A DNA stretch of 64,000 bases from Actinomycetes bacterium (GCA_025356335.1 JANXUF010000133.1:62001-126000); one strand, 5' to 3'; shown: positions 1 through 64,000, counted from the first letter of the stretch. Notes: generated from the sequence alone by a model not told the origin. Made by a program: numbers and translations.

Positions 1-1
1 A

Positions 2-865
2 TTGCTGTGCCTGACGGTGCGATACGCCAGCGTGAGTCGCGCCGCCGCCGAGTACGGCATCAGCCAGCCCTCTGCAACGGTGCGGTTGCGACGGCTCGAG
101 CGCGATCTCGGCGTGCAACTGCTCGAACGCAGTTCAGCGGGATCCCACCCGACGCCCGACGGCACGTTGGTCGCCGAGTGGTCCGAGACGTTACTGGCAG
201 CGGCGCGTGAACTCGTCGGCGCTGCGGAATTGTTGCGATCGCGGTCCGGTCCGGCCTTGCGGATCGCCGCCAGTTACACCATCGCCGAATACCTCATTCC
301 CGGCTGGCTCGCTCGCTTTCCTGACCAATCGGAGCGCGTCTCGATCGAGATGGAGGTCGTGAACTCGACCGGGGTACTCGCCAGGATCCACGAGGGTCGT
401 GCCGATCTCGGCTTCATCGAATCGCCCGTCAGTATCGGCGGTCTCTCCAGCCGCTTCGTCGGCGATGACGAACTCGTCTGTGTCGTCGGCCGTGACCACC
501 CGTGGGCCAGACGCCGAACACCGGTGTCGGCATCGACCTTGGCGTCGACGCCGCTCATCCTGCGAGAACGAGGCTCCGGTACCCGCGAGTCGTTCGTTGC
601 CGCGCTCGCACGGGCAGGGTTCGGCGAGCCGTCGACGTCGATGGAACTCGGCTCGACCGCTGCCGTGAAGGCGGCGGTCGTCAGTGGCGCCGGTGTGAGC
701 GTGCTCTCGCGTCTCGCCATCGTCGATGACGAACGACTGCGGATCGTGCCGGTCACCGGGCTCGATCTTGCCAGGCGACTACGGGCGATCTGGCTGCCGG
801 GGAAGGCCACGAAGGACCCCACGACGCCGGCGCGCCAACTGTTGGGCGTGATCGGTGTCCGGTGA
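2..865 (+). CDS. LysR family transcriptional regulator (5' end missing)
   Basis: DNA-binding regulator of the LysR type; its target is unknown. The frame is open to the left edge, so roughly the first 10-20 residues are missing. A winged helix-turn-helix is visible at residues 8-55 (SRAAAEYGISQPSATVRLRR, then LGVQLLER). An effector-binding domain starts near residue 85 (RIAASYTIAEYLIP) and runs to the end, giving the usual family length of about 300 residues. LysR regulators often control a divergent gene, which would lie outside the window. The DinB gene on its 3' side is convergent, so it is not an obvious target. Confidence 0.9.
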   Translation: MLCLTVRYASVSRAAAEYGISQPSATVRLRRLERDLGVQLLERSSAGSHPTPDGTLVAEWSETLLAAARELVGAAELLRSRSGPALRIAASYTIAEYLIPGWLARFPDQSERVSIEMEVVNSTGVLARIHEGRADLGFIESPVSIGGLSSRFVGDDELVCVVGRDHPWARRRTPVSASTLASTPLILRERGSGTRESFVAALARAGFGEPSTSMELGSTAAVKAAVVSGAGVSVLSRLAIVDDERLRIVPVTGLDLARRLRAIWLPGKATKDPTTPARQLLGVIGVR

Positions 866-874
866 GCCGACGAT

Positions 875-1408
875 TCAGTCGCCGGTCGCGCCGTCGATGC
901 CTTGACGAATGAAATCGGCGTGCCCGCAGTGGCGGGCATACTCCTCGATCAGATGGACGAGGATCCACCGCAGGTTGTAGTTCGTGCCGTCGGACTTCCC
1001 GATGACCGCCAGTGCGTCGAGCGACGAAGCACCGCTGACGACCGCATGTGAACGAGCGACCGACTGGCGGTACTGGGCGAGGATCTCGGCAGCCGACCAG
1101 CTCGCAGCAATGTGATGTTCCCAGTCTCGGTCGTCCTGCCACGGAGCGCTGGCCCACGGTTCGACGTCGGGATTGCCGAGGAAACGGTGATCGAGCCAGT
1201 CGTCCTCGACCAACGCGAGGTGCAGCATCAGCCCTCCGAGAGTCAGATCCGACGGGGCGATCGTCGTTGCCAATTGCGTGTCGGTCATTCCCCAGATCTT
1301 GCGGACGACGACGGCACGGTAGTAGTCGAGCGTCTCGACGAGTGTCGTGCGTTCTCCGGCGGCCTCGTCGAGCTTCGGCAAGTCGGGGGCTTCAGCTGCT
1401 GTGTCCAT
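875..1408 (-). CDS. DinB superfamily protein, DUF664 type
   Basis: A 177-residue four-helix-bundle protein of the DinB/DUF664 group. Members of this group in actinobacteria are often thiol-dependent transferases using mycothiol; the substrate here is unknown. The segment HLALVEDDW at residues 63-71 and the C-terminal HLIEEYARHCGHADFIR (His152, His160, His163) supply the His residues that bind a metal in this fold. The start chosen (MDTAAEAP) gives the normal family length; the frame runs further upstream, but that part is arginine-rich and unlike any protein. It converges on the LysR gene and is followed upstream, on the same strand, by the alpha/beta-hydrolase gene 53 bp away. Confidence 0.85.
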   Translation of the reverse strand: MDTAAEAPDLPKLDEAAGERTTLVETLDYYRAVVVRKIWGMTDTQLATTIAPSDLTLGGLMLHLALVEDDWLDHRFLGNPDVEPWASAPWQDDRDWEHHIAASWSAAEILAQYRQSVARSHAVVSGASSLDALAVIGKSDGTNYNLRWILVHLIEEYARHCGHADFIRQGIDGATGD

Positions 1409-1461
1409 CACCAAACGATAACCACCTCGTGGACGGACGTCGCCGGGGCGGTGCCGCCCGG

Positions 1462-2328
1462 TCAGGAGTGTGCGAGGAGCAGCCCGGCAAGCAAGAGCGG
1501 CTGTTCGACCTGGGGAAGGCCGCTCGTGACCCTGACGAGGCGCGCTCCGCCGGCAGCCCACCGGTCGGCCTCGGTGGCGGCAACGAACGTTTGGCCCCCT
1601 GCCCAGACGACGGTCGGCTCGACGGATTTGATGTCGTCCGTCGACACATCGATCGACAGCCGGTCGAAGACGAACGCGAGCTGCAGGTGTCTCGCTCCGG
1701 CGAGTCTGCCGGCACGTCGCGTTTCGACGACTTCGGCATCGGTCAGGACGGTTGGATCCCGATACGTCCGGTTCTTCTGGAACCACGTCACCGATGGCTT
1801 GGAGGTGAGGGCGTCGACGAGCAGGCCACCAGCCGGGGTGTGTCGAACAATGTCGTACAGCTTGCGGGAGCGCCGTTGTCGTTGCTGCTCGCGTTTGGCG
1901 CCGAGGCCTGACGGAGTGATCAACGTCAGCGAGGCCGCGTGCACGCCTCGGGCGAGCGACCTCAACGCGTACGCCCCGGTCAGCGAACTGGCGACGACAT
2001 GGACGTCGGGGCCGGCATCGTCGATCAGCCGGTCGACGACGGCCTGCACGATGTCGCTCGTGTAGTCGAGATCCGGGCGGTCGCTCTCACCGGCACCGAG
2101 AAGATCCGGCACACGGACGCGGGCCTGCGACGCCAGCAGCGGTACGAGATCACGCCATTCGTACGAATGGGCACCGGCGTAGATGCCGTGGAGCAGGAGG
2201 AACCGTCTGGCGCCCTGTGGGCCGCTCTCGGCCCATCTCATCGTGAACGGGCCGAACGGGGTGCTCCCCAAACCGGACGTCTCGGTCGTGAAGGACGTAG
2301 CGGACGCAGGGGAGGTGATGGTGTTCAC
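1462..2328 (-). CDS. alpha/beta-hydrolase-fold protein with a degenerate triad
   Basis: A 288-residue protein with the alpha/beta-hydrolase layout: oxyanion segment LLLHGIYAG at residues 44-52, the strand-loop VPDLLGAGESDRP near 73-85, and a nucleophile elbow VVASSLTG at 111-118 with Ser115. The usual acid position after the VVW strand reads WAGGQT (Gln where Asp is expected, about residue 256). The usual Gly-His-x-Pro at the C-terminus reads SGLPQVEQP, with Gly270 in place of His. Only the Ser therefore seems to survive, and the protein may not be a hydrolase. It lies 63 bp downstream of the CobC-like gene on the same strand. A shifted acid or His elsewhere cannot be excluded without a structure model. 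Confidence 0.8.
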   Translation of the reverse strand: MNTITSPASATSFTTETSGLGSTPFGPFTMRWAESGPQGARRFLLLHGIYAGAHSYEWRDLVPLLASQARVRVPDLLGAGESDRPDLDYTSDIVQAVVDRLIDDAGPDVHVVASSLTGAYALRSLARGVHAASLTLITPSGLGAKREQQRQRRSRKLYDIVRHTPAGGLLVDALTSKPSVTWFQKNRTYRDPTVLTDAEVVETRRAGRLAGARHLQLAFVFDRLSIDVSTDDIKSVEPTVVWAGGQTFVAATEADRWAAGGARLVRVTSGLPQVEQPLLLAGLLLAHS

Positions 2329-2391
2329 GCTCGTCGACTACCCGGAAGCGGGCTGCCGGAAACGGTGTTGGCATGACATTCTCGGCGAGGT

Positions 2392-3324
2392 TCACCTGCT
2401 GGCCGTCGTCGCCAGCGCCGTCAGCACCCGATCGAGGTCGGCGAGTCGGGGGAGTGCGAGGCGATGGACGCCGCTGAGTCCGAAGGATGCGCAATCCCGG
2501 ACGACGACGCCGTGCGGCGCCAGATCGGACCGCAGTCCCGGCGTCGCCGCGAGCAACACCCACGGCGCTGCGCCGGGGAGGACCGAGAAGCCGAGGTCCG
2601 ACAACTGCTCGGCGAAGGCGGCACGATGGGCACCGACACGAGCCGCGGTCGCCGCAAGGTCCTCCTGTTCGAGCAGCGGGACCAGCATCTCCGCCGCGAG
2701 TCCGTTGACGGACCATTTCGGCTGACGTTCGACGACGGATCTGGCAGCGGCGGCGGTCGGCACGATGACATATCCGAGTCGCAGGCCAGGACATGCCCAC
2801 AGCTTCGTCAGCGAGCCGATTCGCCAGGCGTCGCCGTCGCCACGGGTCCACGTCCCGGTCGTCATCGGCCAGAACGCCTCGTCCCATACCGTCGCCGTGT
2901 CATCTGGGTCGGCGAACTGACCGAGCGGGCTGGAAGGATTCGCCTTCCATGTGCCGCAGGACGGATCGTCTCCGGTGCGTAGGTGGCGGCGGTACAGCGA
3001 GAACGCCGGCTCGACGACAGCGCCATCGACGAGGTGGTCGGCAACGAGGGCGATCGCCTCGGCCCCACCGTTGGTCAGTACGAGGCGTTCTGCGTGCACA
3101 CCGACGGCCTCTGCCAGAGCATCTGTCGCCCGCTGTACATCCGGGTACCGACCGAGGCTCGCGAGGGCGCGTGCGGCGATATCAGTGATGTCCGGAGCGA
3201 AGGGGTTGAGGCTCGCTGACAGGTCGATGATCTGCTCGGCGGGGATGTCCAACTGTCGTGCGATGCTCAGTCCATCGCCACCGTGGTCGCCTGCGGGGCC
3301 GACCCGGGTGGCCTTCTGGATCAT
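2392..3324 (-). CDS. cobC: PLP-dependent aminotransferase-fold enzyme, CobC/CobD (threonine-phosphate decarboxylase)-like
   Basis: A 310-residue fold-type I PLP enzyme. The N-terminal HGGD (14-17), the LSASLNPFAP segment (35-44) and RYPD (59-62) are the signature of the CobC/CobD branch, which makes the aminopropanol phosphate arm of cobalamin by decarboxylating L-threonine phosphate. The related histidinol-phosphate aminotransferases lack the HGGD start. The PLP lysine is in GSLTKLWACPGLRLG (Lys174). At 310 residues it is a little short for the family (about 330-360). It is divergent from cobO, with starts 64 bp apart, which supports the cobalamin role. Histidinol-phosphate aminotransferase remains the main alternative. 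Confidence 0.8.
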   Translation of the reverse strand: MIQKATRVGPAGDHGGDGLSIARQLDIPAEQIIDLSASLNPFAPDITDIAARALASLGRYPDVQRATDALAEAVGVHAERLVLTNGGAEAIALVADHLVDGAVVEPAFSLYRRHLRTGDDPSCGTWKANPSSPLGQFADPDDTATVWDEAFWPMTTGTWTRGDGDAWRIGSLTKLWACPGLRLGYVIVPTAAAARSVVERQPKWSVNGLAAEMLVPLLEQEDLAATAARVGAHRAAFAEQLSDLGFSVLPGAAPWVLLAATPGLRSDLAPHGVVVRDCASFGLSGVHRLALPRLADLDRVLTALATTASR

Positions 3325-3388
3325 GCCGCGAAGGTAGCGACCGCCGGCGCAATGCGCAACGGGTGCCGTCGTGCGCCATCATGGGGAC

Positions 3389-3910
3389 ATGGCGCGCCAA
3401 TCGATCATCCTCTTGAACACCGGTCACGGCAAGGGCAAGAGCTCCGCCGCGTTCGGCGTGATGACCCGTGGCTGGGCGCGCGGCTGGAATGTCGGCGTCG
3501 TTCAGTTCCTCAAGAGCGGGAAGTGGAAAACAGGTGAACGCAAGCTCGCGGAGCACCTCGGTATCGAATGGCACACGCTCGGCGACGGCTTCACCTGGGA
3601 GTCGAAGGACATGGATGAGACGATCTCCAAAGGCCGCCACGCGTGGGATGTCGCCAAGGAGAAACTGGCGTCCGGCGACTACGACCTGTTGATCCTCGAC
3701 GAATTGACGTACGCCGTGAAATACGGTTGGGTCGATATCGCCGAGGTCGTCTCGCATCTTCGGGACCGCGCTCCGAAGACGAACGTCGTCGTCACCGGTC
3801 GGGACGCGCCGCCGGAGCTCATCGAGGTCGCCAACACGGTGACGGAGATGCGCAAGATCAAGCACGCCTATGACGAGGGCATCACTGCGATGAAGGGCAT
3901 CGAATATTGA
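3389..3910 (+). CDS. cobO: cob(I)yrinic acid a,c-diamide adenosyltransferase
   Basis: CobO/BtuR-type enzyme that transfers the 5'-deoxyadenosyl group from ATP to cob(I)yrinic acid a,c-diamide in the cytoplasm. The P-loop variant TGHGKGKSSAAFG sits at residues 11-23, followed by the family's VVQFLKSGKWKTGE and, near the end, LLILDELTYAVKYGW and VVVTGRDAPPELIE. At 173 residues from the ATG at 3389 the length is typical; a GTG at 3371 would add six residues. Its stop overlaps the TTG start of cobB (TTGA), so the two are translationally coupled. Confidence 0.95.
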   Translation: MARQSIILLNTGHGKGKSSAAFGVMTRGWARGWNVGVVQFLKSGKWKTGERKLAEHLGIEWHTLGDGFTWESKDMDETISKGRHAWDVAKEKLASGDYDLLILDELTYAVKYGWVDIAEVVSHLRDRAPKTNVVVTGRDAPPELIEVANTVTEMRKIKHAYDEGITAMKGIEY

Positions 3911-5340
3911 ACGCTGCCGATGAATCGCCCGTGTTCGGACAAGTTGCCGTCAGCGTGAGTCGCGGCATGGTGCTCGGCCCTCGGCTCGTCGTCGCCGGTA
4001 CGCACTCCGGCGTCGGCAAGACCACCGTCGCCACCGGTTTGATGGCGGCACTGCGGGCACGCAGCCTCGACGTCGCACCGGCGAAGGTGGGGCCGGACTT
4101 CATCGACCCGAGCTACCACGCGCTGGCCTGCGGCCGGCCCGGTCGCAACCTCGATGCGTGGATGAGCGGTCCGGCGTTGATCGCCCCACTTGCCGCTCGC
4201 GCCGCAATCGGTGCCGACATCCTCGTCGTCGAGGGTGTCATGGGCCTGTTCGACGGAGCAGCCGACGGCTCGCTGTCGTCGACTGCTGACATCGCCCACT
4301 TGCTCGATGCGCCCGTCGTGCTGGTCGTGGACTGCTCGGCGCAGGCCGGGTCGGTGGCCGCGCTCGTCCACGGGTTCTCGACGTTCGACGAGCGGATCCG
4401 CATCGCCGGTGTCGTGCTGAACCAATTGGGTTCTGCGGGCCATGAGACGATGGTCCGTGAGGCACTTGCGGCTGCGCCTCATCCGATCGCTGTCGTCGGT
4501 GCGCTGCATCGTGACGAACGGTTCTCGTGGCGCGATCGACACCTCGGCCTCATCCCGGTCGCCGAGGACCCGGAGCGCATCGCTGCATCGCTGGCCGCGT
4601 TGTCGGCGGTGATCGAGGCCGGCTGTGACATGGAGGCCGTCGAAGCGATCGCCCGTGCTGCCCCGACGATTGCCGCCGGCGACATTCCGGCTCCGCGTCG
4701 CGTCGGTTCGGCGCGCATCGCTGTCGCCACCGGCAGGGCGTTCACGTTTTCGTATCCCGACAACAACGAGGCGCTCGCATCCGCCGGCGCCGAGATCGTG
4801 CCGTTCGACCCGTTGCACGACACGTCGCTGCCCGCCGACATCGATGCCGTCGTCATCGGAGGTGGTTTCCCCGAGGTGATGGCTGAGCAACTCAGCGCCA
4901 ACGCCCCGCTCCTCGCCGAAATTCGTCGCCGGATTGCCAACGGCCTGGTGACATGGGCGGAATGCGGCGGCCTGCTGTGGCTGGCGCAGTCGCTCGACGG
5001 CCATCATCTCGCAGCGGTCGTGCCGGCGCAGGCGCTGATGACGAAGCGGTTGACGCTCGGCTATCGGACCGCAGTTGCACAGGTGGACAACCCGCTCGGT
5101 CCGGCCGGCACCGAGTTGCGCGGTCACGAATTCCACTACTCGGCGATGACGCCGCCCGGCGATGCGCTCGAACTGGCCGGCCGCTTCGGTCAGGGTCCTG
5201 AAGGGTTTGCCACCTCGACGATGCTCGCCACCTACCTGCACATCCATCTCGCTGCCAGGCCGGACATCGCCGAACACTTCGTCAGTGCAGCAATCGCCTC
5301 TGGCGCCGCCGAGCGCGCCGCCGTCGTCACCGTCACCTGA
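3907..5340 (+). CDS. cobB: cobyrinic acid a,c-diamide synthase (CobB/CbiA)
   Basis: ATP- and glutamine-dependent amidation of the corrin ring at side chains a and c. The N-terminal synthetase domain has the P-loop GTHSGVGKTT (31-40) and GPDFIDPSYH (62-71). The C-terminal class I-like amidotransferase domain has IGGGFPEV (from about 317), the nucleophile in AECGG (Cys353) and a His-rich end (YLHIH, about 463). The length of 477 residues is normal. The TTG start at 3907 overlaps the cobO stop; an in-frame GTG at 3955 is a possible later start that still leaves the P-loop intact. In the aerobic pathway the substrate would be hydrogenobyrinate, which fits the CobG present downstream. Confidence 0.95.
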   Translation: MNAADESPVFGQVAVSVSRGMVLGPRLVVAGTHSGVGKTTVATGLMAALRARSLDVAPAKVGPDFIDPSYHALACGRPGRNLDAWMSGPALIAPLAARAAIGADILVVEGVMGLFDGAADGSLSSTADIAHLLDAPVVLVVDCSAQAGSVAALVHGFSTFDERIRIAGVVLNQLGSAGHETMVREALAAAPHPIAVVGALHRDERFSWRDRHLGLIPVAEDPERIAASLAALSAVIEAGCDMEAVEAIARAAPTIAAGDIPAPRRVGSARIAVATGRAFTFSYPDNNEALASAGAEIVPFDPLHDTSLPADIDAVVIGGGFPEVMAEQLSANAPLLAEIRRRIANGLVTWAECGGLLWLAQSLDGHHLAAVVPAQALMTKRLTLGYRTAVAQVDNPLGPAGTELRGHEFHYSAMTPPGDALELAGRFGQGPEGFATSTMLATYLHIHLAARPDIAEHFVSAAIASGAAERAAVVTVT

Positions 5341-5402
5341 CCGCCGCCGTCCACCTGACCGCCGCCGAGCGATGGGTCACTTCTGCGTCGTGACGTCGAC
5401 AG

Positions 5403-5443
5403 ACTGCTCCATCGCTCCGGGGCGCGTCGAGGGTTGGAGCAGT
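5403..5443. other. inverted repeat in the cobB-cobG gap
   Basis: The 9-base arms ACTGCTCCA (5403-5411) and TGGAGCAGT (5435-5443) are perfect complements around a 23-base loop. There is no T-run, so it is a weak candidate for a terminator. The 225-base gap 5341-5565 also holds a loose direct repeat (CCATCGCTC followed by a CGGGGCG block, near 5409 and 5471) and the operator-like palindrome listed next. No B12-box sequence was found in it. Confidence 0.4.
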
Positions 5444-5512
5444 ACGTGGACGTGATGTCCGTTTTCTGCACCATCGCTCTGTTCCGGGGCGGGTGAGGGT
5501 CTGTGACGGGCT

Positions 5513-5535
5513 ACGTAGGGCACGGTGCCCTACGT
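5513..5535. promoter_or_regulatory. perfect palindrome upstream of cobG, probable operator
   Basis: The 11-base arms ACGTAGGGCAC and GTGCCCTACGT are perfect inverted repeats separated by a single G. The site ends 30 bases before the cobG start, which is a typical position for a repressor operator over a promoter. No adjacent regulator gene explains it. A transcription terminator is less likely, because the loop is one base and no T-run follows. Confidence 0.6.
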
Positions 5536-5565
5536 CAGGCGGCGATCGGATAACGTCGGGGACTG

Positions 5566-6894
5566 ATGGCCCTGCTCTTCGAAAAGCGACTCGCAGTCGA
5601 CGACATTTCGCACGGCCGCCGAACGGGCCTGTGTCCGACGCTGACGCTGCCGAGCAGCCAACGCGATGGCCTGCTGATGCGGATCTCGTTGGTTGGCGGA
5701 GCGGTCGGCGCAGTCGAGTGCGGCCTCATTGCCGACCTCGCCGAACGTCACGGCAACGGGATGATCGAGCTGACCAATCGCGGCAACCTGCAACTCCGTG
5801 GGATCGGTGAAGCGAACGTCTCGGAGGTCGTCGACGAGCTGGTGCGGCTCGGTTTCGGTACCGACGGCGCTCGGACCGTGACGATTTCGCCGTTCGCCGG
5901 ATCTGTCGAGCGGCAGGCCCGAAACGAGATCGTCGCCGCACTCGATCTCGCCGGCTACGCCGGTCTCTCCAACAAGTTCGTCGTGCACATCGACGACTCG
6001 GCCGGCCGAACGGCCTCGCAGCGCGGCGACATCGTCGTACGGCTCCGCAGAACCGGCACGGCGACGGTCAGGCTCGATCATCTCGGTGAGGCCGAACTGC
6101 CGGTAGATGATCTCGCCGGCCTCATCACCGCAGTCGCCGCACGCTGTGCGGATCACGGACGGCGGTCGCGCCTCGGCGACGCGCTGGCCGCTTCGACGCC
6201 GAGGCAGTTCGTCGCCGAATTGGCGAGCGCACTCGGACATCCACTTCGTTTCACCCAGCTCCCGGAGTCCGATGTCGCCTCGTCCGATGTCGCCTCGTCA
6301 GGTGCTGCTGCCGCCGACCCATCCCCCTCTGCGGTCGCAGTGATCGCCGGCCCGGCGACGGCGCGGCTCGACCCGATCGGCGTGTTGGCGATGAGGCGGA
6401 CCGACGACGCTCCCTTCTTCGCCATCGCCTCGGTCCCGCTCGGGCGACTCGACCCGACGACGTTGAGACGGCTCGGCGTACTGTGCGCCGACCACGCGAT
6501 CGCAGAAATGCGGCTCACTCCGTGGAAGGCGATCGCCTTTGCGTGCGCCACCGAAGGACAGGCGACGGACCTCCTGGTCGGTGCAGCGCAGCTCGGGCTG
6601 GCGATCGATCGCTCGCACCCGAGCCTCGGCGTCGTCGCCTGTATCGGTGCGACGGGATGCTGGCAGACGGAACTCGACACCCTCTCGACAGCTCGCGCGA
6701 TCATTGCCGAACGTTCGGCGCACGGACTCCGATCGACTGTCGCGGCGACGGTCACCGCTGCCAGCCCGACGACAAATGGCACCGTTCATGTCAGCGGCTG
6801 TGACAAGTCGTGTGCCTTCTCCGGTGCGGCGGTCACCTTCGTCGGCCGCAACGACGCGTCTGGCTTCGAGCGGATCGATGCGGGTGATCGATGA
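5566..6894 (+). CDS. cobG: precorrin-3B synthase (CobG), nitrite/sulfite-reductase-like
   Basis: O2-dependent iron-sulfur monooxygenase of the aerobic cobalamin route that forms the ring-contraction precursor precorrin-3B. It has two ferredoxin-like half domains (for example MIELTNRGNLQLRG near 66-79) and the four cluster cysteines as Cys369-x5-Cys375 and Cys412-x3-Cys416 (HVSGCDKSC). The length of 442 residues fits CobG. An in-frame 15-bp tandem duplication (6268-6297) creates the repeat SDVAS-SDVAS in the linker between the halves. It is the first gene of a four-gene operon and overlaps cobH by ATGA. A sulfite reductase is the alternative, but the neighbours settle the role. Confidence 0.92.
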   Translation: MALLFEKRLAVDDISHGRRTGLCPTLTLPSSQRDGLLMRISLVGGAVGAVECGLIADLAERHGNGMIELTNRGNLQLRGIGEANVSEVVDELVRLGFGTDGARTVTISPFAGSVERQARNEIVAALDLAGYAGLSNKFVVHIDDSAGRTASQRGDIVVRLRRTGTATVRLDHLGEAELPVDDLAGLITAVAARCADHGRRSRLGDALAASTPRQFVAELASALGHPLRFTQLPESDVASSDVASSGAAAADPSPSAVAVIAGPATARLDPIGVLAMRRTDDAPFFAIASVPLGRLDPTTLRRLGVLCADHAIAEMRLTPWKAIAFACATEGQATDLLVGAAQLGLAIDRSHPSLGVVACIGATGCWQTELDTLSTARAIIAERSAHGLRSTVAATVTAASPTTNGTVHVSGCDKSCAFSGAAVTFVGRNDASGFERIDAGDR

Positions 6895-7523
6895 CGACGT
6901 ACGACTATGTCCGCGAAGGTGCGGCGATCTACGAGCGGTCGTTCTCGATCATTCGCGCCGAGGCCGATCTGTCGGCGTTCCCGGTTGCCGTCCATCCACT
7001 CGTCGTGCGGATGATCCACGCCAGCGGAATGGTCGACATCGCCGGTGACGTTCGTTGCAGTGATGACGTCGTATCGATCGCACGCCGTGCGCTCGAAGGC
7101 GGTTGTACCATTTTCGCCGACGCGACGATGGTGGCAAACGGGGTCACCAGCTCGCGGCTCCCGGCCGACAATCCGGTCGTGTGCACGCTCGGCGATTCGC
7201 GTGTCGCCGGCATAGCAGCGGCGATGGGGACAACCCGGTCTGCAGCGGCGATGGAACTGTGGGGTTCGGCGCTCGAGGGGTCGATCGTCGTCGTCGGCAA
7301 TGCGCCAACCGCGTTGTTCCGGCTGCTCGAAATGATCGACGCAGGCGCGCCGCATCCGGCGGCCATCATCGGGATCCCGGTCGGCTTCGTCGGTGCAGCA
7401 GAGTCGAAACAGGCGCTGGTGGATCACCACGCCGGTATTCCATACGTCACGGTGCTCGGCAGGCGAGGCGGGAGCGCGATGGCTGCGGCGGCGGTCAACG
7501 CAGTGGCGTGCGAACGAGAATGA
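6891..7523 (+). CDS. cobH: precorrin-8X methylmutase (CobH/CbiC)
   Basis: Moves the C-11 methyl group to C-12, turning precorrin-8X into hydrogenobyrinic acid. It is a 210-residue protein of the CobH/CbiC family. The catalytic His lies in RMIHASGMVD (His43). FADATMVANGV (about 76-86) and the glycine-rich IIGIPVGFVGAAESK near 164-178 are also characteristic. The ATG overlaps the cobG stop and its own stop overlaps the cobI start, each by ATGA, so expression is tightly coupled. Confidence 0.95.
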   Translation: MTTYDYVREGAAIYERSFSIIRAEADLSAFPVAVHPLVVRMIHASGMVDIAGDVRCSDDVVSIARRALEGGCTIFADATMVANGVTSSRLPADNPVVCTLGDSRVAGIAAAMGTTRSAAAMELWGSALEGSIVVVGNAPTALFRLLEMIDAGAPHPAAIIGIPVGFVGAAESKQALVDHHAGIPYVTVLGRRGGSAMAAAAVNAVACERE

Positions 7524-8281
7524 GTGCGCCGTTGAGCGCTGGCGACGGGATGGACAGCGGGAACCTGTACGGCGTCGGCGTCGGCCCCGGTGACCCGGAA
7601 CTGATGACGTTGAAGGCAGTCAGGCGGATCTCGGCTTCACCCGTCATCGGCTACTTCGCGGCGCGCGGTCGCCCGAGTAACGCCAGGCGGATCGCCGAGG
7701 ATCTCATCACCGAGCACCACCGCGAACTGCGCTTCGACTACCCCGTCACGGTCGAGTGCCTGGCACCGACGCAGTCGTACGAACAGATGCTGCTCGGCTG
7801 TTACGACGAGGCCGCCGCCAGGGTCGAGGAAGAACTGCTCGCCGGTCACGACGTCGCCGTGCTCTGTGAGGGCGACCCGCTGTTCTACGGCTCGTATATG
7901 TACCTGCACAACCGGTTGGCGGATCGTTTCACCGCCAAGGTGATCCCCGGCATCTCCTCGTTGACCGCCGGTTCTGCGGCGATCGGGCGTCCGCTGGCGT
8001 GCGGCGATGAGCTCCTCAGCGTGCTCTCCGGCGTGATGTCGGCGGACGATTTGAAGACGTCGCTCGTGGCCTGCGATGCCGCCGTGATCATCAAACTCGG
8101 CCGCAATCTCGTCAAGGTGAAGAGCGTGATCGAGAGCGTCGGCCTGCTCGACAGGGCCTACTACGTCGAGCGGGCGACGTCCGCTGCCGAGATCTGCTCT
8201 CCGCTGGCTGACGCCGATATCGCCAGTGCCCCGTACTTCTCGATGGTTGTCATCCCGAGCGCCGTCGCCGGGCTGCGGTGA
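7520..8281 (+). CDS. cobI: precorrin-2 C20-methyltransferase (CobI)
   Basis: SAM-dependent methylation of precorrin-2 at C-20. It shows the tetrapyrrole-methylase signature: the N-terminal GVGVGPGDPELMTLKAV near 18-34, the VLCEGDPLFYGSYMYL block near 113-128, and KVIPGISSLT about 20 residues later. Length is 253 residues from the ATG that overlaps the cobH stop. The P-G-D-P-E-L and E-G-D-P motifs separate CobI from CobM and CobJ. Confidence 0.94.
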   Translation: MSAPLSAGDGMDSGNLYGVGVGPGDPELMTLKAVRRISASPVIGYFAARGRPSNARRIAEDLITEHHRELRFDYPVTVECLAPTQSYEQMLLGCYDEAAARVEEELLAGHDVAVLCEGDPLFYGSYMYLHNRLADRFTAKVIPGISSLTAGSAAIGRPLACGDELLSVLSGVMSADDLKTSLVACDAAVIIKLGRNLVKVKSVIESVGLLDRAYYVERATSAAEICSPLADADIASAPYFSMVVIPSAVAGLR

Positions 8282-9084
8282 CCTCGAGCGCTTCGGAATC
8301 CTCCGACGACCCGACTGCCGCTGGCTGGATCGCCGTCGTCGGTCTCGGTCCTGGCCGACCGGAATGGCTCGTTCCCGAAGCTGCGACGTACCTCGCCGAA
8401 GCGACTGATTTCGTCGGCTACCACACGTATCTGGCGATGGTCCCTGCCGCACTGCGCCACGGTCAGGTCGTGCACGGTTCCGACAATCGTGAGGAGATCG
8501 ACCGCGCCCGATTCGCGCTGCAACTGGCGAGCGAGGGGCGCAGGGTTGCCGTCATCTCATCGGGCGATCCCGGCGTCTTCGCGATGGCGTCGGCACTGTT
8601 CGAGGCACAGACCGACGACCAGGTGCAGCCCCAGTGGGCGGCGCTCGACATCATCGTCGTCCCCGGTATCACCGCGGCCTTGGCCACGGCTGCGCGGGTC
8701 GGCGCGCCACTCGGGCACGACTGGTGCACCATCTCGCTGTCGGACAACCTCAAGCCGTGGTCGATCATCGAGAAACGCCTCGGCCACGCGCTCGCCGCCG
8801 ATTTCGTGCTCGCGCTGTACAACCCCGTTTCGCGCCGCCGGCCGACACAACTGGCAGCCGCCTTCGAGATCATCCGCGCCCATCGCGATCTGTCGACGCC
8901 GATCGTCCTCGGCCGTGATGTCGCCCGCCCGGACGAACACATCGAGATCGTCGAACTCGGTGGCGTCGACCTCGGCCGGTGCGACATGCGCACCGTCATC
9001 CTCGTCGGATCGTCGACGACACGCATCGACGACCTCGGCGGCCGCCGACGGGTGTTCACCCCACGCACATATCCGCTGACCTGA
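8278..9084 (+). CDS. cobJ: precorrin-3B C17-methyltransferase (CobJ)
   Basis: SAM-dependent methylation at C-17 with ring contraction, acting directly on the CobG product. The protein has 268 residues. The N-terminus IAVVGLGPGRPEWL lacks the acidic residue after GPG seen in CobI, as is usual for CobJ. Other marks are VGYHTYLAMV, VISSGDPGVFAMAS and FVLALYNPVSRRRP. The GTG start overlaps the cobI stop (GTGA). A short hairpin follows the stop, and the next gene, cobK, is convergent. Confidence 0.95.
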   Translation: MTSSASESSDDPTAAGWIAVVGLGPGRPEWLVPEAATYLAEATDFVGYHTYLAMVPAALRHGQVVHGSDNREEIDRARFALQLASEGRRVAVISSGDPGVFAMASALFEAQTDDQVQPQWAALDIIVVPGITAALATAARVGAPLGHDWCTISLSDNLKPWSIIEKRLGHALAADFVLALYNPVSRRRPTQLAAAFEIIRAHRDLSTPIVLGRDVARPDEHIEIVELGGVDLGRCDMRTVILVGSSTTRIDDLGGRRRVFTPRTYPLT

Positions 9085-9088
9085 GCTG

Positions 9089-9103
9089 CCCGATGCGATC
9101 GGG
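9089..9103 (+). terminator. short hairpin after cobJ
   Basis: CCCGAT and ATCGGG form a 6-bp stem with a GCG loop, starting 4 bases after the cobJ stop in the gap between convergent cobJ and cobK. There is no U-run, so it is an RNA end-structure at best. Confidence 0.35.
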
Positions 9104-9223
9104 TGATCTGCAACAGGCCGCCGCCGTCTAGTTCTCAGTGATTGCCCGACACGCCGGCCGGAGAGTTCACCGTCGAGACGGCCCGAGACGAGCTCGACGA
9201 CTGGCGCTACCCGTCGGTCGCCG

Positions 9224-10039
9224 TCATCCTGATATGTCCCGCATCGCCACGCCGTGCTCGAAAGGAGTTTCGTGTTCCAGTACCCAGGCGACTGCTTCAT
9301 CGACCGTCGACACCGTGGCGACGTCTGGCGATGGCGGGCGGTCGACGATCACCACCCTGATGCCAAGTCGCCGTGCCGCCTCGAGTTTGTCGATCGTCGC
9401 CGAGCCGCCGCTGTCCTTGGTGACGATCGTGTCGATCGAGCGTTGTCGTAACAGCGTGATCTCCGACTCGACGGTGAACGGTCCACGTTCGAGGACGACC
9501 TCGGCATGGGTGAACCCGCTGACATCGGGCGGCTCGATCGATCGAACGGTGAACTCGACGTCATCGAGCGCGGCGAACGGCGCGAGTTCCTGACGTCCGC
9601 TCGTCAGCAGCACATGTTTCGACCCGAGAGTTCGCAGCTCCCGAGCTGCCAGTTGGAGCGAGGCGACGCGAACCCAACGATCACGCTGCGTCATGTCCCA
9701 CGCCGGGCGCAGCAGTCTGAGCAGGGGGGTGTTCGTCGATATGCAGGCGGCGGCAGCGTGGAACGGCATGATCGCCGCAAACGGATGCGTGGCGTCGACG
9801 ACGGCATCGATGTGCCGCTCGCGCAGGAAGGCAATGAGTCCATCGATCCCGCCGAATCCGCCCACTCGGATCTCACCCGCCATCGGTGTCGTCTTCGATG
9901 TTCTCCCGGCGAACGACACGGTCACGACGATCGGTGGCGATGATCGTGTCGTGGCGAGCGCTTCGGCAAGTTGACGGGCCTCGGTGGTACCGGCGAGCAA
10001 CAGCAGCCGCCGCGATGCGGCAGGAGCGTCGTTCGGCAC
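9224..10039 (-). CDS. cobK: precorrin-6A reductase (CobK)
   Basis: NADPH-dependent reduction of precorrin-6A to dihydroprecorrin-6. The family marks are the nucleotide-binding LLAGTTEARQLA (about 14-25), the GRTS segment followed by GEIRVGGFGG (about 55-64), the DATHPFAA motif (82-89) and TKDSGG near 207. The length of 271 residues from a GTG start is slightly long for CobK (about 240-260). It faces the cobGHIJ operon on the opposite strand. CobF, CobM, CobL and CobNST are not in this window. Confidence 0.93.
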   Translation of the reverse strand: MPNDAPAASRRLLLLAGTTEARQLAEALATTRSSPPIVVTVSFAGRTSKTTPMAGEIRVGGFGGIDGLIAFLRERHIDAVVDATHPFAAIMPFHAAAACISTNTPLLRLLRPAWDMTQRDRWVRVASLQLAARELRTLGSKHVLLTSGRQELAPFAALDDVEFTVRSIEPPDVSGFTHAEVVLERGPFTVESEITLLRQRSIDTIVTKDSGGSATIDKLEAARRLGIRVVIVDRPPSPDVATVSTVDEAVAWVLEHETPFEHGVAMRDISG

Positions 10040-10069
10040 GGGTCGAAATGGTAGCGACCCGGAAGGTGA

Positions 10070-11101
10070 TCAGGCCGACAGCTTGAGCGCCTGCTTGCCG
10101 AGGTTCTTCCCGGCGAAGAGCCGGCGCAGTCCCTCCGGGGCGTTCTCCAGGCCCTCGAGCACGTCGAGTTCGTGATGGAGCGAGCCGTCTGCGACCCACC
10201 CTGCGAGGTCGGCACGAGCGCGTGCGTACTGATCCTCGTAATTGCTGACGAGGAAGCCTTCCATGCGGGCGCTGCGCGTCGTCAACAGCTGGTAGAAGTG
10301 CAGCCCGACCTCCGGCTTTTCCGGACGGTAGCCGGTGCTGATCGCACCACAGAGCACGATGCGTGCCTTGACGGCGGCATTGAAGATGCAGGCGTCCAAC
10401 AGTGATCCGCCGACGTTGTCGTAGATCACGTTGTAGCCCTTCGGAGCGGCATCGAACAGCTTGCGGCGCACCTTCTCGTCGTAGTGATCGAGGCAGTCGT
10501 CGAACCCGGCGACGTCGGTGACCCATGCCCGTTTGTCAGCTGCTCCGGCCGTACCGATGACACGTGAGGCCCCTTTGATCCTGGCGATCTGACCGGCGAC
10601 AGAACCGGTCGCACCGGCGGCAGCGGTGACGAGCACGGTGTCGCCCTCGCCGGGACGGCCGATCTCGGTCATGCCGAAATATGCCGTCAGTCCTGTCAGT
10701 CCGAGTACGCCGAGCAGCAGCGTCGGGTCCGACATACCGTCTGGGACGGCCTCGAACGTCGCGTCCTTCGAGGGGTCGACGACGACATAGTCCTGCCAGT
10801 CGATCTTGCAGTGCACCAGTTGGCCGACGGAGATGCCCTCGACATCGGAGGTCACGACCTCGCCGAGGCCGTAGGCGCGCATCGGCTCACCGATGGCGAC
10901 CGGTGGGACGTAGGAGCGGATGTCGTTGATCCAACCGCGCTGGGCCGGATCGAACGAGAGCCAGCGGTTGCGTAGCAGCAGTTCGCCGGCTCCTGCGGTC
11001 GGAACTGGCCCCGTGACGAGTTCGAAGTTGTCGTCGCTGACGTTGCCCTTCGGCCGCTCGCGCAGCACCATCTGACGATTGTGGTCTGGAAGATCAGTCA
11101 T
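10070..11101 (-). CDS. NADP-dependent MDR-family oxidoreductase (prostaglandin/leukotriene reductase-like)
   Basis: A zinc-free medium-chain dehydrogenase/reductase of 343 residues. It resembles the group of alkenal/one reductases and curcumin reductase (CurA) that reduce activated double bonds with NADPH. Marks are the N-terminal MVLRERPKGN, the SFDPAQRGWI segment, the nucleotide loop VTAAAGATGSVAGQIA in place of the GxGxxG of zinc enzymes, and DNVGG. The start is at MTDLPDHN. It is divergent from an enoyl-CoA hydratase gene across a 126-bp gap with a perfect palindrome. The substrate cannot be told from sequence. Confidence 0.88.
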   Translation of the reverse strand: MTDLPDHNRQMVLRERPKGNVSDDNFELVTGPVPTAGAGELLLRNRWLSFDPAQRGWINDIRSYVPPVAIGEPMRAYGLGEVVTSDVEGISVGQLVHCKIDWQDYVVVDPSKDATFEAVPDGMSDPTLLLGVLGLTGLTAYFGMTEIGRPGEGDTVLVTAAAGATGSVAGQIARIKGASRVIGTAGAADKRAWVTDVAGFDDCLDHYDEKVRRKLFDAAPKGYNVIYDNVGGSLLDACIFNAAVKARIVLCGAISTGYRPEKPEVGLHFYQLLTTRSARMEGFLVSNYEDQYARARADLAGWVADGSLHHELDVLEGLENAPEGLRRLFAGKNLGKQALKLSA

Positions 11102-11142
11102 CTCGAATACTCCGGTTCCCCTTGCGCACACCCCGTACGCAT

Positions 11143-11154
11143 TCATCATGATGA
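11143..11154. promoter_or_regulatory. 12-bp palindrome between divergent genes
   Basis: TCATCATGATGA is a perfect palindrome in the 126-base gap between the MDR oxidoreductase and the enoyl-CoA hydratase, 41 and 73 bases from the two starts. Position and symmetry suit an operator, but 12 bp of simple ATG/CAT sequence could also arise by chance. Confidence 0.35.
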
Positions 11155-11227
11155 TATACGACCAGCAACCTGCTGACGAGCCCGGCCGACCCGCTTGGTG
11201 GAGGGGCGTGCTCATTAGGATTCGTCC

Positions 11228-12070
11228 ATGACCAACGCAGACGATCCTGTTCTCTTCGAACTCCACCCGGACGGCGTCGGCGTGATCACCTTCAACCGTC
11301 CTGGCAGCATGAACGGCTGGACGAGCGCCATGGGGACCGCCTATTTCGGGCTGCTCCGCCAGTGTGCAGAAGATCCGGGGGTGAAGGTCATCGTCGTGAC
11401 CGGCGCAGGCCGCGCATGGTGCGCTGGTGCAGATATGAGGGGGCTGCAGTCGCTGAGCAGCGCAGCCGCGGGCGACAGCACCGTTGCAGAGCGTCCGATC
11501 GCCGGCTCCGAATCGGTCGCAGACGCCGTTGGCGTCGACCACCACTGGTACACCACGACGGTGCCGAAGCCGGTGATCGCCGCCATCAACGGTGCCTGTG
11601 CCGGCATGGGTTTCTCGCAGGCGATGATGTGCGACATCCGCTTTGCTGCTGCCGGGGCGAAGATGACGACGTCGTTCTCGCAGCGCGGACTGATCGCCGA
11701 GTGGGGTCTTTCGTGGACACTTCCGCGCATCGTCGGGATGGGCAACGCCGCTGATCTGCTGCTGTCCGGTCGGGTGGTTCTCGCCGAGGAGGCTGCAACG
11801 ATGGGCCTCGTCAACAAGGTCTTCCCCGCAGAGACGTTCATGGACGAGGTCCTGGACTACGCCTCGACGATGGCCGCTGGCGCCAGCCCCGGCTCGTGGG
11901 CCGTCATCAAGCAGCAGCTGTACAGCGACGTCCATCGCACACTGCCGGAAGCCGAGGCAGAAGGGGTGCGGCTGATGGCTGAATCCTTCACCCGCCCGGA
12001 CTTCGCCGAGGGAGTGGCCTCGTTCATGGGCAAGCGCCCGCCGAAGTTCCCGTCCTATCCTACGAGCTGA
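11228..12070 (+). CDS. enoyl-CoA hydratase/isomerase family protein
   Basis: A 280-residue crotonase-fold protein. The CoA-binding and oxyanion segments are visible: WCAGADMRGL (near 64-73) and INGACAGMGFSQAMMCDIRFA (near 119-139). Of the two catalytic acids of classical hydratases, the second is present in RGLIAEWG (about residue 160). The first position, within GFSQAMM, appears to be Gln instead of Glu. That pattern occurs in isomerases and other crotonase branches, so the reaction is open. It is convergent with the acyl-CoA dehydrogenase gene. Confidence 0.88.
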   Translation: MTNADDPVLFELHPDGVGVITFNRPGSMNGWTSAMGTAYFGLLRQCAEDPGVKVIVVTGAGRAWCAGADMRGLQSLSSAAAGDSTVAERPIAGSESVADAVGVDHHWYTTTVPKPVIAAINGACAGMGFSQAMMCDIRFAAAGAKMTTSFSQRGLIAEWGLSWTLPRIVGMGNAADLLLSGRVVLAEEAATMGLVNKVFPAETFMDEVLDYASTMAAGASPGSWAVIKQQLYSDVHRTLPEAEAEGVRLMAESFTRPDFAEGVASFMGKRPPKFPSYPTS

Positions 12071-12081
12071 AGGGAACCTTC

Positions 12082-12103
12082 GAGCCGCCGGCTACCCCGG
12101 CTC
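12082..12103. terminator. stem between convergent genes
   Basis: GAGCCG and CGGCTC can pair around a 10-base GC-rich loop, in the 73-base gap between the convergent enoyl-CoA hydratase and acyl-CoA dehydrogenase genes. It lacks a T-run; a bidirectional terminator is only a possibility. Confidence 0.3.
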
Positions 12104-12143
12104 CGGATCGGACGAGCTCCCCGGGTCGACGACCTGCGCCCAG

Positions 12144-13910
12144 CTATCGAAGTCCAGCGGTCAGCAGTTCGTTGCCGAGGGTGATCGATTGCAGCGACGG
12201 CAGGCGGGTGAGGCGGTCGAAGGCAAAGAACTCGGCGCGGGCAACCCGCATGGTCGCGTCAGGTGATCCGTCCTCGACGTGGTCGGCGGCCTGCTTGATC
12301 AGGAGCGAACCCGCAACGGTCGTCGCCACCAGGTCGAGGAACACGGTGGCACCCGCAAGGACGGCGTCGGCGCTGTTGGCGAACTGTTCGACGATCCACG
12401 TCACCGCTGCGCGGCACTGGTGTACGGCTTCTGACAGTGACTTCGCAGCGTTCGACAATTCGGCGATACCGTCGGCACGCTCGATCGTCACGCTGATCTC
12501 GTCGAGCAGTTCGTTGACGGCCAGCCCGTTGTCACGGGCGATCTTGCGCCCGACGAGGTCGATCGCCTGGATGCCGTTCGTGCCCTCGTAGATCGGCGTG
12601 ATCCGTGCGTCGCGGTAGCGCTGGGCGATTCCGGTCTCTTCGATGAAACCCATACCACCGTGGATCTGCACACCGAGCGAGGCGACTCGCACGCCCTCGT
12701 CCGTCGGCCACGCCTTGGCGAGTGGTGTCAGCAACTCCATACGGCGCTGCGAGCGCGCACGCTCTTCGGCGTCCGGATGATTGTTGGCGACGTCGGCAGC
12801 GGCGACGGCGAGATAGACGAGCAGCCTGGAGGCATCGACGGTGACGGCCATGTCGAGCAGCATCCGCTTGACGTCGGGGTGCTCGGCGATGAGGGATGCG
12901 CCGGAGGTCGTGTCCTTCGACCGCCCCTGCCGACGTTCGTGGGCGAAGGCGCTCGACTGCTGCAACGCACGCTCGCCGACGGACACACCCTGCAGCCCGA
13001 TGGCCAGACGGGCCGGGTTCATCATCGAGAACATCGCCTCCATCCCGCCGTTGACCGACCCGACGAGCTCGCCGATCGCATCCGTGAATTGCAGCACACA
13101 CGTCGGGCTTGCGTGGATGCCGAGCTTGTGCTCGAGTGCCAGGCAGTGCACCCCGTTGCGTTCGAGCAACGCGCCGGCGTCGTCGAGGTTGAACTTCGGG
13201 ACGATGAACAGTGAGATGCCACGGGTACCCTCCGGCGCGCCGGGCAGGCGGGCGAGGACGAGGTGGATGATGTTCTCCGTCATGCTGTGCTCGCCCCAGG
13301 TGATGAAGATCTTCGTTCCCGTGATGGCGTATCGGGTGGCGTTCGCCGGGTCGCCCCCGATCGGCGTCGCCGTCGTGCGGACCGCGCCGAGATCAGAGCC
13401 GGCATCCGGCTCGGTCAGATTCATCGTGCCGGTCCACGTCCCGTCGATCAGCCTGGCGAGGAACACGGAGCGTTGGCGCTCGTCAGCCCACCGCTCCAGC
13501 AGTTCGATGGCGCTCTGCGTCAGCACTGGGTTGAGTGACAGCGCAAGGTTCGCCGAACCGAACATCTCCCGGTTGGCGGCGGCGACGAGGCCGGGGAACC
13601 CTCCACCACCGAACTCCGCCGAGGCCGACAAAGCCGTCCAGCCGCCTTCGGAGTATCGGGCATAGGCGGTGGCGATCTCCGGTGCGACGGTGACGTCGCC
13701 GGTTGTCGTATCGAGCATCGCGCCGACGGCGTCGCCGATGCGGTCGGACGGGGCGATGACTTCGCCGGCAAGCTTGGCGAAGCCGCCGAGGACGTCGGCG
13801 ACGGTGGCGCGGTCGATGCCCTCGAACGCCGGGAGGGTCAGGATCTCGTCGAGGCCCACGGTGCGCAGTGCAGAGATGATGTCGTCGAGCGGCGCAACGT
13901 AACTGTCCAT
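12144..13910 (-). CDS. acyl-CoA dehydrogenase, long DmdC-like subtype
   Basis: FAD-dependent alpha,beta-dehydrogenation of an acyl-CoA. At 588 residues it belongs to the long subgroup that includes DmdC (3-methylmercaptopropionyl-CoA dehydrogenase), with an N-terminal extension and a C-terminal helical tail. Marks are LTEPDAGSDLGAVRT near 165-179, FITWGEHSMTENI near 203-215, the arginine/glycine-rich loop IHGGMGFIEETG, and the catalytic glutamate in YEGTNGIQ. The start MDSYVAPLD is standard. Family membership is certain, the substrate is not; no other dmd genes are adjacent. Confidence 0.93.
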   Translation of the reverse strand: MDSYVAPLDDIISALRTVGLDEILTLPAFEGIDRATVADVLGGFAKLAGEVIAPSDRIGDAVGAMLDTTTGDVTVAPEIATAYARYSEGGWTALSASAEFGGGGFPGLVAAANREMFGSANLALSLNPVLTQSAIELLERWADERQRSVFLARLIDGTWTGTMNLTEPDAGSDLGAVRTTATPIGGDPANATRYAITGTKIFITWGEHSMTENIIHLVLARLPGAPEGTRGISLFIVPKFNLDDAGALLERNGVHCLALEHKLGIHASPTCVLQFTDAIGELVGSVNGGMEAMFSMMNPARLAIGLQGVSVGERALQQSSAFAHERRQGRSKDTTSGASLIAEHPDVKRMLLDMAVTVDASRLLVYLAVAAADVANNHPDAEERARSQRRMELLTPLAKAWPTDEGVRVASLGVQIHGGMGFIEETGIAQRYRDARITPIYEGTNGIQAIDLVGRKIARDNGLAVNELLDEISVTIERADGIAELSNAAKSLSEAVHQCRAAVTWIVEQFANSADAVLAGATVFLDLVATTVAGSLLIKQAADHVEDGSPDATMRVARAEFFAFDRLTRLPSLQSITLGNELLTAGLR

Positions 13911-14061
13911 AGCTTGATGTTACTTTCGGGTACGTACGGTTTCCAGGTCCTGCACGTCACTCCGCCGACCGTCCGGAGGCGTTGGCTCGCACGCCGAACG
14001 TTTGTGCAGCAGAGCCATGTGGGCTGGTCGGACTGTACAAACACTCATGGGGGAGGGGGCC

Positions 14062-17000
14062 TCAGACGTTTCTGCGGTAGCGGCCGCCGACGTCGAAGAG
14101 GGTGTCGGTGATCTCGCCGAGGCTGCACGAACGCACCGCATCGACGAGCACGGCAAAGATGTTGTCGCCGGCCAACGCGGCGGCGCGGAGACGTTCGAGC
14201 GCCTCCGGACGCTCGGTGGCGTGCTGCTCCTGGAAGCGGTGTAGACGGTTGATCTGATCACGCTTTTCGGCGTCGTCGGAGCGGGCCAGTTCGATCGTGT
14301 CCGACGTCTCGCTGCCGTTCGGGTTGAGGAACGTGTTGACGCCGATGATCGGGAGCGTGCCGTCGTGCTTGCGCTGCTCGTAGAGCATCGACTCGTCCTG
14401 GATGCGGCCACGCTGGTAGCCGGTTTCCATCGCTCCGAGCACGCCGCCGCGGTCGGAGATGCGGTCGAGTTCGAGCAGCACTGCCTCCTCGACCAACTGC
14501 GTCAGTTCCTCGACGATGAAGCTGCCCTGTAACGGGTTCTCGTTCATCGCCAGGCCCCACTCGCGGTTGATCACCATCTGGATGGCGAGTGCCCGACGGA
14601 CAGAATCGGCGGTCGGCGTGGTGACGGCTTCGTCGTAGGCGTTGGTGTGCAGGCTGTTGGCGTTGTCGTAGATCGCGCATAGCGCCTGCAGCGTCGTGCG
14701 GATGTCGTTGAACGACATCTCCTGGGCATGCAGCGAACGGCCGGACGTCTGAACGTGGTACTTGAGTTTCTGTGAACGCTCGTTGGCGCCGTAACGGTCG
14801 CGCATGGCGATCGACCAGATCCGCCTGGCGACCCGGCCGAGGACCGTGTATTCGGGGTCCATTCCGTTGCTGAAGAAGAAGCTGAGGTTCGGGGCGAAGT
14901 CGTCGACCTTCATGCCGCGGGCGAGGTAGGCCTCGACATAGGTGAAGCCGTTCGACAGCGTGAACGCCAGTTGGCTGATCGGGTTCGCTCCGGCCTCGGC
15001 GATGTGGTACCCGCTGATCGAAACGGAGTAGAAGTTGCGGACGTCGTGCTCGACGAAATACTCGGCGATATCGGCCATCACGCCGAGGGAGAACTCGGTC
15101 GAGAAGATGCACGTGTTCTGGCCTTGGTCCTCCTTGAGGATGTCCGCCTGGACGGTACCGCGAACGGTCGTGAGTGTGCGCGCCCTGATGACGGCGGCTT
15201 CCTGCTCGGTCGGCTGTCGACCCTCGATCTCGACGAACTTGTCGAGCTGCTGATCGATCGCCGTGTTGAGGAACATCGCCAGCAGCGTCGGTGCCGGACC
15301 GTTGATCGTCATCGAAACGGACGTCGCCGGGTCGCACAGATCGAAGCCGCCGTACAGCACCTTCATGTCGTCGAGCGTGGCGATCGACACGCCGGAGTTG
15401 CCGACCTTGCCATAGATGTCGGGGCGCTCGCCGGGGTTGAAACCGTAGAGCGTGACGGAGTCGAAGGCAGTGGACAGACGGGTCGCCGGTTGGCCCTCGG
15501 ACAGCAGCTTGAACCGCCGGTTCGTGCGGGCCGGGCCGCCTTCACCGGCGAACATGCGGGCAGGATCCTCGCCCTCGCGTTTGAGCGGGAAGACACCGGC
15601 AGCGAACGGGAAGAAGCCCGGCAGGTTCTCGGAACGGAGCCAGCGGACGAGTTCGCCGTGGTCTTCGAACTTCGGCACCGAGAGCTTGGGGATCAGCGAA
15701 CCCGACAGCGATTCGCGGACCGGTCGGTTCGGGCCGGTCAGCTCGGCTCGCTTCGCCGGCCATGCTGTCAGCAGCGCTTCGACAGAGCGGTCGAGCTTGG
15801 CGTCGGTTTCGTCGTACAGCGACCGGACGGCGGTCGAGTCGTCGCCGTGCTCATCCAACATGGCTGCCGTGGCATCGAGATACTGGCGCTGCCGGGCGAT
15901 CCCGGCCTGCACCTCGGTCACGCGGTGATAGGTGTGGATCGTCTCGACGATGTCGGCGAGATACCGCTGTTTCGACGTCGGCACGATGACTCCGACGGCC
16001 GTCGACGTCTTCGTTTTCGTCGTCGCGAGCTGACCGGCGTCGACCTTCAGGCCGCGCCTGGCGAGGGTGTCACGCAGGTGCTGGTACAGGCCGGTGACGC
16101 CATCGTCGTTGAACCGGCTGGCGATCGTGCCGAAGATCGGCAGCGTGGTGATGTCGGCGTGGAACAGTTCGCGGTTACGGGCGAACTGCCGGCGGACGTC
16201 TCGCAGCGCATCCTCTGCCCCGCGTCGCTCGTATTTGTTGATGACGATGACCTCGGCGAAGTCGAGCATGTCGATCTTCTCGAGCTGTGAGGAGGCACCG
16301 AACTCCGGCGTCATCACATAGATCGGCACGTCGACGAACGGCACGATCGCTGCGTCGCCCTGGCCGATGCCAGGCGTTTCGACGATCACCAGATCGGCAC
16401 CCCATGCCTTCGCCGCCTGGATGATCTGCTCCAGAGCGGCCGGCACTTCGCTACCGCCGGTGCGGGTGGCGATCGAACGGAAGAAGATCTGCGGGGTGTC
16501 GATCGCGTTCATGCGGATGCGGTCGCCGAGCAGCGCCCCACCACCGCGGCGGCGTGTCGGGTCGATGGCGATGACGGCGATGCGCAGCTTGTCCGACTGA
16601 TCGAGACGGAAGCGACGCAGCAACTCGTCGGTGAGCGACGACTTGCCGGATCCGCCGGTGCCGGTGATGCCGAGCACCGGAACGTCACGACGTTTCGCCG
16701 CCTTCGCCAGCTCGTCGAGCAGTTGCTCGCTCGCCTGGCCCGATTCGAGCACGCTGATCGTACGCGCCAGCGCTGCTTCGGAACCACCGAGGAGATCCTC
16801 GATGAACACGGCGCCGTCACGTTGTGCCGGCCAGTCGCATTCGGCGATCATCGAGTTGATCATCATCGGCAGGCCGAGGCGCTGGCCGTCCTGCGGCGAG
16901 AAGATGCGGGCCACGCCACGCTGGTGCAGCTCGGCGATCTCGCTGGGGACGATCACCCCGCCACCGCCGCCGTAGACACGTGCGTCGGTCATGCCATGTT

Positions 17001-17406
17001 CACGAAGACGGTCGAGCAGGTAGGTGAAGTACTCCATGTGGCCGCCCTGGTACGAGCTGATCGCCACCCCCTGCACGTCTTCCTGGACCGCAGCACGCAC
17101 GACATCGTCGACGGACCGGTTGTGACCGAGGTGGATGACCTCAGCACCCTGCGATTGCAGGATGCGGCGCATGATGTTGATCGCCGCGTCGTGACCGTCG
17201 AAGAGGCTGGCGGCAGTGATGAAACGGATCGGGTTCTTCGGCTTGTGCAACTCGTTGTGTACGAGTTCGGGGTGCGGATCGACCGCCTCGTTCTCCGCTT
17301 CCGGGACGGCGGTGTGATCAGTCATGTCGAGGCTCATTTTACGTACCCGTGCCTGTTCGTCTTGCTCTTCGCCGCTCGGGCGACGCGCTCCGCTCGTGAT
17401 GCTCAT
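14062..17406 (-). CDS. icmF: fused isobutyryl-CoA mutase IcmF (B12-dependent mutase with built-in GTPase chaperone)
   Basis: Adenosylcobalamin-dependent 1,2-carbon-skeleton rearrangement, isobutyryl-CoA to n-butyryl-CoA or a related acyl-CoA. Three parts are fused in 1,114 residues. The B12-binding domain is at about 60-190, with the cobalt-ligand His72 in DGHDAA. A MeaB-like G domain has its P-loop at GTGGSGKSS (249-257). The catalytic mutase barrel fills the C-terminal half, with the IcmF-type segment MFAGEGGPARTNRRF instead of the methylmalonyl-CoA mutase TRPWT-type loop. The ATG overlaps the stop of the 3-hydroxybutyryl-CoA dehydrogenase gene (ATGA), so the two form an operon. The cobalamin genes nearby would supply its cofactor. 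Confidence 0.95.
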   Translation of the reverse strand: MSITSGARRPSGEEQDEQARVRKMSLDMTDHTAVPEAENEAVDPHPELVHNELHKPKNPIRFITAASLFDGHDAAINIMRRILQSQGAEVIHLGHNRSVDDVVRAAVQEDVQGVAISSYQGGHMEYFTYLLDRLREHGMTDARVYGGGGGVIVPSEIAELHQRGVARIFSPQDGQRLGLPMMINSMIAECDWPAQRDGAVFIEDLLGGSEAALARTISVLESGQASEQLLDELAKAAKRRDVPVLGITGTGGSGKSSLTDELLRRFRLDQSDKLRIAVIAIDPTRRRGGGALLGDRIRMNAIDTPQIFFRSIATRTGGSEVPAALEQIIQAAKAWGADLVIVETPGIGQGDAAIVPFVDVPIYVMTPEFGASSQLEKIDMLDFAEVIVINKYERRGAEDALRDVRRQFARNRELFHADITTLPIFGTIASRFNDDGVTGLYQHLRDTLARRGLKVDAGQLATTKTKTSTAVGVIVPTSKQRYLADIVETIHTYHRVTEVQAGIARQRQYLDATAAMLDEHGDDSTAVRSLYDETDAKLDRSVEALLTAWPAKRAELTGPNRPVRESLSGSLIPKLSVPKFEDHGELVRWLRSENLPGFFPFAAGVFPLKREGEDPARMFAGEGGPARTNRRFKLLSEGQPATRLSTAFDSVTLYGFNPGERPDIYGKVGNSGVSIATLDDMKVLYGGFDLCDPATSVSMTINGPAPTLLAMFLNTAIDQQLDKFVEIEGRQPTEQEAAVIRARTLTTVRGTVQADILKEDQGQNTCIFSTEFSLGVMADIAEYFVEHDVRNFYSVSISGYHIAEAGANPISQLAFTLSNGFTYVEAYLARGMKVDDFAPNLSFFFSNGMDPEYTVLGRVARRIWSIAMRDRYGANERSQKLKYHVQTSGRSLHAQEMSFNDIRTTLQALCAIYDNANSLHTNAYDEAVTTPTADSVRRALAIQMVINREWGLAMNENPLQGSFIVEELTQLVEEAVLLELDRISDRGGVLGAMETGYQRGRIQDESMLYEQRKHDGTLPIIGVNTFLNPNGSETSDTIELARSDDAEKRDQINRLHRFQEQHATERPEALERLRAAALAGDNIFAVLVDAVRSCSLGEITDTLFDVGGRYRRNV

Positions 17407-18272
17407 TTCTGGTACCCGTGGAAACCGCGGCCGGATTTGCGGCCGAGCAGCCCGGCTTCGACCATCCGACTCAACAGCGGAGGCGGGGCGTAGAGCGGTT
17501 CCTTGAACTCGGCATACATCGAGTCGGCGACGGCCATCGTCGTGTCGAGGCCGATCAGGTCGGCCAACGCCAGCGGCCCCATCGGATGGGCACAGCCGTA
17601 GACCATCCCGGCGTCGATGTCGGCCGCTGTGGCGAAGCCCGATTCGAGCATGCGGATCGCCGAGAGGAGATAGGGAATGAGCAGCGCGTTGACGACGAAC
17701 CCGGCGCGATCCTGAGAGCGGATGACGTTCTTCCCGAGGACCTCCGTGGCGAAGCCGCCGACCGCCGCCGTCGTCGCGGCTGACGTCATCAGCGAGGGCA
17801 CGAGCTCGACGAGCGGCAGCACCGGAACCGGGTTGAAGAAGTGCAATCCGACGACCTGTTCTGGCCGTTGGGTGGCGGTCGCCAGCTTCATGATCGGGAT
17901 CGAGCTGGTGTTCGACGAGAGGATTGCATCGTCAGCGGTGACGATCTTGTCGAGGTGGGCAAAGGCCTCGACCTTCGTCGTCGGGTCTTCGCTGACCGCC
18001 TCGATGACCAGTTGACGATCGGCGAATGCCGACCAGTCGTCGGTGAACAGGATCCTCGACAGCGTGGCGTCCATGTCGGCCTCGCTGAGCTTGCCGCGGT
18101 TGACCGCCGACTGCAGCGACTTCTCGACCCGCTGCTTGCCGCGCTCGGCGAACAACGCGTCGAACTCGACGACGACCACGTTGCGACCCTTGCGGGCACA
18201 GACTTCGGCGATGCCGGAGCCCATCAACCCGCAACCCAGTACCCCGACCCGATCGATGTCCGTTCCGTTCAT
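17403..18272 (-). CDS. 3-hydroxybutyryl-CoA dehydrogenase
   Basis: NAD(P)-dependent oxidation or reduction at C-3 of short 3-hydroxyacyl-CoA. The 289-residue protein has a Rossmann motif VGVLGCGLMGSGIAE at about 9-23, the catalytic-His segment GLHFFNPVPVLPLVE (about 141-155), and the SSNTSSIPI and GAHPMGPLALAD-like (CAHPMGPLALADLIG) blocks. It is upstream of and overlapping icmF: mutase product butyryl-CoA and this enzyme belong to the same four-carbon acyl-CoA pathway. A palindrome 15 bases upstream, and a divergent MarR gene, suggest repression by that regulator. Confidence 0.94.
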   Translation of the reverse strand: MNGTDIDRVGVLGCGLMGSGIAEVCARKGRNVVVVEFDALFAERGKQRVEKSLQSAVNRGKLSEADMDATLSRILFTDDWSAFADRQLVIEAVSEDPTTKVEAFAHLDKIVTADDAILSSNTSSIPIMKLATATQRPEQVVGLHFFNPVPVLPLVELVPSLMTSAATTAAVGGFATEVLGKNVIRSQDRAGFVVNALLIPYLLSAIRMLESGFATAADIDAGMVYGCAHPMGPLALADLIGLDTTMAVADSMYAEFKEPLYAPPPLLSRMVEAGLLGRKSGRGFHGYQK

Positions 18273-18286
18273 AGTCAGAACAATAC

Positions 18287-18298
18287 TTTGAACTCAAA
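18287..18298. promoter_or_regulatory. palindrome between hbd-icmF operon and divergent marR gene
   Basis: TTTGA and TCAAA are inverted around AC, in an AT-rich spot of otherwise GC-rich DNA, 14 bases upstream of the dehydrogenase start. The outer bases extend the symmetry partly (A.TTTGA..TCAAA.T). It is a plausible MarR operator. The link to the neighbouring regulator is an inference from position. Confidence 0.45.
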
Positions 18299-18317
18299 CT
18301 AAATGGAAGACGCCCAT

Positions 18318-18361
18318 CGAGTATTTCCGTGGCATCGATGCCCGAACGAGTATTTCCGTGG
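18318..18361. repeat. 15-bp direct repeat pair upstream of marR
   Basis: CGAGTATTTCCGTGG occurs exactly at 18318-18332 and 18347-18361, 29 bases apart, in the leader between the divergent dehydrogenase and MarR genes. Could be a paired binding site on one face of the helix or a relic of duplication. Confidence 0.5.
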
Positions 18362-18422
18362 TGGCAGGGGGCGCGTTCCTACTCGATCAGAGCTCTTCAG
18401 CTCCGCCCCGTATGCTCGACCG

Positions 18423-18929
18423 GTGCCTCGCAGGACCCTGCCATTCGATCCGATCGTCGAGGCGCGGAAGAACTGGGAGAACGCCGGCTGGTCCGATGCC
18501 GCCGCAGGCATGGCGCTGGTGACGTCGGTGATGCGGGCCCACCAGATCCTGCTGGCGCGGGTCGACGCCTCCCTCGGCCCGTTCAATCTGTCGTTCGCCC
18601 GCTACGAAGTGCTGATGCTGCTGAGCTTTTCTCGAACCGGCAGGCTGCCGCTCGGCAAGATCGGCCAGCGTCTCCAAGTGCACCCGGCCAGCGTCACCAA
18701 CGTCATCGACCGTCTCGAACGCGACGGGTTGGTGCGCCGTCTCCCACACCCGAGCGACCAACGCACGACGCTCGCGGCGATCACCCCGTCGGGTCGAAAA
18801 GCTGCGAAACTGGCGACGGAGGCCGTGAACCGCGACGTCTTCGAGCAGACGGAACTCGGCGAGAAGCCGCTGCAACAGCTGTTCGAAGGGCTGGCGAACC
18901 TGCGCCACAGTGCCGGCGATTTCACCTGA
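18423..18929 (+). CDS. MarR family transcriptional regulator
   Basis: A 168-residue winged-helix repressor, read from the GTG at 18423. The frame extends upstream, but through the direct repeats of the promoter region, so the later start is preferred. The wing region is at about 75-125, with LGKIGQRLQVHPASVTNVID as the recognition helix and ERDGLVRRLPHPSDQRTT as the wing. An N-terminal helix (FDPIVEARKNWENAGW) is longer than usual. It is divergent from the hbd-icmF operon, which is its likely target; the ligand would then be an acyl-CoA or fatty acid, as in several MarR regulators of beta-oxidation. Confidence 0.88.
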   Translation: MPRRTLPFDPIVEARKNWENAGWSDAAAGMALVTSVMRAHQILLARVDASLGPFNLSFARYEVLMLLSFSRTGRLPLGKIGQRLQVHPASVTNVIDRLERDGLVRRLPHPSDQRTTLAAITPSGRKAAKLATEAVNRDVFEQTELGEKPLQQLFEGLANLRHSAGDFT

Positions 18930-18933
18930 CCCG

Positions 18934-18985
18934 AAACTGAGTCCCTCGATGCACCGCCGGGGGTGCATTTCGGTCCACAGAACTC
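18934..18985. repeat. intergenic hairpin repeat, copy A (ACTGAGTCC family)
   Basis: Begins 5 bases after the MarR stop with AAACTGAGTCC, then a hairpin of ATGCACC and GGTGCAT around GCCGGG (18949-18968), then a GGTCCAC tail. The same head, a related TGCACC hairpin and the same tail recur at 38636-38690, so the two are copies of one element. Confidence 0.6.
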
Positions 18986-19096
18986 CCGACAGTCCGTCGG
19001 CCGCCCTGTTCCCGGCGACCAGAGCACGAATGTCGACGTTCCGGTGGCGGCGTGCGGCGAACGAGCGGTGTACGTGAGTGCGTTGGCAGGCGTCGA

Positions 19097-20797
19097 TCAG
19101 GAGACGAGCACGCCGGCGTCCAGGCGGAGCACCTGATCGGCGCGGTCGAAGGCGACGGCACGGTGGGATACGGCGATCACCGTCATGCCGGCTGCGGCGA
19201 GGTTCGACCACAGTTGCAGTTCCGTCTCGACGTCGAGGGCGCTCGACACGTCGTCGAGGATGATCAGTTCGGGGGCGTGGACGAGGGCCCGCGCGGCGGC
19301 AACCCGCTGGCGTTGTCCGCCGGAAAGTCGAAGCCCGCGCGGGCCGATGAGCGTGTCGGTTCCGTCTGGCATCGCCGCGATGTCCTCGCTGATCGCCGCG
19401 AGTTCGAGTGCGACCGCCAGGCGGGTGTGATCGGCCTGACCGTTGATCCTGCCGAGGACGATGTTGTCGGCGACCGAGTCGGAGATCAGCTGCGGAACCT
19501 GCGGGAGGAACGAACAGTTCGGCGGCACGAGGAACGCCTGGCGGTCGAGCAGTGGGCGATCGTTCCACAACACGTCGCCGGTCACTTCGGCCTGGTGGGC
19601 GAGGCCGAGTATCGCTCGCAGCAGGGTCGTCTTCCCCGACCCGATCGGGCCGGTGATGACGGTGAAACTGCCGCGCTCGATGGCGACGCTGATGTCGTGG
19701 ACGACGACCGAGCCGTCGAACGCTGCCGACAGGTTGCGTACGGCGAACGTGCGCAGCGGCGCCCGATCGGGCCGATGAGTGTGTGGACGATGCCGGGCCT
19801 GTTTGTGCCCGATCGGCAGCGGTCGGGTGGTGACGACGTTGGACGCCAGGTCGTCGGCGACGAGAAAGCGCATCCGTTCGACGGCGACGCCTGCCTGTTT
19901 ACGTCTGGCGAGCACACGCCCGACCATTCGCGGCAGGAAACTCAGCCAACCGAGGTAGGCGGTGAACACGGCGAGTTGTCCGACATCGAATTTCCCCGAA
20001 GCCAGTGCGCCGGCGCTGACGAGGAGAACGAGTCCGAGGCCGACATCGGCAGCGCCTTGGCTGAATGACTGCACGCCCTCGTCGAGCACGCGGTCGCGTA
20101 CCGCGGTCTCACGACGTTTGTCGACAAGCGATCGGAGGGTGGCGATCGACGGCTCGATGGCGTTGTTCACCTTGATCGTCGTGGCCGATGCCATCAGGTC
20201 GCCGACGAGCCCGCTGACCGCTGCGGTCGCCAAACGATCGGCGCCGCGGTACCGCTTGATCCGCTGATCGAGTGTCCGTGTTGCCATGGCGACACCGGCG
20301 AGCGGGATTACCAGGACGGCAGCTGCTCCGCCGTTGGCGCTGCCGAGAACGAAGCCGGCGAGCACGGTGAAGACGATGCCGGCGGAGACATCGACGAGCC
20401 CGTCGATGAACTGCGTCACGTCGTCGGTGTCGTCGCGGAAATGGGTCAGCGCCTCGCCGGCAGATCCGACCGGCTGGCCCGCTTCGAGCCCGCCGCTCGC
20501 CATCTGCGCTGCCAGCATGTTCGCCCTGACGAGGCTCTGCATGTGCACCCACGCCTGCGTCCAGGTGATGGCACCGATGTGGATTGTCGTCATCCGCAGT
20601 GTTTCGCAGACGATCAGCAGCGCTGCGAGCCAGTAGACGGTCGACGTGTGACCGTCGGAGATCGCCTGGAAACCGCGCCCGAGCAGCCAGCCGTTGGCGA
20701 CGGGGAAGGTGAAGAAGAGTACGAAGAAACCCCATCCGATCCAGAACGATCTCGGCTCGTGCTGGCTCACCCGCCAGGCGAGCTTCCAGACGTTCAT
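19097..20797 (-). CDS. ABC exporter half-transporter (membrane domain plus ATPase) with a degenerate catalytic site
   Basis: A 566-residue fused exporter subunit: a membrane domain with about six helices (about 1-310), then an ATPase. The ATPase has Walker A GPIGSGKTT (about 381-389), the full signature LSGGQRQRV, Walker B LIILDDVSSALD and the H-loop VSHR. The catalytic Glu after Walker B is Asp here. Its partner, overlapping by ATGA, has the reverse defects, which is the layout of heterodimeric exporters. The substrate is unknown; lipid, peptide or drug are all possible. Confidence 0.9.
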   Translation of the reverse strand: MNVWKLAWRVSQHEPRSFWIGWGFFVLFFTFPVANGWLLGRGFQAISDGHTSTVYWLAALLIVCETLRMTTIHIGAITWTQAWVHMQSLVRANMLAAQMASGGLEAGQPVGSAGEALTHFRDDTDDVTQFIDGLVDVSAGIVFTVLAGFVLGSANGGAAAVLVIPLAGVAMATRTLDQRIKRYRGADRLATAAVSGLVGDLMASATTIKVNNAIEPSIATLRSLVDKRRETAVRDRVLDEGVQSFSQGAADVGLGLVLLVSAGALASGKFDVGQLAVFTAYLGWLSFLPRMVGRVLARRKQAGVAVERMRFLVADDLASNVVTTRPLPIGHKQARHRPHTHRPDRAPLRTFAVRNLSAAFDGSVVVHDISVAIERGSFTVITGPIGSGKTTLLRAILGLAHQAEVTGDVLWNDRPLLDRQAFLVPPNCSFLPQVPQLISDSVADNIVLGRINGQADHTRLAVALELAAISEDIAAMPDGTDTLIGPRGLRLSGGQRQRVAAARALVHAPELIILDDVSSALDVETELQLWSNLAAAGMTVIAVSHRAVAFDRADQVLRLDAGVLVS

Positions 20798-22599
20798 GGC
20801 GTCACCGCCGGCTCGTGGATCTCAGGAATTTCGAGATCAGGAATTTCGAGATCGGGAATCTCGTCGGTGTCGAGCGCAAGCAGCAGCAGACGGCGGAAGC
20901 GACCGCCGTCGAGTTCGGCCAGTGCCGCCCGATCGCCGTGCTCGACGATCCTGCCGTGCTCCATCACGATGATCTCGTCGACGTGACGCAGCGTCGACAG
21001 GCGATGGGCGATGATCACGGTCGTGCGACCGGACATCAGTTCACGAACCGCTGCTTCGAGTCGAACCTCGGTGACCGGATCGACGCGGGCCGTCGCCTCG
21101 TCGAGCACCACCAGGTCGGGGTCGCGCAGCCACACGCGGGCGAGCGCCAGCAACTGCGCCTCGCCGGCCGACAGGCCGGCACCGCCGGAGCCGAGCGGGC
21201 GGTGGATGTCGCCGTCGGCGAGCGTTTCGAGGCCGGCGAGCCGGAGTGCGGTGCAGACCGCTTCGTCGCTCGGCGCGGGGTCGAACAGGGTGACGTTGTC
21301 ACGAATCGATCCGGCGACCAATTCGACCTCCTGCGGGATCAAGGCGACCCGCCGGCGCAGCACGTCCATCGGGATCTCGGCGATCGGGACGCCGTTCAGC
21401 ACGACGGCTCCGGACGTTGCCTCTACCAATCTGAGCAGCAGCCGCGAGAGCGTCGTCTTGCCGCTGCCGGTTCGCCCGACGATGCCGACGGACCGCCCGG
21501 CGGCAATGACTGCATCGACGTCGCTGAGCACGGGGTCGCCGTCGCCGTAGTCGAAGGAGACGTGGTCGAAGGAGATCGCCAGCGCGCCGGCGGGCGGTGT
21601 CGTCGTGCCAGTATCGAGGATCGTCCCCTCGACGGCCAACAGGTCGATCACTCTGACCATCGCTCCGTTGGCCTTCTGCACGGTTTCGAGCTGTTGCACG
21701 AGATCTTCGAGCGGGCGCTCGAGCAACAGCAGGTACTGGAACAGCAGAAAGGCCGTACCGACCGAGATCACGCCAGCGGCGACCAACGCCGCGCTGAGTG
21801 CCAGCGAGAGCGCCGCTCCCGTGGCGACGGACGTCTGCACCGCCCACCACATCCGCAGGAACGCCCGCTCGCGTTTGACGGCCGACTTCATCGCCGCTGC
21901 GCTGTCCTCGACGAATCGCCACATGGCGTGGGCGCCGGCACCGTTGGAACGAAGGTCCTCTGACGCCGTCAGGCGTTCCTCGATCCCGCCGTAGAGCCGG
22001 GCATATGCACCCATTTCCTCCGCCGACTCCCCGACGGCCCGGTGGCGGCTGCGGACGACGACCGCACCTGCAGCGACCATGTAGACCGCCATACCGGCGG
22101 CGAGGCGCCAGTCGACGAACAGCAGCACGACGATCATCCCGAAGACGAGGACCACTGCGCCGACGGCCCTCGGCACGACCTTGCCGAGGAAGTCGGAGAC
22201 CGATGTGACGTCGCCATCGACTCGCTGGATCAGCTCGCCGGGTGTGTGCGTGCGGTGGAACTCGTGGTCCAGGCCGAGTACGTGGCGCGCCATGTCGAGG
22301 CGGATCTGGTTCGTCGTGTGCCATGCCGAGACCGTGGCGAACCATGCCACGACGACCGAGAGGATCTGTGTCGTGATGGCGATGAACAGGAAGACGAATG
22401 CCAACCGTGTCAGTGCGGCAGCCGTGGTTCCTTTGGTCGCCAGGTCGACGATTTTCCTGACGACGAGCGGGCCGGCGAGCGTCAGCGCAGAGGTGAAGGT
22501 CACGAGCATGCCGAGGCCGGCCCAACGGCGAGCGTCGGGCCGCAGTAGCTCCGCGAGGGCGCGGAATCGAGACGTCGCCTGCCGCGAATTCCTGGCCAT
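20794..22599 (-). CDS. ABC exporter half-transporter, partner subunit
   Basis: A 601-residue fused exporter subunit. The membrane domain spans about 1-330; the ATPase has Walker A GRTGSGKTTLSR, a degenerate signature LSAGEAQLLALAR (E for Q, A for G) and an intact Walker B with catalytic Glu (VVLDEATARVD), plus IAHRLSTL. Combined with the partner, one ATP site is complete (this Walker B plus partner LSGGQ) and one is degenerate. The C-terminus carries an in-frame 15-bp repeat giving IPDLE-IPDLE-IPEIHE. It is transcribed first and overlaps the second gene by ATGA. Confidence 0.9.
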   Translation of the reverse strand: MARNSRQATSRFRALAELLRPDARRWAGLGMLVTFTSALTLAGPLVVRKIVDLATKGTTAAALTRLAFVFLFIAITTQILSVVVAWFATVSAWHTTNQIRLDMARHVLGLDHEFHRTHTPGELIQRVDGDVTSVSDFLGKVVPRAVGAVVLVFGMIVVLLFVDWRLAAGMAVYMVAAGAVVVRSRHRAVGESAEEMGAYARLYGGIEERLTASEDLRSNGAGAHAMWRFVEDSAAAMKSAVKRERAFLRMWWAVQTSVATGAALSLALSAALVAAGVISVGTAFLLFQYLLLLERPLEDLVQQLETVQKANGAMVRVIDLLAVEGTILDTGTTTPPAGALAISFDHVSFDYGDGDPVLSDVDAVIAAGRSVGIVGRTGSGKTTLSRLLLRLVEATSGAVVLNGVPIAEIPMDVLRRRVALIPQEVELVAGSIRDNVTLFDPAPSDEAVCTALRLAGLETLADGDIHRPLGSGGAGLSAGEAQLLALARVWLRDPDLVVLDEATARVDPVTEVRLEAAVRELMSGRTTVIIAHRLSTLRHVDEIIVMEHGRIVEHGDRAALAELDGGRFRRLLLLALDTDEIPDLEIPDLEIPEIHEPAVTP

Positions 22600-22650
22600 C
22601 GCAGCAGTCTTCCTGAATCACCTGCTCCGATGCCTGCGAATTTCGGCAGC

Positions 22651-22705
22651 GACGTTCCATCGATCGACAGCGGCGTTCCAACGCTCGGTACCGGCGTTCC
22701 GGCGA
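22651..22705. repeat. three spaced GTTCC repeats upstream of the GcvT-like gene
   Basis: Related blocks GACGTTCCATCG, GGCGTTCCAACG and GGCGTTCCGGCG start at about 22651, 22672 and 22692, that is every 20-22 bases, in the 206-base gap between the divergent ABC exporter and GcvT-like genes. Helical-phase spacing suggests a binding array; it may also be a decayed tandem duplication. Confidence 0.4.
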
Positions 22706-22805
22706 ATGGTGATCGCCGCCGAGCCATGGCGGCCATTTGGGCCGATTGGCTAGAGTGAAGCGCCCGATGGCTGCGTCAGCTGTCCCGACGAGATGCTGGG
22801 GTTCG

Positions 22806-24005
22806 ATGTTCAAGACCACACCGTTCTACGAACGACTCGCCCCGCTCAACGAGACCGGCCTGTGGTCGCAGTGGTCCGGATATCTCGTGCCCCGGAAGTT
22901 CCAGATGAATGACAAGGTCGAGTACTTCGCCGTGCGAAACAGCGCAGCGCTGTTCGACACATCACCGCTGTACAAGTACCGCATCACCGGCGCTGATGCC
23001 GAACGATTCCTCGCGGGCGTCCTCGCCAGGGACATCCGCCACTGCCGCGACGGTCAGGCGCAGTACACGTGCTGGTGCGACGACCGCGGCTTCGTCATCG
23101 AGGACGGTGTCGTCTTCCGCACCTCGGCCGACGACTTCATGTTGACATCCGCCGAGCCGAACTTCGCCTACTTCAAAGCGCTCGTCGGCACACTGCGCGT
23201 TTCGATCGAGGACATCTCGTCGGACCTCGGCGCGCTCGCCGTACAGGGTCCGCGTGCTCGGATGTTGCTCGCCTCGCTCGCTCCTGAGGTCGCCGATCTC
23301 AAATTCTTCGAGCACGCCCAGGTCAAGTTCGGCGACGTACCGGCGATGGTGTCACGAACCGGCTACACCGGTGACCTCGGCTTCGAGGTGTGGGTCGCGC
23401 CACACGACGGTTCAGCGCTGTGGGATCTGATCGCCGGTGCCGGCAAGGACCTCGGCGTGCTTCCCGCCGGACAGAACGTACTGGTGATGACGCGTATCGA
23501 AGCAGGCCTGATCCTGATCGGGGCTGACTTCCATTCGAGCCGGTTCGCGCTGTCCGATCACGACAGTTCGACCCCGCTGGAACTCGGCTTCGGTTGGATG
23601 TTCAACGGGCTGGCCAACAGCGACCGACGGTTCATCGGGCGTACGGCGATCGAACGCGAGATCGGCGACAGGACCTCACGCTGGAAGACCGTCGGGCTCG
23701 TCGTCGACTGGCAGGACTGGAACCGGGTCTATCAGACCGAGGGGCTGATCCCGCCGAAGGACATCACCCCGGTGACCAGCGAGATCATGCTCTACGACGA
23801 CGACGGAGTCCACGTCGGTTACACCACCAGCATGATGTACTCGCCGATCCTCCAACGCCACATCGCCATCGGGCGTGTCCGCCCGCGCCTGTCGTCCGTC
23901 GGCAGCCGAGTCCACCTCGAAGCGACGATCCACCACCGCTACCGAACCGTGACGACACACGTCGCCAAGACAGCCCTGTTCAACCCCGCCAGAAAGACCT
24001 CGTGA
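22806..24005 (+). CDS. GcvT-family (aminomethyltransferase-like) protein
   Basis: A 399-residue folate-binding GcvT-fold protein of the group that includes glycine-cleavage T protein, DmdA-like demethylases and dimethylglycine/sarcosine oxidase domains. Marks are VEYFAVRNSAALFDTSPLYKY near the N-terminus, ALAVQGPRARMLL, SRTGYTGDLGFEVWVAP and the PLELGFGWMF segment. Start MFKTTPFYERLAPL was chosen because it matches the family N-terminus; the frame stays open upstream, with ATG at 22767. Its stop overlaps the GTG of the flavoenzyme gene (GTGA). No gcvH or gcvP is present, so it is probably not part of glycine cleavage; a folate-linked demethylase is a reasonable guess. Confidence 0.85.
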   Translation: MFKTTPFYERLAPLNETGLWSQWSGYLVPRKFQMNDKVEYFAVRNSAALFDTSPLYKYRITGADAERFLAGVLARDIRHCRDGQAQYTCWCDDRGFVIEDGVVFRTSADDFMLTSAEPNFAYFKALVGTLRVSIEDISSDLGALAVQGPRARMLLASLAPEVADLKFFEHAQVKFGDVPAMVSRTGYTGDLGFEVWVAPHDGSALWDLIAGAGKDLGVLPAGQNVLVMTRIEAGLILIGADFHSSRFALSDHDSSTPLELGFGWMFNGLANSDRRFIGRTAIEREIGDRTSRWKTVGLVVDWQDWNRVYQTEGLIPPKDITPVTSEIMLYDDDGVHVGYTTSMMYSPILQRHIAIGRVRPRLSSVGSRVHLEATIHHRYRTVTTHVAKTALFNPARKTS

Positions 24006-25615
24006 CTGCCATGTCGACCAGCCGCACCTACGACGCCATCGTGATCGGCGGGGGCCACAACGGCCTCGTCAACGGTGCCTACCTCGCCAAGGCCGGGATG
24101 AAGACGCTGATCATCGAGCGTCGCCATCTCGTCGGCGGCGCGGCGATCACCGAAGAGCTCTATCCCGGATTCCATTTCACCACGTTCTCCTACGCGCTCA
24201 GCCTGCTGCGCCCGGAGATCATCCACGAACTGCACCTCGTGAAGCACGGATTCATGCCGATCCAGATGTCGTCGTCGTTCGCACCGATGGAGGACGGCGA
24301 TTATCTGTGGCAGGGTTCCGATCGCGACGAGAACATCCACGAGATTGCCAGGCACTCCAGGCACGACGCCGATGCGATGGACCAGTTCGACCACGACATG
24401 CACCAGATCTGCCAGGCGATGAAGCCGCTGATGGACTCGATCCCGCCGAACCTCTTCGGCAACGGGCCGGACGACCTGCTGCAACTCGCCGACCTCGCCC
24501 GACATCTGAAGGGGCTGCAACCGAGGGTGCTGCACAACTGCGTCCGATTGCTGACCGGCAGCGCGGCGGACTTCCTCGACGACTATTTCGAGAGTGACAT
24601 CGTCAAGGCGACGCTTGCATCGTCGGGAATCATCGGCAGCAAGGTCGGGCCGCGATCGCAGGGTTCCGGCCTCGTGCTGCTGTTCCACAAGCTCGGCGAG
24701 GTCGACGGATCGTTCGGCAGTTGGGGTTTCCACAAGGGTGGTAACGGCGGCTTCACCCAGGTGCTCGCCCGCGCCGCGCAGGCCTTCGGTGCGGAGATCG
24801 TCCTCGACACCGCGGTTGATCACGTGATCACCTCCAACGGCCGAACGACAGGCGTTGCGCTGGCCGATGGCACCGAGCTCAATGCCGCCGTCGTCGTCAG
24901 TTCGCTCGACCCGCGCCGCACATTCACACAACTGGTCGACCCGCGTGAACTGCCGACCGAGCTGGTCGACAACATCCGCCGATTCCGCTTCCAAGGCACG
25001 TCGGCAAAGGTCAACTTCGCGCTCGACGGTCTGCCGTCGCACCCGGCGCTGCCAGGCCGCGTCGACCACTACCGCGGTTTCGTCAACATCGGCCCGACGA
25101 TGGACTACCTCGAACACGCTTACGACGACGCCAAGTACGGGTGGTACAGCAGGCGCCCGTACATCGACGGCTGCATCCAGTCGACCGTCGATCCCGATAT
25201 GGCACCGCCGGGCAAACATGTGATGTCGTGCTTCGTGCAGTACGCCCCGTACGAGTTGAAGAACGGCGACTGGGACGTCGAGCGTGAAGGTTTCGGTGAT
25301 GTCGTCGAGGACACGATCGAGTCGTTCTTCCCCGGCTTCAAGCGCCTCGTACTGCACCGAGAGACCGTCACACCGCTCGACATCGAACGGGTCGTCGGCC
25401 TGTCGGAGGGCAACATCTTCGCCGGCGAATTCCTCGCACCGCAGATGTTCTTCTTCCGCCCGGCGCCCGGCTGGAACCAGTACCGCACGCCGATCGACGG
25501 CTACTACCAGTGCGGTTCCGGCACCCACCCCGGCGGCTGCGTGATGGGTGCTCCCGGCCGCTTCGCCAGCCAGCAGATACTCGCCGATGCCGCCCGCTCG
25601 ACGTCCGCTCGCTAG
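24002..25615 (+). CDS. FAD-dependent oxidoreductase, phytoene-desaturase/PYROXD2-like
   Basis: A 537-residue flavoprotein with an N-terminal dinucleotide-binding motif DAIVIGGGHNGLVNGAYLAK (about 10-29), followed by the glutamate of IIERR. The C-terminal FAD segment CGSGTHPGGCVMGAPGR closely matches the PYROXD2 branch of the phytoene-desaturase/amine-oxidase superfamily. The start is either the GTG overlapping the upstream stop or the ATG at 24011. Translational coupling to the GcvT-like gene suggests that it makes the substrate whose one-carbon unit the partner passes to folate, but the substrate is not known. Confidence 0.87.
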   Translation: MTAMSTSRTYDAIVIGGGHNGLVNGAYLAKAGMKTLIIERRHLVGGAAITEELYPGFHFTTFSYALSLLRPEIIHELHLVKHGFMPIQMSSSFAPMEDGDYLWQGSDRDENIHEIARHSRHDADAMDQFDHDMHQICQAMKPLMDSIPPNLFGNGPDDLLQLADLARHLKGLQPRVLHNCVRLLTGSAADFLDDYFESDIVKATLASSGIIGSKVGPRSQGSGLVLLFHKLGEVDGSFGSWGFHKGGNGGFTQVLARAAQAFGAEIVLDTAVDHVITSNGRTTGVALADGTELNAAVVVSSLDPRRTFTQLVDPRELPTELVDNIRRFRFQGTSAKVNFALDGLPSHPALPGRVDHYRGFVNIGPTMDYLEHAYDDAKYGWYSRRPYIDGCIQSTVDPDMAPPGKHVMSCFVQYAPYELKNGDWDVEREGFGDVVEDTIESFFPGFKRLVLHRETVTPLDIERVVGLSEGNIFAGEFLAPQMFFFRPAPGWNQYRTPIDGYYQCGSGTHPGGCVMGAPGRFASQQILADAARSTSAR

Positions 25616-25618
25616 TCC

Positions 25619-25675
25619 GAGTACGTGCGGTCCGGGCGAGTACGTGCGGTGCGGGCGAGTACGTGCGGTGCGGGC
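25619..25675. repeat. 19-bp tandem repeats
   Basis: Three head-to-tail copies of GAGTACGTGCGGTGCGGGC (the first with one change) lie directly after the flavoenzyme stop. A fourth partial copy begins the adjacent 86-bp duplication. Together they fill the 217-base gap between two convergent genes. Confidence 0.9.
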
Positions 25676-25847
25676 GAGTACGTGCGGTGCGGTGAGCGGA
25701 CTGCACTTACTCCGGCGGACCGGTGATACTCGGGTCGTTGAGGCGCTCAGTTCGAGCCGGCGAGTACGTGCGGTGCGGTGAGCGGGCTGCACATACTCCG
25801 GCGGACCGGTGATACTCGGGTCGTTGAGGCGCTCAGTTCGAGCCGGC
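25676..25847. repeat. 86-bp tandem duplication carrying the pdxA 3' end
   Basis: Units 25676-25761 and 25762-25847 differ at only two bases. The second unit contains the pdxA stop and its last codons (LAGSN then stop, reading the minus strand); the first unit holds a second copy of that tail, now outside the gene. Each unit starts with a copy of the 19-bp repeat, so the array probably grew by slippage or unequal exchange. Confidence 0.9.
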
Positions 25848-26855
25848 GAGTTTCCAGGCGTAGGCGAGGGCGTGGTCCAGTGAATCGGTGAAGGCTTCGC
25901 CTTTCCATGCGATGTCGAACGCCGTGCCGTGGTCGACGGATGTACGGATGATCGGCAGGCCGAGGGTGACGTTGACTCCGGTGTCGAACGCCAGCAGCTT
26001 CATCGGGCCGTGACCCTGGTCGTGGTACATGCAGACGATCGCGTCGTAGCGGTTGCGGTGAACTGCCTGGTAGAAGACGGTGTCGGCGGGATGCGGACCG
26101 CTGGCGTCGATGCCGGCGTCGACGGCTTTGGCGATCGCCGGAACGATGTGGTCGATGTCCTCGTTGCCGAACAGGCCATGCTCTCCGGCGTGTGGATTGA
26201 GGCCGCATACGGCAATACGCGGACGTTCGATGAACCTCGACAATGTGGTGTTCGTCAGCTCGACGACCTGCAGGACACGGTCGGCGCGTACCCGTCGGAT
26301 TGCCTCGCTGAGCGAGCAGTGGGTGCTGACGTGAGTCACCGCCAACGGCCCGTTCGTCAACATCATCGTCACGCCCGACACGCCGCACAGTTGAGCGATG
26401 AACTCGGTGTGCCCGACGAATGTCGGGTCTGACAGTTGCGTCGCCTCCTTGTTCATCGGCATCGTCACGAAGCCTGCGTTGAGGCCGGCGAGCGCGTCGA
26501 GTGTCGCCATCTCGACATACCGCTTGGCCGCCGCGCCGGACGCGCCGTCGAGCACCCCGGGCCGGTGATTCTCAGCTCGCAGCCGGCCGGCATCGACGAC
26601 GTTCATCACCCCTGATTCGGAACTGAGTCCACCCAGCCGCCAGTCGTGGGGGGTATCACGCCGAAGAACCTGTTGATCGGCCTCGCCGACAACGTTGATC
26701 GTCAGGTCGAGTCCGAGCAGGGAGGCGCCGTGGCGGAGGATGGCTGCGTCGCCGTAGACGACGCAGTTCGACAAGCCGACCTCGACGAAACGCCGTAACA
26801 CGATTTCCGGGCCGACGCCGGACGAGTCGCCCATCGTGATCGCCATCGGTGTCAT
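25833..26855 (-). CDS. pdxA2: PdxA-family dehydrogenase, PdxA2-like (4-phospho-D-threonate/erythronate type)
   Basis: A 340-residue NAD-dependent 3-dehydrogenase of the PdxA fold that oxidises and decarboxylates a phosphorylated four-carbon acid. Marks are AITMGDSSGVGPEI (5-18), FVTMPMNKEA, VGHTEF, and the metal-binding His residues in HGLFG/HPADTVF and CMYHDQGHGPMK. Linkage to a DUF1537 kinase indicates the catabolic PdxA2 role (D-threonate or D-erythronate) rather than vitamin B6 synthesis. The 3' end is duplicated outside the gene. At 26620-26650 the coding strand contains a stretch very like the head of the intergenic repeat family. Confidence 0.9.
   Translation of the reverse strand: MTPMAITMGDSSGVGPEIVLRRFVEVGLSNCVVYGDAAILRHGASLLGLDLTINVVGEADQQVLRRDTPHDWRLGGLSSESGVMNVVDAGRLRAENHRPGVLDGASGAAAKRYVEMATLDALAGLNAGFVTMPMNKEATQLSDPTFVGHTEFIAQLCGVSGVTMMLTNGPLAVTHVSTHCSLSEAIRRVRADRVLQVVELTNTTLSRFIERPRIAVCGLNPHAGEHGLFGNEDIDHIVPAIAKAVDAGIDASGPHPADTVFYQAVHRNRYDAIVCMYHDQGHGPMKLLAFDTGVNVTLGLPIIRTSVDHGTAFDIAWKGEAFTDSLDHALAYAWKLAGSN
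26620..26644. repeat. possible copy F of the ACTGAGTCC repeat head, inside pdxA2
   Basis: AACTGAGTCCACC followed by CAGCCGCCAGT matches 21 of 24 bases of the head of copy B at 36824. It lies inside the coding sequence (translated on the other strand as part of DWRLGGLSSESG). The hairpin half is not preserved. Could be an old insertion or a chance match. Confidence 0.35.
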
Positions 26856-26866
26856 CGATCGGACGA

Positions 26867-27088
26867 TCAGTGGCGGTTGCGCGGATGAGTTGCTGCGGCG
26901 CGCTCGTTGCCGTGCTTGAAGTTGCCGGTGACACGCGCCATCACCGCCCGGGCGTCGCGAAGCGGGCCGAGGAGTTCATGACCGGCCTGGCAGCAGGCGC
27001 GCAAGGTCGTCGCCACACGGCCGTGGCGGAAGATCACGACGTCCCGATCGAGGCGTACGTCGTATCGGAATCCCTCTGGTCCTGCCAT
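26867..27088 (-). CDS. small conserved protein in the DUF1537-pdxA2 operon
   Basis: A 73-residue basic protein between the kinase and pdxA2 genes, 15 and 11 bases from them on the same strand, so clearly part of the operon. It contains VVIFRHGRVATTLRA in the middle, VMARVTGNFKHGNER near 49-63 and a HPRNR end. I recall similar unnamed proteins ending in GN(Y/F)-K-x-GNER-HPRNR in actinobacteria, but I know no function. No membrane segment or signal peptide is visible. Confidence 0.65.
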   Translation of the reverse strand: MAGPEGFRYDVRLDRDVVIFRHGRVATTLRACCQAGHELLGPLRDARAVMARVTGNFKHGNERAAATHPRNRH

Positions 27089-27103
27089 TGCATCAGTGTC
27101 GCA

Positions 27104-28519
27104 TCAATCCGACCCGGAGCGACAGGTGAATTCACCGTCGCTACTGCGGCGGGCCGAGTCGAGTAATTCGACGAGTGTCAGCGGATGCCCGAACCCGCCG
27201 GCCTTGGTGATGATGGCCGGGGTTGCTGATCCGTGGAACGCACTCAGCGGCGCACCGGCGGCAACGGTGCCAGAGACGATGACCGCCCGGTCGCCGATGA
27301 CCGCCTCGGCCGTGTCCCCGCCGATCACGACGATGGTCGCCACGCGTTGTGACTCGGCAAGCTCCCAACCAAGACAGCCGAGTCGGCGGGCGTGCGCAGT
27401 GCCGTCGACGAGCCGATCGACGCCGCTGGCGCCAACGTTCCGCGGCCTGCTGTCCGTCGTCGTGAGCACGGCGATTCCACCACCATTCAGCGCGGCGATG
27501 ACCAACCGCAGATCAGTGTCGGGACGCAAGTCGTTGGCGGGTTGGCCCGGACTGGCGGGTTGATCGAAGTCGATGACAGCGGCGACGGCACCGTTGGCGA
27601 CCAGTTCCTCGACTTGCCGACGCGATACGGCGTTGAGGCTTCCGCAGATCACCAGCGCTGCGCCTTGACGGTTCCACCTGCCTCGAACCCGTCGGACGTG
27701 TTCGCCAGGCCCGACCGACGCAGGCCCGACCGACGCTGGTCTGGCGAACAGACGGTCGACGGACCGCTCGTCGGGAGGGTCGACGGAACGCTCGACGGGA
27801 GGTTCGGCGGGGGGATCGCCAATGTTGTCGTCAGTGACGTCGCCGTCGAGTGCTCGGGCGCCAGCGGCGATGGCTGCGGCCGTGCCGGCGAGCAATACGT
27901 CCGGCCCGAAAGCCGCCCACATCCGACCAATCGAGTCAAGGTCGTCGTGGGTTGTTGCGTCGCACACTGCGAACGGTTCCCCGCTACCTCGCAGCCACGC
28001 CTCAGTGGCGACGCTGTCGGCGCAGTAGGCCACCATCGGCGCGCCGGCGAGTGCGAGATGATCAGCGGGTCGGCTGGATTGGATCGGGGCGAGCAGATCA
28101 GTTCCGGCATGCCCTGCTGCGACGGGCTGTCCGTGTTCCAGCACGACGCCGTCGACGCACGTTCGCCCGACATCTGGAAATGCAGGGACGAGCAGGATCC
28201 GTTGTCCGCTGCCGCTCCTTGTGGCGACGAGCTCGACGGCCCAGTTGCCACGCAACGTCGAGTCGATCTTGTACGCGAGCCGTTCGGAGGTCACCAGCCC
28301 TGTGGTGAGCGCTGCTCGTACCGCAGCGACGGACGGAGCGAGGTGGCGTGAGCCGACGTCGACCACGACTGTTCCGTATCCGAGCAATTCCGCCGGTCCG
28401 ATGCCCGCGAGCGCGGCCGTACTACCGGCAACTGCTTCGCCGCAGCCGGCATCGGCGCACATCCCGGCGGTTTCGAGAGCACCGGTGCGGTCGTCGGCGG
28501 TAACGAACAGGCGAGTCAT
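27104..28519 (-). CDS. four-carbon acid sugar kinase family protein (DUF1537, DtnK/OtnK-like)
   Basis: ATP-dependent kinase that phosphorylates D-threonate, D-erythronate or a similar acid, making the PdxA2 substrate. Motifs are the N-terminal TADDRTGALE (DDxTGA, 7-16), YKIDSTLRGNW (about 83-93), VIGGDTAEAV and KAGGFGHP near the C-terminus. The length of 471 residues is normal, including a proline/serine-rich insert (about 230-275) with short duplicated blocks (VERSVDPPDERSVD, ASVGPASVGPG) that come from tandem repeats in the DNA. It is the first gene of a three-gene operon with the small protein and pdxA2. Confidence 0.9.
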   Translation of the reverse strand: MTRLFVTADDRTGALETAGMCADAGCGEAVAGSTAALAGIGPAELLGYGTVVVDVGSRHLAPSVAAVRAALTTGLVTSERLAYKIDSTLRGNWAVELVATRSGSGQRILLVPAFPDVGRTCVDGVVLEHGQPVAAGHAGTDLLAPIQSSRPADHLALAGAPMVAYCADSVATEAWLRGSGEPFAVCDATTHDDLDSIGRMWAAFGPDVLLAGTAAAIAAGARALDGDVTDDNIGDPPAEPPVERSVDPPDERSVDRLFARPASVGPASVGPGEHVRRVRGRWNRQGAALVICGSLNAVSRRQVEELVANGAVAAVIDFDQPASPGQPANDLRPDTDLRLVIAALNGGGIAVLTTTDSRPRNVGASGVDRLVDGTAHARRLGCLGWELAESQRVATIVVIGGDTAEAVIGDRAVIVSGTVAAGAPLSAFHGSATPAIITKAGGFGHPLTLVELLDSARRSSDGEFTCRSGSD

Positions 28520-28626
28520 CAGTCTCAGTCTGGCCCGATCCGGCGGTGCGTTTCACCATCGAGAGCCCGGCAGCTGTGATCGCCTCGTGAGGTCGAACTG
28601 GTTACGAACTGACTATCTTGTGAGCG

Positions 28627-29460
28627 GTGTCCACAAGCTCGCGGTCCAGGTCGAGTTCGAGGCGCAGGCGCAACGTTCCACTGGTGATCCCGGTGCTTGG
28701 TTCAGTCGCCATCATCTTCTTCGTACTGCCGCTGGCCGGCTTGCTGTGGAAGGCACCGTGGAGCAGCCTGTGGATGGCGTTGAGCACGGGCGAAGCGCCC
28801 ACGGCGCTCAAGTTGTCGATCATCTGTTCCGTTTGGGCGACGGGACTTTCGATCGTCTTCGGCGTCCCGCTCGCCTGGATGCTTGCCCGCATCGAGTTCC
28901 CTGGCAGGTCGATCATTCGTGCCCTGTGCACCCTGTCGATGGTCGTGCCGCCGGTCGTCGGCGGTATCGCCCTGCTCTATGCCCTCGGCCGGCGGGGCCT
29001 CGTCGGTCAGTACCTGTTGCGCTGGTTCGGCATCCGCCTGCCGTTCACGACGGCCGGGGTGGTCGTCGCCCAGACCTTCGTCGCCATGCCGTTCCTGGTG
29101 ATCACCGTCGAGGGTGCACTCCGTCAACTCGACCAGCGTTTCGAGGATGCGGCCCGGACGCTCGGTGCCTCTCGCTGGTATGTGTTGCGGCGTATCACGC
29201 TGCCTTCTGTCCGGCCGGCCCTGATCGCCGGAGCGGTGCTGGCGTGGGCGAGAGCACTCGGCGAGTTCGGCGCGACGATCACCTTTGCCGGCAGTTTTCC
29301 CGGCACGACCCGCACCATGCCGCTCGAGGTCTACCTGCAGCTCGACACCGACCCCAAGCAGGCAATCGTCATGGCGCTGGTGCTGATCGCCGTCTCGTTC
29401 GTCGTGCTGGTTTCGCTACGCGATCGTTGGCTCGGAACGGCGATCGGACGAGATCGATGA
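28627..29460 (+). CDS. modB: molybdate-type ABC transporter permease (ModB)
   Basis: Inner-membrane permease of 277 residues with about five to six helices. The cytoplasmic EAA loop is clear: EDAARTLGASRWYVLRRITL (about 173-192). The segment LARALGEFGAT-like (WARALGEFGATITFAG) and PLEVYLQLD are typical of ModB as against sulfate CysT/W. The start is a GTG and the N-terminus is Ser/Arg-rich. It overlaps the ATPase gene by ATGA. No periplasmic binding protein (modA) lies upstream in the window, which is unusual. A molybdenum hydroxylase is encoded 15 kb away. Confidence 0.87.
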   Translation: MSTSSRSRSSSRRRRNVPLVIPVLGSVAIIFFVLPLAGLLWKAPWSSLWMALSTGEAPTALKLSIICSVWATGLSIVFGVPLAWMLARIEFPGRSIIRALCTLSMVVPPVVGGIALLYALGRRGLVGQYLLRWFGIRLPFTTAGVVVAQTFVAMPFLVITVEGALRQLDQRFEDAARTLGASRWYVLRRITLPSVRPALIAGAVLAWARALGEFGATITFAGSFPGTTRTMPLEVYLQLDTDPKQAIVMALVLIAVSFVVLVSLRDRWLGTAIGRDR

Positions 29461-30515
29461 GCATCGACGCACATCTCGTCAAGCGGATCGGCACGTTGCA
29501 GCTCGACGTCGAGTTGCAGTTGGCCGACGGCGCAAGGGTGGCGCTGCTCGGCCCGAACGGTGCAGGCAAGTCGACGGTGTTGCGGTGCCTGGCGGGGCTA
29601 CTCGAACTGGACGATGGTCGTATCACCCAGGACGGCCGGGTGTTGGACAGGCCGAGCAGTCGCGTCTTCGTCGAACCGAATTCCAGAGCCGTCGGGATGA
29701 TGTTCCAGGACTATCTGCTGTTTGCCCATCTCGATGTCGCCGACAACGTCGCTTTCGGACTGCGGGCCGCCGGAGGTTCCAGGCGTGAGTCCCGTCGGAC
29801 AGCGATGCAACTGCTCGCCGATGTCGGGCTCGAATCGATGGCTGCCAGTTCGGTCGGAGCACTGTCAGGGGGTCAGGCTCAACGGGTCGCGTTGGTGCGT
29901 GCACTGGCGACGAAGCCGAAGTTGCTGCTGCTCGACGAACCGTTGGCCGCTCTGGACGCGGGGACGCGGGTCAGCGTGCGGCGTGAACTGCGCCAGCGCC
30001 TGCAGAAGTTCGAGGGAGTATCGGTCATCGTCACCCACGACCCCGTCGACGCCTTCGCGCTGGCGGACATGGTTGTCGTCCTCGATGCCGGACGGATGGT
30101 ACAGCAGGGGTCGCTCGCCGAACTCGCTGTCCGACCGGCGAACAGGTACGTCGCCGAACTGGTCGGCGTCAACCTGATCGAAGGCGTCGTCAGCGTTGGC
30201 CGATTCATTTCCAACGACGGCGTGGCGATCAGCGCCGCCGACCACGATCAAGCTGACGGTCCGGCAGTCGTCACCGTGCGCCCGCAGGCCATTTCGCTCT
30301 ACGGGACGATGCCGACGGGCAGCCCGCGAAACGTCTGGCGGTGCAATGTCGTCGAACTCGACATCCAGGGTTCGCGGGCGAGGGTCAGACTCGGCGGGAC
30401 GATCCAGTTGGTGGCTGAAGTGACCACCGAAGCGATCGGTGCGCTCGAGGTCCACGTCGGTTCCCAGGTGTGGGCGACGGTCAAGGCGACCGACGTCGAG
30501 CTCGGTCCGGCATAG
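29457..30515 (+). CDS. modC: molybdate-type ABC transporter ATP-binding protein (ModC)
   Basis: A 352-residue ATPase. It has Walker A GPNGAGKST (34-42), Q-loop MFQDYLLF, signature LSGGQAQRVALVRAL, Walker B LLLLDEPLAALD and the His switch VTHD. A C-terminal regulatory TOBE-like domain (about 240-352) includes VTVRPQAISLY, as in importers of molybdate, sulfate, iron and spermidine. The ATG overlaps the permease stop. The operon ends here; the next gene is convergent. Confidence 0.88.
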   Translation: MSIDAHLVKRIGTLQLDVELQLADGARVALLGPNGAGKSTVLRCLAGLLELDDGRITQDGRVLDRPSSRVFVEPNSRAVGMMFQDYLLFAHLDVADNVAFGLRAAGGSRRESRRTAMQLLADVGLESMAASSVGALSGGQAQRVALVRALATKPKLLLLDEPLAALDAGTRVSVRRELRQRLQKFEGVSVIVTHDPVDAFALADMVVVLDAGRMVQQGSLAELAVRPANRYVAELVGVNLIEGVVSVGRFISNDGVAISAADHDQADGPAVVTVRPQAISLYGTMPTGSPRNVWRCNVVELDIQGSRARVRLGGTIQLVAEVTTEAIGALEVHVGSQVWATVKATDVELGPA

Positions 30516-30535
30516 GTGGTCCGGCTGCCCGACCG

Positions 30536-31624
30536 CTACCAGGGATGCGTGAAGCACCGGTCCCTGAGCCGTCCGGGCGACCAGAAACCCCAGGCTCTGG
30601 CCATCGACTTCCTCGTCGATTCCGTCCATGTCAGAACACGCGGATCGGCGATACGGCGGAGCGATTGCACGACCCCTCCTTCATAGACCTCGTAGCCTGC
30701 CCAAACGCCGGGAAAGTCCTTCGTCGAGCCGACTTCGGTGACCGGGATGCCCTCGAAGCGGCGTGACCGGTTGCGGTGCGAATGGCCGGAGGAGACGAGG
30801 ATCCGTTTGCTGACCGAGCCGATCTGACGAAGGAATTCGTCGGCTTCGGGTTTGGGTACGCCAACGGGAAAGTAGGTGGCAAACGGCCAACGCATGAGCT
30901 GATGATGCATGAAGACGAGCGTCGGAATCTCCGGATCGATCGCCGCCCGGGCGCTCGTCATGTGGGAGGCAATCGATCCGCTGCTTCTCCCGGCGACGGT
31001 TGATTCGACCATCAGCACTGCGGCACCTCGAACATCGTGGCGCACGACGCCCTGGTCGAACTGCATGCCGAGTTCGGCCGCCACCGCCACGGCGTCGCAG
31101 CCGCGATGGTTGCCACCGTCGTGATTGCCCTGCGCGGCGAGCAACGGCGCCCCGATCGTCTGCAGGATGGAGATCGCCAGGCGAAACTCTGCTGCCGAGT
31201 CGCGGTGCGAGACGTCCCCTTTGACGGCGACGGCGTCCGGTGACCACGCGCGGATTTCGTCGGCAGCGGCGCGCAGCGCCCAGACGGGATGGGCGTCGTC
31301 GAAACGAGTTCGGTTCGGCTGCGACCAGAGCCTCGGCCAATGGAGGAATCCGGTCTCGCCGATGTGGGTGTCCGAGACCGTGGCGACGCGTGCCAGCAGC
31401 TCACCTGCCGGTCGTGCCAACGTCCGCGCCGTCGCGCTGCGTCGGCCGCCGAAACTGATCGAATAGTCCGTCGCCGGCGAGAGATCCGTGAACGTCGCAA
31501 CGGCAAGCGGTCCGGAGACCGGGATTGTCTGCTCGCCGACTCTGAGCAGGTGATCGCCACGACCTCGGAACACCACCTGGATGAAGTCGATGCCGACCGA
31601 GAAGACCTCGATCGGCCGCTTCAC
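30536..31624 (-). CDS. metallophosphoesterase
   Basis: Calcineurin-like phosphoesterase of 362 residues with all the metal motifs: SDTHIGE (84-90), KGDVSH, GNHD, MHHQ and GHSH. The first 75 residues form a beta-rich, fibronectin-III-like part (ATFTDLSPATDYSISF), as in purple-acid-phosphatase-like enzymes. No signal peptide is seen, so it is probably cytoplasmic. It overlaps the upstream pepN gene by ATGA. The substrate is unknown. Confidence 0.88.
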   Translation of the reverse strand: MKRPIEVFSVGIDFIQVVFRGRGDHLLRVGEQTIPVSGPLAVATFTDLSPATDYSISFGGRRSATARTLARPAGELLARVATVSDTHIGETGFLHWPRLWSQPNRTRFDDAHPVWALRAAADEIRAWSPDAVAVKGDVSHRDSAAEFRLAISILQTIGAPLLAAQGNHDGGNHRGCDAVAVAAELGMQFDQGVVRHDVRGAAVLMVESTVAGRSSGSIASHMTSARAAIDPEIPTLVFMHHQLMRWPFATYFPVGVPKPEADEFLRQIGSVSKRILVSSGHSHRNRSRRFEGIPVTEVGSTKDFPGVWAGYEVYEGGVVQSLRRIADPRVLTWTESTRKSMARAWGFWSPGRLRDRCFTHPW

Positions 31625-34185
31625 GATCGCAGCGCTTCCGCCAGTTCATCGCTGTCGCGGGCCCGCAGCGCAGCGTTCACCCGTTGGCGTTCGAGGATCT
31701 GACTCAGCGTCTTGGCACCTTGCGGGATCGGGTGCTCGCTGAAGAACGCACCGACGTCGGCGACGTCTGTCGGGCCGTTCAGCAGCTTGACCGGATCGAC
31801 CATTCGGACGATGGTGTTCGACGGAAAGTCGTTGTTCATCTGCGTCCAATGCTCGCGTACGAACCTCCACGCCAGCGCGCCGTGGGCGCGGTTGGCGATC
31901 GCCCGGTTCAGCAGGAATGGGGCGTTCTGCGTCTTGACCTCACCCGAGAGCGCGAACTCGCAGGCACGTCGGATCAGTTCGGCGTCGTCGAATTCGCCGA
32001 GCGCCATCAGGTAGCGGAGCTGTTCCTGTGGGGTCGCACCGTTGCGGAAACGATCGACGAAGCGGTCGAAGTCGCGGGCGTCGCCCGTCGAAGCGACGAC
32101 CATCGTCGTTGCCGACACGAGCTCAGGGTTCACTGACGTCGGATCGATGAACGCCTGTTCGAACAACGCTCGCGAACGCGCCTGGGCAGCCTTGTTGCCA
32201 CCGAGCACTGCGACCACGCTGACCAGCAGGCCGCGCAGCTTGCTGGCCAGTTCGTCCTCGCTCTCGGTCGGCTCCCAGCCCAGTCGATCGAGGCCGGGTT
32301 GGGCGAGTGCGATGATCCGCTCCTGGAACGCCGGACGGCTGTCTTCGTCGAGCAGACGCCCGACTCCGCGCAGCCCGACGGCGAGTGCCTGCCACACGTA
32401 GAGGTCGTCCTCGTCGGTGAAGCCCTCGGCGAAACGAAGGAAGTCGGATGCGGTCAGGCGCCCGGCGACAACGGCGGCCCATGCGTCGTCGACGAGGTTG
32501 TAGCGCTCGATCGGGGCGAGCGCGCCGAGTGCCTCGCCGACGAGCCGCGACCTCAGCGGGCCGTCGTAGTGCGTCCGATAGAAGCCGTGACCGCCGGCGT
32601 TGACGACGACGGTGGTGTCAGCAGCCCCGAGTTCGACCGTGGTCTCGTCGGAGTCCAGCAACACCTTGTGCGACATGACTGCGCCGGCGGCTGACGTCAG
32701 CTGCAGATGGACGGGAACGAGCCATACGGGAGCGAGGATCGATGCCTCGGAACGAGCAGCTTCATCTCCGGCGAAGGCGAAACGTTCCTGGCGGAGTACG
32801 AGTTTCGTCCCAACGACGGAGGCGGAGATCAGCGGATAGCCGGGCTGCCAGATCCAGCTGTCCATCATCTTGCGGATCGGCTCCCCGGAGGATTCCTCGA
32901 TGGCATCCCACAGGTCACTCGTTTCGGTATTGGCGTAGGAATGCTTGTTCAGATACAGGCGGACGCCGTCGCGGAAGCGCTCGGTACCGAGGTACTGCTG
33001 CAACATCCTCAGCAGCGCGCCGCCCTTCTGATACGTCAGGATGTCGAACATCCCTGCCGACTCCTCAGGAGACCGCACCTCGAACTCGACCGAACGCGTG
33101 GAGTCGAGCGAATCGACGTCGAACGCTGCGCTGCGCTCCATCGAGAAAAACTCCCAACGCTTCCAACTCGGACGGAAGACGTCGCACGCCTCGACTTCCA
33201 TGAACGTCGCGAACGCCTCGTTCAACCAGATTCCGTTCCACCAGCGCATCGTCACGAGATCACCGAACCACATGTGGGCCAGTTCGTGGCTGACGACGTC
33301 GGCGACATTCTGCTGCTCGCCCTGCGTCGATGTCGCCGGATCGAGTAGCAGCAGGTTTTCGCGGAATGTGATGCAGCCGAGGTTCTCCATCGCCCCAGCG
33401 GCGAAGTCGGGAAGCGCCAGCAGATCGACCTTTTCCGCCGGGTATCTGATGCCATAGTACTCCTCGAACCAGCCGAGTGCGAAGGCGCCGACTTCGAGGC
33501 CGAAGCCAGTGAGATGACCTTTGCCTGGAACGTGGACCAGACGCATCGGCGTGCCGTTGACATCGACGGGGTCGGATGCTTCGAGCGGCCCGACGACGAA
33601 TGCCACGAGGTACGTCGACATCACCATCGTGTCGTTGAACCGAACTACCCATTTGCCGTCGTCTCGCCGGGTCCGAGATGACTCCGCCCCATTCGAAACG
33701 GCAAGCAGACCGTGTTCGTGGACAAGAGTGACACCGAAGACCGCCTTGAAATCGGGCTCGTCCCAGCACGGAAACGCCCGTCTGGCATCGGTCGCCTGCA
33801 TCTGCGTCGTGGCGATGACGCGCTGATTGCCGTCCTCGTCGTTGAACGTCGATCGGTAGAAGCCGCGCAGCTTGTCATTGAGCGTCCCCGTGAAGTTGAT
33901 CGCCACGCTCGACGTCCCGACGGACAGCGGCGCCGAGAGTGACACGACGAGCCGCTCGGTCGAATCGTCGAGCACGAACGGTTGATCGAGCCCGTCGACA
34001 TCGACCGTGTGGATCTCCAGCTCGTCGGCGTTCAACATCAACGTGCTCGTCGATTCGACGACGTCGACGGTGATCGTGATCGTGCCCGTGAAGCTCGCAG
34101 CATCGAGGTCTGGTTCGAGTTGCAGGTCGTAGCGCCGGGGCAGAACGGTACGGGGCAGACGGAAGGGATCGACTTCGGGGGTCAC
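31621..34185 (-). CDS. pepN: aminopeptidase N (M1 family)
   Basis: Zinc aminopeptidase that removes N-terminal residues from peptides. It has 854 residues. The exopeptidase motif GAMEN is at 264-268, the zinc site HELAH starts at His300, and the third ligand Glu323 is in WLNEAFA. The C-terminal half (about 440-854) carries the ERAP1-like helical domain. The start MTPEVDPFRLPRTV is conventional, and no signal peptide is present. It is the first gene of a pair with the metallophosphoesterase and diverges from the adenosine-kinase gene over 53 bases. Confidence 0.95.
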   Translation of the reverse strand: MTPEVDPFRLPRTVLPRRYDLQLEPDLDAASFTGTITITVDVVESTSTLMLNADELEIHTVDVDGLDQPFVLDDSTERLVVSLSAPLSVGTSSVAINFTGTLNDKLRGFYRSTFNDEDGNQRVIATTQMQATDARRAFPCWDEPDFKAVFGVTLVHEHGLLAVSNGAESSRTRRDDGKWVVRFNDTMVMSTYLVAFVVGPLEASDPVDVNGTPMRLVHVPGKGHLTGFGLEVGAFALGWFEEYYGIRYPAEKVDLLALPDFAAGAMENLGCITFRENLLLLDPATSTQGEQQNVADVVSHELAHMWFGDLVTMRWWNGIWLNEAFATFMEVEACDVFRPSWKRWEFFSMERSAAFDVDSLDSTRSVEFEVRSPEESAGMFDILTYQKGGALLRMLQQYLGTERFRDGVRLYLNKHSYANTETSDLWDAIEESSGEPIRKMMDSWIWQPGYPLISASVVGTKLVLRQERFAFAGDEAARSEASILAPVWLVPVHLQLTSAAGAVMSHKVLLDSDETTVELGAADTTVVVNAGGHGFYRTHYDGPLRSRLVGEALGALAPIERYNLVDDAWAAVVAGRLTASDFLRFAEGFTDEDDLYVWQALAVGLRGVGRLLDEDSRPAFQERIIALAQPGLDRLGWEPTESEDELASKLRGLLVSVVAVLGGNKAAQARSRALFEQAFIDPTSVNPELVSATTMVVASTGDARDFDRFVDRFRNGATPQEQLRYLMALGEFDDAELIRRACEFALSGEVKTQNAPFLLNRAIANRAHGALAWRFVREHWTQMNNDFPSNTIVRMVDPVKLLNGPTDVADVGAFFSEHPIPQGAKTLSQILERQRVNAALRARDSDELAEALRS

Positions 34186-34238
34186 GAGTCGGATGGTAAC
34201 GGGAAAAGACCTGGCGTAAACCGCTAGGTTATGACGCC

Positions 34239-35219
34239 GTGCAGTACGACGTCGTGGGAATCGGCAACGCCCTTGTCGACGTCATCGCCCACGCCGAGGA
34301 CACCTTCATCGGTGAGCACGGACTCGTCAAGGGATCGATGACGCTCATCGAGACCGAGCGGGCCGTCGAGTTGTACCGCGCGCTCGGTTCCGCCGTCGAG
34401 ATGAGTGGCGGGTCGGCGGCCAACACGATGTGCGGCGTCGCTTCCTTCGGTGGCACCGCCGCCTATATCGGCAAGGTCGACGGTGACGATCTCGGCGTGA
34501 CCTTCGGTCATGACATGCTCGCCGTCGGCGTCCACTTCGTCGGCCCGCGACCACAGGACGACATTCCCACCGGGCGCTGCATCATCGTCGTCACGCCAGA
34601 CGCGCAGCGCACGATGAACACCTATCTCGGTGTCTCTTCGTTGCTCAGCCCGAGCGACATCGACGAGCAGATCGTCGCCAACGGCAAGGTGTTGTACATG
34701 GAGGGCTACCTGTTCGACCGCCCCGAGGCGAAAGAGGCCTTCCGCAAGGCCGCTTCGATCGCCCATGCAAACGATCGGCTCGTTTCGCTCACACTGTCCG
34801 ACTCATTCTGCGTGCATCGCCATCGGCCCGACTTCACGTCGCTGGTCTCCGACGAAGTGGACATCCTGTTCGGGAACGAGGACGAGTTACTGTCGCTGTA
34901 CGAAGTGTCCTCGTTCGACGACGCCGTCGAGGCGTTGCGCGCTCACGACACCCTCGCGGCGATCACCCGAGGCGCTGCCGGTTCGGTGGTCGTCACTGCG
35001 GACGAAGTGATTCCGATCGCCGCCGAACGGGCGATCCGGGTGCTCGACACGACCGGCGCAGGTGATCTCTACGCGTCCGGATTTCTGTATGGCATCACCC
35101 ACGGCCTGACGCTTTCGCAATGCGGACGGCTCGGATCGATCGCCGCAGCGGAGGTCATCAACCATGTCGGCCCCCGCCCGCTCGACGAACTGAACAGCCT
35201 GCTTCCAACGGAGGAATGA
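34239..35219 (+). CDS. adenosine kinase (PfkB family)
   Basis: PfkB-fold sugar/nucleoside kinase of 326 residues. The N-terminus YDVVGIGNALVDVIAHAED followed by EHGLVKGSM and MSGGSAANT is the pattern of the bacterial adenosine kinase group. The C-terminal PfkB signature DTTGAGDLYASGFLYG holds the catalytic Asp. The start is a GTG at 34239. It is coupled to the phosphosugar mutase gene (stop and start overlap). With the mutase and upp close by, a role in nucleoside salvage is likely. Ribokinase-like activity is the alternative. Confidence 0.86.
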   Translation: MQYDVVGIGNALVDVIAHAEDTFIGEHGLVKGSMTLIETERAVELYRALGSAVEMSGGSAANTMCGVASFGGTAAYIGKVDGDDLGVTFGHDMLAVGVHFVGPRPQDDIPTGRCIIVVTPDAQRTMNTYLGVSSLLSPSDIDEQIVANGKVLYMEGYLFDRPEAKEAFRKAASIAHANDRLVSLTLSDSFCVHRHRPDFTSLVSDEVDILFGNEDELLSLYEVSSFDDAVEALRAHDTLAAITRGAAGSVVVTADEVIPIAAERAIRVLDTTGAGDLYASGFLYGITHGLTLSQCGRLGSIAAAEVINHVGPRPLDELNSLLPTEE

Positions 35220-36829
35220 TGACGACTGCTATCCCGGCCGATCTGCTGGAACGCGTCGAGGAATGGCAACGTGTCGATCCCGACCCTGACACACGCGAAG
35301 AACTGGGTGGCCTCGTCGCTACCGGCGATGTGGCCGGTCTGCAGGATCGCTTCTCGGAGCGGTTGCAGTTCGGCACTGCCGGTCTGCGCGGGGCGATCGG
35401 CGCCGGCCCGAACCGTATGAACCGTGTCATCGTCAGGCGGGCAGCGTGGGGGCTGTTGAGCTATCTGCTCGACACCGTCCCCGATGTCGCCGCTGCCGGG
35501 GTCGTCATCGGGTACGACGCTCGCAAGAACAGCGACGTCTTCGCATTCGACACAGCGGCTGTGGCGGCGTCATTGGGGGTTCGTGCACTTCTGCTGCCGG
35601 CACTGCTTCCGACACCGATACTTGCATTTGCAACTACTGAGTTGGCGGCCGGTGCCGGCGTGATGGTGACCGCCTCGCACAACCCTCCTGCGGACAATGG
35701 ATACAAGGTCTATCTCGGAGACGGCGCGCAGATCGTGCCGCCTCACGACTCGCTGATCTCCGACTGGATCGATCGCGCGCCCGCCGACGTTCCTGTTTCC
35801 GAGCTCGACGATCCACTGATCGAACGACTCGACGATTCGATCGTCGGCACGTACCTCTCGACAATCCCGACATCGCCGTCGGTCGATCTGACGATCGCCT
35901 ACACACCGCTGCACGGTGTCGGCGGAGCGACGCTCCACGCCGCCTTCGCACATGCAGGCATCACCTCCCCGGTCGTCGTCGCCGAGCAATTCGTCCCGGA
36001 TGGCACGTTCCCCACCGTCTCGTTCCCGAACCCCGAGGAGCCAGGGGCGATGGACCTGCTGCTCGCTCTCGCCGCTGACATCGACGCCGACATCGCCATT
36101 GCCAACGATCCGGACGCCGACCGTTTCGCAGCCGCGATCCCAACACCCGACGGTGGCTGGAGGCGGCTCGGCGGCGACGAGATCGGCTGGCTGTTCGCCG
36201 ACTACATCCTGCGCACGACGTCCGGTGACGATCGGCTCGTGATCACGACTGTGGTGTCGTCGACGCTGCTCAGTCAGATGGCGGCGGAGTTCGGCGTGCA
36301 CTGCGCCGAGACCTTCACCGGGTTCAAGTGGATCGCCCGCACGATCCTCGATCATCCCGACGAGCACTTCGTCCTCGGGTACGAGCAGGCGCTCGGCTAC
36401 CTCGTCGCTCAGCGCCCGCTCGACAAGGACGGGATCTCTGCCGCCGTGATGTTCGCCAGGATCGCCGCCGAGGCCAAAGCAGCCGGCGAGACGCTGCAGT
36501 CGCGCCTCGATGGTTTCGCCGCGAGGTACGGAATGCATGTGATGGGGGAGCGTTCGTTGCGGATGGCCCCTGCCGACGGTGCCGCACTGGTTGCCTCGTT
36601 GCGCGCCGATCCTCCGACGGTGATCGGCGATTCGCGGGTCACCCAGGTGCAGTGGTTCGAAGAAGCCGGGCTGTTGCGGTTCCAGTTGGGCGACAGCGCC
36701 AGGGTGCAGATCCGCCCGAGCGGCACGGAGCCGAAGGTCAAGCTCTACGCCGAAGTCATCGGCGCCCCCGGCGACCGGCCTGACCCCGCCCCGCTCCTCG
36801 ACGCCCTCTCCGCCCTCCTAGCAAACTGA
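35219..36829 (+). CDS. phospho-sugar mutase (phosphoglucomutase/phosphomannomutase/phosphopentomutase type)
   Basis: Alpha-D-phosphohexomutase family, 536 residues. The phosphoserine is in TASHNP (Ser143), the metal loop is NDPDADRFA near 285-293, the sugar loop GYEQALGYLV near 385 and the phosphate loop RPSGTEPKVK near 502. The length and GTAGLRG start (52-58) place it with PGM2-like enzymes, which include phosphopentomutases. It has a clear Shine-Dalgarno (ACGGAGG) just before tandem ATGs at 35216 and 35219; the second has the better spacing. Its stop codon lies within repeat copy B. Confidence 0.92.
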   Translation: MTTAIPADLLERVEEWQRVDPDPDTREELGGLVATGDVAGLQDRFSERLQFGTAGLRGAIGAGPNRMNRVIVRRAAWGLLSYLLDTVPDVAAAGVVIGYDARKNSDVFAFDTAAVAASLGVRALLLPALLPTPILAFATTELAAGAGVMVTASHNPPADNGYKVYLGDGAQIVPPHDSLISDWIDRAPADVPVSELDDPLIERLDDSIVGTYLSTIPTSPSVDLTIAYTPLHGVGGATLHAAFAHAGITSPVVVAEQFVPDGTFPTVSFPNPEEPGAMDLLLALAADIDADIAIANDPDADRFAAAIPTPDGGWRRLGGDEIGWLFADYILRTTSGDDRLVITTVVSSTLLSQMAAEFGVHCAETFTGFKWIARTILDHPDEHFVLGYEQALGYLVAQRPLDKDGISAAVMFARIAAEAKAAGETLQSRLDGFAARYGMHVMGERSLRMAPADGAALVASLRADPPTVIGDSRVTQVQWFEEAGLLRFQLGDSARVQIRPSGTEPKVKLYAEVIGAPGDRPDPAPLLDALSALLAN

Positions 36830-36872
36830 GTCCACCTACCCGCCACTTTTGACGGCAAACGGACCGAGGAAC
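36823..36872. repeat. intergenic repeat copy B, left inverted copy flanking the AbiEi/DUF559-like gene
   Basis: A 50-base element beginning AAACTGAGTCCACC, containing CCGCCACTTTTGACGG (stem CCGCCA with one mismatch) and ending ACCGAGGAAC. It is 45/50 identical to the reverse complement of 37874-37923. The TGA stop of the mutase gene lies inside its first bases. Confidence 0.8.
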
Positions 36873-36914
36873 GTCGAACTTCCGTTTCGCATCACCCGGT
36901 GCACACATAGGCGC

Positions 36915-37865
36915 ATGGGATTTTCCACCGAGCAGCTCGAGCTGCTTTCGCAACAACATTGGAATGCGTCCGTCGAGCAATTGGTGGGCGTTGGAATGTC
37001 GATGAGGACAATTGAGCGCTATCGCCGCTCCGGCCTGCTCGCAACGGTCCTGCCGGGTGTCGTTCGGCTTGCGGCCGCACAGGATGGCGACGTCGGCCGA
37101 AACGTTGCAGCGTTGCTGTACATCGGTGGTCTGAGTGGCCTCACTACGCAATCCGCTGGCCAGATCTACGGCCTGCGGCGGATGCGCTCTCGCCTGGTTC
37201 ACGTGATGGTCAAAGAACCGCGCAAACCCCGGGCAGCGCCATGGATTCAGATACACCGCAGCAGTTGGTTCGAACCGGATGACGTCGTCGATCGGCCCGG
37301 AGGTCTGAAGGTCATCGAGCCGATGCGGCTGCTCTTCGAGTTCGCCGCAACTTTCCCGAAGGACAGGTTCCGGAGTGCAGCGGAGGACATGTGGCACCAA
37401 CAGTTGATCGATCCACGATCGGCCGCCGATTTCCTCCAGAAGGTTCGCCGTCAGGGGCGCACCGGCGTGCAAAGGTTCGAGGAGTGGCTGGAGAAGACGA
37501 ATGGTCGGACCACGGCGATGATGAGCGCGCTCGAGACAGATCTGCTTGATGCGATCGAGCGGCTCGGTCTGCCGACCCCGGCACGCCAGCACCCATTGCA
37601 GCTGCCGTCCGGTAGGGAAATCCGGATCGATCTTGCGTTTCCGGAGATCGCTCTTGGCGTGGAACCGGGTGGCTCGTGGTGGCACGGCGGGAACGTACGG
37701 ATGCGGCAGGACTACGGCAGGGACCTCGAGTGTGCAGCGATCGGCTGGCAGATCATTCGGTTCGACGAGGAACAGATGAAGGACGCGAGCTGGTGCGCCA
37801 ACCAGGTACGCAACGCGTACCGGGCTCGTTCTCGAACGCGGGAATATCGGCCGCCGGCAGCATGA
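36915..37865 (+). CDS. AbiEi-like N-terminus plus DUF559 (Vsr-like PD-(D/E)XK) domain protein
   Basis: A 316-residue protein. The N-terminal part (about 15-55: LVGVGMSMRTIERYRRSGLL then VLPGVVRLA) resembles the winged helix of AbiEi-type antitoxins. The C-terminal 100 residues resemble DUF559, a Vsr-like nuclease fold: ETDLLDAIERLGLP, then IRIDLAFP with Asp229, VEPGG with Glu240, and GWQIIRFDEEQ. Base composition looks lower in GC than the neighbours (a sampled 60-base stretch is 55 percent). The gene sits alone between the inverted repeats B and C, as a cassette would. No AbiEii toxin is adjacent. A defence or DNA-repair role is possible but unproven. Confidence 0.8.
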   Translation: MGFSTEQLELLSQQHWNASVEQLVGVGMSMRTIERYRRSGLLATVLPGVVRLAAAQDGDVGRNVAALLYIGGLSGLTTQSAGQIYGLRRMRSRLVHVMVKEPRKPRAAPWIQIHRSSWFEPDDVVDRPGGLKVIEPMRLLFEFAATFPKDRFRSAAEDMWHQQLIDPRSAADFLQKVRRQGRTGVQRFEEWLEKTNGRTTAMMSALETDLLDAIERLGLPTPARQHPLQLPSGREIRIDLAFPEIALGVEPGGSWWHGGNVRMRQDYGRDLECAAIGWQIIRFDEEQMKDASWCANQVRNAYRARSRTREYRPPAA

Positions 37866-37873
37866 GACGAGCG

Positions 37874-37923
37874 GTTCTTCGGCCCGTTTGCCGCCAAAAG
37901 TGGCGGGGCGGTGGACTCAGTTT
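37874..37923. repeat. intergenic repeat copy C, right inverted copy
   Basis: Read on the minus strand it starts AAACTGAGTCCACC, has a perfect hairpin CCGCCA-CTTT-TGGCGG and ends GCCGAAGAAC. It matches copy B at 45 of 50 positions in opposite orientation. It adjoins the TAG stop of upp and could also act as a terminator for upp or for the cassette gene. Confidence 0.8.
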
Positions 37924-38577
37924 CTAGTTTGCGGTGGTTGCGGGGCCGAACTGGCGGTCGCCGGCATCGCCGAGGCCGGGGACGATGAAGGCCTTCTCGT
38001 TGAGGTGCGAATCGATGGAGGCGGTGACGATGTGCATGTCGAGGCGAGTGGAGCGCATGTGCTCGATGCCCTCCGGAGCGGCGAGCACGCAGACGGCGAC
38101 AATGGGCGGCGTGGCGCCTCGCTCGATCAACATACGGACCGTGTACTCGAGCGAACCACCGGTCGCCAGCATCGGGTCGAGGACGATGATCGGCCGGTTG
38201 CTCATGATCTCCGGCAGCTTGGAGACGTACGGGATCGGGGCGAACGTCTGCTCGTCGCGGGCCAAGCCGATGAAGCCGGCGTCTGCATCCGGCAGCAGCC
38301 GCAATGCTCCGTCCAACAGGCCGAGGCCGGCACGTAGCACCGGTACGAGGACCGGCTGGCCGGCGAGTGCCCGCGCCGATGCAGTTGCCAGCGGCGTCTC
38401 CACCGTCGTGTCGACGGTCGGCAGCGAACGGGTTGCCTCGTAGACGAGCATCTCTCCGAGTTCGGCGAGCGCTTGGCGGAATCCGGAACTCGGCGTCGCT
38501 TTGTCGCGGAGCTTGGCGAGGCGCTCGGCGACGAGCGGATGATCGACGACGGTGACGGAGAATTTTGCTTCGGTCAT
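37924..38577 (-). CDS. upp: uracil phosphoribosyltransferase
   Basis: Converts uracil and PRPP to UMP in pyrimidine salvage. The 217-residue protein has the UPRT marks VPVLRAGLGLLDGAL (about 76-90), the PRPP loop VLDPMLATGGS (near 131-141) and the uracil-binding AFIVPGLGDAGDRQFG at the C-terminus. The start MTEAKFSV gives normal length; a frame opening at 38595 would add six residues. The stop abuts repeat C. Confidence 0.96.
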   Translation of the reverse strand: MTEAKFSVTVVDHPLVAERLAKLRDKATPSSGFRQALAELGEMLVYEATRSLPTVDTTVETPLATASARALAGQPVLVPVLRAGLGLLDGALRLLPDADAGFIGLARDEQTFAPIPYVSKLPEIMSNRPIIVLDPMLATGGSLEYTVRMLIERGATPPIVAVCVLAAPEGIEHMRSTRLDMHIVTASIDSHLNEKAFIVPGLGDAGDRQFGPATTAN

Positions 38578-38635
38578 GGCCGTCCATCGTGGCACGCAGC
38601 ACCTGGTGCGCCAGCTATTCGGGACGGACGAGGAT

Positions 38636-38690
38636 TCAGTGGACCAATTTGCACCGCCGGCGGTGCACCAGTGGACTCAGTTCGTTCGGG
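38636..38690. repeat. intergenic hairpin repeat, copy D
   Basis: On the minus strand it reads ACTGAGTCCAC, then a perfect 18-bp palindrome (TGCACCGCC and GGCGGTGCA, 38650-38667), then GGTCCACTGAAT. It matches copy A in head, hairpin arms and tail. It lies between divergent upp and the DUF1185 gene, so it is not a terminator there. Confidence 0.7.
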
Positions 38691-38708
38691 AGGGGCGATA
38701 CTAAGGGG

Positions 38709-39314
38709 ATGGTTGAGCCTGTCGTCCGCAAGATCCATCTCGTCACCGAACTCGTGCTGCACGACGGGGGCCCGCCGCTGGAGATCGCCGCCAAGCGGGG
38801 CGCGATCAGCGCCGTCGTCGCCAACCCGTACGCCGGAAGACATCAGCCCGATCTGACCGAGTGGATGGATTCGCTGACAGGCCTTGGCGTGATCCTCGCC
38901 TCCGAACTGCGCGACACGCTGATCGGCGGCGGTGAGGGACGGCGTATCGAGGGCTACGGAAAAGGTGCCATCGTCGGTGTCAACGGCGAGCTGGAGATGA
39001 CTGCCGTGTGGCACGGTCCTGGCGGTGCCGGCCTTCGCGTCGCCCTCGCCGACGCCACGGGTCAACAACCCAAGGCGATGGTCCCCTCGACGACGAAGGT
39101 CGGCAACCTCGGCAGCCAGATCGACATCCCGATGGTCTACCTCCATGCCAGCTACCTGCGCTCGCACTACGACGTCATCCCGGTCGTCGTGCCGGATGCG
39201 CCGCGGCCGGACGAGGTGGTCTACACGCTCGTGATGACGACCGGCGGCCGACCACATCACCGCATCGGCGGCTTCACGATGGACGAGGTCGTCGGCTCCG
39301 ACGGCCTCCGCTGA
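38709..39314 (+). CDS. DUF1185 (amino acid synthesis family) protein, copy 1
   Basis: A 201-residue member of PF06684, a family known to have a variant of the AroH-type chorismate-mutase fold but with no proven reaction. Shared with the copy at 41327-41896 are the segments AVVANPYAGR (cf. AVLENPFAGS), YGKGAIVGVNGELE (cf. YGKGVIVGTNGELE), the TTKVGNLGSQIDIPMVY stretch (cf. GRPGTTLDIPLHY) and a GGRPHHRIGGFT end (cf. GGRPLPRVGGLT). It is followed by the cysteine-hydrolase gene on the same strand and faces the enamidase operon. A role in the same degradation pathway is inferred from position and from the paralogue. Confidence 0.87.
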   Translation: MVEPVVRKIHLVTELVLHDGGPPLEIAAKRGAISAVVANPYAGRHQPDLTEWMDSLTGLGVILASELRDTLIGGGEGRRIEGYGKGAIVGVNGELEMTAVWHGPGGAGLRVALADATGQQPKAMVPSTTKVGNLGSQIDIPMVYLHASYLRSHYDVIPVVVPDAPRPDEVVYTLVMTTGGRPHHRIGGFTMDEVVGSDGLR

Positions 39315-39345
39315 TCGCCTGACGAGTGAGGTCGAACGTTCGAGA

Positions 39346-40032
39346 GTGCAGGCAGCGGCCGGCGACGATAGCGCCGATCTGTCGCTCCGTCCGATGACAC
39401 CTTTCCCCGAGGATCCGTCGCCGTCGGCTCCGGATCCTTCGCCGTCGCCGTCGCCGGATCCTTCGCCGTCGCCGGATCCTTCGCCGTCGTCACCGTGGCT
39501 CGTGGTGATCGACATGCAGACGATTTTCGGCGACGCGTCGAGCCCGTGGTGCGCTGCCGGCTTCGACGAGATCGTGCCGCGCATCGTCGAACTGGCGGAG
39601 CACTTCGGGCAGCGCGTCGTCTTCACCCGCTATCTCGCGCCGCCCGTCCCATCGGGCTCGTGGATCGCCTACTTCCAACAGTGGCCGTTCGCCCTGCGTG
39701 CTCACACCGATCCGTTGTTCGAGCTGGTCGAGCCGTTCGCCGGTCTCGTCCATCACCTCGAGGATCGTGAGAGCTTCGGCAAGTGGGATGCGTCGATGAG
39801 CGAGTTGATCGGCAGCGGCGGCGAGATCTACGTCGTCGGAGTGGCAACCGAGTGCTGCGTGCTGATGACCGTCCTCGCCGCCGCCGACGACGGAACAACG
39901 GTCCACGTCGTCGCCGATGCCTGTGCCGGCGGAACGACCGACAGCCACCGAGCGGCCCTCGAGATCATGGCGCTCTACGGTCCGCAGGTCACCCTCACCA
40001 CCTCGGAAGCTGTGCTGCTCGGCACCGGCTGA
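39346..40032 (+). CDS. cysteine hydrolase (isochorismatase-like)
   Basis: Isochorismatase-fold amidohydrolase with the Asp-Lys-Cys triad: Asp in VVIDMQTIFG (near 54-63), Lys in ESFGKWDAS (near 140) and the nucleophile in GVATECCVL (near 170). Relatives include nicotinamidase, ureidoacrylate and maleamate amidases. The first 50 residues are a Pro/Ser/Asp tract (DPSPSPSPDPSPS) from in-frame tandem repeats in the DNA and are not part of the fold. The GTG at 39346 is used; an ATG at 39394 would remove 16 residues. Its place in the DUF1185/enamidase region hints at an amide-bond step in the pathway. Confidence 0.83.
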   Translation: MQAAAGDDSADLSLRPMTPFPEDPSPSAPDPSPSPSPDPSPSPDPSPSSPWLVVIDMQTIFGDASSPWCAAGFDEIVPRIVELAEHFGQRVVFTRYLAPPVPSGSWIAYFQQWPFALRAHTDPLFELVEPFAGLVHHLEDRESFGKWDASMSELIGSGGEIYVVGVATECCVLMTVLAAADDGTTVHVVADACAGGTTDSHRAALEIMALYGPQVTLTTSEAVLLGTG

Positions 40033-40130
40033 GGCGAGCGCACTGGCAGCCGGACGCCGCCGGCTGGTTGCGAGGGCGGCAAGAGATGGCAACATGGGGC
40101 TGGCAGCGTCGGCGTTGGCCGGCCGTGCTG

Positions 40131-41330
40131 TCAGCGGGCGGCGGTGAAGGTGATCGAGCGCATCGGCGGCGGCGTGTTGCGGCTCTTGCTGACGACGATC
40201 ACGCCGTCGATGATGGCGAAGGCCAGCGCCAGGGTGTCACCGATCTCCAATGCCTCCATCGCCGTCTTGGCCTGCGAGCCGAGTGGGGCATCGACGATCA
40301 ACAGGTCGGCTTCAGCGCCGATCGCAAGACGGCCGTTGGCGTCGCTGTGCAGGTCGGCGACGTTGCCCGTCGCCAGTGCCACCGCAGTCGGCCCGTCGAT
40401 CAACCCGAGCGACGCTGCGGAGGCGATCACCCTGAGCATACCGAGCGGCTGGACTCCGGAACCGGCAGGGCAGTCGGTCCCGGCAACGACGCGGTGCAAC
40501 TCGTTGCGTTCCCGGGCCAGATCGACGATCCTGCCGAGCATCGTGATGTTGCCGTTGTGGACGATCTCGATGCGTGCATCGGTCCGTTCGAGAATCGCCA
40601 CGACGTCGTCGATACCGAGGCTCGTCGGTCCACCGTTGACATGGCCGGCGACGTCCGGCTGCACCTCGATGACGAAGTCGGCACCGATCACGCCGCTCCC
40701 GGGGATCGACGCACCGCCGGTGTGCACCATCACCTTCATCTGTCGGGCCTGCGCCCAACGAGTCATCTGCGCTGCCTCTGTCGGGTCCTTGACGCCGGAA
40801 ATTCCGATCTCTCCGACGAGCCGGCAGCCGGCCTGGGCGAGATCCTCGAAGTCCTGCTCGACGAGACCTGGCTCGAGCAGTACAGCGCCTGCGTGCACCT
40901 TGACGCCGGACGGACGCGCATTGTCGAAACTGAGGTGCGCGAGCAGCGCGAGCGCCTTGACGCCTGCAGGCGTCGTCGGCCTGCCGGGGAGGTGTGGTTC
41001 GCCCGCCGAATACATCGTCGTCACGCCGCCGTGGAGGCACGACTCGATGAAGTCGACCGTCTTCTGCCGCGGGGTGAAGTCGCCGAACACCGGATGCACA
41101 TGGTTGTCGGCCATACCGGGCATGACGGTCGCACCGCCGGCGTCGATCACCGCCACCCCGTCGGGGATCTGCAGATCACCGGCCATGCCGATGCCGGTGA
41201 TGATCCCGTCCTGCACGACCAGCGTGTCGCCGTCGAGCAATGGCGCGCCGAGGATGCCGGACACCAGCATGCCGATATTCGCGATCACGAGCGGCTTGCC
41301 CGACGTCGGGGCTGCGGCAGTGACGCTCAT
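40131..41330 (-). CDS. ena: enamidase (amidohydrolase superfamily)
   Basis: Expected to open the ring of 1,4,5,6-tetrahydro-6-oxonicotinate, giving 2-formylglutarate and ammonia. The 399-residue protein resembles, as I recall the sequence, the Eubacterium barkeri enamidase along its length, for example PRQKTVDFIESCLHGGVTTM (88-107), SAGEPHLPGRP and the SRNTPP end. Likely metal ligands are His77 and His79 (DNHVHP), Glu164 (VGEIG), His193 (MVHTGG), His220 (AGHVNGGP) and Asp286 (AGTDCPAG). The ATG overlaps the stop of the DUF1185 copy 2 gene. Another cyclic-amide or imide hydrolase is the alternative, but the 6-hydroxynicotinate-reductase gene nearby favours enamidase. Confidence 0.85.
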   Translation of the reverse strand: MSVTAAAPTSGKPLVIANIGMLVSGILGAPLLDGDTLVVQDGIITGIGMAGDLQIPDGVAVIDAGGATVMPGMADNHVHPVFGDFTPRQKTVDFIESCLHGGVTTMYSAGEPHLPGRPTTPAGVKALALLAHLSFDNARPSGVKVHAGAVLLEPGLVEQDFEDLAQAGCRLVGEIGISGVKDPTEAAQMTRWAQARQMKVMVHTGGASIPGSGVIGADFVIEVQPDVAGHVNGGPTSLGIDDVVAILERTDARIEIVHNGNITMLGRIVDLARERNELHRVVAGTDCPAGSGVQPLGMLRVIASAASLGLIDGPTAVALATGNVADLHSDANGRLAIGAEADLLIVDAPLGSQAKTAMEALEIGDTLALAFAIIDGVIVVSKSRNTPPPMRSITFTAAR

Positions 41331-41896
41331 CGCAATCCGTCCTTTCGTTCGGCGTCTTCGATCGTCAGGCCACCGACACGAGGCAGCGGTCTGCCACCAT
41401 TGCTCACCGCGACGGCGAGTACGAGTTGATCAGCTGTCGGGGATTCGGCGATCCGCAGTTCGACGGCGTCGAAGTGGGAACGTACGAACGCGGCATCCTT
41501 GTAGTGCAACGGAATGTCGAGCGTCGTGCCTGGCCTGCCACGCTTCTTCGCTGAGGGGATGATCGCCAGACCTCCGCCGCAGGCTGCCCGCAACGGAACG
41601 CCGAGTTTGGGATGCAGCAGTGCGGCGGCGTGTTCGAGTTCGCCGTTCGTGCCGACGATGACTCCCTTGCCGTACGATTCGACGGCATCGGCGAGAGCGG
41701 CGACGGCCGTCTCGGAGATCTCCCGGCCGATCGACACGCTTGCCTCGATCAGTTCGCCGAGGTCGTCGACGTAGCTCCCGGCGAACGGATTCTCGAGGAC
41801 GGCAGCGGTGATGACCCTGCGGATCGGGCGGTCGAGCAGGCGCCCCATTTCGTACCGGCGCTCGTCGATCAGCGTATGGACGGCGATGACCTTCAT
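41327..41896 (-). CDS. DUF1185 (amino acid synthesis family) protein, copy 2
   Basis: A 189-residue PF06684 protein, paralogous to the 38709-39314 product and shorter at the N-terminus. Shared blocks are listed there; here they read ENPFAGSYVDDLGEL (about 35-49), ESYGKGVIVGTNGELEHA (about 76-93), and GGRPLPRVGGLTIEDAERKDGLR-like end. It is transcribed immediately before, and overlaps, the enamidase gene. A palindrome 18 bases ahead of its start matches one ahead of the molybdenum-hydroxylase operon. The two paralogues may form a mixed oligomer or act on successive intermediates. Confidence 0.87.
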   Translation of the reverse strand: MKVIAVHTLIDERRYEMGRLLDRPIRRVITAAVLENPFAGSYVDDLGELIEASVSIGREISETAVAALADAVESYGKGVIVGTNGELEHAAALLHPKLGVPLRAACGGGLAIIPSAKKRGRPGTTLDIPLHYKDAAFVRSHFDAVELRIAESPTADQLVLAVAVSNGGRPLPRVGGLTIEDAERKDGLR

Positions 41897-41913
41897 CGTC
41901 AGAGAATACCCGA

Positions 41914-41935
41914 GATCACATGTGTACAAGTGATC
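41914..41935. promoter_or_regulatory. operator-like palindrome, site a (before the DUF1185-enamidase pair)
   Basis: GATCAC and GTGATC are inverted around ATGTGTACAA, with 18 of 22 positions symmetric. It lies 18 bases before the DUF1185 copy 2 start and 18 bases after the MarR stop. The 18-base core (41916-41933) shares 15 bases with the core of the site at 48772-48789, including TACAAGTGA. Confidence 0.7.
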
Positions 41936-41953
41936 GCGTCGGCCGTGATCACG

Positions 41954-42388
41954 TCAATCGACAGTCGGATCGGCGATGCGCCGCAACAGGCCGAGGAAGA
42001 GTGCGGTCTCCTCCCGGGTCAACGGAGCGAGCGTCGCCCTGGTGATCGCAGCGGCATGCGGCAGTAACTCCTCGAGAGCAGCGCGACCCGCGGTCGTCAA
42101 TTCGACGACACTGAGTCTCGCATCATCATCGTCTGGTCCTGATTGCACCCAGCCGCGTTGTGTCAAGCGGTTGACCACACCCGTGATCGTCGCCGAATCC
42201 ATTGCCACCAGGCGACCGAGCTGGTTCTGATGGAGGGGACCGTCCGTGCCGAGTTTGACGAGCGTCGCCAATTGTGCCGGTGCAATGCGGGGCACGATCA
42301 TCTGCGAGAAGATCGTCCGATGTCGCTGGTTCGCCTTGCGCAGCAGGAAGCCGACCTGGTCCTCGAGTACGTACTTTCGACGACTCAC
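41954..42388 (-). CDS. MarR family transcriptional regulator of the heterocycle cluster
   Basis: A 144-residue winged-helix regulator, from the GTG at 42388. The frame continues upstream but would add 70 atypical residues. The DNA-binding part is at about 35-105: QLATLVKLGTDGPLHQNQLGRL, then MDSATITGVVNRLTQRGWV and a wing with DDDDARLSVVELT. It sits in the cluster, codirectional with all its minus-strand genes. MarR-type NicR of pseudomonads responds to 6-hydroxynicotinate, so a similar ligand is a natural guess. It is the best candidate to bind the two related palindromes. Confidence 0.88.
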   Translation of the reverse strand: MSRRKYVLEDQVGFLLRKANQRHRTIFSQMIVPRIAPAQLATLVKLGTDGPLHQNQLGRLVAMDSATITGVVNRLTQRGWVQSGPDDDDARLSVVELTTAGRAALEELLPHAAAITRATLAPLTREETALFLGLLRRIADPTVD

Positions 42389-42527
42389 CGCCGCCCCCGT
42401 ATCAGACGGCTCGCCGGTACCCGCCCGGACTTCGACACAGGCCCGGAGCTCGCGACGTTGCAGGGGAACGGCGGCGATCGCAGGGACAGGGACGACATGG
42501 CAGCGACCACCATACGACGTCAGCGAT

Positions 42528-43412
42528 TCAACCTGTCGGCAACCCGGCAGGGCCCAGCAACCGGTTGCCGAAGAGCCGGTGTTGCCCCTCGATTGCACAC
42601 CACTGATCTCCGAGCACGATCAGCGCGGCAGCGATCCGACCACCGTCGACGAGTCGTTCGGCGATCACGCTGCCGTGCCGCACCGCCTCGGTTTGCTCTG
42701 CCATGTCGAGTTCACCAACGGACACCGTCACCAACAGCTCGCCGAGGTCCGAGTCGTGCTGCAACGCGCACGCTGCCTCTCGGCGGATCGAAGGATGTCC
42801 TGGCAGATCGACGGCACTGGCGATGACCGACGCAGCAGCGTCGGCTGCGGCTGCATCGTGAGCGAACACGGTCACGGCGTCGGCGATACCGAGCGAAAAG
42901 CTTCGGCCGCGCCAGCCACTCGTGGCCACACCGCGGACGTCTTCGGCGTCGTTGATGGTGACGGTCCCGCCGAGGCGGCGATCGCTGGCCGGCCCCATCA
43001 GCCCGATGCTGATCGATCGGCCCTCGCCAAGGCCGAAGGCGATGTCGCCGCCATTGTTGACGATCAATCGATCGAGCCCCGCTTGCATCGACTGCTGCAG
43101 GACGTGATCGGCGACGGCGCCGGCGACGGCGGCCATCGGCGTGATGAAGATCTCGCCGAAACCGGACGTTGCGCTGACCATTCTGCTGGCGACGGCGCCG
43201 GCGACAGCGCGACCTGAACCCGTTGGCATCCGCAGTATCGCCAGCTCGGCAACGAGATCGACGAGCACCGTTTGCATGGCGTCGTGTGCAAGAGCGAAGG
43301 CTTCCCGCCGCGCATTCGAACATCCCTCGGCGGTGACGATCAGATCGATGGGTCCGTGCTGCAGGTGCAGTTTGAGCCCGTCAGCGGTGAGCGCAGCGAT
43401 CGGCCTGCTCAT
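42528..43412 (-). CDS. UPF0280 family protein (ApbE superfamily)
   Basis: A 294-residue protein of the UPF0280 family, distantly related to the FAD:protein FMN transferase ApbE. Visible marks are LHLQHGPIDLIVTAEG at the N-terminus, VAGAVADHVL near 97-106, LIVNNGGDIAFGLGEG near 115-130 and GVATSGWRGRSFSLGIADAVTVFA near 162-185; the last resembles the ApbE segment with conserved Ser/Gly and Asp. It is 34 bases downstream of the 6-hydroxynicotinate-reductase gene. One idea is that it flavinylates a partner of that reductase; this is an inference only. It is not recognised as carrying out a known step. Confidence 0.84.
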   Translation of the reverse strand: MSRPIAALTADGLKLHLQHGPIDLIVTAEGCSNARREAFALAHDAMQTVLVDLVAELAILRMPTGSGRAVAGAVASRMVSATSGFGEIFITPMAAVAGAVADHVLQQSMQAGLDRLIVNNGGDIAFGLGEGRSISIGLMGPASDRRLGGTVTINDAEDVRGVATSGWRGRSFSLGIADAVTVFAHDAAAADAAASVIASAVDLPGHPSIRREAACALQHDSDLGELLVTVSVGELDMAEQTEAVRHGSVIAERLVDGGRIAAALIVLGDQWCAIEGQHRLFGNRLLGPAGLPTG

Positions 43413-43446
43413 CGCCGGTCGGCCCGCTCATCGCCCTCCGGCGTGC

Positions 43447-44943
43447 TCATCGGTCGCCGAGTAGATGGCTGCCGTCGAGGTGCCGGATCCGTTCGCCTGC
43501 GAGAACCGATTCGATCGACCGGATCGAGCCGGCATGACCGCCGACCGCCAGATAGTCAGCCGTTGACATCGTGAATTCCAATGGAGCGACGATGGCAGGC
43601 GTCGGTACATGACCGAACGAACCACGGGGCATTGCCGTCACGTCGACCATGAAGGTGATGCCACCGCCTGGCCACAGGTAGACGGGGGCTCCGCCGCATG
43701 TGACCGACGTCAGGCGCGACCGCACCGAACGCGTCAGACCGATCGGGTTCTTCGTCACGCCGGCGCGCAGCGATCCGCCGGCCCCGGCGATGAACAACAC
43801 GGATGTCATCGCCGGTTCACAGTTGAGGCGGATGTGGTCGACGGAATCCTGCACGGCCTGCGGCATCGGTGCCGGGCGGGGGACGAGGTCGTCGTCGAGC
43901 ACGAAATAGGCGGAACTCTCACCGGTGGTGCTGACCATCAGCAGCCGCAGGCCGGCGTGCGCCCCGCGATCGGCACGGAACCGCTCGATGATCGCCAGCG
44001 GGTCGACGAGGTCGGTACCGCCCCAGCCGCTGCCGGGAGCGGCGATGTTGAAGTACCGACCAGGCGTCGACTTGCGACCCATGATGACGATGCCACTGGC
44101 GGGCATGTCGAGCACCGCACCGGCCTGGTGCTCGGTGAGAACGCCGGTGATGTGGTCGTCGACGACCACGACCTCATCGACGAGCGTGCTCCAATCGATG
44201 GCGAACATCCCGACCGTCGCCGATCCGCAGCCGACGCGCATCAGTTCCTCCGGCGTGCCGTCGATGATCGGAGCGATGCCCGCACGGAGCTGCAGTCGCG
44301 ATCCGCCGTCGACGGTCAGTTCGGTCGACTCGCCCTGGCAGAGGGCGAGGATGGCGCGCATCGTCGCCAGACCCTCACGTTTTGCGCCGCCTGTCAGGTG
44401 GTTGACCCCCCCGATCGACAGCATCTGCGAACCGTATTCACCGGTCGTCACGTGCCCGACGGCCTCGCCGTCGCTGCGGACGATCGCCCGTTCCGGCCCG
44501 ACATGGCGGTCGGTGTCGATCTTCACCTTGACCCCGCAGTAGGAAAAGATCCCCTCGGTGACGACTGTGACGGTGTCGACGCCACGTACGTCGCTCGAGA
44601 CGATCAGCGGTGCGGGCTTGTAGTCGGGATATGTCGTTCCGGACCCGGTGCCGGTGACGAAGAAGTCCTCGCCGCGCACGAGTTCGCCGTTCCACGCATC
44701 GTCCAGTACGGCGAACGGCACGATTTCGCCACCCCGGTCCCTGGTCCGCTGCAGGATCGTCACCGGGTCGATGCGCGTCAACACGCCGTCGACGTTGCCG
44801 TAGCGATCGCACGAACCCGTTTGGCCGACTTTGATGAAGCATCGGATCGGGCACGCCTCGCAGCGAACCTTGGTGACGTCGTCGACGATCGCCGAAGCGT
44901 CCGGGACGATCTCCGGATACTCAGATGGGCGCTGGCCGTTCAC
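43447..44943 (-). CDS. hnr: 6-hydroxynicotinate reductase homologue
   Basis: Expected to reduce 6-hydroxynicotinate to 1,4,5,6-tetrahydro-6-oxonicotinate with low-potential electrons. The 498-residue protein starts with a likely [4Fe-4S] site, Cys28-x2-Cys31-x3-Cys35-x9-Cys45 (RCEACPIRC, then GSCDRYGN). After that come the family-type segments VVTEGIFSYCGVKVKIDTDR and GEYGSQMLSIGGVNHLTGG, and a glycine-rich end with VTCGGAPVYLWPGGGI. The GTG start overlaps the stop of the molybdenum-hydroxylase gene. The assignment rests on recognition of the family, known from Eubacterium barkeri, and on the enamidase and hydroxylase neighbours; the exact substrate needs testing. Confidence 0.82.
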   Translation of the reverse strand: MNGQRPSEYPEIVPDASAIVDDVTKVRCEACPIRCFIKVGQTGSCDRYGNVDGVLTRIDPVTILQRTRDRGGEIVPFAVLDDAWNGELVRGEDFFVTGTGSGTTYPDYKPAPLIVSSDVRGVDTVTVVTEGIFSYCGVKVKIDTDRHVGPERAIVRSDGEAVGHVTTGEYGSQMLSIGGVNHLTGGAKREGLATMRAILALCQGESTELTVDGGSRLQLRAGIAPIIDGTPEELMRVGCGSATVGMFAIDWSTLVDEVVVVDDHITGVLTEHQAGAVLDMPASGIVIMGRKSTPGRYFNIAAPGSGWGGTDLVDPLAIIERFRADRGAHAGLRLLMVSTTGESSAYFVLDDDLVPRPAPMPQAVQDSVDHIRLNCEPAMTSVLFIAGAGGSLRAGVTKNPIGLTRSVRSRLTSVTCGGAPVYLWPGGGITFMVDVTAMPRGSFGHVPTPAIVAPLEFTMSTADYLAVGGHAGSIRSIESVLAGERIRHLDGSHLLGDR

Positions 44944-47714
44944 GCAGCACCCCGCTTGAGGATCGCCGCGAGAACCTTCGTCGGTGTCGCCGGCACGGAC
45001 CGGATGCGGATCCCGCACGCGTGATGAATGGCGTTGAGGATCGCCGGTGCTGTCGGGATCAGCGAGTGTTCGCCGACACCCTTGGCTCCGTAAGGACCGA
45101 CAGGATCGTGGGTCTCGACGATGATCGTCTCGATCGGTGGGACGTCGCCGATCGTCGGGATGAGGTAGTCGTGGAGGTTGTTCGTGCGACCCGGCAGATA
45201 CTCCTCGAGCAGCGCCAACCCGATCCCCTGGGCGATGCCGCCTTCGATCTGGCCGACGACGAGCTGGGGATTGATCGCTTTGCCGACGTCGTACGCTGCA
45301 ACCACACGATGCAGTTGCACGCGCCCCGTCGCCGTGTCGACGCTGAGCTCGATCAGCTGTGCCCCGTATCCGAAAACGGCGTACGGCGTTCCCTGGCCGT
45401 TGTGGTCGAGTGCCGTCGTCGGCGGGTCGTAGCTCTCGACGGCGACAACCACGAAGCCGTCTGCATCGACCGGAAGCCGGCGGAGGTCGACCGATCGGGC
45501 GACGCCATCGCTGTGACAACGGAGGACGCCAGCGTCGAACACGAACTCGGAGTCGAACGACGCATCGAGCATCGCCAGCAGCTTGGCGCGTAGCGACACA
45601 CCGGCGAGGTACGCCGCCATGCCGGACACGTACGTCTGGCGTGACGCCGAGGTCTTGCCGGCGTCAGGCGTGATCGAAGTGTCGGCGGACCGAAGCAGGA
45701 CGCGGTGTACTTCGATGCCGATCGCGTCGGCGACGATCTGGCTGATGACCGTGTTCGATCCCTGTCCGATGTCGATTGCGCCCTGATGCAGGACGACACT
45801 GCCGTCGCTACGCACGCCGACCTTGATCGTCGAGGGGTTGGAAAGCGAGGTGTTGCCGCACCCGTACCAGATTCCGGCAACGCCGATCCCGCTGCGGTGA
45901 CGGCGGTCATTGGCGCGATTGAGCGACTGTGCTCGCGTCAGCGCGTCGGCCCACGGGCCGCGGAGTGCTTCGAGGCAGTCCCGGATCCCGACGCCGCCTT
46001 CCAACACGTGGCCGGTGACGGTGCGCTGGCCGGCAGTGAGAGCGTTGAGGATGCGGAATTCGAGTCGATCGATGCCGAGTCGACCGGCGAGTTCGTCGAA
46101 CAGCGTTTCCTGGGCGATCGCCGCCTGAGGGACGCCGAAGCCGCGGAACGCACCCGAGGGCGGGCCGTTGGTGTGCACGGCGGTCGAATGGGCGCGGTAG
46201 TTGGGGATGAAATACGGTCCGGACGCATGGATCGGGACCCGGTTGGCGACAGTCGGACCCCAGGACGCATATGCCCCTGTATCGAAAACGCCCTCGAACG
46301 ACATTGCTGTCACCCTGCCGTTCGAATCGGCGCCGATGCTGACGGAGAGCTTCGAGGGATGGCGCTTCGTCGTGCTGGCCATCGACTCTGCACGGCTGTA
46401 GGTGATGCGTACCGGCTGACCGGTGCGCAACGCGGCGAGGGCGAGGAATGGTTGCACCGAGAGATCCAGCTTGCCGCCGAAGCCTCCGCCGACAGCGGTC
46501 GGCACGATCCGCACACGATGCTCGGCGACACCGAGTATCTCGGCCATCGACGCCCTGTCCATGTATGCCGACTGCGTCGTGACATGGATGACGACGAGTC
46601 CGTCGATGACCTCCGCCCAGCCCGCCTCCGGCTCGATGTAGGCGTGCTCGACGAAGGGCGAATCGAATTCGGCAGACGCCACTGCTGCACAGCTGGGCAT
46701 GACTGCGTCGACGTCACCGGTCTGCACGAAACCTTCCACGAGCACATTGGCCGGGCGGTCGGTGTGAACCAGCTCGGCTGCCGGGTGGAGGGCGAGCGCC
46801 GGCGAGGTGAGCGGATTCAGCGCAGCCCACACGACCGGGAACTCGATCGAGGAGAAGTCGAAGCCGGGCAGCACCACGACCGCGGCGACCGCTTCGCCGG
46901 CGAAACGCGTCTCGTGCTCGGCGAAGACCGGTTGATCGGCGAGCGGGGCGATCACCCCGAAGCGGTTGACACCCGGCACGTCGCGAGCTGTCAGGACTGC
47001 TGTGATCCCGTCGTTTTCCGAAACGAATGATTCGAGGTCGCAGAAGGTGAAGGCTGCCCGCGCGAATGGGCTGCGGATGACGTGGATGACGAGTGCGTCA
47101 TCAGGAGCGTCGTCGTCGCCGAAGACGTCGGTGCCGGCGACTTTGACCCGTCCGTCGACGCGTTCGATGGACGCACCGACCGCCTTTCCGGATGTCGGCC
47201 GCACCGTCACCGGATCAGCCGCATCGACATCGAGGACTGCGGCGATGATCGCCTGGTAGCCGGTGCAGCGACAGAGCACTCCGCCGAGGCCGTCCATGAC
47301 CTGCTGACGTGTGGGCTGCCTGTTCGTCCCGAGCAGCGCACGAGCGGCCATCAACACCCCTGGCGTACAGAAGCCGCACTGTGCAGCGGCGTGGCGCAGA
47401 AACGAAGCCTGCAATCGTTCGCCGAGTTCGTCGCCGGTCAGTCCCTCGACCGTGGTGATCGACGTCCCAGCGAGCCTGCCGACCGGAACCATGCAGGCGC
47501 ACACGGCGGCGCGATCGATCATCACCGTGCAGGCCCCACAATCGCCTGCGCTGCAGCCGACCTTGGTGCCGGTCAGGCCGAGTTCTTCGCGCAGTACCTC
47601 CGTCAGCACGGTCGCAGGCGGCGCCTCGAACGAGGCCGCAATGCCGTTGACGAGCACAGTCCGGAGCACGGCCCCATCGACGGCGGCCGCACCATCTGCA
47701 ACGTCGTTGCTCAT
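44940..47714 (-). CDS. molybdenum hydroxylase with fused iron-sulfur and molybdopterin subunits (nicotinate dehydrogenase-like)
   Basis: A 924-residue fusion. The N-terminal xanthine-dehydrogenase-type iron-sulfur part has CSAGDCGAC (Cys54, 59, 62) with Cys72 or Cys74, and CGFC (113-116) with LCRC (148-150) for two [2Fe-2S] clusters. The rest (about 175-924) is the molybdopterin subunit, with GGGFGGKLDLS, PSGAFRGFGVPQA, a GQG segment and GVGEHSLIPTAP holding the likely catalytic Glu. It would hydroxylate an N-heterocycle next to the ring nitrogen; nicotinate is the favoured substrate from the neighbours, xanthine or another ring the alternative. The ATG overlaps the FAD-subunit stop. The start was set by that overlap. 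Confidence 0.9.
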   Translation of the reverse strand: MSNDVADGAAAVDGAVLRTVLVNGIAASFEAPPATVLTEVLREELGLTGTKVGCSAGDCGACTVMIDRAAVCACMVPVGRLAGTSITTVEGLTGDELGERLQASFLRHAAAQCGFCTPGVLMAARALLGTNRQPTRQQVMDGLGGVLCRCTGYQAIIAAVLDVDAADPVTVRPTSGKAVGASIERVDGRVKVAGTDVFGDDDAPDDALVIHVIRSPFARAAFTFCDLESFVSENDGITAVLTARDVPGVNRFGVIAPLADQPVFAEHETRFAGEAVAAVVVLPGFDFSSIEFPVVWAALNPLTSPALALHPAAELVHTDRPANVLVEGFVQTGDVDAVMPSCAAVASAEFDSPFVEHAYIEPEAGWAEVIDGLVVIHVTTQSAYMDRASMAEILGVAEHRVRIVPTAVGGGFGGKLDLSVQPFLALAALRTGQPVRITYSRAESMASTTKRHPSKLSVSIGADSNGRVTAMSFEGVFDTGAYASWGPTVANRVPIHASGPYFIPNYRAHSTAVHTNGPPSGAFRGFGVPQAAIAQETLFDELAGRLGIDRLEFRILNALTAGQRTVTGHVLEGGVGIRDCLEALRGPWADALTRAQSLNRANDRRHRSGIGVAGIWYGCGNTSLSNPSTIKVGVRSDGSVVLHQGAIDIGQGSNTVISQIVADAIGIEVHRVLLRSADTSITPDAGKTSASRQTYVSGMAAYLAGVSLRAKLLAMLDASFDSEFVFDAGVLRCHSDGVARSVDLRRLPVDADGFVVVAVESYDPPTTALDHNGQGTPYAVFGYGAQLIELSVDTATGRVQLHRVVAAYDVGKAINPQLVVGQIEGGIAQGIGLALLEEYLPGRTNNLHDYLIPTIGDVPPIETIIVETHDPVGPYGAKGVGEHSLIPTAPAILNAIHHACGIRIRSVPATPTKVLAAILKRGAA

Positions 47715-48727
47715 CTGCGCAGACCTGTTCCGGCCGTTGCCGTTCCGCCCGTTGCCGTTCCGCCTGTTGGCATCGCGACCTGCGTGCGCATCGCGACCGG
47801 CGTGCGGCAGGCGAGCAGGGCGTCGACGATCAATCGAGGAACGACGAGTCGCCGGTATTCGCCGGTTGCCCGCACATCGTCGATCGGTGCGAGGAGATCG
47901 AGGGCGACCGAGCGGACGGCACTGTCGAGCGCTGCTTCCTCGATGCGTGCCCCGACGAGCGCGGCCTCCAAAGCCGGCAGCCGTGTGGCGACAGGTGAAC
48001 AGGCGCCGACGGCGATTCGCGCTCGGGTGATGGTCTCGCCGTCGAGGACGATCAACGCCGCGACCATGGCGATCGAGATCACCAGGTAGGCGCGCGAACC
48101 GAGCTTGACGAACGACGAATACACGCTGCTGTCCGCGTCTGTGGAATCGCCCGACCTGACACCGGAGGTGCGCGTGTCGAGCGACTCGGAACGGAAAGCG
48201 TCTGGGATCGTGATGGCCGTGACCAATTCGCCGTGGCGCAGGGCTGTCGAGCGATAGCCGGTGATGAACTCGTCGAGCGCGACGGTGCGGCTGCCGGTGA
48301 GCGACTGGAGTTCGACCACGGCGTCGAGCGTCAGCAGCGCAGGCACACCGTCGGCAGCCGGCGAAGCAGTGCACAGGTTTCCGGCGATCGTCCCGACGTT
48401 CTGGATCTGCGTCCCGCCGACTTGACGGGCGGCACACCGCAGACCGTCGAACGATGAGGGCAGGTCGGCGGTGGCGAGATCGCTCCAGGTCGTCGCCGCG
48501 CCGATGCGCCAACCTCCGCCGGTCTCGGCGATGCCACGAAGCTCGCCGAGTGCGCTGATATCGACGACGTGTTCCGGTGATCTGCCCACCGTCATCTGGT
48601 TCAACCGCTGCGGATAGAAGTCGGTGCCGCCGCTCAGCACGACCGTGTCAGCGTCAGACAGCACGACGAGCGCGTCATCCAGCGTCGCAGGTCGGGAGAA
48701 CATCGACCGGAACGGTTTGGAAGACAC
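47711..48727 (-). CDS. FAD-binding subunit of the molybdenum hydroxylase
   Basis: A 338-residue CoxM/CutM-type subunit that passes electrons from the iron-sulfur clusters to the acceptor. The FAD marks are VVLSGGTDFYPQ (28-39) and GTIAGNLCTASPAAD (about 112-126). The C-terminal domain is at about 190-320. The last 25 residues (TQVAMPTGGTATGGTATAGT) come from GC-rich tandem repeats in the DNA and are probably unstructured. It is first in the operon with the fused subunit, hnr and UPF0280; a long palindrome precedes it. Confidence 0.9.
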   Translation of the reverse strand: MSSKPFRSMFSRPATLDDALVVLSDADTVVLSGGTDFYPQRLNQMTVGRSPEHVVDISALGELRGIAETGGGWRIGAATTWSDLATADLPSSFDGLRCAARQVGGTQIQNVGTIAGNLCTASPAADGVPALLTLDAVVELQSLTGSRTVALDEFITGYRSTALRHGELVTAITIPDAFRSESLDTRTSGVRSGDSTDADSSVYSSFVKLGSRAYLVISIAMVAALIVLDGETITRARIAVGACSPVATRLPALEAALVGARIEEAALDSAVRSVALDLLAPIDDVRATGEYRRLVVPRLIVDALLACRTPVAMRTQVAMPTGGTATGGTATAGTGLRR

Positions 48728-48764
48728 GGCACCTCACAGCGGAACGTTCAGACGCACCATAGTC

Positions 48765-48796
48765 GCCGAGGTCACTCGTATACAAGTGACCTCGGC
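48765..48796. promoter_or_regulatory. operator-like 32-bp palindrome, site b (before the molybdenum-hydroxylase operon)
   Basis: The 12-base arms GCCGAGGTCACT and AGTGACCTCGGC are perfect inverted repeats around CGTATACA, which is itself nearly symmetric, so 30 of 32 positions match. It lies 37 bases upstream of the FAD-subunit start in the 85-base gap after the add gene. Its core shares 15 of 18 bases with the site at 41916-41933. A terminator for add is possible, since the add stop is 16 bases away, but the shared core argues for an operator. Confidence 0.75.
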
Positions 48797-48812
48797 CCTC
48801 CCCCGCATCCTG

Positions 48813-49901
48813 CTAGGCGCCGAGGTGTTCTGCGCGGAGTTCGGCATAGCGAGGCTTGATGATCGTGTTGATGATTCGCAGGCGTTCGTCGAAATGCGTG
48901 AAGGCGCTCTTCATGGCGTTGATCGTCAGCCACTCGAACTCGGTCAGCCCCCACCCGAAGGCATCGGCGAGTTGCGACAGCTCGTGGGTCATTGAAGTGT
49001 CGCTCATCAGGCGATTGTCGGTGTTGACCGTCACGCGGAAACGCAGGCGGGCGAGCATACCGATCGGGTGATCGGCGATCGTCGCACAGATGCCGGTGCC
49101 GACGTTCGACGTCGGGCACAGCTCGAGCGGGATACGCCGATCGCGGACATAGGCGGCGAGCTTGCCGAGGTGTTCGGAGCCGGCGATGCCACTGATGTTG
49201 TCGACGATGCGCACCCCGTGGCCGAGTCGTTCTGCCCCGCAGAAGTGCACGGCCTCACCGATCGACGGCAACCCGAACGCCTCGCCGGCATGGATCGTCG
49301 CATGGAAACTCTTACGCTGCACGTACTGGAAGGCATCGAGATGGCGCGTCGGCGGATAGCCGGCCTCGGCACCGGCGATATCGAAACCGACGACTCCCTG
49401 GTCCCGCCAACGCACTGCGAGTTCGGCGATCTCCAGGCTGCGAGCGGCGGTGCGCATCGCACAGAGGATCACATAGACCGTCAGATCGGTCCCGGCGGCA
49501 CCCGACGTGAACCCGCGGATCGAGGCGGCAACGACCTCGTCCAGTGTCAAGCCCTGCTCGATGTTCAGTTCAGGTGCGAAACGGACTTCGGCGTAGACGA
49601 CGCCGTCAGCGGCAAGGTCGACGGCGCATTCGTGGGCCACCCGCTCGATTGCATCGGCGTGCTGCATCACACCGACCGTGTGGGCGAAGGTTTCGAGGTA
49701 GAGGACGAGGTCGTTGCGTTTGGCGCCACGGTTGAACCATTTGGCGAGATCGGCGACATCGTTCGTCGGCAGCGATCGATAGCCGAATTCGTCGGCCAGT
49801 TCGACGACCGTCTGCGGGCGAAGGCCCCCGTCGAGGTGATCGTGCAACAGCGCCTTGGGTGCGTGACGGATGACATCGAGCGGGGTCGAGGGACTACTCA
49901 T
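48813..49901 (-). CDS. add: adenosine deaminase
   Basis: Zinc-dependent deamination of adenosine or deoxyadenosine to inosine. The 362-residue enzyme shows the metal site HDHLDGG (20-26), [11 protein letters not shown] near 121-131, the HAGEAFG motif (near 216) with catalytic His/Glu, a GHGVRI segment and NTDNRLMS with the last Asp ligand (Asn-Thr-Asp instead of the usual S/N-T-D-D-P). The start is MSSPSTPL; a longer frame upstream is unlike protein. It lies next to the BMP-type nucleoside importer on the same strand and diverges from queF. Confidence 0.93.
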
Positions 49902-49981
49902 CACCCAATCGTACGACTTCTCCTGGCGTCGCGTTCGGGGGTGTCGCGTTCGACGCCCGACTGTGGCCGTACCCTCGTGGG

Positions 49982-50398
49982 ATGGACCAAACAACGGCGG
50001 CGACGCCAGCGGCGATATCGACGGCCACGCTCACAGCGCTCGGCTCCACGGTGCGTCATTCACTCGATCACGTCGAATGTTTTCCTGCGCCGCAGAACGT
50101 ATCCAGCGTCCGCTTCCGCAGCGACGAACTGAACTCGATGTGCCCGGTCACCCAGCAGCCGGACCTCTCGCATATCGAGATCCTCTACGTCCCTGACGAG
50201 TGGTGTGTCGAATCGAAGTCGCTCAAGCTGTATCTCTGGGGATTCCGCGATCGCGCTGTGTTCGCCGAGGCGCTCGCCGCCGAAATCGCCGGCGAGATCA
50301 TGTCGAGCGCCGGGCCGAAGACGGTGACGGTGACGTTGACGCAACGTCCGCGCGGCGGGATCGAAGTCCAGGCGATCTCGACGCTTCCGGCGAGCTGA
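49982..50398 (+). CDS. queF: 7-cyano-7-deazaguanine reductase (QueF), short type
   Basis: NADPH-dependent reduction of preQ0 to preQ1 in queuosine synthesis. At 138 residues it is a unimodular QueF. The catalytic Cys54 and Asp61 are in [11 protein letters not shown], and the QueF signature ESKSLKLYL is at 77-85. In the next family motif (typically F-H-E), the His position appears as Ala95 before Glu96 (VFAEAL). No other queuosine gene is here. It diverges from adenosine deaminase over 80 bases. A tunnelling-fold relative with another role is possible because of the changed His. Confidence 0.85.
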
Positions 50399-50435
50399 GG
50401 CCACCTACCCGCCATATCTGGCGGGTAGCGGTCCG
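50395..50435. repeat. intergenic hairpin repeat, copy E
   Basis: Starts with CTGAGGCCACC over the queF stop, then a perfect 10-bp stem (CTACCCGCCA and TGGCGGGTAG, 50405-50428) with a TATC loop, then CGGTCCGA. It is the same design as copies B and C. Between convergent queF and the permease gene it could also terminate transcription. Confidence 0.75.
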
Positions 50436-50449
50436 ATGAACCTCGAAGA

Positions 50450-51775
50450 TCAGTGGGAGTCGCCCGGTCGATATGGGCGACCGGAGAATGCTGGAGGTCG
50501 AAGCCGCTGGCTCGCTGACGCCAACACGATCAGGGTGATGATGTACGGAGCGGCGCTGGTCAGGTCGTCCGACAGGCGGTGGACCGTCGCATACAGGACG
50601 AAGAACAGCAGTGCAGCGCCGCCGGTGAAATAGGCGGTCACCCAACGTTGGCGCATGATCGCCGACACCGTGAACAGCAGCAGGATCAGTCCGACGAACA
50701 GCAACAGCGCAGGAATACTCTTGTTGTTACGCAGCCGCAGCGCGTCGGAGTAGCTGAACAGTGCCGCACCTCCGAGCAGCCCGGTCGGACGCCAGTTGCC
50801 GAAGATCATCGTCGCCAGGCCGATATAGCCGCGATTGGCGGTCATGCCTTCCTTGTACTGCGTGTTGGTGACGATCGCCAGGTATCCGCCGCCGAGTCCG
50901 GCCATCGCCCCGCTGACCGCCATGGCGATATAGCGCAACCGGAGCACTTTGACGCCGAGGCTTTCAGCGGCAGACGGGGCCTCACCGGACGAACGCAAGC
51001 GCAGACCGAAGCGGGTCCGCCACATGATCCACGCCGTGATCGGCACGAGCCCGAGCCCGAGGATCGTGGCCAGCGACATCTGCGAGAGGAACCCACGAAC
51101 GATCCCGGCGGCGTCACTGACGACGAACCAGCGCCTGCATTCGACCCAGAACAGGCCGCTCGGTTTGGAGAGGCAACTGGCATTGGCTCTGTCGGTGATG
51201 AACCGCAGCGTGATCTCGGGGATTGTGCCTCGCTGCGGAGGTGACAGGCTGACGCTGCCGACGCCGCCATGGGCGCCCTTCTTCCCGACGAAGTACACCG
51301 CCGACAGGTAGCGGACGGCACCGGCTGCCAGCAGGTTGATCGAGAAACCGGAGATGACGTGGTCGACGTTGAACCGGACTGTCGCCAGCGCGTGGATCAT
51401 TCCGCCGATCATTCCGCCGATCATGGCGAACAACAGGCCGACCCACGGTCCGTATTTCCAGGCACCGAAACCGCCGCCCCACGTGCCGAGGATCATCATG
51501 CCCTCGATGCCGATGTTGACGATGCCGACTCGTTCAGCCCACAAACCGGACAGGCCGGCGAAGAGGATCGGCAGTGCGAGGTGCAAGGTGGCCGTCACGG
51601 TCCCCGAGGACGTGAGGTCGTACGCCCCGGTCTTTTCGCGCACCACGCTCAGCAGTAGGAATGTCAGTGCTGCGCCGATGAGGATGCGCTGACGACTCGA
51701 TCGCGACGACCACAACAGCGCAGCGCTGCGCCTCGGGGGGCCGGCCAGGTCGACGTCAGCCTGCGTGAGGCTCAT
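50450..51775 (-). CDS. ABC transporter permease, BMP/nucleoside-type (second permease)
   Basis: Membrane permease of the branched-chain/ribose-like family used with BMP binding proteins (NupQ/YufQ type). It has 441 residues and about nine or ten hydrophobic segments, including FAGLSGLWAERVGIVNIGIEGM, typical of this permease class. It is longer than usual (about 310) because of a loop near 200-255 (FITDRANASC and WVECRRW) and an extra hydrophobic C-terminal region. The ATG overlaps the stop of the first permease gene. Confidence 0.9.
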   Translation of the reverse strand: MSLTQADVDLAGPPRRSAALLWSSRSSRQRILIGAALTFLLLSVVREKTGAYDLTSSGTVTATLHLALPILFAGLSGLWAERVGIVNIGIEGMMILGTWGGGFGAWKYGPWVGLLFAMIGGMIGGMIHALATVRFNVDHVISGFSINLLAAGAVRYLSAVYFVGKKGAHGGVGSVSLSPPQRGTIPEITLRFITDRANASCLSKPSGLFWVECRRWFVVSDAAGIVRGFLSQMSLATILGLGLVPITAWIMWRTRFGLRLRSSGEAPSAAESLGVKVLRLRYIAMAVSGAMAGLGGGYLAIVTNTQYKEGMTANRGYIGLATMIFGNWRPTGLLGGAALFSYSDALRLRNNKSIPALLLFVGLILLLFTVSAIMRQRWVTAYFTGGAALLFFVLYATVHRLSDDLTSAAPYIITLIVLASASQRLRPPAFSGRPYRPGDSH

Positions 51776-52872
51776 GCCGTCACCCCCTGCTGTGTGAGGT
51801 GGTGTTCGACGGCGTGCGCAGCGCGCTGCTGGGTCCGTTTGTCGACCCATCGTCCGGACGCCTCGTTGACGATGACCACGCTGAGCACGATGACCCCTTC
51901 GATGATCTGAACGATTTCCTGCGGCACCTTGATCAGGCCGAGCTTCGTCGCCGATGCCGCCAACAGGCCGAACAGCAGCGCCGACAGGACGATGCCGATC
52001 GGATGGTTCCGTCCGAGCAGGGCGACGGCGATACCGAGGAATCCGATGCCGTCGACGAAACCCTGCGACGAGTAGGCGTGGGAGTCACCAAGGGTCTGCT
52101 GCATGCCGATGAATCCGGCGACAGCACCGGAGAGCAGCAACGCCGTGACGATCATCCGCTTACTACTGATTCCCGACGTCTTGGCAGCGACATCGTTGTG
52201 GCCGGATGCGCGGAGGCGGAAACCGAAACGGCTCTTGAAGACGACGATCCAGTAGGCGAAGACGACGAGCAGGGCGACGATGAAGAACCCGTTGAGCTGA
52301 TCCTTGACGATGTCGGGCATCCACCCGCTTCGGGGAATCGGCCGGGTGGTGACGTTCTGGCTGTTGCCCTGGGTGTAGCGGAAGTAGGTGTTGAACAGCC
52401 AGGCGGCGAGCGAGATGGCGATGGCGTTGAGCATGATCGTGGCGATGACTTCGTTGACGCCGCGGCGGACCTTCATGAAGGCGGCGATACCTGCCCATGC
52501 CGCCCCGCAGATGCAGGCGACGGCGAGTTCAACGGCGACATGGAGCGGCGCGGGAAGGAAGCCGATGCGTGTACCGACGATCGCCGTCACGAGCGCAGCG
52601 ATGCGGTACTGACCCTCGACGCCGATGTTGAAAAGGTTCATCTTGAACCCGAGAGCGACGGCACAGCCGGCGAACATCAGCGGGGTGGCACGCTGGATGG
52701 CGTCGTACTGGATACGCCGCTCGCCTGCTGCGTCCCACATCGTCTGGTACACGTGGCTCGGGCTACGCCCGGTGAGCAGCAGGATGATCCCGCAGATCAC
52801 GAGAGCGAACAGCACCGCAGCGACCGAACTCGCAGCCGTGACACCGATGCGTTGCAACTTCTGGCGATCCAT
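51772..52872 (-). CDS. ABC transporter permease, BMP/nucleoside-type (first permease)
   Basis: NupP/YufP-type permease, 366 residues, with about eight to ten membrane segments; marks are ALGFKMNLFNIGVEGQYRIAA-like (FKMNLFNIGVEGQYRIA) and RRGVNEVIATIMLN. Its start overlaps the ATPase stop by one base (TGATG) and its stop overlaps the second permease start. It forms the membrane channel together with that permease. Confidence 0.92.
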   Translation of the reverse strand: MDRQKLQRIGVTAASSVAAVLFALVICGIILLLTGRSPSHVYQTMWDAAGERRIQYDAIQRATPLMFAGCAVALGFKMNLFNIGVEGQYRIAALVTAIVGTRIGFLPAPLHVAVELAVACICGAAWAGIAAFMKVRRGVNEVIATIMLNAIAISLAAWLFNTYFRYTQGNSQNVTTRPIPRSGWMPDIVKDQLNGFFIVALLVVFAYWIVVFKSRFGFRLRASGHNDVAAKTSGISSKRMIVTALLLSGAVAGFIGMQQTLGDSHAYSSQGFVDGIGFLGIAVALLGRNHPIGIVLSALLFGLLAASATKLGLIKVPQEIVQIIEGVIVLSVVIVNEASGRWVDKRTQQRAAHAVEHHLTQQGVTA

Positions 52873-54428
52873 CAGGCCGCGGCCTCCTGACGGGTGCCGG
52901 TCATGTAGAGACCCAACAGTTCCGGCGTCGCTTGTGCCGGCGTGAGCCTGGCGGTGATCATCCCGTCGAACATCACGACGATGACGTCGGACAGAGCGAT
53001 CAGCTCCTCGAGGTCCGCCGACAGCAGGAGCACCCCCATGCCGGCGTCCCGCGCCGTCCGCAGCCTCGCCCAGATGGCGTTCTGAGCGCCGATATCGACA
53101 CCGCGGGTCGGATGGGCGGCGATCAGAACAGACGGGTTGTTGACGAGTTCGCGTCCGACGATCAGTTTCTGCTGGTTGCCTCCTGACAGCGCGAACGCCG
53201 GGACGTCCTCTCCCGGTGTTCGCACGTCGAAGTCGTGGATGATTTCGCGACAATCGGCCTGAGAGCCGCGGACGTTGATCAACGGACCGATGTTGAACTT
53301 CGGCTGCGACTCTCGGCCGAGCATCGTGTTCTCCCAGAGCGGGCTGGAGAGCATCAACGCCTCGCGGTGGCGATCGAAGGGGATGTAGCCGATTCCCGCA
53401 TCTTTGCGGTGGCGGACGGTTTCATGGGTGACGTCGTTGCCGTCGAGGACGATCGTGCCGGCGGTCAGCGGCATCAACCCGAGGATCCCTTCGCACAACT
53501 CGAACTGTCCGTTGCCTTCCACTCCGGCGACGCCGACGATCTCGCCCTCGTGCACGTCGATGTCTATGTCCTGGAACACGTATTTCTGGCTGCCTGGCCC
53601 CACGACCTTGGCGGAAGCACCATTGACCTCCAAGCGGACCGCTGCACCGATCTTCGTGACTCTGGGGATCGGTTTCGGCAACTCGGAACCCACCATCATC
53701 TCGCCGAGTCTCGAGCGGGTGATCGAATCCGGGGTGACCGTCCCGACCGTCGTGCCCTGGCGGATCACCGTGATCTCGTCGGAAACAGCGAGTACCTCGT
53801 CCAGTTTGTGGGAGATGAAGATCACGGTTGCCCCGCCGGCAACGAGCACCTTCAGCGTCTCGAACAGCTCGTCGACTTCCTGCGGCACGAGGACGGCGGT
53901 CGGTTCGTCGAGAATCAGGATGTTCGCACCCCGGTACAGCACCTTGAGAATTTCGACTCGCTGTCGCTGGCCGACACCGAGGGCCGACAGCGGAGCGTCG
54001 AGGTCGACATGCGCACCGATCTGCTTGGCGAGTGCTGCGACTTTTGCCGTGCCCTCCGCATGGCGGATGACACCGCGACGAGCGGGTTCCGCTCCGAGGA
54101 TGACGTTCTCCAGGACCGTCAGATTGTCGGCGAGCATGAAGTGCTGGTGAACCATGCCGATGCCCACAGCGATGGCCTCCGCCGGCGACTTGAAATGCAC
54201 CTGCTGGCCGTTGACGTGGATCGTGCCGGCTTCGGGTTGATGCATCCCGTACAGCGTGTTCATCAGCGTCGATTTGCCGGCACCGTTCTCGCCGACGATC
54301 GCATGAATCGTTCCCTTGCGCACCTTCAGAGAGACGTCGTGGTTGGCGATCACGCCAGGAAACCGCTTCTCGATCCCTTCGAGTTCGACTGCGTACGGCT
54401 GCTCAGTGTTCGGCTCAGCAGTGGTCAT
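52872..54428 (-). CDS. ABC transporter ATP-binding protein with two ATPase domains (nucleoside type)
   Basis: NupO/YufO-like double ATPase of 518 residues. The first domain has Walker A GENGAGKST (46-54), LGVGQRQRVEIL and LILDEPTAVL. The second has a degenerate Walker A (GVEGNGQ) but a good signature LSGGNQQKLIVGREL, which is normal for the sugar/nucleoside group. It is transcribed after the binding-protein gene, across a gap with a strong hairpin, and before the two permeases. Confidence 0.94.
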   Translation of the reverse strand: MTTAEPNTEQPYAVELEGIEKRFPGVIANHDVSLKVRKGTIHAIVGENGAGKSTLMNTLYGMHQPEAGTIHVNGQQVHFKSPAEAIAVGIGMVHQHFMLADNLTVLENVILGAEPARRGVIRHAEGTAKVAALAKQIGAHVDLDAPLSALGVGQRQRVEILKVLYRGANILILDEPTAVLVPQEVDELFETLKVLVAGGATVIFISHKLDEVLAVSDEITVIRQGTTVGTVTPDSITRSRLGEMMVGSELPKPIPRVTKIGAAVRLEVNGASAKVVGPGSQKYVFQDIDIDVHEGEIVGVAGVEGNGQFELCEGILGLMPLTAGTIVLDGNDVTHETVRHRKDAGIGYIPFDRHREALMLSSPLWENTMLGRESQPKFNIGPLINVRGSQADCREIIHDFDVRTPGEDVPAFALSGGNQQKLIVGRELVNNPSVLIAAHPTRGVDIGAQNAIWARLRTARDAGMGVLLLSADLEELIALSDVIVVMFDGMITARLTPAQATPELLGLYMTGTRQEAAA

Positions 54429-54490
54429 TCAGATTCCTTCTCAGGTGGTCGGAGCCGATCGGCGAGGATGCTCGGTGAGGGGGAAATAGT

Positions 54491-54522
54491 CGAGAGCCCA
54501 GGGCCTGCGCCCTGGGCTCTCG
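54491..54522. terminator. strong hairpin between the binding-protein and ATPase genes
   Basis: CGAGAGCCCAGGGC and GCCCTGGGCTCTCG form a perfect 14-bp stem with a CTGC loop in the 188-base gap. On the transcribed (minus) strand it is followed by ACTATTTCC, a weak T-run. It may act as a partial terminator or as an RNA stabiliser that keeps binding-protein mRNA in excess. Nothing else is evident in this gap. Confidence 0.6.
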
Positions 54523-54616
54523 GATAGTACATCTCCAACGTGTCAGGTGAGACACGCGGAATCGACGGTCGCGTGACACCGCCACGCCGTCGGTTACGTG
54601 ATCGGTCGTCGTCTCC

Positions 54617-55801
54617 TTACTTGGCGGGAACGACGATCTTGCCGCTGATGATGTCAGCCTTGTAGCCGTCGAGCTTGGCCTTGATGTCATCGACATAGCC
54701 GCCGGAGGTTGCGTATCCGACGCCGTCGTTCGCCAGGCTGAAGGTACACACAGCACCCTTCGTCGCGCCTTGCCCGACGGCCCTGATCGTGTCGTAGGTG
54801 GCGACATCGACATGCTTCACCATCGAGGTGAGGATGTGCTTCTGCTGAGCCGGCGTCGCCGTCAGGTACTGGTCGGAGTCGACACCGATCGCCCACTTGC
54901 CATCGCCTGCGGCGACAGCAGCGTCGATCGTGCCGTTTCCGGAACCGCCTGCTGCGCTGTAGATCACGTCGGCGCCGGAGGTGTACCAGCCCGTTGCGAT
55001 TTCCTTGGCCTTGTCAGGTGAGGTCCAGGCGGCGTTGTCGCCGGCGGCACCGAGGTACTTGCTCTCGATGATGATCTTCGAGTTGACGGCCTTGGCACCG
55101 GCGTCGTAGCCGGCCTCGAAGTTGTGGATCAGGTCGATGTCCTGGCCACCGATGAAGCCGATGTGGCCCGACTTCGACTTCAGCGCTGCTGCGGCACCGA
55201 CGAGGAACGAGCCCTCGTTGGCGGCGAAGACGAGGCTGAAGATGTTGGCGTTGGCGCCCGGCGGGACGTCGTCGACGATGCCGTACATCGTCTTCGGGTT
55301 GGCAGCTGCGATCTTCAGCAGGTCGGTCTCGAAGAGGAAGCCGACGGCGATGATCGGGTTGTCACCGTTGCCGGACAATGTCGTCAGGTTCGGGTTGCGG
55401 TCGTCGCCGGTCTTCGCTTCGAGCTCGTCGATAGTGACGCCGAGGCCGGTCTTGGCGGCGTCTGCACCGCGGGCTGCGGAGTCATTGAAGGTTCCGTCGC
55501 CGCGTCCGCCGGTGTCATAGGCGATGCCTGCCTTGGAGCCCTTGGTGACGGTTCCGGTCGGGTTGCCGAAGCAGTCCGGCAGCTTGCCGCCGAAGGTGGT
55601 TCCACCGCTGCTGGTGCCGCCAGCGGTCGAGCCGGCAGTGGTGGCGCCCGCAGCGGATCCGGCAGTAGCAGCGGTCGTGGCAGTGCCGCCTTTGGTCGTG
55701 GCCGTTGTTGATGTGGTCTTTGCACTGCTACCGCATGCTGCGGCTGCAAGGCCAAGGACCACGGCGAGCGATGCGACGCGGAGTCGCTTGCTGTAACGCA
55801 T
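54617..55801 (-). CDS. BMP-family nucleoside-binding lipoprotein
   Basis: Substrate-binding lipoprotein of the basic-membrane-protein (Med/BmpA) family, which bind purine nucleosides. It has 394 residues. A signal peptide ends at the lipobox LAAAAC with lipidated Cys23, then a Thr/Ala/Gly/Ser-rich linker (about 26-72) typical of actinobacterial surface lipoproteins. The binding domain follows, with IAYDTGGRGDGTFNDSA (near 93-109), IGFIGGQDIDLIHNFEAGY and DVIYSAAGGSGNG. A strong Shine-Dalgarno (AGGGGGAG) precedes the ATG. Adjacent adenosine deaminase supports a nucleoside ligand. Confidence 0.92.
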   Translation of the reverse strand: MRYSKRLRVASLAVVLGLAAAACGSSAKTTSTTATTKGGTATTAATAGSAAGATTAGSTAGGTSSGGTTFGGKLPDCFGNPTGTVTKGSKAGIAYDTGGRGDGTFNDSAARGADAAKTGLGVTIDELEAKTGDDRNPNLTTLSGNGDNPIIAVGFLFETDLLKIAAANPKTMYGIVDDVPPGANANIFSLVFAANEGSFLVGAAAALKSKSGHIGFIGGQDIDLIHNFEAGYDAGAKAVNSKIIIESKYLGAAGDNAAWTSPDKAKEIATGWYTSGADVIYSAAGGSGNGTIDAAVAAGDGKWAIGVDSDQYLTATPAQQKHILTSMVKHVDVATYDTIRAVGQGATKGAVCTFSLANDGVGYATSGGYVDDIKAKLDGYKADIISGKIVVPAK

Positions 55802-55900
55802 GATTTTCTCCCCCTTGGGGTGGGTATGTAGGAAGGTCGAAACGTTAGCGCACCTTGGACGGCATCGGTGTTACGCGAATGTGAACCCCCGATCCGCCCG

Positions 55901-57373
55901 ATGACGTCGCCTACCATCGTCGGCACTGTGTTGTTCGTAGCGCGCGAGTTCGCCGTTTTCTTCCTGATCGTGCTGCCGATCGCCTGGTTGCTTCGCCAGC
56001 GGCCGGTTGCCTGGAAGATGTTCATGCTCGCTGCCAGCCTGTTCTTCTACGGCTGGTGGCGCCACGGTGCGAACAACGCCGACTGGTCTTTTCTCGGTAC
56101 GAGTTGGGTGCCGCGCTACGCGTGCTACCTGTTGATCTTTGCGCTCGTCAACTATCTGCTCGGCAACCTCGCACACACCGCCGCCGCCAGGTTGGCGGTC
56201 ACTTCCGCCTGCGTGTTCGACCTCGGGGCGCTGTTCTATTTCAAGTACTTCGTCTGGACTGCGAGCACGCTCAACAGCATGTTCGGGACGAGCCTGCAGC
56301 TCGACACGATCATCCTGCCGATCGGGGTGTCGTTCATCGCCTTCCAAGGACTCGGCTACGTCATCGACGTCAGCCGGGGCACGACTGCACCGGTCGACAT
56401 GCTCGACTTCTTCACCTACCTCTTCTTCTTCCCGCATGTCGTCGCCGGACCACTGGTGCGGGTCACCGAATTCGTGCCGCAACTCCACCGGCGCGCAGAC
56501 CCACGCCATGTCGAGGCGACCCGCGCGTTCACGCTGATCGCCTCCGGCTTCGTCAAGAAGGTCATCATCTCGTGGCTGATCGCCGACTGGATCGTCAGGC
56601 CGGTCTTCGCCAACCCCAAGGGGTACGGGGCGCTCGACAACATCGTGGCGATGTACGGCTTCGCCGTGCAGATCTACTGTGATTTCTCCGGTTACACGGA
56701 CATTGCCATCGGTCTGGCGTTGTTGCTCGGCATCCAGTTCCCGCAGAACTTCAACCGCCCGTACCGGGCGTTGAGCATCCAGGACTTCTGGCGTCGCTGG
56801 CACATGACCCTGTCGCGGTGGCTTCGCGATTACCTGTACATCGGACTCGGCGGCAACCGACGCGGTGAGAGGCGCATGTACGTCAACCTCTTCCTGACGA
56901 TGCTCATCGGCGGACTATGGCACGGTGCCGATTGGACGTTCGTGATCTGGGGAGCGATCCACGGCGGTGCGCTGGTCATCGAACGATTCCTCACTGGCGC
57001 CAGGCCGGTGCCCGCTGGACCAGGGGCGGTCGTCCGCTGGTTCATCACCTTCAACGTCGTCTGTTTCGGCTGGGTTTTCTTCAATGCAGGACTGACAGGC
57101 GGCGGATTCACCGTTGCCAAGGACGTGCTGACGCAGATGGTCACCGGCTGGGGAACGCCGTCGACACTCGTCAACGGCGGCGTCCTGCTGCTCATCGCTG
57201 TCGTCCTCGCCTCGCAGTTCGTCCCGGAGGGCCTCGGCCGCCGTCTCGTCCGTGATCTCTCGGCGGCGAATCCGCTGACTCAGACCGCCCTGATCGGCGT
57301 CGGTCTCGGGGCTACGATGATCGCCTGCTACCACTGGGGTAGCACCGCCGACTTCATCTACTTCAGCTTCTGA
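55901..57373 (+). CDS. MBOAT-family O-acyltransferase (AlgI-like)
   Basis: Multi-pass membrane O-acyltransferase of about 490 residues. The family core is clear: FQGLGYVIDVSRG (near 132-144), FFPHVVAGPLVRVTEF, a QIYCDFSGYTDIAIG segment, NFNRPYRALSIQDFWRRWH and the catalytic-His segment GGLWHGADWTFVIWG. The ATG at 55901 is used; a GTG at 55928 (VLFVAREFAVFF) matches the usual family start better and may be the true one. The stop overlaps the start of the DUF459 gene. The pair probably adds acyl groups to an exported polymer or lipid. Confidence 0.92.
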   Translation: MTSPTIVGTVLFVAREFAVFFLIVLPIAWLLRQRPVAWKMFMLAASLFFYGWWRHGANNADWSFLGTSWVPRYACYLLIFALVNYLLGNLAHTAAARLAVTSACVFDLGALFYFKYFVWTASTLNSMFGTSLQLDTIILPIGVSFIAFQGLGYVIDVSRGTTAPVDMLDFFTYLFFFPHVVAGPLVRVTEFVPQLHRRADPRHVEATRAFTLIASGFVKKVIISWLIADWIVRPVFANPKGYGALDNIVAMYGFAVQIYCDFSGYTDIAIGLALLLGIQFPQNFNRPYRALSIQDFWRRWHMTLSRWLRDYLYIGLGGNRRGERRMYVNLFLTMLIGGLWHGADWTFVIWGAIHGGALVIERFLTGARPVPAGPGAVVRWFITFNVVCFGWVFFNAGLTGGGFTVAKDVLTQMVTGWGTPSTLVNGGVLLLIAVVLASQFVPEGLGRRLVRDLSAANPLTQTALIGVGLGATMIACYHWGSTADFIYFSF

Positions 57374-58350
57374 TGCAGGACTACGTGACCCCAACTCCAC
57401 CACGACGACGTCGGCGGACCGGTATCCCGGCACTGTTCGCCGTCGTGGCCTCGTTGATGGCCGTCGCGATGGTCGGCGCGGCGTCGACGACTGGATTCCT
57501 CTCGCACAAGGGTGGTGGTGTGGGGAATGCGCTCGACGCCCTCGTGCCGGCGTCGACGGTGCAGCGGTCGCCGGCGACGACCCCGGCCGAGGTGCCGGCC
57601 GATACGACGGCCGGCGCCGTCGTCGATACCGAACAGGCGACGACTACGGTCGCGCCGACGACGGCGGCCCCGTTCGCCGACAAGAACACCGTTCCGACCA
57701 AGGACGATCCAGCGCGGCTGTACATCGCAGGCGACTCGGATGCCGGCAATCTCGGACCCCCGCTCGAACGCCAGGTGCAGGACACCGGCGTCGTCATCTC
57801 GAAGCTGTTCTACAAGGTGTCGACCGGCCTCAGCCGCCCGGATTTCTACGACTGGCCGGCAAAACTGAAGACCGATGTCGAGTCGTACCATCCCGATCTC
57901 GTGGTGGTCACCTTCGGAGGCAACGATGCCCAGGACCTGATCATCAACGGTGTCGACTATCCGGTGACCGCCCCGGAATGGGCGGCAGAATACGGCCGGC
58001 GGGTCGGCGTGGTGATGGACTATCTGTCAGCAGACGGCCGCACACTGTTCTGGGTGGGCATCCCTGATGCCTCGTCGGCCTCGTTCAATGCGCGCCTGCA
58101 GATCCTGCGTGACGTGACGATGGCCGAAGCCGCCAAGCGTCCCGACGTCGTCTACATCGACGCATGGACACGCTTCACCGGCATCGATGGCAGTTACGCC
58201 GACTACATCGTCGATCCCGTCACTCATCAGGGCGTCAATGTTCGCGCCTCCGATGGCTTCCACCTCAACGTCGCCGGCGCAAAAATCCTGTCCTACGACG
58301 TCGCCGCCGCCATCAAGAAGGAACTGATCGCCCGCGGCGCCCCGCTGTGA
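57373..58350 (+). CDS. SGNH-hydrolase-like exported protein (DUF459)
   Basis: A 325-residue protein with an N-terminal membrane anchor or signal (ALFAVVASLMAVAMVGAA, about 20-37), a Thr/Ala/Pro-rich linker and an extracellular SGNH domain. The blocks are GDSDAG (nucleophile Ser near 119), FGGNDAQD (near 181) and DGFHLN (Asp-x-x-His near 300). It is coupled to the MBOAT gene by TGATG. In AlgI/AlgX-like pairs such a protein completes the acyl transfer outside the cell; that is the likely role here. The polymer is not known. Confidence 0.88.
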   Translation: MQDYVTPTPPRRRRRTGIPALFAVVASLMAVAMVGAASTTGFLSHKGGGVGNALDALVPASTVQRSPATTPAEVPADTTAGAVVDTEQATTTVAPTTAAPFADKNTVPTKDDPARLYIAGDSDAGNLGPPLERQVQDTGVVISKLFYKVSTGLSRPDFYDWPAKLKTDVESYHPDLVVVTFGGNDAQDLIINGVDYPVTAPEWAAEYGRRVGVVMDYLSADGRTLFWVGIPDASSASFNARLQILRDVTMAEAAKRPDVVYIDAWTRFTGIDGSYADYIVDPVTHQGVNVRASDGFHLNVAGAKILSYDVAAAIKKELIARGAPL

Positions 58351-58439
58351 CCCTGCTCAGCCGGCCGTCGCCGGCGCATTTGTGGAGTTGAGCCATCTTG
58401 CGCTGGCGTTGTGCGGGCACGCCGAGGAGGGGACCTGGG

Positions 58440-59042
58440 TCAGTCGTCGGCGGGGAGGAACTTGACGTCGAGGTCGCCGAGCTTGACGAGCATCGAGGCG
58501 ATCCAGCCGCCCATCGCTCCGAAGTGCTCGTCCAACGATTTGCTCGAGCCGTCGGCAAGCGTTTCCTCTGCCAACTCGTACAGCCCTTCGTAGTCGACCT
58601 CGACGGCGTACTCCGGTTCCTCGGCGGCGTCGTCGAGATAGCCGATCTCGACGGTCGCCCCGGCGCGTTCCAGTCGTTCCGAACCGATCGGCGGACTCGA
58701 CGCCGGCAGCACGCCGAGCACAGCCTGCGGTGTCGGCTGGGCGAGCAGGCGCTGGACACGGAAGACGATTTCGATCTGGATCGTCGGTGCCTCCTCGAAG
58801 ATCTCCTCGACGTACCAACGTCGGTAGGCGGTCTGGCTCCATGTCGGCCAGACGAAGCTGATGTGCGCAACGATGCGTGGCGGGCTGCCTTCGCCCGGCA
58901 GGCCGTAACTCGTCTCCCAACTCAGATCGCCGAGCAGCACATCGGACTGGAAATGCTCTTCGAAGGCCTGGCGTTCGAGGAACGCGCCCTCGAAGGCGTC
59001 GCGTAGCGCACTGATGGCGTCGGTGAAGACATGATCGAGCAT
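58440..59042 (-). CDS. uncharacterised acidic protein
   Basis: A 200-residue acidic protein I do not recognise. It starts MLDHVFTDAISALRDAFEG, has aromatic-rich middle segments (FVWPTWSQTAYRRWYVEEIF) and a strand-rich part (TIQIEIVFRVQRLL), and ends KLGDLDVKFLPADD. There is no signal peptide or membrane segment. Coding is supported by high third-position GC and a sensible protein composition. It follows the Nudix gene by 12 bases on the same strand, so the two are probably cotranscribed. Confidence 0.72.
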   Translation of the reverse strand: MLDHVFTDAISALRDAFEGAFLERQAFEEHFQSDVLLGDLSWETSYGLPGEGSPPRIVAHISFVWPTWSQTAYRRWYVEEIFEEAPTIQIEIVFRVQRLLAQPTPQAVLGVLPASSPPIGSERLERAGATVEIGYLDDAAEEPEYAVEVDYEGLYELAEETLADGSSKSLDEHFGAMGGWIASMLVKLGDLDVKFLPADD

Positions 59043-59054
59043 GGCCTGTCGACG

Positions 59055-59717
59055 CTACTGGGGCGCGGGACCCCTGAGGTAGCGCATCGGTCCGTCGCTC
59101 GGGCTCAGCAAACGGTGCAACTCAGCGCCGGGGTCGGGATCGCCGGACTCGTAGCTGCTGTCGCCTGCCCACAGCAGCACGCTCGGCCCGGTCGTGGATG
59201 CCCTGGTCACGAAGCGTTCGACAACATGGCTGCGGTTGTCGACGATCGACTGCCACGTCGGATGCGCGCTGAGTTGCGTCAGGGTGACGAAGGTCGGCGG
59301 GGCGATCGGGCGAAGGCTGTCTGCGGCGGCGGCTGCCGAGGTCCATCGGTACCCGACGATCTCGTGACCGTCGACGACAGGTTCCTCACCGCGCCACAGC
59401 GAGACGAAGAACCACGTCAGAAAGCGCTTGGGGACGATGACCGGCGGTGACCAGTGGGACCAGGCGACCATCGTTGCGGGGTCCAACTGCAGATTGACTT
59501 CCTCCGAGGCTTCGCGGGCGGCGGCCGACCTCGCCCGTTCGATCTCGTCGTCTCCGGCGTCGTCGTCATCGACTCGCCCGCCGGGAAACACCCACATGTT
59601 GGCGAACTGCCCATGGTCGCTGCGCTGCAGCATCAGCACTTCGAGCCCGGCGTCGCCATCTCGCACGACGACGGCGGTCGCTGCGGCGAATTCCTGACGC
59701 ACAACGGGATCTGCCAT
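59055..59717 (-). CDS. Nudix hydrolase
   Basis: Nudix-fold pyrophosphohydrolase of 220 residues. The Nudix box is FPGGRVDDDD...AAAREASEEVNL (about 44-75): the REASEEV catalytic part is complete, and the distance from Gly-Gly to it is lengthened by an acidic insert, as in the NUDT19/coenzyme-A-type group. The start MADPVVRQEF is preferred over a GTG three codons upstream. The substrate is unknown (CoA derivative or nucleotide). Confidence 0.88.
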   Translation of the reverse strand: MADPVVRQEFAAATAVVVRDGDAGLEVLMLQRSDHGQFANMWVFPGGRVDDDDAGDDEIERARSAAAREASEEVNLQLDPATMVAWSHWSPPVIVPKRFLTWFFVSLWRGEEPVVDGHEIVGYRWTSAAAAADSLRPIAPPTFVTLTQLSAHPTWQSIVDNRSHVVERFVTRASTTGPSVLLWAGDSSYESGDPDPGAELHRLLSPSDGPMRYLRGPAPQ

Positions 59718-59826
59718 ACCGGTCACCGTAACCGTCGGTGGCGGTCAATCGCCAACGGAGTCGGTCAAGCGTACGTTCGCAGTGACCGGGGTTGCCGGCG
59801 ATCGCTATCTCGGTCATGATCTGGCG

Positions 59827-60573
59827 ATGGCAGCGGTGCAAGCGGAGACGTTCAGTGTGCGGGCCCACAATCTCGCAGAACATGCCCGCAACGCGATACA
59901 CACCGATGCCGGCGCCCGAGCTGCCGGGTTTCCCCTTGCGCTCGTTGCCGGAGTGACGACGTACGCCTATCTGACGCATCCCCCTGCAGCGCTGTGGGGA
60001 CTGGATTGGGTGCGATCCGGTGGCGGCGAGGTGCGCTTCATGCGGCCGGTGTTCGAACACGACCTGCTCGACTGCGTGCCGCACGTCGGTGCTGACGGAA
60101 CCACACTCGTGATCGACGGGTGTGTCGGCGAGGGGGATCGGCCCCGAGCTGTTTTCAGCGCCGTTGCTGCGTGCGGAGTGACACCGCCACCGCTGGATGG
60201 CGGTGAACGCCTGCGACCAATGTCCATCGAGCTGACGGGCGAGTGGGGAGACTACGGCGCGCGGGCGGGTGACACGCTGGCGATCTATGCCGAGCATGGC
60301 ATCGTCCATCCGGCCGTGTGGCCGGCGCTGGCGAACGCTGTCGTCCATACGCAGCTTGCCCGTGGATCGTGGATCCACACCCGCAGCATCGTTCGCCATC
60401 ACGCGCTCGTCCCGATCTCCGCCGTGGCGGTGGTCAGCGCAGCAGTTGTCGACCGCTTCAAACGCACGGGCGAACGGGTCGTTCTCGATGTCAGGATCGA
60501 GGTCGACGGTGCGCTCGTCGCCAGCCTCGAACACGAAGCGATCATCGCCCTCGGCACGAGCTCAGGCGCATGA
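59827..60573 (+). CDS. hotdog-fold (MaoC-like) protein
   Basis: A 248-residue double-hotdog protein. The N-terminal half has HNLAEHARNAIHTDAGARAA (near 13-32), then GFPLALVAGVTTYAYL and VRFMRPVFEHDLLDC, the pattern of MaoC/FAS1-like dehydratase domains with a candidate His/Asp pair. Start at MAAVQAETF fits the fold; GTG at 59782 would add 15 residues. The stop overlaps the first ATG of the PH-domain gene. Expected ligand is an acyl thioester; reaction unknown. Confidence 0.78.
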   Translation: MAAVQAETFSVRAHNLAEHARNAIHTDAGARAAGFPLALVAGVTTYAYLTHPPAALWGLDWVRSGGGEVRFMRPVFEHDLLDCVPHVGADGTTLVIDGCVGEGDRPRAVFSAVAACGVTPPPLDGGERLRPMSIELTGEWGDYGARAGDTLAIYAEHGIVHPAVWPALANAVVHTQLARGSWIHTRSIVRHHALVPISAVAVVSAAVVDRFKRTGERVVLDVRIEVDGALVASLEHEAIIALGTSSGA

Positions 60574-60616
60574 CCCAGTTCAGGCGCATGACCGAGTTCA
60601 GGCGTATGACCCAGCG
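60563..60616. repeat. three 18-bp tandem repeats over the start of the PH-domain gene
   Basis: CAGGCGCATGACCCAGTT and two near copies (60581-60598, 60599-60616) sit head to tail across the junction of two genes. Each contains an in-frame ATG (60570, 60588, 60606), so the reader gains the N-terminus MTQFRR-MTEFRR-MTQREA. Confidence 0.9.
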
Positions 60617-61142
60617 TGAGGCGGTTGGCGACAGCATCACCGCCTTCTCGTCGTTGTGGTCGAAGATTCACGCTGCGGCCCTGTTTGCGACGTGGTTCGT
60701 CGTCTCGCTCGTCACGTTCCTGTTGATCCCCTCGGGCTTCGCCAGAGCCGTCGTTGCCGCCTTTGCATTGGTGCTGCTCGTCCCGGTCGTCCTGCGGCTG
60801 AGGGCGTCGGTGACGATCACGCCGCAGCAACTCGTGGTGAAGAACGCGCTCGGAACCCGCCGTTTTGCCTGGGCGCAGATCGAAGCGATCGACGTCGGCT
60901 CCAAACGGATTGTCGGGAGTGGCAACAAGGCGTACTTCCTGCGATATCGGCATGCCGGTGCCAAGGTGGCGATCCGCTCGACGCTCGTGAGCGGGGGATC
61001 ACCTGGGCGGGCGACGATGATCACCTTGCTGAACGTCGCCGAATCGGCAACAGCAGGCTCGGCGGTGATCGTCAGCCGTTCCGATCCCTGGAACGCCGGC
61101 ACCGTTTTCGCCAGGACCCCTTCTGCCTCGCCTCGTAGGTAG
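60570..61142 (+). CDS. membrane protein with PH-like domain
   Basis: A protein of 190 residues from the first ATG, 178 from the third. Two hydrophobic helices lie near 33-75 (LFATWFVVSLVTFLLIPSGF, then VAAFALVLLVPVVL), followed by a bacterial PH-like domain (VTITPQQLVVKNALGTRRFAW, IEAIDVG). The start codon is triplicated by a tandem repeat; the true one is unknown. The gene is coupled to the hotdog gene (ATGA). Function unknown. Confidence 0.78.
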   Translation: MTQFRRMTEFRRMTQREAVGDSITAFSSLWSKIHAAALFATWFVVSLVTFLLIPSGFARAVVAAFALVLLVPVVLRLRASVTITPQQLVVKNALGTRRFAWAQIEAIDVGSKRIVGSGNKAYFLRYRHAGAKVAIRSTLVSGGSPGRATMITLLNVAESATAGSAVIVSRSDPWNAGTVFARTPSASPRR

Positions 61143-61168
61143 GCACTCCGTCGCGCGAAACTCCGACG

Positions 61169-61585
61169 ATGCCGAACGTGCCGATCACCCCGCAGACGAT
61201 TGCCCCACCGGCGGCCCGATATCATCTCGGTGTCGCCGTGCCAGACGGTTCACGGATGTTGTTCACTGCAGGGATCGTCGGTGAACGTCCCGATCGATCG
61301 ATCAGCGACGACATCGGGGAGCAGGCGGTCGAGGTATGGCGCAGTATCGGCGCGATCCTCGCCGAGGCCGGATTCGCCGTCTCCGACATCGTCTCCTACT
61401 CGACGTACGCCGTTGTCGGCAACAACCTCTCCACGGTGATGGCCGCACGCGATGCGTTCCTCGGCGATCACATTGCCGCCTCGTTGTTGATCCCCGTTCC
61501 GGCGTTGGCCCAGCCGCCATGGAAGGTGGAGATCGCGGTCATTGCCGCGAAGCAGGAGCGAACGACGGTGTCTGGCCCGGATTGA
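61169..61585 (+). CDS. RidA/YjgF family protein lacking the catalytic arginine
   Basis: A 138-residue RidA-fold protein: FTAGIVGERPDR (32-43), a QAVEVWRSIGAILAEAGFAVSDIV helix and PPWKVEIAVIAAK at the end. In RidA the Arg that binds the carboxylate of imino acids precedes a V/C-E-V run (ARSxVEV); here the aligned position is AASLLIPV, so the Arg appears to be Ala. It is therefore probably not an imine deaminase of the classical kind. It is followed 33 bases later by an enoyl-CoA hydratase gene. Confidence 0.85.
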   Translation: MPNVPITPQTIAPPAARYHLGVAVPDGSRMLFTAGIVGERPDRSISDDIGEQAVEVWRSIGAILAEAGFAVSDIVSYSTYAVVGNNLSTVMAARDAFLGDHIAASLLIPVPALAQPPWKVEIAVIAAKQERTTVSGPD

Positions 61586-61618
61586 CGTCTCGGCAGAGCA
61601 GTGGGCAAGAATCGGGTG

Positions 61619-62380
61619 ATGAGCCTCGTACTTGTGGATATCGCCGATCGTGTCGCCACCCTGACCCTGAACAATCCGGCCGAGCGCAACTCGCTGTCGA
61701 AGCCGATGGTCGACGAGATTATCGGCGCGATGAATGCCATCGAGAGCGACGAGGGTGTCGGTGCGATCGTCGTCACCGGAACGGCTCCTGCGTTCTGTGC
61801 AGGTGCCAACCTCGGCAATCTCGCCGAGAGCACACCTGAGAGCCTCGGATCGATCTACGAGGGGTTTCTGCGCATCGCCCGCAGCCCGCTGCCGACGCTC
61901 GCCGCCGTCAACGGCGCGGCGGTCGGGGCCGGCTTGAACCTGGCGCTCGGCTGCGACGTCCGGATCGCCGGCCGCAGGGCGAAGTTCGACAGTCGCTTCC
62001 TGCAACTCGGTATCCACCCCGGAGGAGGCAACACCTGGATGTCACGGCGGATCGTCGGACCACAGAACACGGCGGCAATGGTTGTTTTCGGTGAGATCCT
62101 GAACGGTGAGGAAGCCGAACGTATCGGCCTCGTCTATCGGTGCGTCGACGACGACGAACTGCTGGACGTCGCCCACGCCATGGCTGCCAGAGCGGCGTCG
62201 TCGCCACGGGAATTGTCGAAGGTCGTCAAACGAACGATCAGTGAGATGGCTGACGTCTCCGAGCACTCCGACGCTGTCGCCAAGGAACTCACGCCACAGA
62301 TCTGGAGCACCCGGCAGCCGTGGTTCGCCGAACGCTTGGCGGCACTCTCGGCAAAGATCTCCAGCAAGAACCGTGCGTGA
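61619..62380 (+). CDS. enoyl-CoA hydratase/isomerase family protein
   Basis: A 253-residue crotonase. Marks are FCAGANLGNL (near 60-69), the oxyanion segment AAVNGAAVGAGLNLALGCDVR (near 94-114) and SRFLQLGIHPGGGNTW. The two usual catalytic Glu positions appear to be Asn (GLNLALG) and His (LGIHPGGG), so the chemistry may be different from hydration. Start at MSLVLVDI is preferred over a GTG six codons earlier. Confidence 0.87.
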   Translation: MSLVLVDIADRVATLTLNNPAERNSLSKPMVDEIIGAMNAIESDEGVGAIVVTGTAPAFCAGANLGNLAESTPESLGSIYEGFLRIARSPLPTLAAVNGAAVGAGLNLALGCDVRIAGRRAKFDSRFLQLGIHPGGGNTWMSRRIVGPQNTAAMVVFGEILNGEEAERIGLVYRCVDDDELLDVAHAMAARAASSPRELSKVVKRTISEMADVSEHSDAVAKELTPQIWSTRQPWFAERLAALSAKISSKNRA

Positions 62381-62566
62381 ACGTGCGCTGACGCGGGTGC
62401 AGTATTCCGTGATGTCACGCGCAGTGAGCGTCCAGTCGCCCACGCCCGGTCACCACTTGCTGATGAGACTTTCAGGTAAGCGGCGGCGAGCCCCCAGCAA
62501 AGTGCGCTACGGTGTGATCAAGGGGAGAGTCAAGTCATCCAGTCAGTGAAGTGATACGGAGGACCA

Positions 62567-62887
62567 ATGAGTCAACGCAACCGTTCGGAAACAGTGGTTT
62601 TGCCACCAAAGATGGAACTGCGGGCCCACGCCCGTGGTGAACGTCACCGAATCAATACTGAGCTGCACGCAACGGCCACGGTGGTGTGCGGAGGTGTCGA
62701 ACCCGACGACACGATCGAACCAGGTGCGACCTGGAAGCCGATCCATCATCACGATGCCGATCGAGCCAAGGCCGACATCTCCAAGCAGGGCGTCCAGCGG
62801 CACTGGAAACTGAAGATGTGGAAGCGGCGATCAGCCGCTCGCCGGGCGAAGGCCGAAGCCTTCGAGTTTGCGGTCAAGAACTCCTGA
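62567..62887 (+). CDS. small basic uncharacterised protein
   Basis: A 106-residue basic protein with a good ribosome-binding site (GGAGG, spaced 6 bases from the ATG). Central segment ATATVVCGGVEPDDTIEPGATW, then an Arg/Lys-rich C-terminus (KLKMWKRRSAARRAKAEAF). I do not recognise a family. It stands alone, 186 bases after the upstream gene. That gap holds nothing I can name beyond the likely promoter. Confidence 0.65.
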   Translation: MSQRNRSETVVLPPKMELRAHARGERHRINTELHATATVVCGGVEPDDTIEPGATWKPIHHHDADRAKADISKQGVQRHWKLKMWKRRSAARRAKAEAFEFAVKNS

Positions 62888-63021
62888 GCGGTTTCCTGCC
62901 GGATTTCGCCGTAGCGCGGATGCGCGGTGCGTCAGACGTCAGATGACTGCCTGACGCGCCGGGCCGCACCGCCGGGATCCGGGCGCGTATCCAGCCAGCG
63001 GAGTTGGCGAAGAGGATTCGA

Positions 63022-63675
63022 TCAGAGGATCCACGTCGACGTCAGTTCGTCGCGCCGCTCGTCCCACTCCTCCGAGGTGATTCCAAAGCGAATATGGTCT
63101 TCCCACGTTCCGTTGATCTCGAGAAATCGCAGTGCCGTTCCTTCTTCGCGGATCTGCAGTTTGTCCATCACCCGTCGGCTCGGAGCGTTCCGCGGAACGA
63201 TGCAGATTTCGAGGCGGTGCAGGCGAAGTTCTTCGAAGGCATAGCGGGCGACGACGACGACGCCTTCCGGGACGTAGCCCCTGCCTGCCTGCTGCTCGTC
63301 GATCCAGTAGCCGATCGTCGCGCTCTGCAACGGGCCGCGGTTGACGTTGTTGAGGTTGACCTCGCCGACCACGCCGCCGTCGACGAGCAGGCCGAAGGCG
63401 TAGGACTGACCGTGGAGGCGCTCGCGATCTCGGGCGTGGCAGCGCGTGCTGAAGGCGGGGCGGTCGCGGGCCGGATCAGGGGTGATCGGCAGGCGCTTCG
63501 GTTCCCATTTCAACAACCACTCCTCGTTCCGGAGACGCACGGCGCTCCAGGCCGAAAAGTCAGGCGGACCGAGCGGGCGGAGCACGACACGCCTGCCGTA
63601 GAGGCGGAGTGCGCCGGTTGCCGGCCGTTCCGACGGCGGCGTGACGGAAAACCCGGAGCGCGGAATCGACGTCAT
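63022..63675 (-). CDS. GNAT-family acetyltransferase (RimJ/RimL type)
   Basis: A 217-residue N-acetyltransferase resembling the ribosomal-protein and amino-acid acetylating RimJ group. Visible are VVLRPLGPPDFSAWSAVR (substrate-side start), GEVNLNNVNRGPLQSATIGYWI, the acetyl-CoA loop QQAGRGYVPEGV (Q/RxxGxG, near 132-143) and VPRNAPSRRVMDKL. The ATG overlaps the stop of the Ppx/GppA gene (ATGA), so it is transcribed with it. Target unknown. Confidence 0.88.
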   Translation of the reverse strand: MTSIPRSGFSVTPPSERPATGALRLYGRRVVLRPLGPPDFSAWSAVRLRNEEWLLKWEPKRLPITPDPARDRPAFSTRCHARDRERLHGQSYAFGLLVDGGVVGEVNLNNVNRGPLQSATIGYWIDEQQAGRGYVPEGVVVVARYAFEELRLHRLEICIVPRNAPSRRVMDKLQIREEGTALRFLEINGTWEDHIRFGITSEEWDERRDELTSTWIL

Positions 63676-64000
63676 GAGGCCGCCAGTGCCAGTGTCGTCA
63701 GACCGTCGAGCAACCCGCGTTTGGAGACGATCATCGACGGTGCGTGCAATCGGCGCAGCAGGGCGACCAGTACGCAGCATCCGCCGACGATGATGTCGGC
63801 GCGGTCGCTGCTGAGTCCGGGATTGTGAGCGCGGTCGGCGAGCGACTCCGTCGCCAACGTCCTGAACACATCCTCGACCGCTGACCGGCTGAGCACGAGG
63901 CCGTGCAGGTCAGTGTCGCTGCGCCCCAACTCGACTCTCGCCACGGTACTGACGGTGCCGCCGAGACCGATGATGGTCTGCGCCTCGAGAAGGTCAGGGA
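63672..64000 (-). CDS. Ppx/GppA phosphatase family protein (5' part outside the window)
   Basis: C-terminal ~109 residues of an exopolyphosphatase/guanosine-pentaphosphate phosphohydrolase. The visible part has TIIGLGGTVSTVARVEL (the second phosphate-binding GxGGT loop of the actin-like ATPase fold), DLHGLVLSRSAVEDVF and RADIIVGGCCVLVALLRRL. The open frame runs through the right edge, so the N-terminal half lies beyond it. It overlaps the acetyltransferase gene. Confidence 0.87.
   Translation of the reverse strand, partial: PDLLEAQTIIGLGGTVSTVARVELGRSDTDLHGLVLSRSAVEDVFRTLATESLADRAHNPGLSSDRADIIVGGCCVLVALLRRLHAPSMIVSKRGLLDGLTTLALAAS

Follow-up and report, generated by a model that had tools for sequence, protein, structure and literature searches.

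A probable reductive nicotinate degradation island in an actinobacterium and UPF0280 as a near-obligate partner of 6-hydroxynicotinate reductase

A reductive route of nicotinate breakdown is known from Eubacterium barkeri, whose nicotinate fermentation cluster was reportedly described by Alhapel et al. 2006 and in which nicotinate dehydrogenase, 6-hydroxynicotinate reductase (Hnr) and enamidase (Ena) lead from nicotinate to 2-formylglutarate. Alhapel et al. 2006 reportedly also found that the E. barkeri Hnr carries, in addition to iron-sulfur clusters, a flavin attached covalently. Aerobic use of the reductive route is also already known and not new. Published examples of the same cluster come from Azorhizobium, bradyrhizobia and strain SG-6C; the last of these grows on nicotinate and 6-hydroxynicotinate, the aerobic lower route of these clusters passes through glutarate, and the route also carries the breakdown of nicotinate-derived pollutants, e.g., 6-chloronicotinate (PMC3511419). 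Two components described in this aerobic cluster (PMC3511419) would correspond to the protein families UPF0280 and DUF1185.

A 64,000-nucleotide stretch of the genome of an Actinomycetes bacterium (GCA_025356335.1), here termed the window, carries at positions 38,709-48,796 a gene island 10.2 kb long between add and upp. The first-pass annotation, made from the sequence alone, had named here a reductase, an enamidase, the parts of a molybdenum hydroxylase, UPF0280, MarR, two DUF1185 proteins and a cysteine hydrolase, and all of these are present where it had placed them:

48769-48791, no strand assigned: 23-bp palindrome, probable MarR operator of the hydroxylase-Hnr-UPF0280-MarR unit (likeness, position, rarity)
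47711-48727, minus strand: FAD subunit of a molybdenum hydroxylase, probable nicotinate 6-hydroxylase (PF00941, 8.9e-43; PF03450, 1.3e-17)
44940-47714, minus strand: fused [2Fe-2S] and molybdopterin subunit, one protein of 924 aa (PF00111, PF01799, PF01315, PF02738, PF20256)
43447-44943, minus strand: Hnr, 498 aa (homology to annotated plasmid proteins; 4-Cys motif)
43753-43773, minus strand: Hnr residues 391-397, S-x-R-[A/S/G]-G-V-T397, candidate flavinylation site (conservation in homologues)
42528-43412, minus strand: UPF0280, ApbE-fold, probable dedicated flavin transferase for Hnr (co-occurrence with Hnr, predicted fold, profile matches)
41954-42388, minus strand: MarR-family regulator (PF01047, 1.5e-10)
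41913-41935, no strand assigned: second copy of the 23-bp palindrome, probable operator of the DUF1185b-enamidase unit (likeness to the first copy)
41327-41896, minus strand: DUF1185b, overlapping the enamidase start (PF06684, 1.7e-62)
40131-41330, minus strand: enamidase, Ena (2VUN, 1.3e-113)
39346-40032, plus strand: isochorismatase-type cysteine hydrolase, accessory (PF00857, 9.1e-24)
38709-39314, plus strand: DUF1185a, second PF06684 paralogue, accessory (PF06684, 1.5e-54)

The genes from the FAD subunit to Ena form a tight minus-strand run, with overlaps between the FAD and Fe-S/Mo genes, between the Fe-S/Mo gene and Hnr and between DUF1185b and Ena, and with close spacing elsewhere. The single codirectional run that had been proposed holds for this core; the genes for DUF1185a and the cysteine hydrolase are on the opposite, plus strand and converge on it, and so are not codirectional with the run.

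The hydroxylase, reductase and enamidase had been taken as homologues of the E. barkeri enzymes, and this was borne out for all three. Ena aligned over its full length with the crystallised E. barkeri enamidase (PDB 2VUN) at 49% identity (E=1.3e-113), and all six metal-ligand positions are kept (H77, H79, E174, H203, H230 and D286 in window numbering). The earlier list of ligands (His77, His79, Glu164, His193, His220, Asp286) named the right residues in mixed numberings, as E164, H193 and H220 follow the numbering of the E. barkeri structure. An enamidase-related subfamily that occurs beside DUF1185 in loci without Hnr (L016, L017, L019) carries a lysine where the ligand glutamate would stand or next to it, so that the window protein falls with the enamidases. 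The Mo part matched Mo chains A and B of the E. barkeri nicotinate dehydrogenase (3HRD) with 267 and 215 bits and the alpha subunit of 4-hydroxybenzoyl-CoA reductase with 309 bits; the single-chain aldehyde oxidoreductase 1DGJ reached 401 bits over the Fe-S and Mo parts together. The FAD subunit is about 44-53% identical to its counterpart in proteobacterial Hnr clusters, and the same fused Fe-S/Mo gene stands upstream of Hnr in alphaproteobacteria and actinobacteria. By family and place the hydroxylase is probably a nicotinate 6-hydroxylase. The island differs from the E. barkeri cluster in that the Fe-S and Mo parts form one protein and in that, as the first-pass annotation had also noted, it has no members of the enzyme families for the 2-hydroxymethylglutarate and 2-methyleneglutarate steps.

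Hnr is 58-64% identical to plasmid proteins, many of which are annotated as 6-hydroxynicotinate reductase, and it shares 56-69% identity with clustered Hnr proteins of aerobes and 41-46% with those of anaerobes. It was assigned to no other named family: no Pfam or NCBIfam family and no significant sequence match in the PDB were found, and its structural model (pLDDT 84, pTM 0.81) had no significant fold match in the PDB (best E 0.016, probability 0.04). The cluster motif of four cysteines that had been read in the reductase is real, as 70-71 of 73 homologues share C28, C31, C35 and C45, with gaps making up the remainder; C239 and C375 are conserved as well. Most of the clostridial homologues that were read carry an extra N-terminal ferredoxin-like domain which the window Hnr lacks. 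In the tree, three actinobacteria from a different family join the window Hnr (support 100/96) within the aerobic clade that also holds the bradyrhizobial Hnr. No better match to a protein of a different proven pathway emerged for the reductase or the enamidase. The identity of Ena to the E. barkeri enamidase and the place of Hnr in the aerobic-cluster clade together indicate a route to 2-formylglutarate of the already known kind.

Judged by these homologies, the island probably breaks down nicotinate reductively. The molybdenum hydroxylase would convert nicotinate to 6-hydroxynicotinate, and Hnr, as an Fe-S flavoprotein with electrons probably supplied by ferredoxin, would reduce the latter to 1,4,5,6-tetrahydro-6-oxonicotinate (THON). 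Ena would then open and deaminate the ring to give 2-formylglutarate, which in aerobes proceeds via glutarate. The earlier interpretation is thus partly supported: the enzyme homologies, the Ena ligands and the clustered Hnr agree with the E. barkeri route. The accompanying genes, which had been lumped as extra parts, are unlike one another. It appears distinctly unlikely that the island instead degrades another N-heteroaromatic, e.g., a related pyridine carboxylate, through a parallel series of steps in which the ring is hydroxylated and reduced and the lactam then opened. Such flexibility is suggested by the variation among Hnr clusters, in which the hydroxylase may be of the NicB or of the FAD/Fe-S/Mo type and HyuA/HyuB in some cases replace Ena; however, the close identity of Ena to a proven enamidase with all ligands kept, the good match of the Mo part to nicotinate dehydrogenase and the growth of a clustered relative on nicotinate and 6-hydroxynicotinate all argue for nicotinate.

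The same gene set was sought elsewhere, as had been suggested, and it recurs in several phyla; together with the full-length match of Ena to 2VUN, this goes beyond chance. The three actinobacteria of another family carry the FAD, Fe-S/Mo, Hnr, UPF0280 and DUF1185b genes in the same order, and Ena too where the contig reaches, and Sulfitobacter carries the same block. Like the window island, bradyrhizobial loci have the Hnr-UPF0280-DUF1185 block, Ena and MarR. Compared with the Azorhizobium, bradyrhizobial and SG-6C clusters, the island has an actinobacterial host, places MarR between UPF0280 and DUF1185b and includes neither a liv-type ABC transporter nor a ferredoxin reductase gene; no gene for the latter was seen in the island, unlike in many relatives, a point against the proposed reading. 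Hnr occurs in 38 of 240 alphaproteobacterial genomes and is rare around the host (1/296 sampled genomes of its class, 5/297 of its phylum).

The flanks of the island are adenosine deaminase (add), a Bmp/BPD_transp_2 ABC transporter and a gene read from its sequence as uracil phosphoribosyltransferase (upp). These neighbours might suggest a cluster that forms part of the nucleoside salvage operon around it and has purines or pyrimidines as its substrates. However, in all seven same-family relatives with both genes on one contig (G1215, G1214, G1213, G1216, G019, G008, G027) the add and upp matches lie only 20-51 bases apart, compared with 10.2 kb in the window genome, indicating that the nicotinate island is a later insertion. 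In addition, the palindromes mark only the island's own units, and relatives of the cluster elsewhere are without these neighbours. A role in nucleoside or pyrimidine catabolism is therefore very improbable and was rejected on account of the adjoining add-upp pair in relatives. The G+C content of the island shows a slight rise only (66.2% compared with 64-65%). As a whole, the locus is best explained, and reasonably likely, as a horizontally acquired nicotinate island of 10 kb in which UPF0280 would transfer flavin to Hnr, DUF1185b would act at ring opening and MarR would exert control. If this reading is correct, a clean insertion has brought the reductive nicotinate route into an actinobacterium, and the comparison separates core from accessory genes.

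UPF0280 is a near-obligate partner of Hnr. The 38 alphaproteobacterial genomes with Hnr are exactly those with UPF0280, and none has just one of the two; the chance of this overlap would be about 10^-44 if the genomes were independent, a figure that is overstated as they share ancestry. All 26 Hnr records of the plasmid collection have UPF0280 close downstream, and the record of one further plasmid (L012) contains UPF0280 but no Hnr. UPF0280 was found on the same strand in 56/56 Hnr loci, most commonly with a 4-base overlap; in L065 it sits at another place in the cluster, and in all the others it adjoins Hnr. In the clostridial phylum (399-genome sample), the cluster includes UPF0280 in every genome read that has a full-length Hnr; the only Hnr copy without such a neighbour is a divergent additional one (L153). 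E. barkeri was not recognised among the loci found; the related clostridial clusters that were read also have UPF0280 and usually DUF1185. Two of them (L139, L140) have UPF0280 and no detected DUF1185, so that of the two families UPF0280 is the more closely tied to Hnr. The window genome holds one UPF0280 and two DUF1185 genes, all inside the island. A Bradyrhizobium genome (G302) has Hnr and UPF0280, and canonical ApbE was not detected in it.

The literature search found no mention of UPF0280, and NCBIfam lists the family only as 'hypothetical protein'. The AlphaFold model of the window protein (pLDDT 93) matched in Foldseek the own-family structure DVU1097 (2O34) and then, at E <= 0.01, only ApbE, FmnB and Ftp, at about 9-17% identity. 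The ApbE family profile (PF02424) was matched by 15 of 24 UPF0280 homologues at E<=0.1 (best 1.3e-5), and a comparison of profile against profile gave 94% (E 1.5e-7). A homologue in locus L023 scored above the curated PF02424 cut-off with 29.1 bits; the window protein remained below it (15.8 compared with 25.6 bits) and is therefore a distant relative that is not filed as ApbE. Besides the fold, UPF0280 shares with ApbE/FmnB/Ftp an ADxxAT motif, the TSG serine, a GGD motif and an FmnB-like arginine spacing. The key residues of Listeria FmnB are Ser257, Arg262, Asp301, Thr305 and His273 (PMC8906456); by motif and within-motif spacing, the first four correspond to S165, R170, D191 and T/S195 of UPF0280, of which Ser165 and Asp191 are invariant. 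In contrast to ApbE/FmnB/Ftp, UPF0280 has no counterpart of the catalytic histidine (FmnB His273), the hairpin carrying it being missing, shows no sign of an export signal and apparently serves one dedicated target. Substitution of His273, the general base of FmnB, by alanine abolished activity, and the V. cholerae H257G mutant had reduced activity but kept some.

The pairing with Hnr, the ApbE-type fold and residues and the covalent flavin that E. barkeri Hnr is reported to hold point to a probable role of UPF0280 as a flavin transferase with Hnr as its dedicated target. As a cytosolic, divergent ApbE relative it would move FMN from FAD onto a serine or threonine of Hnr, its sole target. Points against this reading are the lost histidine base, the inexact target motif of Hnr with a cysteine at position 397 in one homologue, the L153 copy and the L012 plasmid. 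There is a likeness to the cytosolic ApbE of Klebsiella, which modifies a soluble reductase, in that case fumarate reductase, although a canonical ApbE and target motif act there, compared with a divergent family and a weakened motif here (PMC12052999). In a rather unlikely alternative, which leaves the pathway as it is, UPF0280 might cleave FAD to supply FMN, as does Treponema Ftp, or be a flavin-binding subunit or chaperone of Hnr. The missing histidine base would fit such a function, and Ftp provides a FAD pyrophosphatase among the ApbE relatives (PMC4767422). However, strict pairing with a single enzyme is better explained by a target-specific modifier than by general FMN supply. In addition, since Hnr reportedly holds its flavin covalently, a mechanism of attachment is needed. 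The link of UPF0280 to Hnr and the ApbE fold with its catalytic histidine lost are the part a specialist would not expect. We regard as evenly balanced the fuller proposal, namely that UPF0280 represents a second, His-less and cytosolic family of one-substrate flavin transferases attaching FMN to Hnr, and that Hnr has a fold unlike any solved structure. If true, UPF0280 would gain a function, the installation of the covalent flavin of Hnr would be explained, a His-independent ApbE-like mechanism would become directly testable, and Hnr made alone in a foreign host would be predicted to be inactive or incomplete.

ApbE targets read D-x-x-[S/T]-G-A-[S/T] (PMC12052999). This exact motif was not found in Hnr, where S-x-R-[A/S/G]-G-V-T is present instead. 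Among the 72 homologues with this column, the arginine is kept in 72 and the glycine in 71, and position 397 is threonine in 68, serine in 3 and cysteine in one (L152). T340 is kept in 72/72, and residue 270 is always serine or threonine. T397 is the first candidate for the flavin site, with T340 and S/T270 as alternatives. The conserved stretches 'DxHITG' and 'TTG' were also weighed as alternatives to T397.

DUF1185, UPF0280 and the hydrolase had been grouped as additional parts of the route. Of these, UPF0280 is the near-obligate partner of Hnr, and an orthologue of DUF1185b is present in nearly all Hnr clusters; DUF1185a and the hydrolase rank as accessory. Because DUF1185b is found in clusters of aerobes and anaerobes alike, whether Ena or HyuAB opens the ring, it should act no later than at 2-formylglutarate. 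Most likely it would aid the ring-opening end; that it does so by hydrolysing the enamine 2-(aminomethylene)glutarate is a tentative assignment, which we consider the less probable outcome. PF06684 also includes TgnF and HcdD of the trigonelline and hydroxycoumarin pathways, the former thus acting in the breakdown of a pyridine carboxylate; TgnF is said to stimulate TgnE-dependent succinic semialdehyde oxidation (PMC7913881). DUF1185a is 45-47% identical to the first member of a tandem DUF1185 pair elsewhere. The isochorismatase-type cysteine hydrolase appeared in only one other cluster in these searches, at 36%, and conservation did not support it as a pathway enzyme.

MarR genes recur in Hnr clusters. 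In the island, 23-bp palindromes lie upstream of the FAD gene and of DUF1185b, the first copy within a 12-bp inverted repeat, and no copy precedes the plus-strand genes DUF1185a and hydrolase. A looser version of the pattern was not found in the other loci compared, so that comparison lends the palindrome no confirmation, and scans for Sigma-70 promoters and terminators gave no more than chance level. The palindromes probably define two units, from FAD to MarR and DUF1185b-Ena, and MarR would control both by probably binding the two copies as operators. The pattern was written from both copies, so that the evidence lies in their likeness, position and rarity: 18 of 23 bases are identical, one double change preserves the palindrome, and within 2 mismatches these two are the only sites in the 5.57-Mb genome, the reversed control giving none.

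Several alphaproteobacterial plasmid clusters (L010, L013, L014, L015, L021 and L022) contain a HyuA/HyuB (hydantoinase/oxoprolinase) pair, and a search of these records for the enamidase Ena found none. The absence of Ena and the presence of HyuA/HyuB in its stead suggest that the ring-opening enzyme has been exchanged for the unrelated HyuA/HyuB in these clusters. Pairs in which DUF1185 accompanies an enamidase-like amidohydrolase occur at three loci:

L016, 8395-10182: DUF1185 and enamidase-like amidohydrolase, without Hnr
L017, 8392-10176: DUF1185 and enamidase-like amidohydrolase, without Hnr
L019, 8375-10185: DUF1185 and enamidase-like amidohydrolase, without Hnr

As read from their sequences, these amidohydrolases carry AK in place of GE at the stretch of the metal-ligand Glu, indicating that a different ring may be opened. 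The pairs are neighboured by oxygenases or succinate-semialdehyde dehydrogenase.

Two copies of the reductase Hnr (L152 and L153) were found in a single clostridial genome, G674. The divergent copy, L153, has lost the S-x-R-A-G-V-T stretch, the candidate flavinylation site, together with several further invariant residues; UPF0280, the probable flavin transferase, is absent beside it, and it adjoins two enamidase-like genes. UPF0280 is present in repeated copies on the Hydrogenophaga sp. BPS33 plasmid (L012), where MarR, a Rieske oxygenase and IS1071 elements accompany it; within this plasmid record Hnr was not found.

Outside the island, two further features of the window were considered:

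48813-55801, minus strand: Bmp/BPD_transp_2 ABC transporter of the nucleoside type, and adenosine deaminase
28221-30515, plus strand: 764-aa protein, C-terminal ABC ATPase with TOBE domain

The adenosine deaminase gene originally adjoined upp and is now parted from it by the island. The C-terminal part of the 764-aa protein gave scores with the transporter models for ModC, tungstate and phosphonate, each time under the cut-off; the protein might supply molybdate. The organism is rich in molybdenum hydroxylases, as the MoCoBD_1 domain (xanthine dehydrogenase family) matches at ten places in its whole genome.
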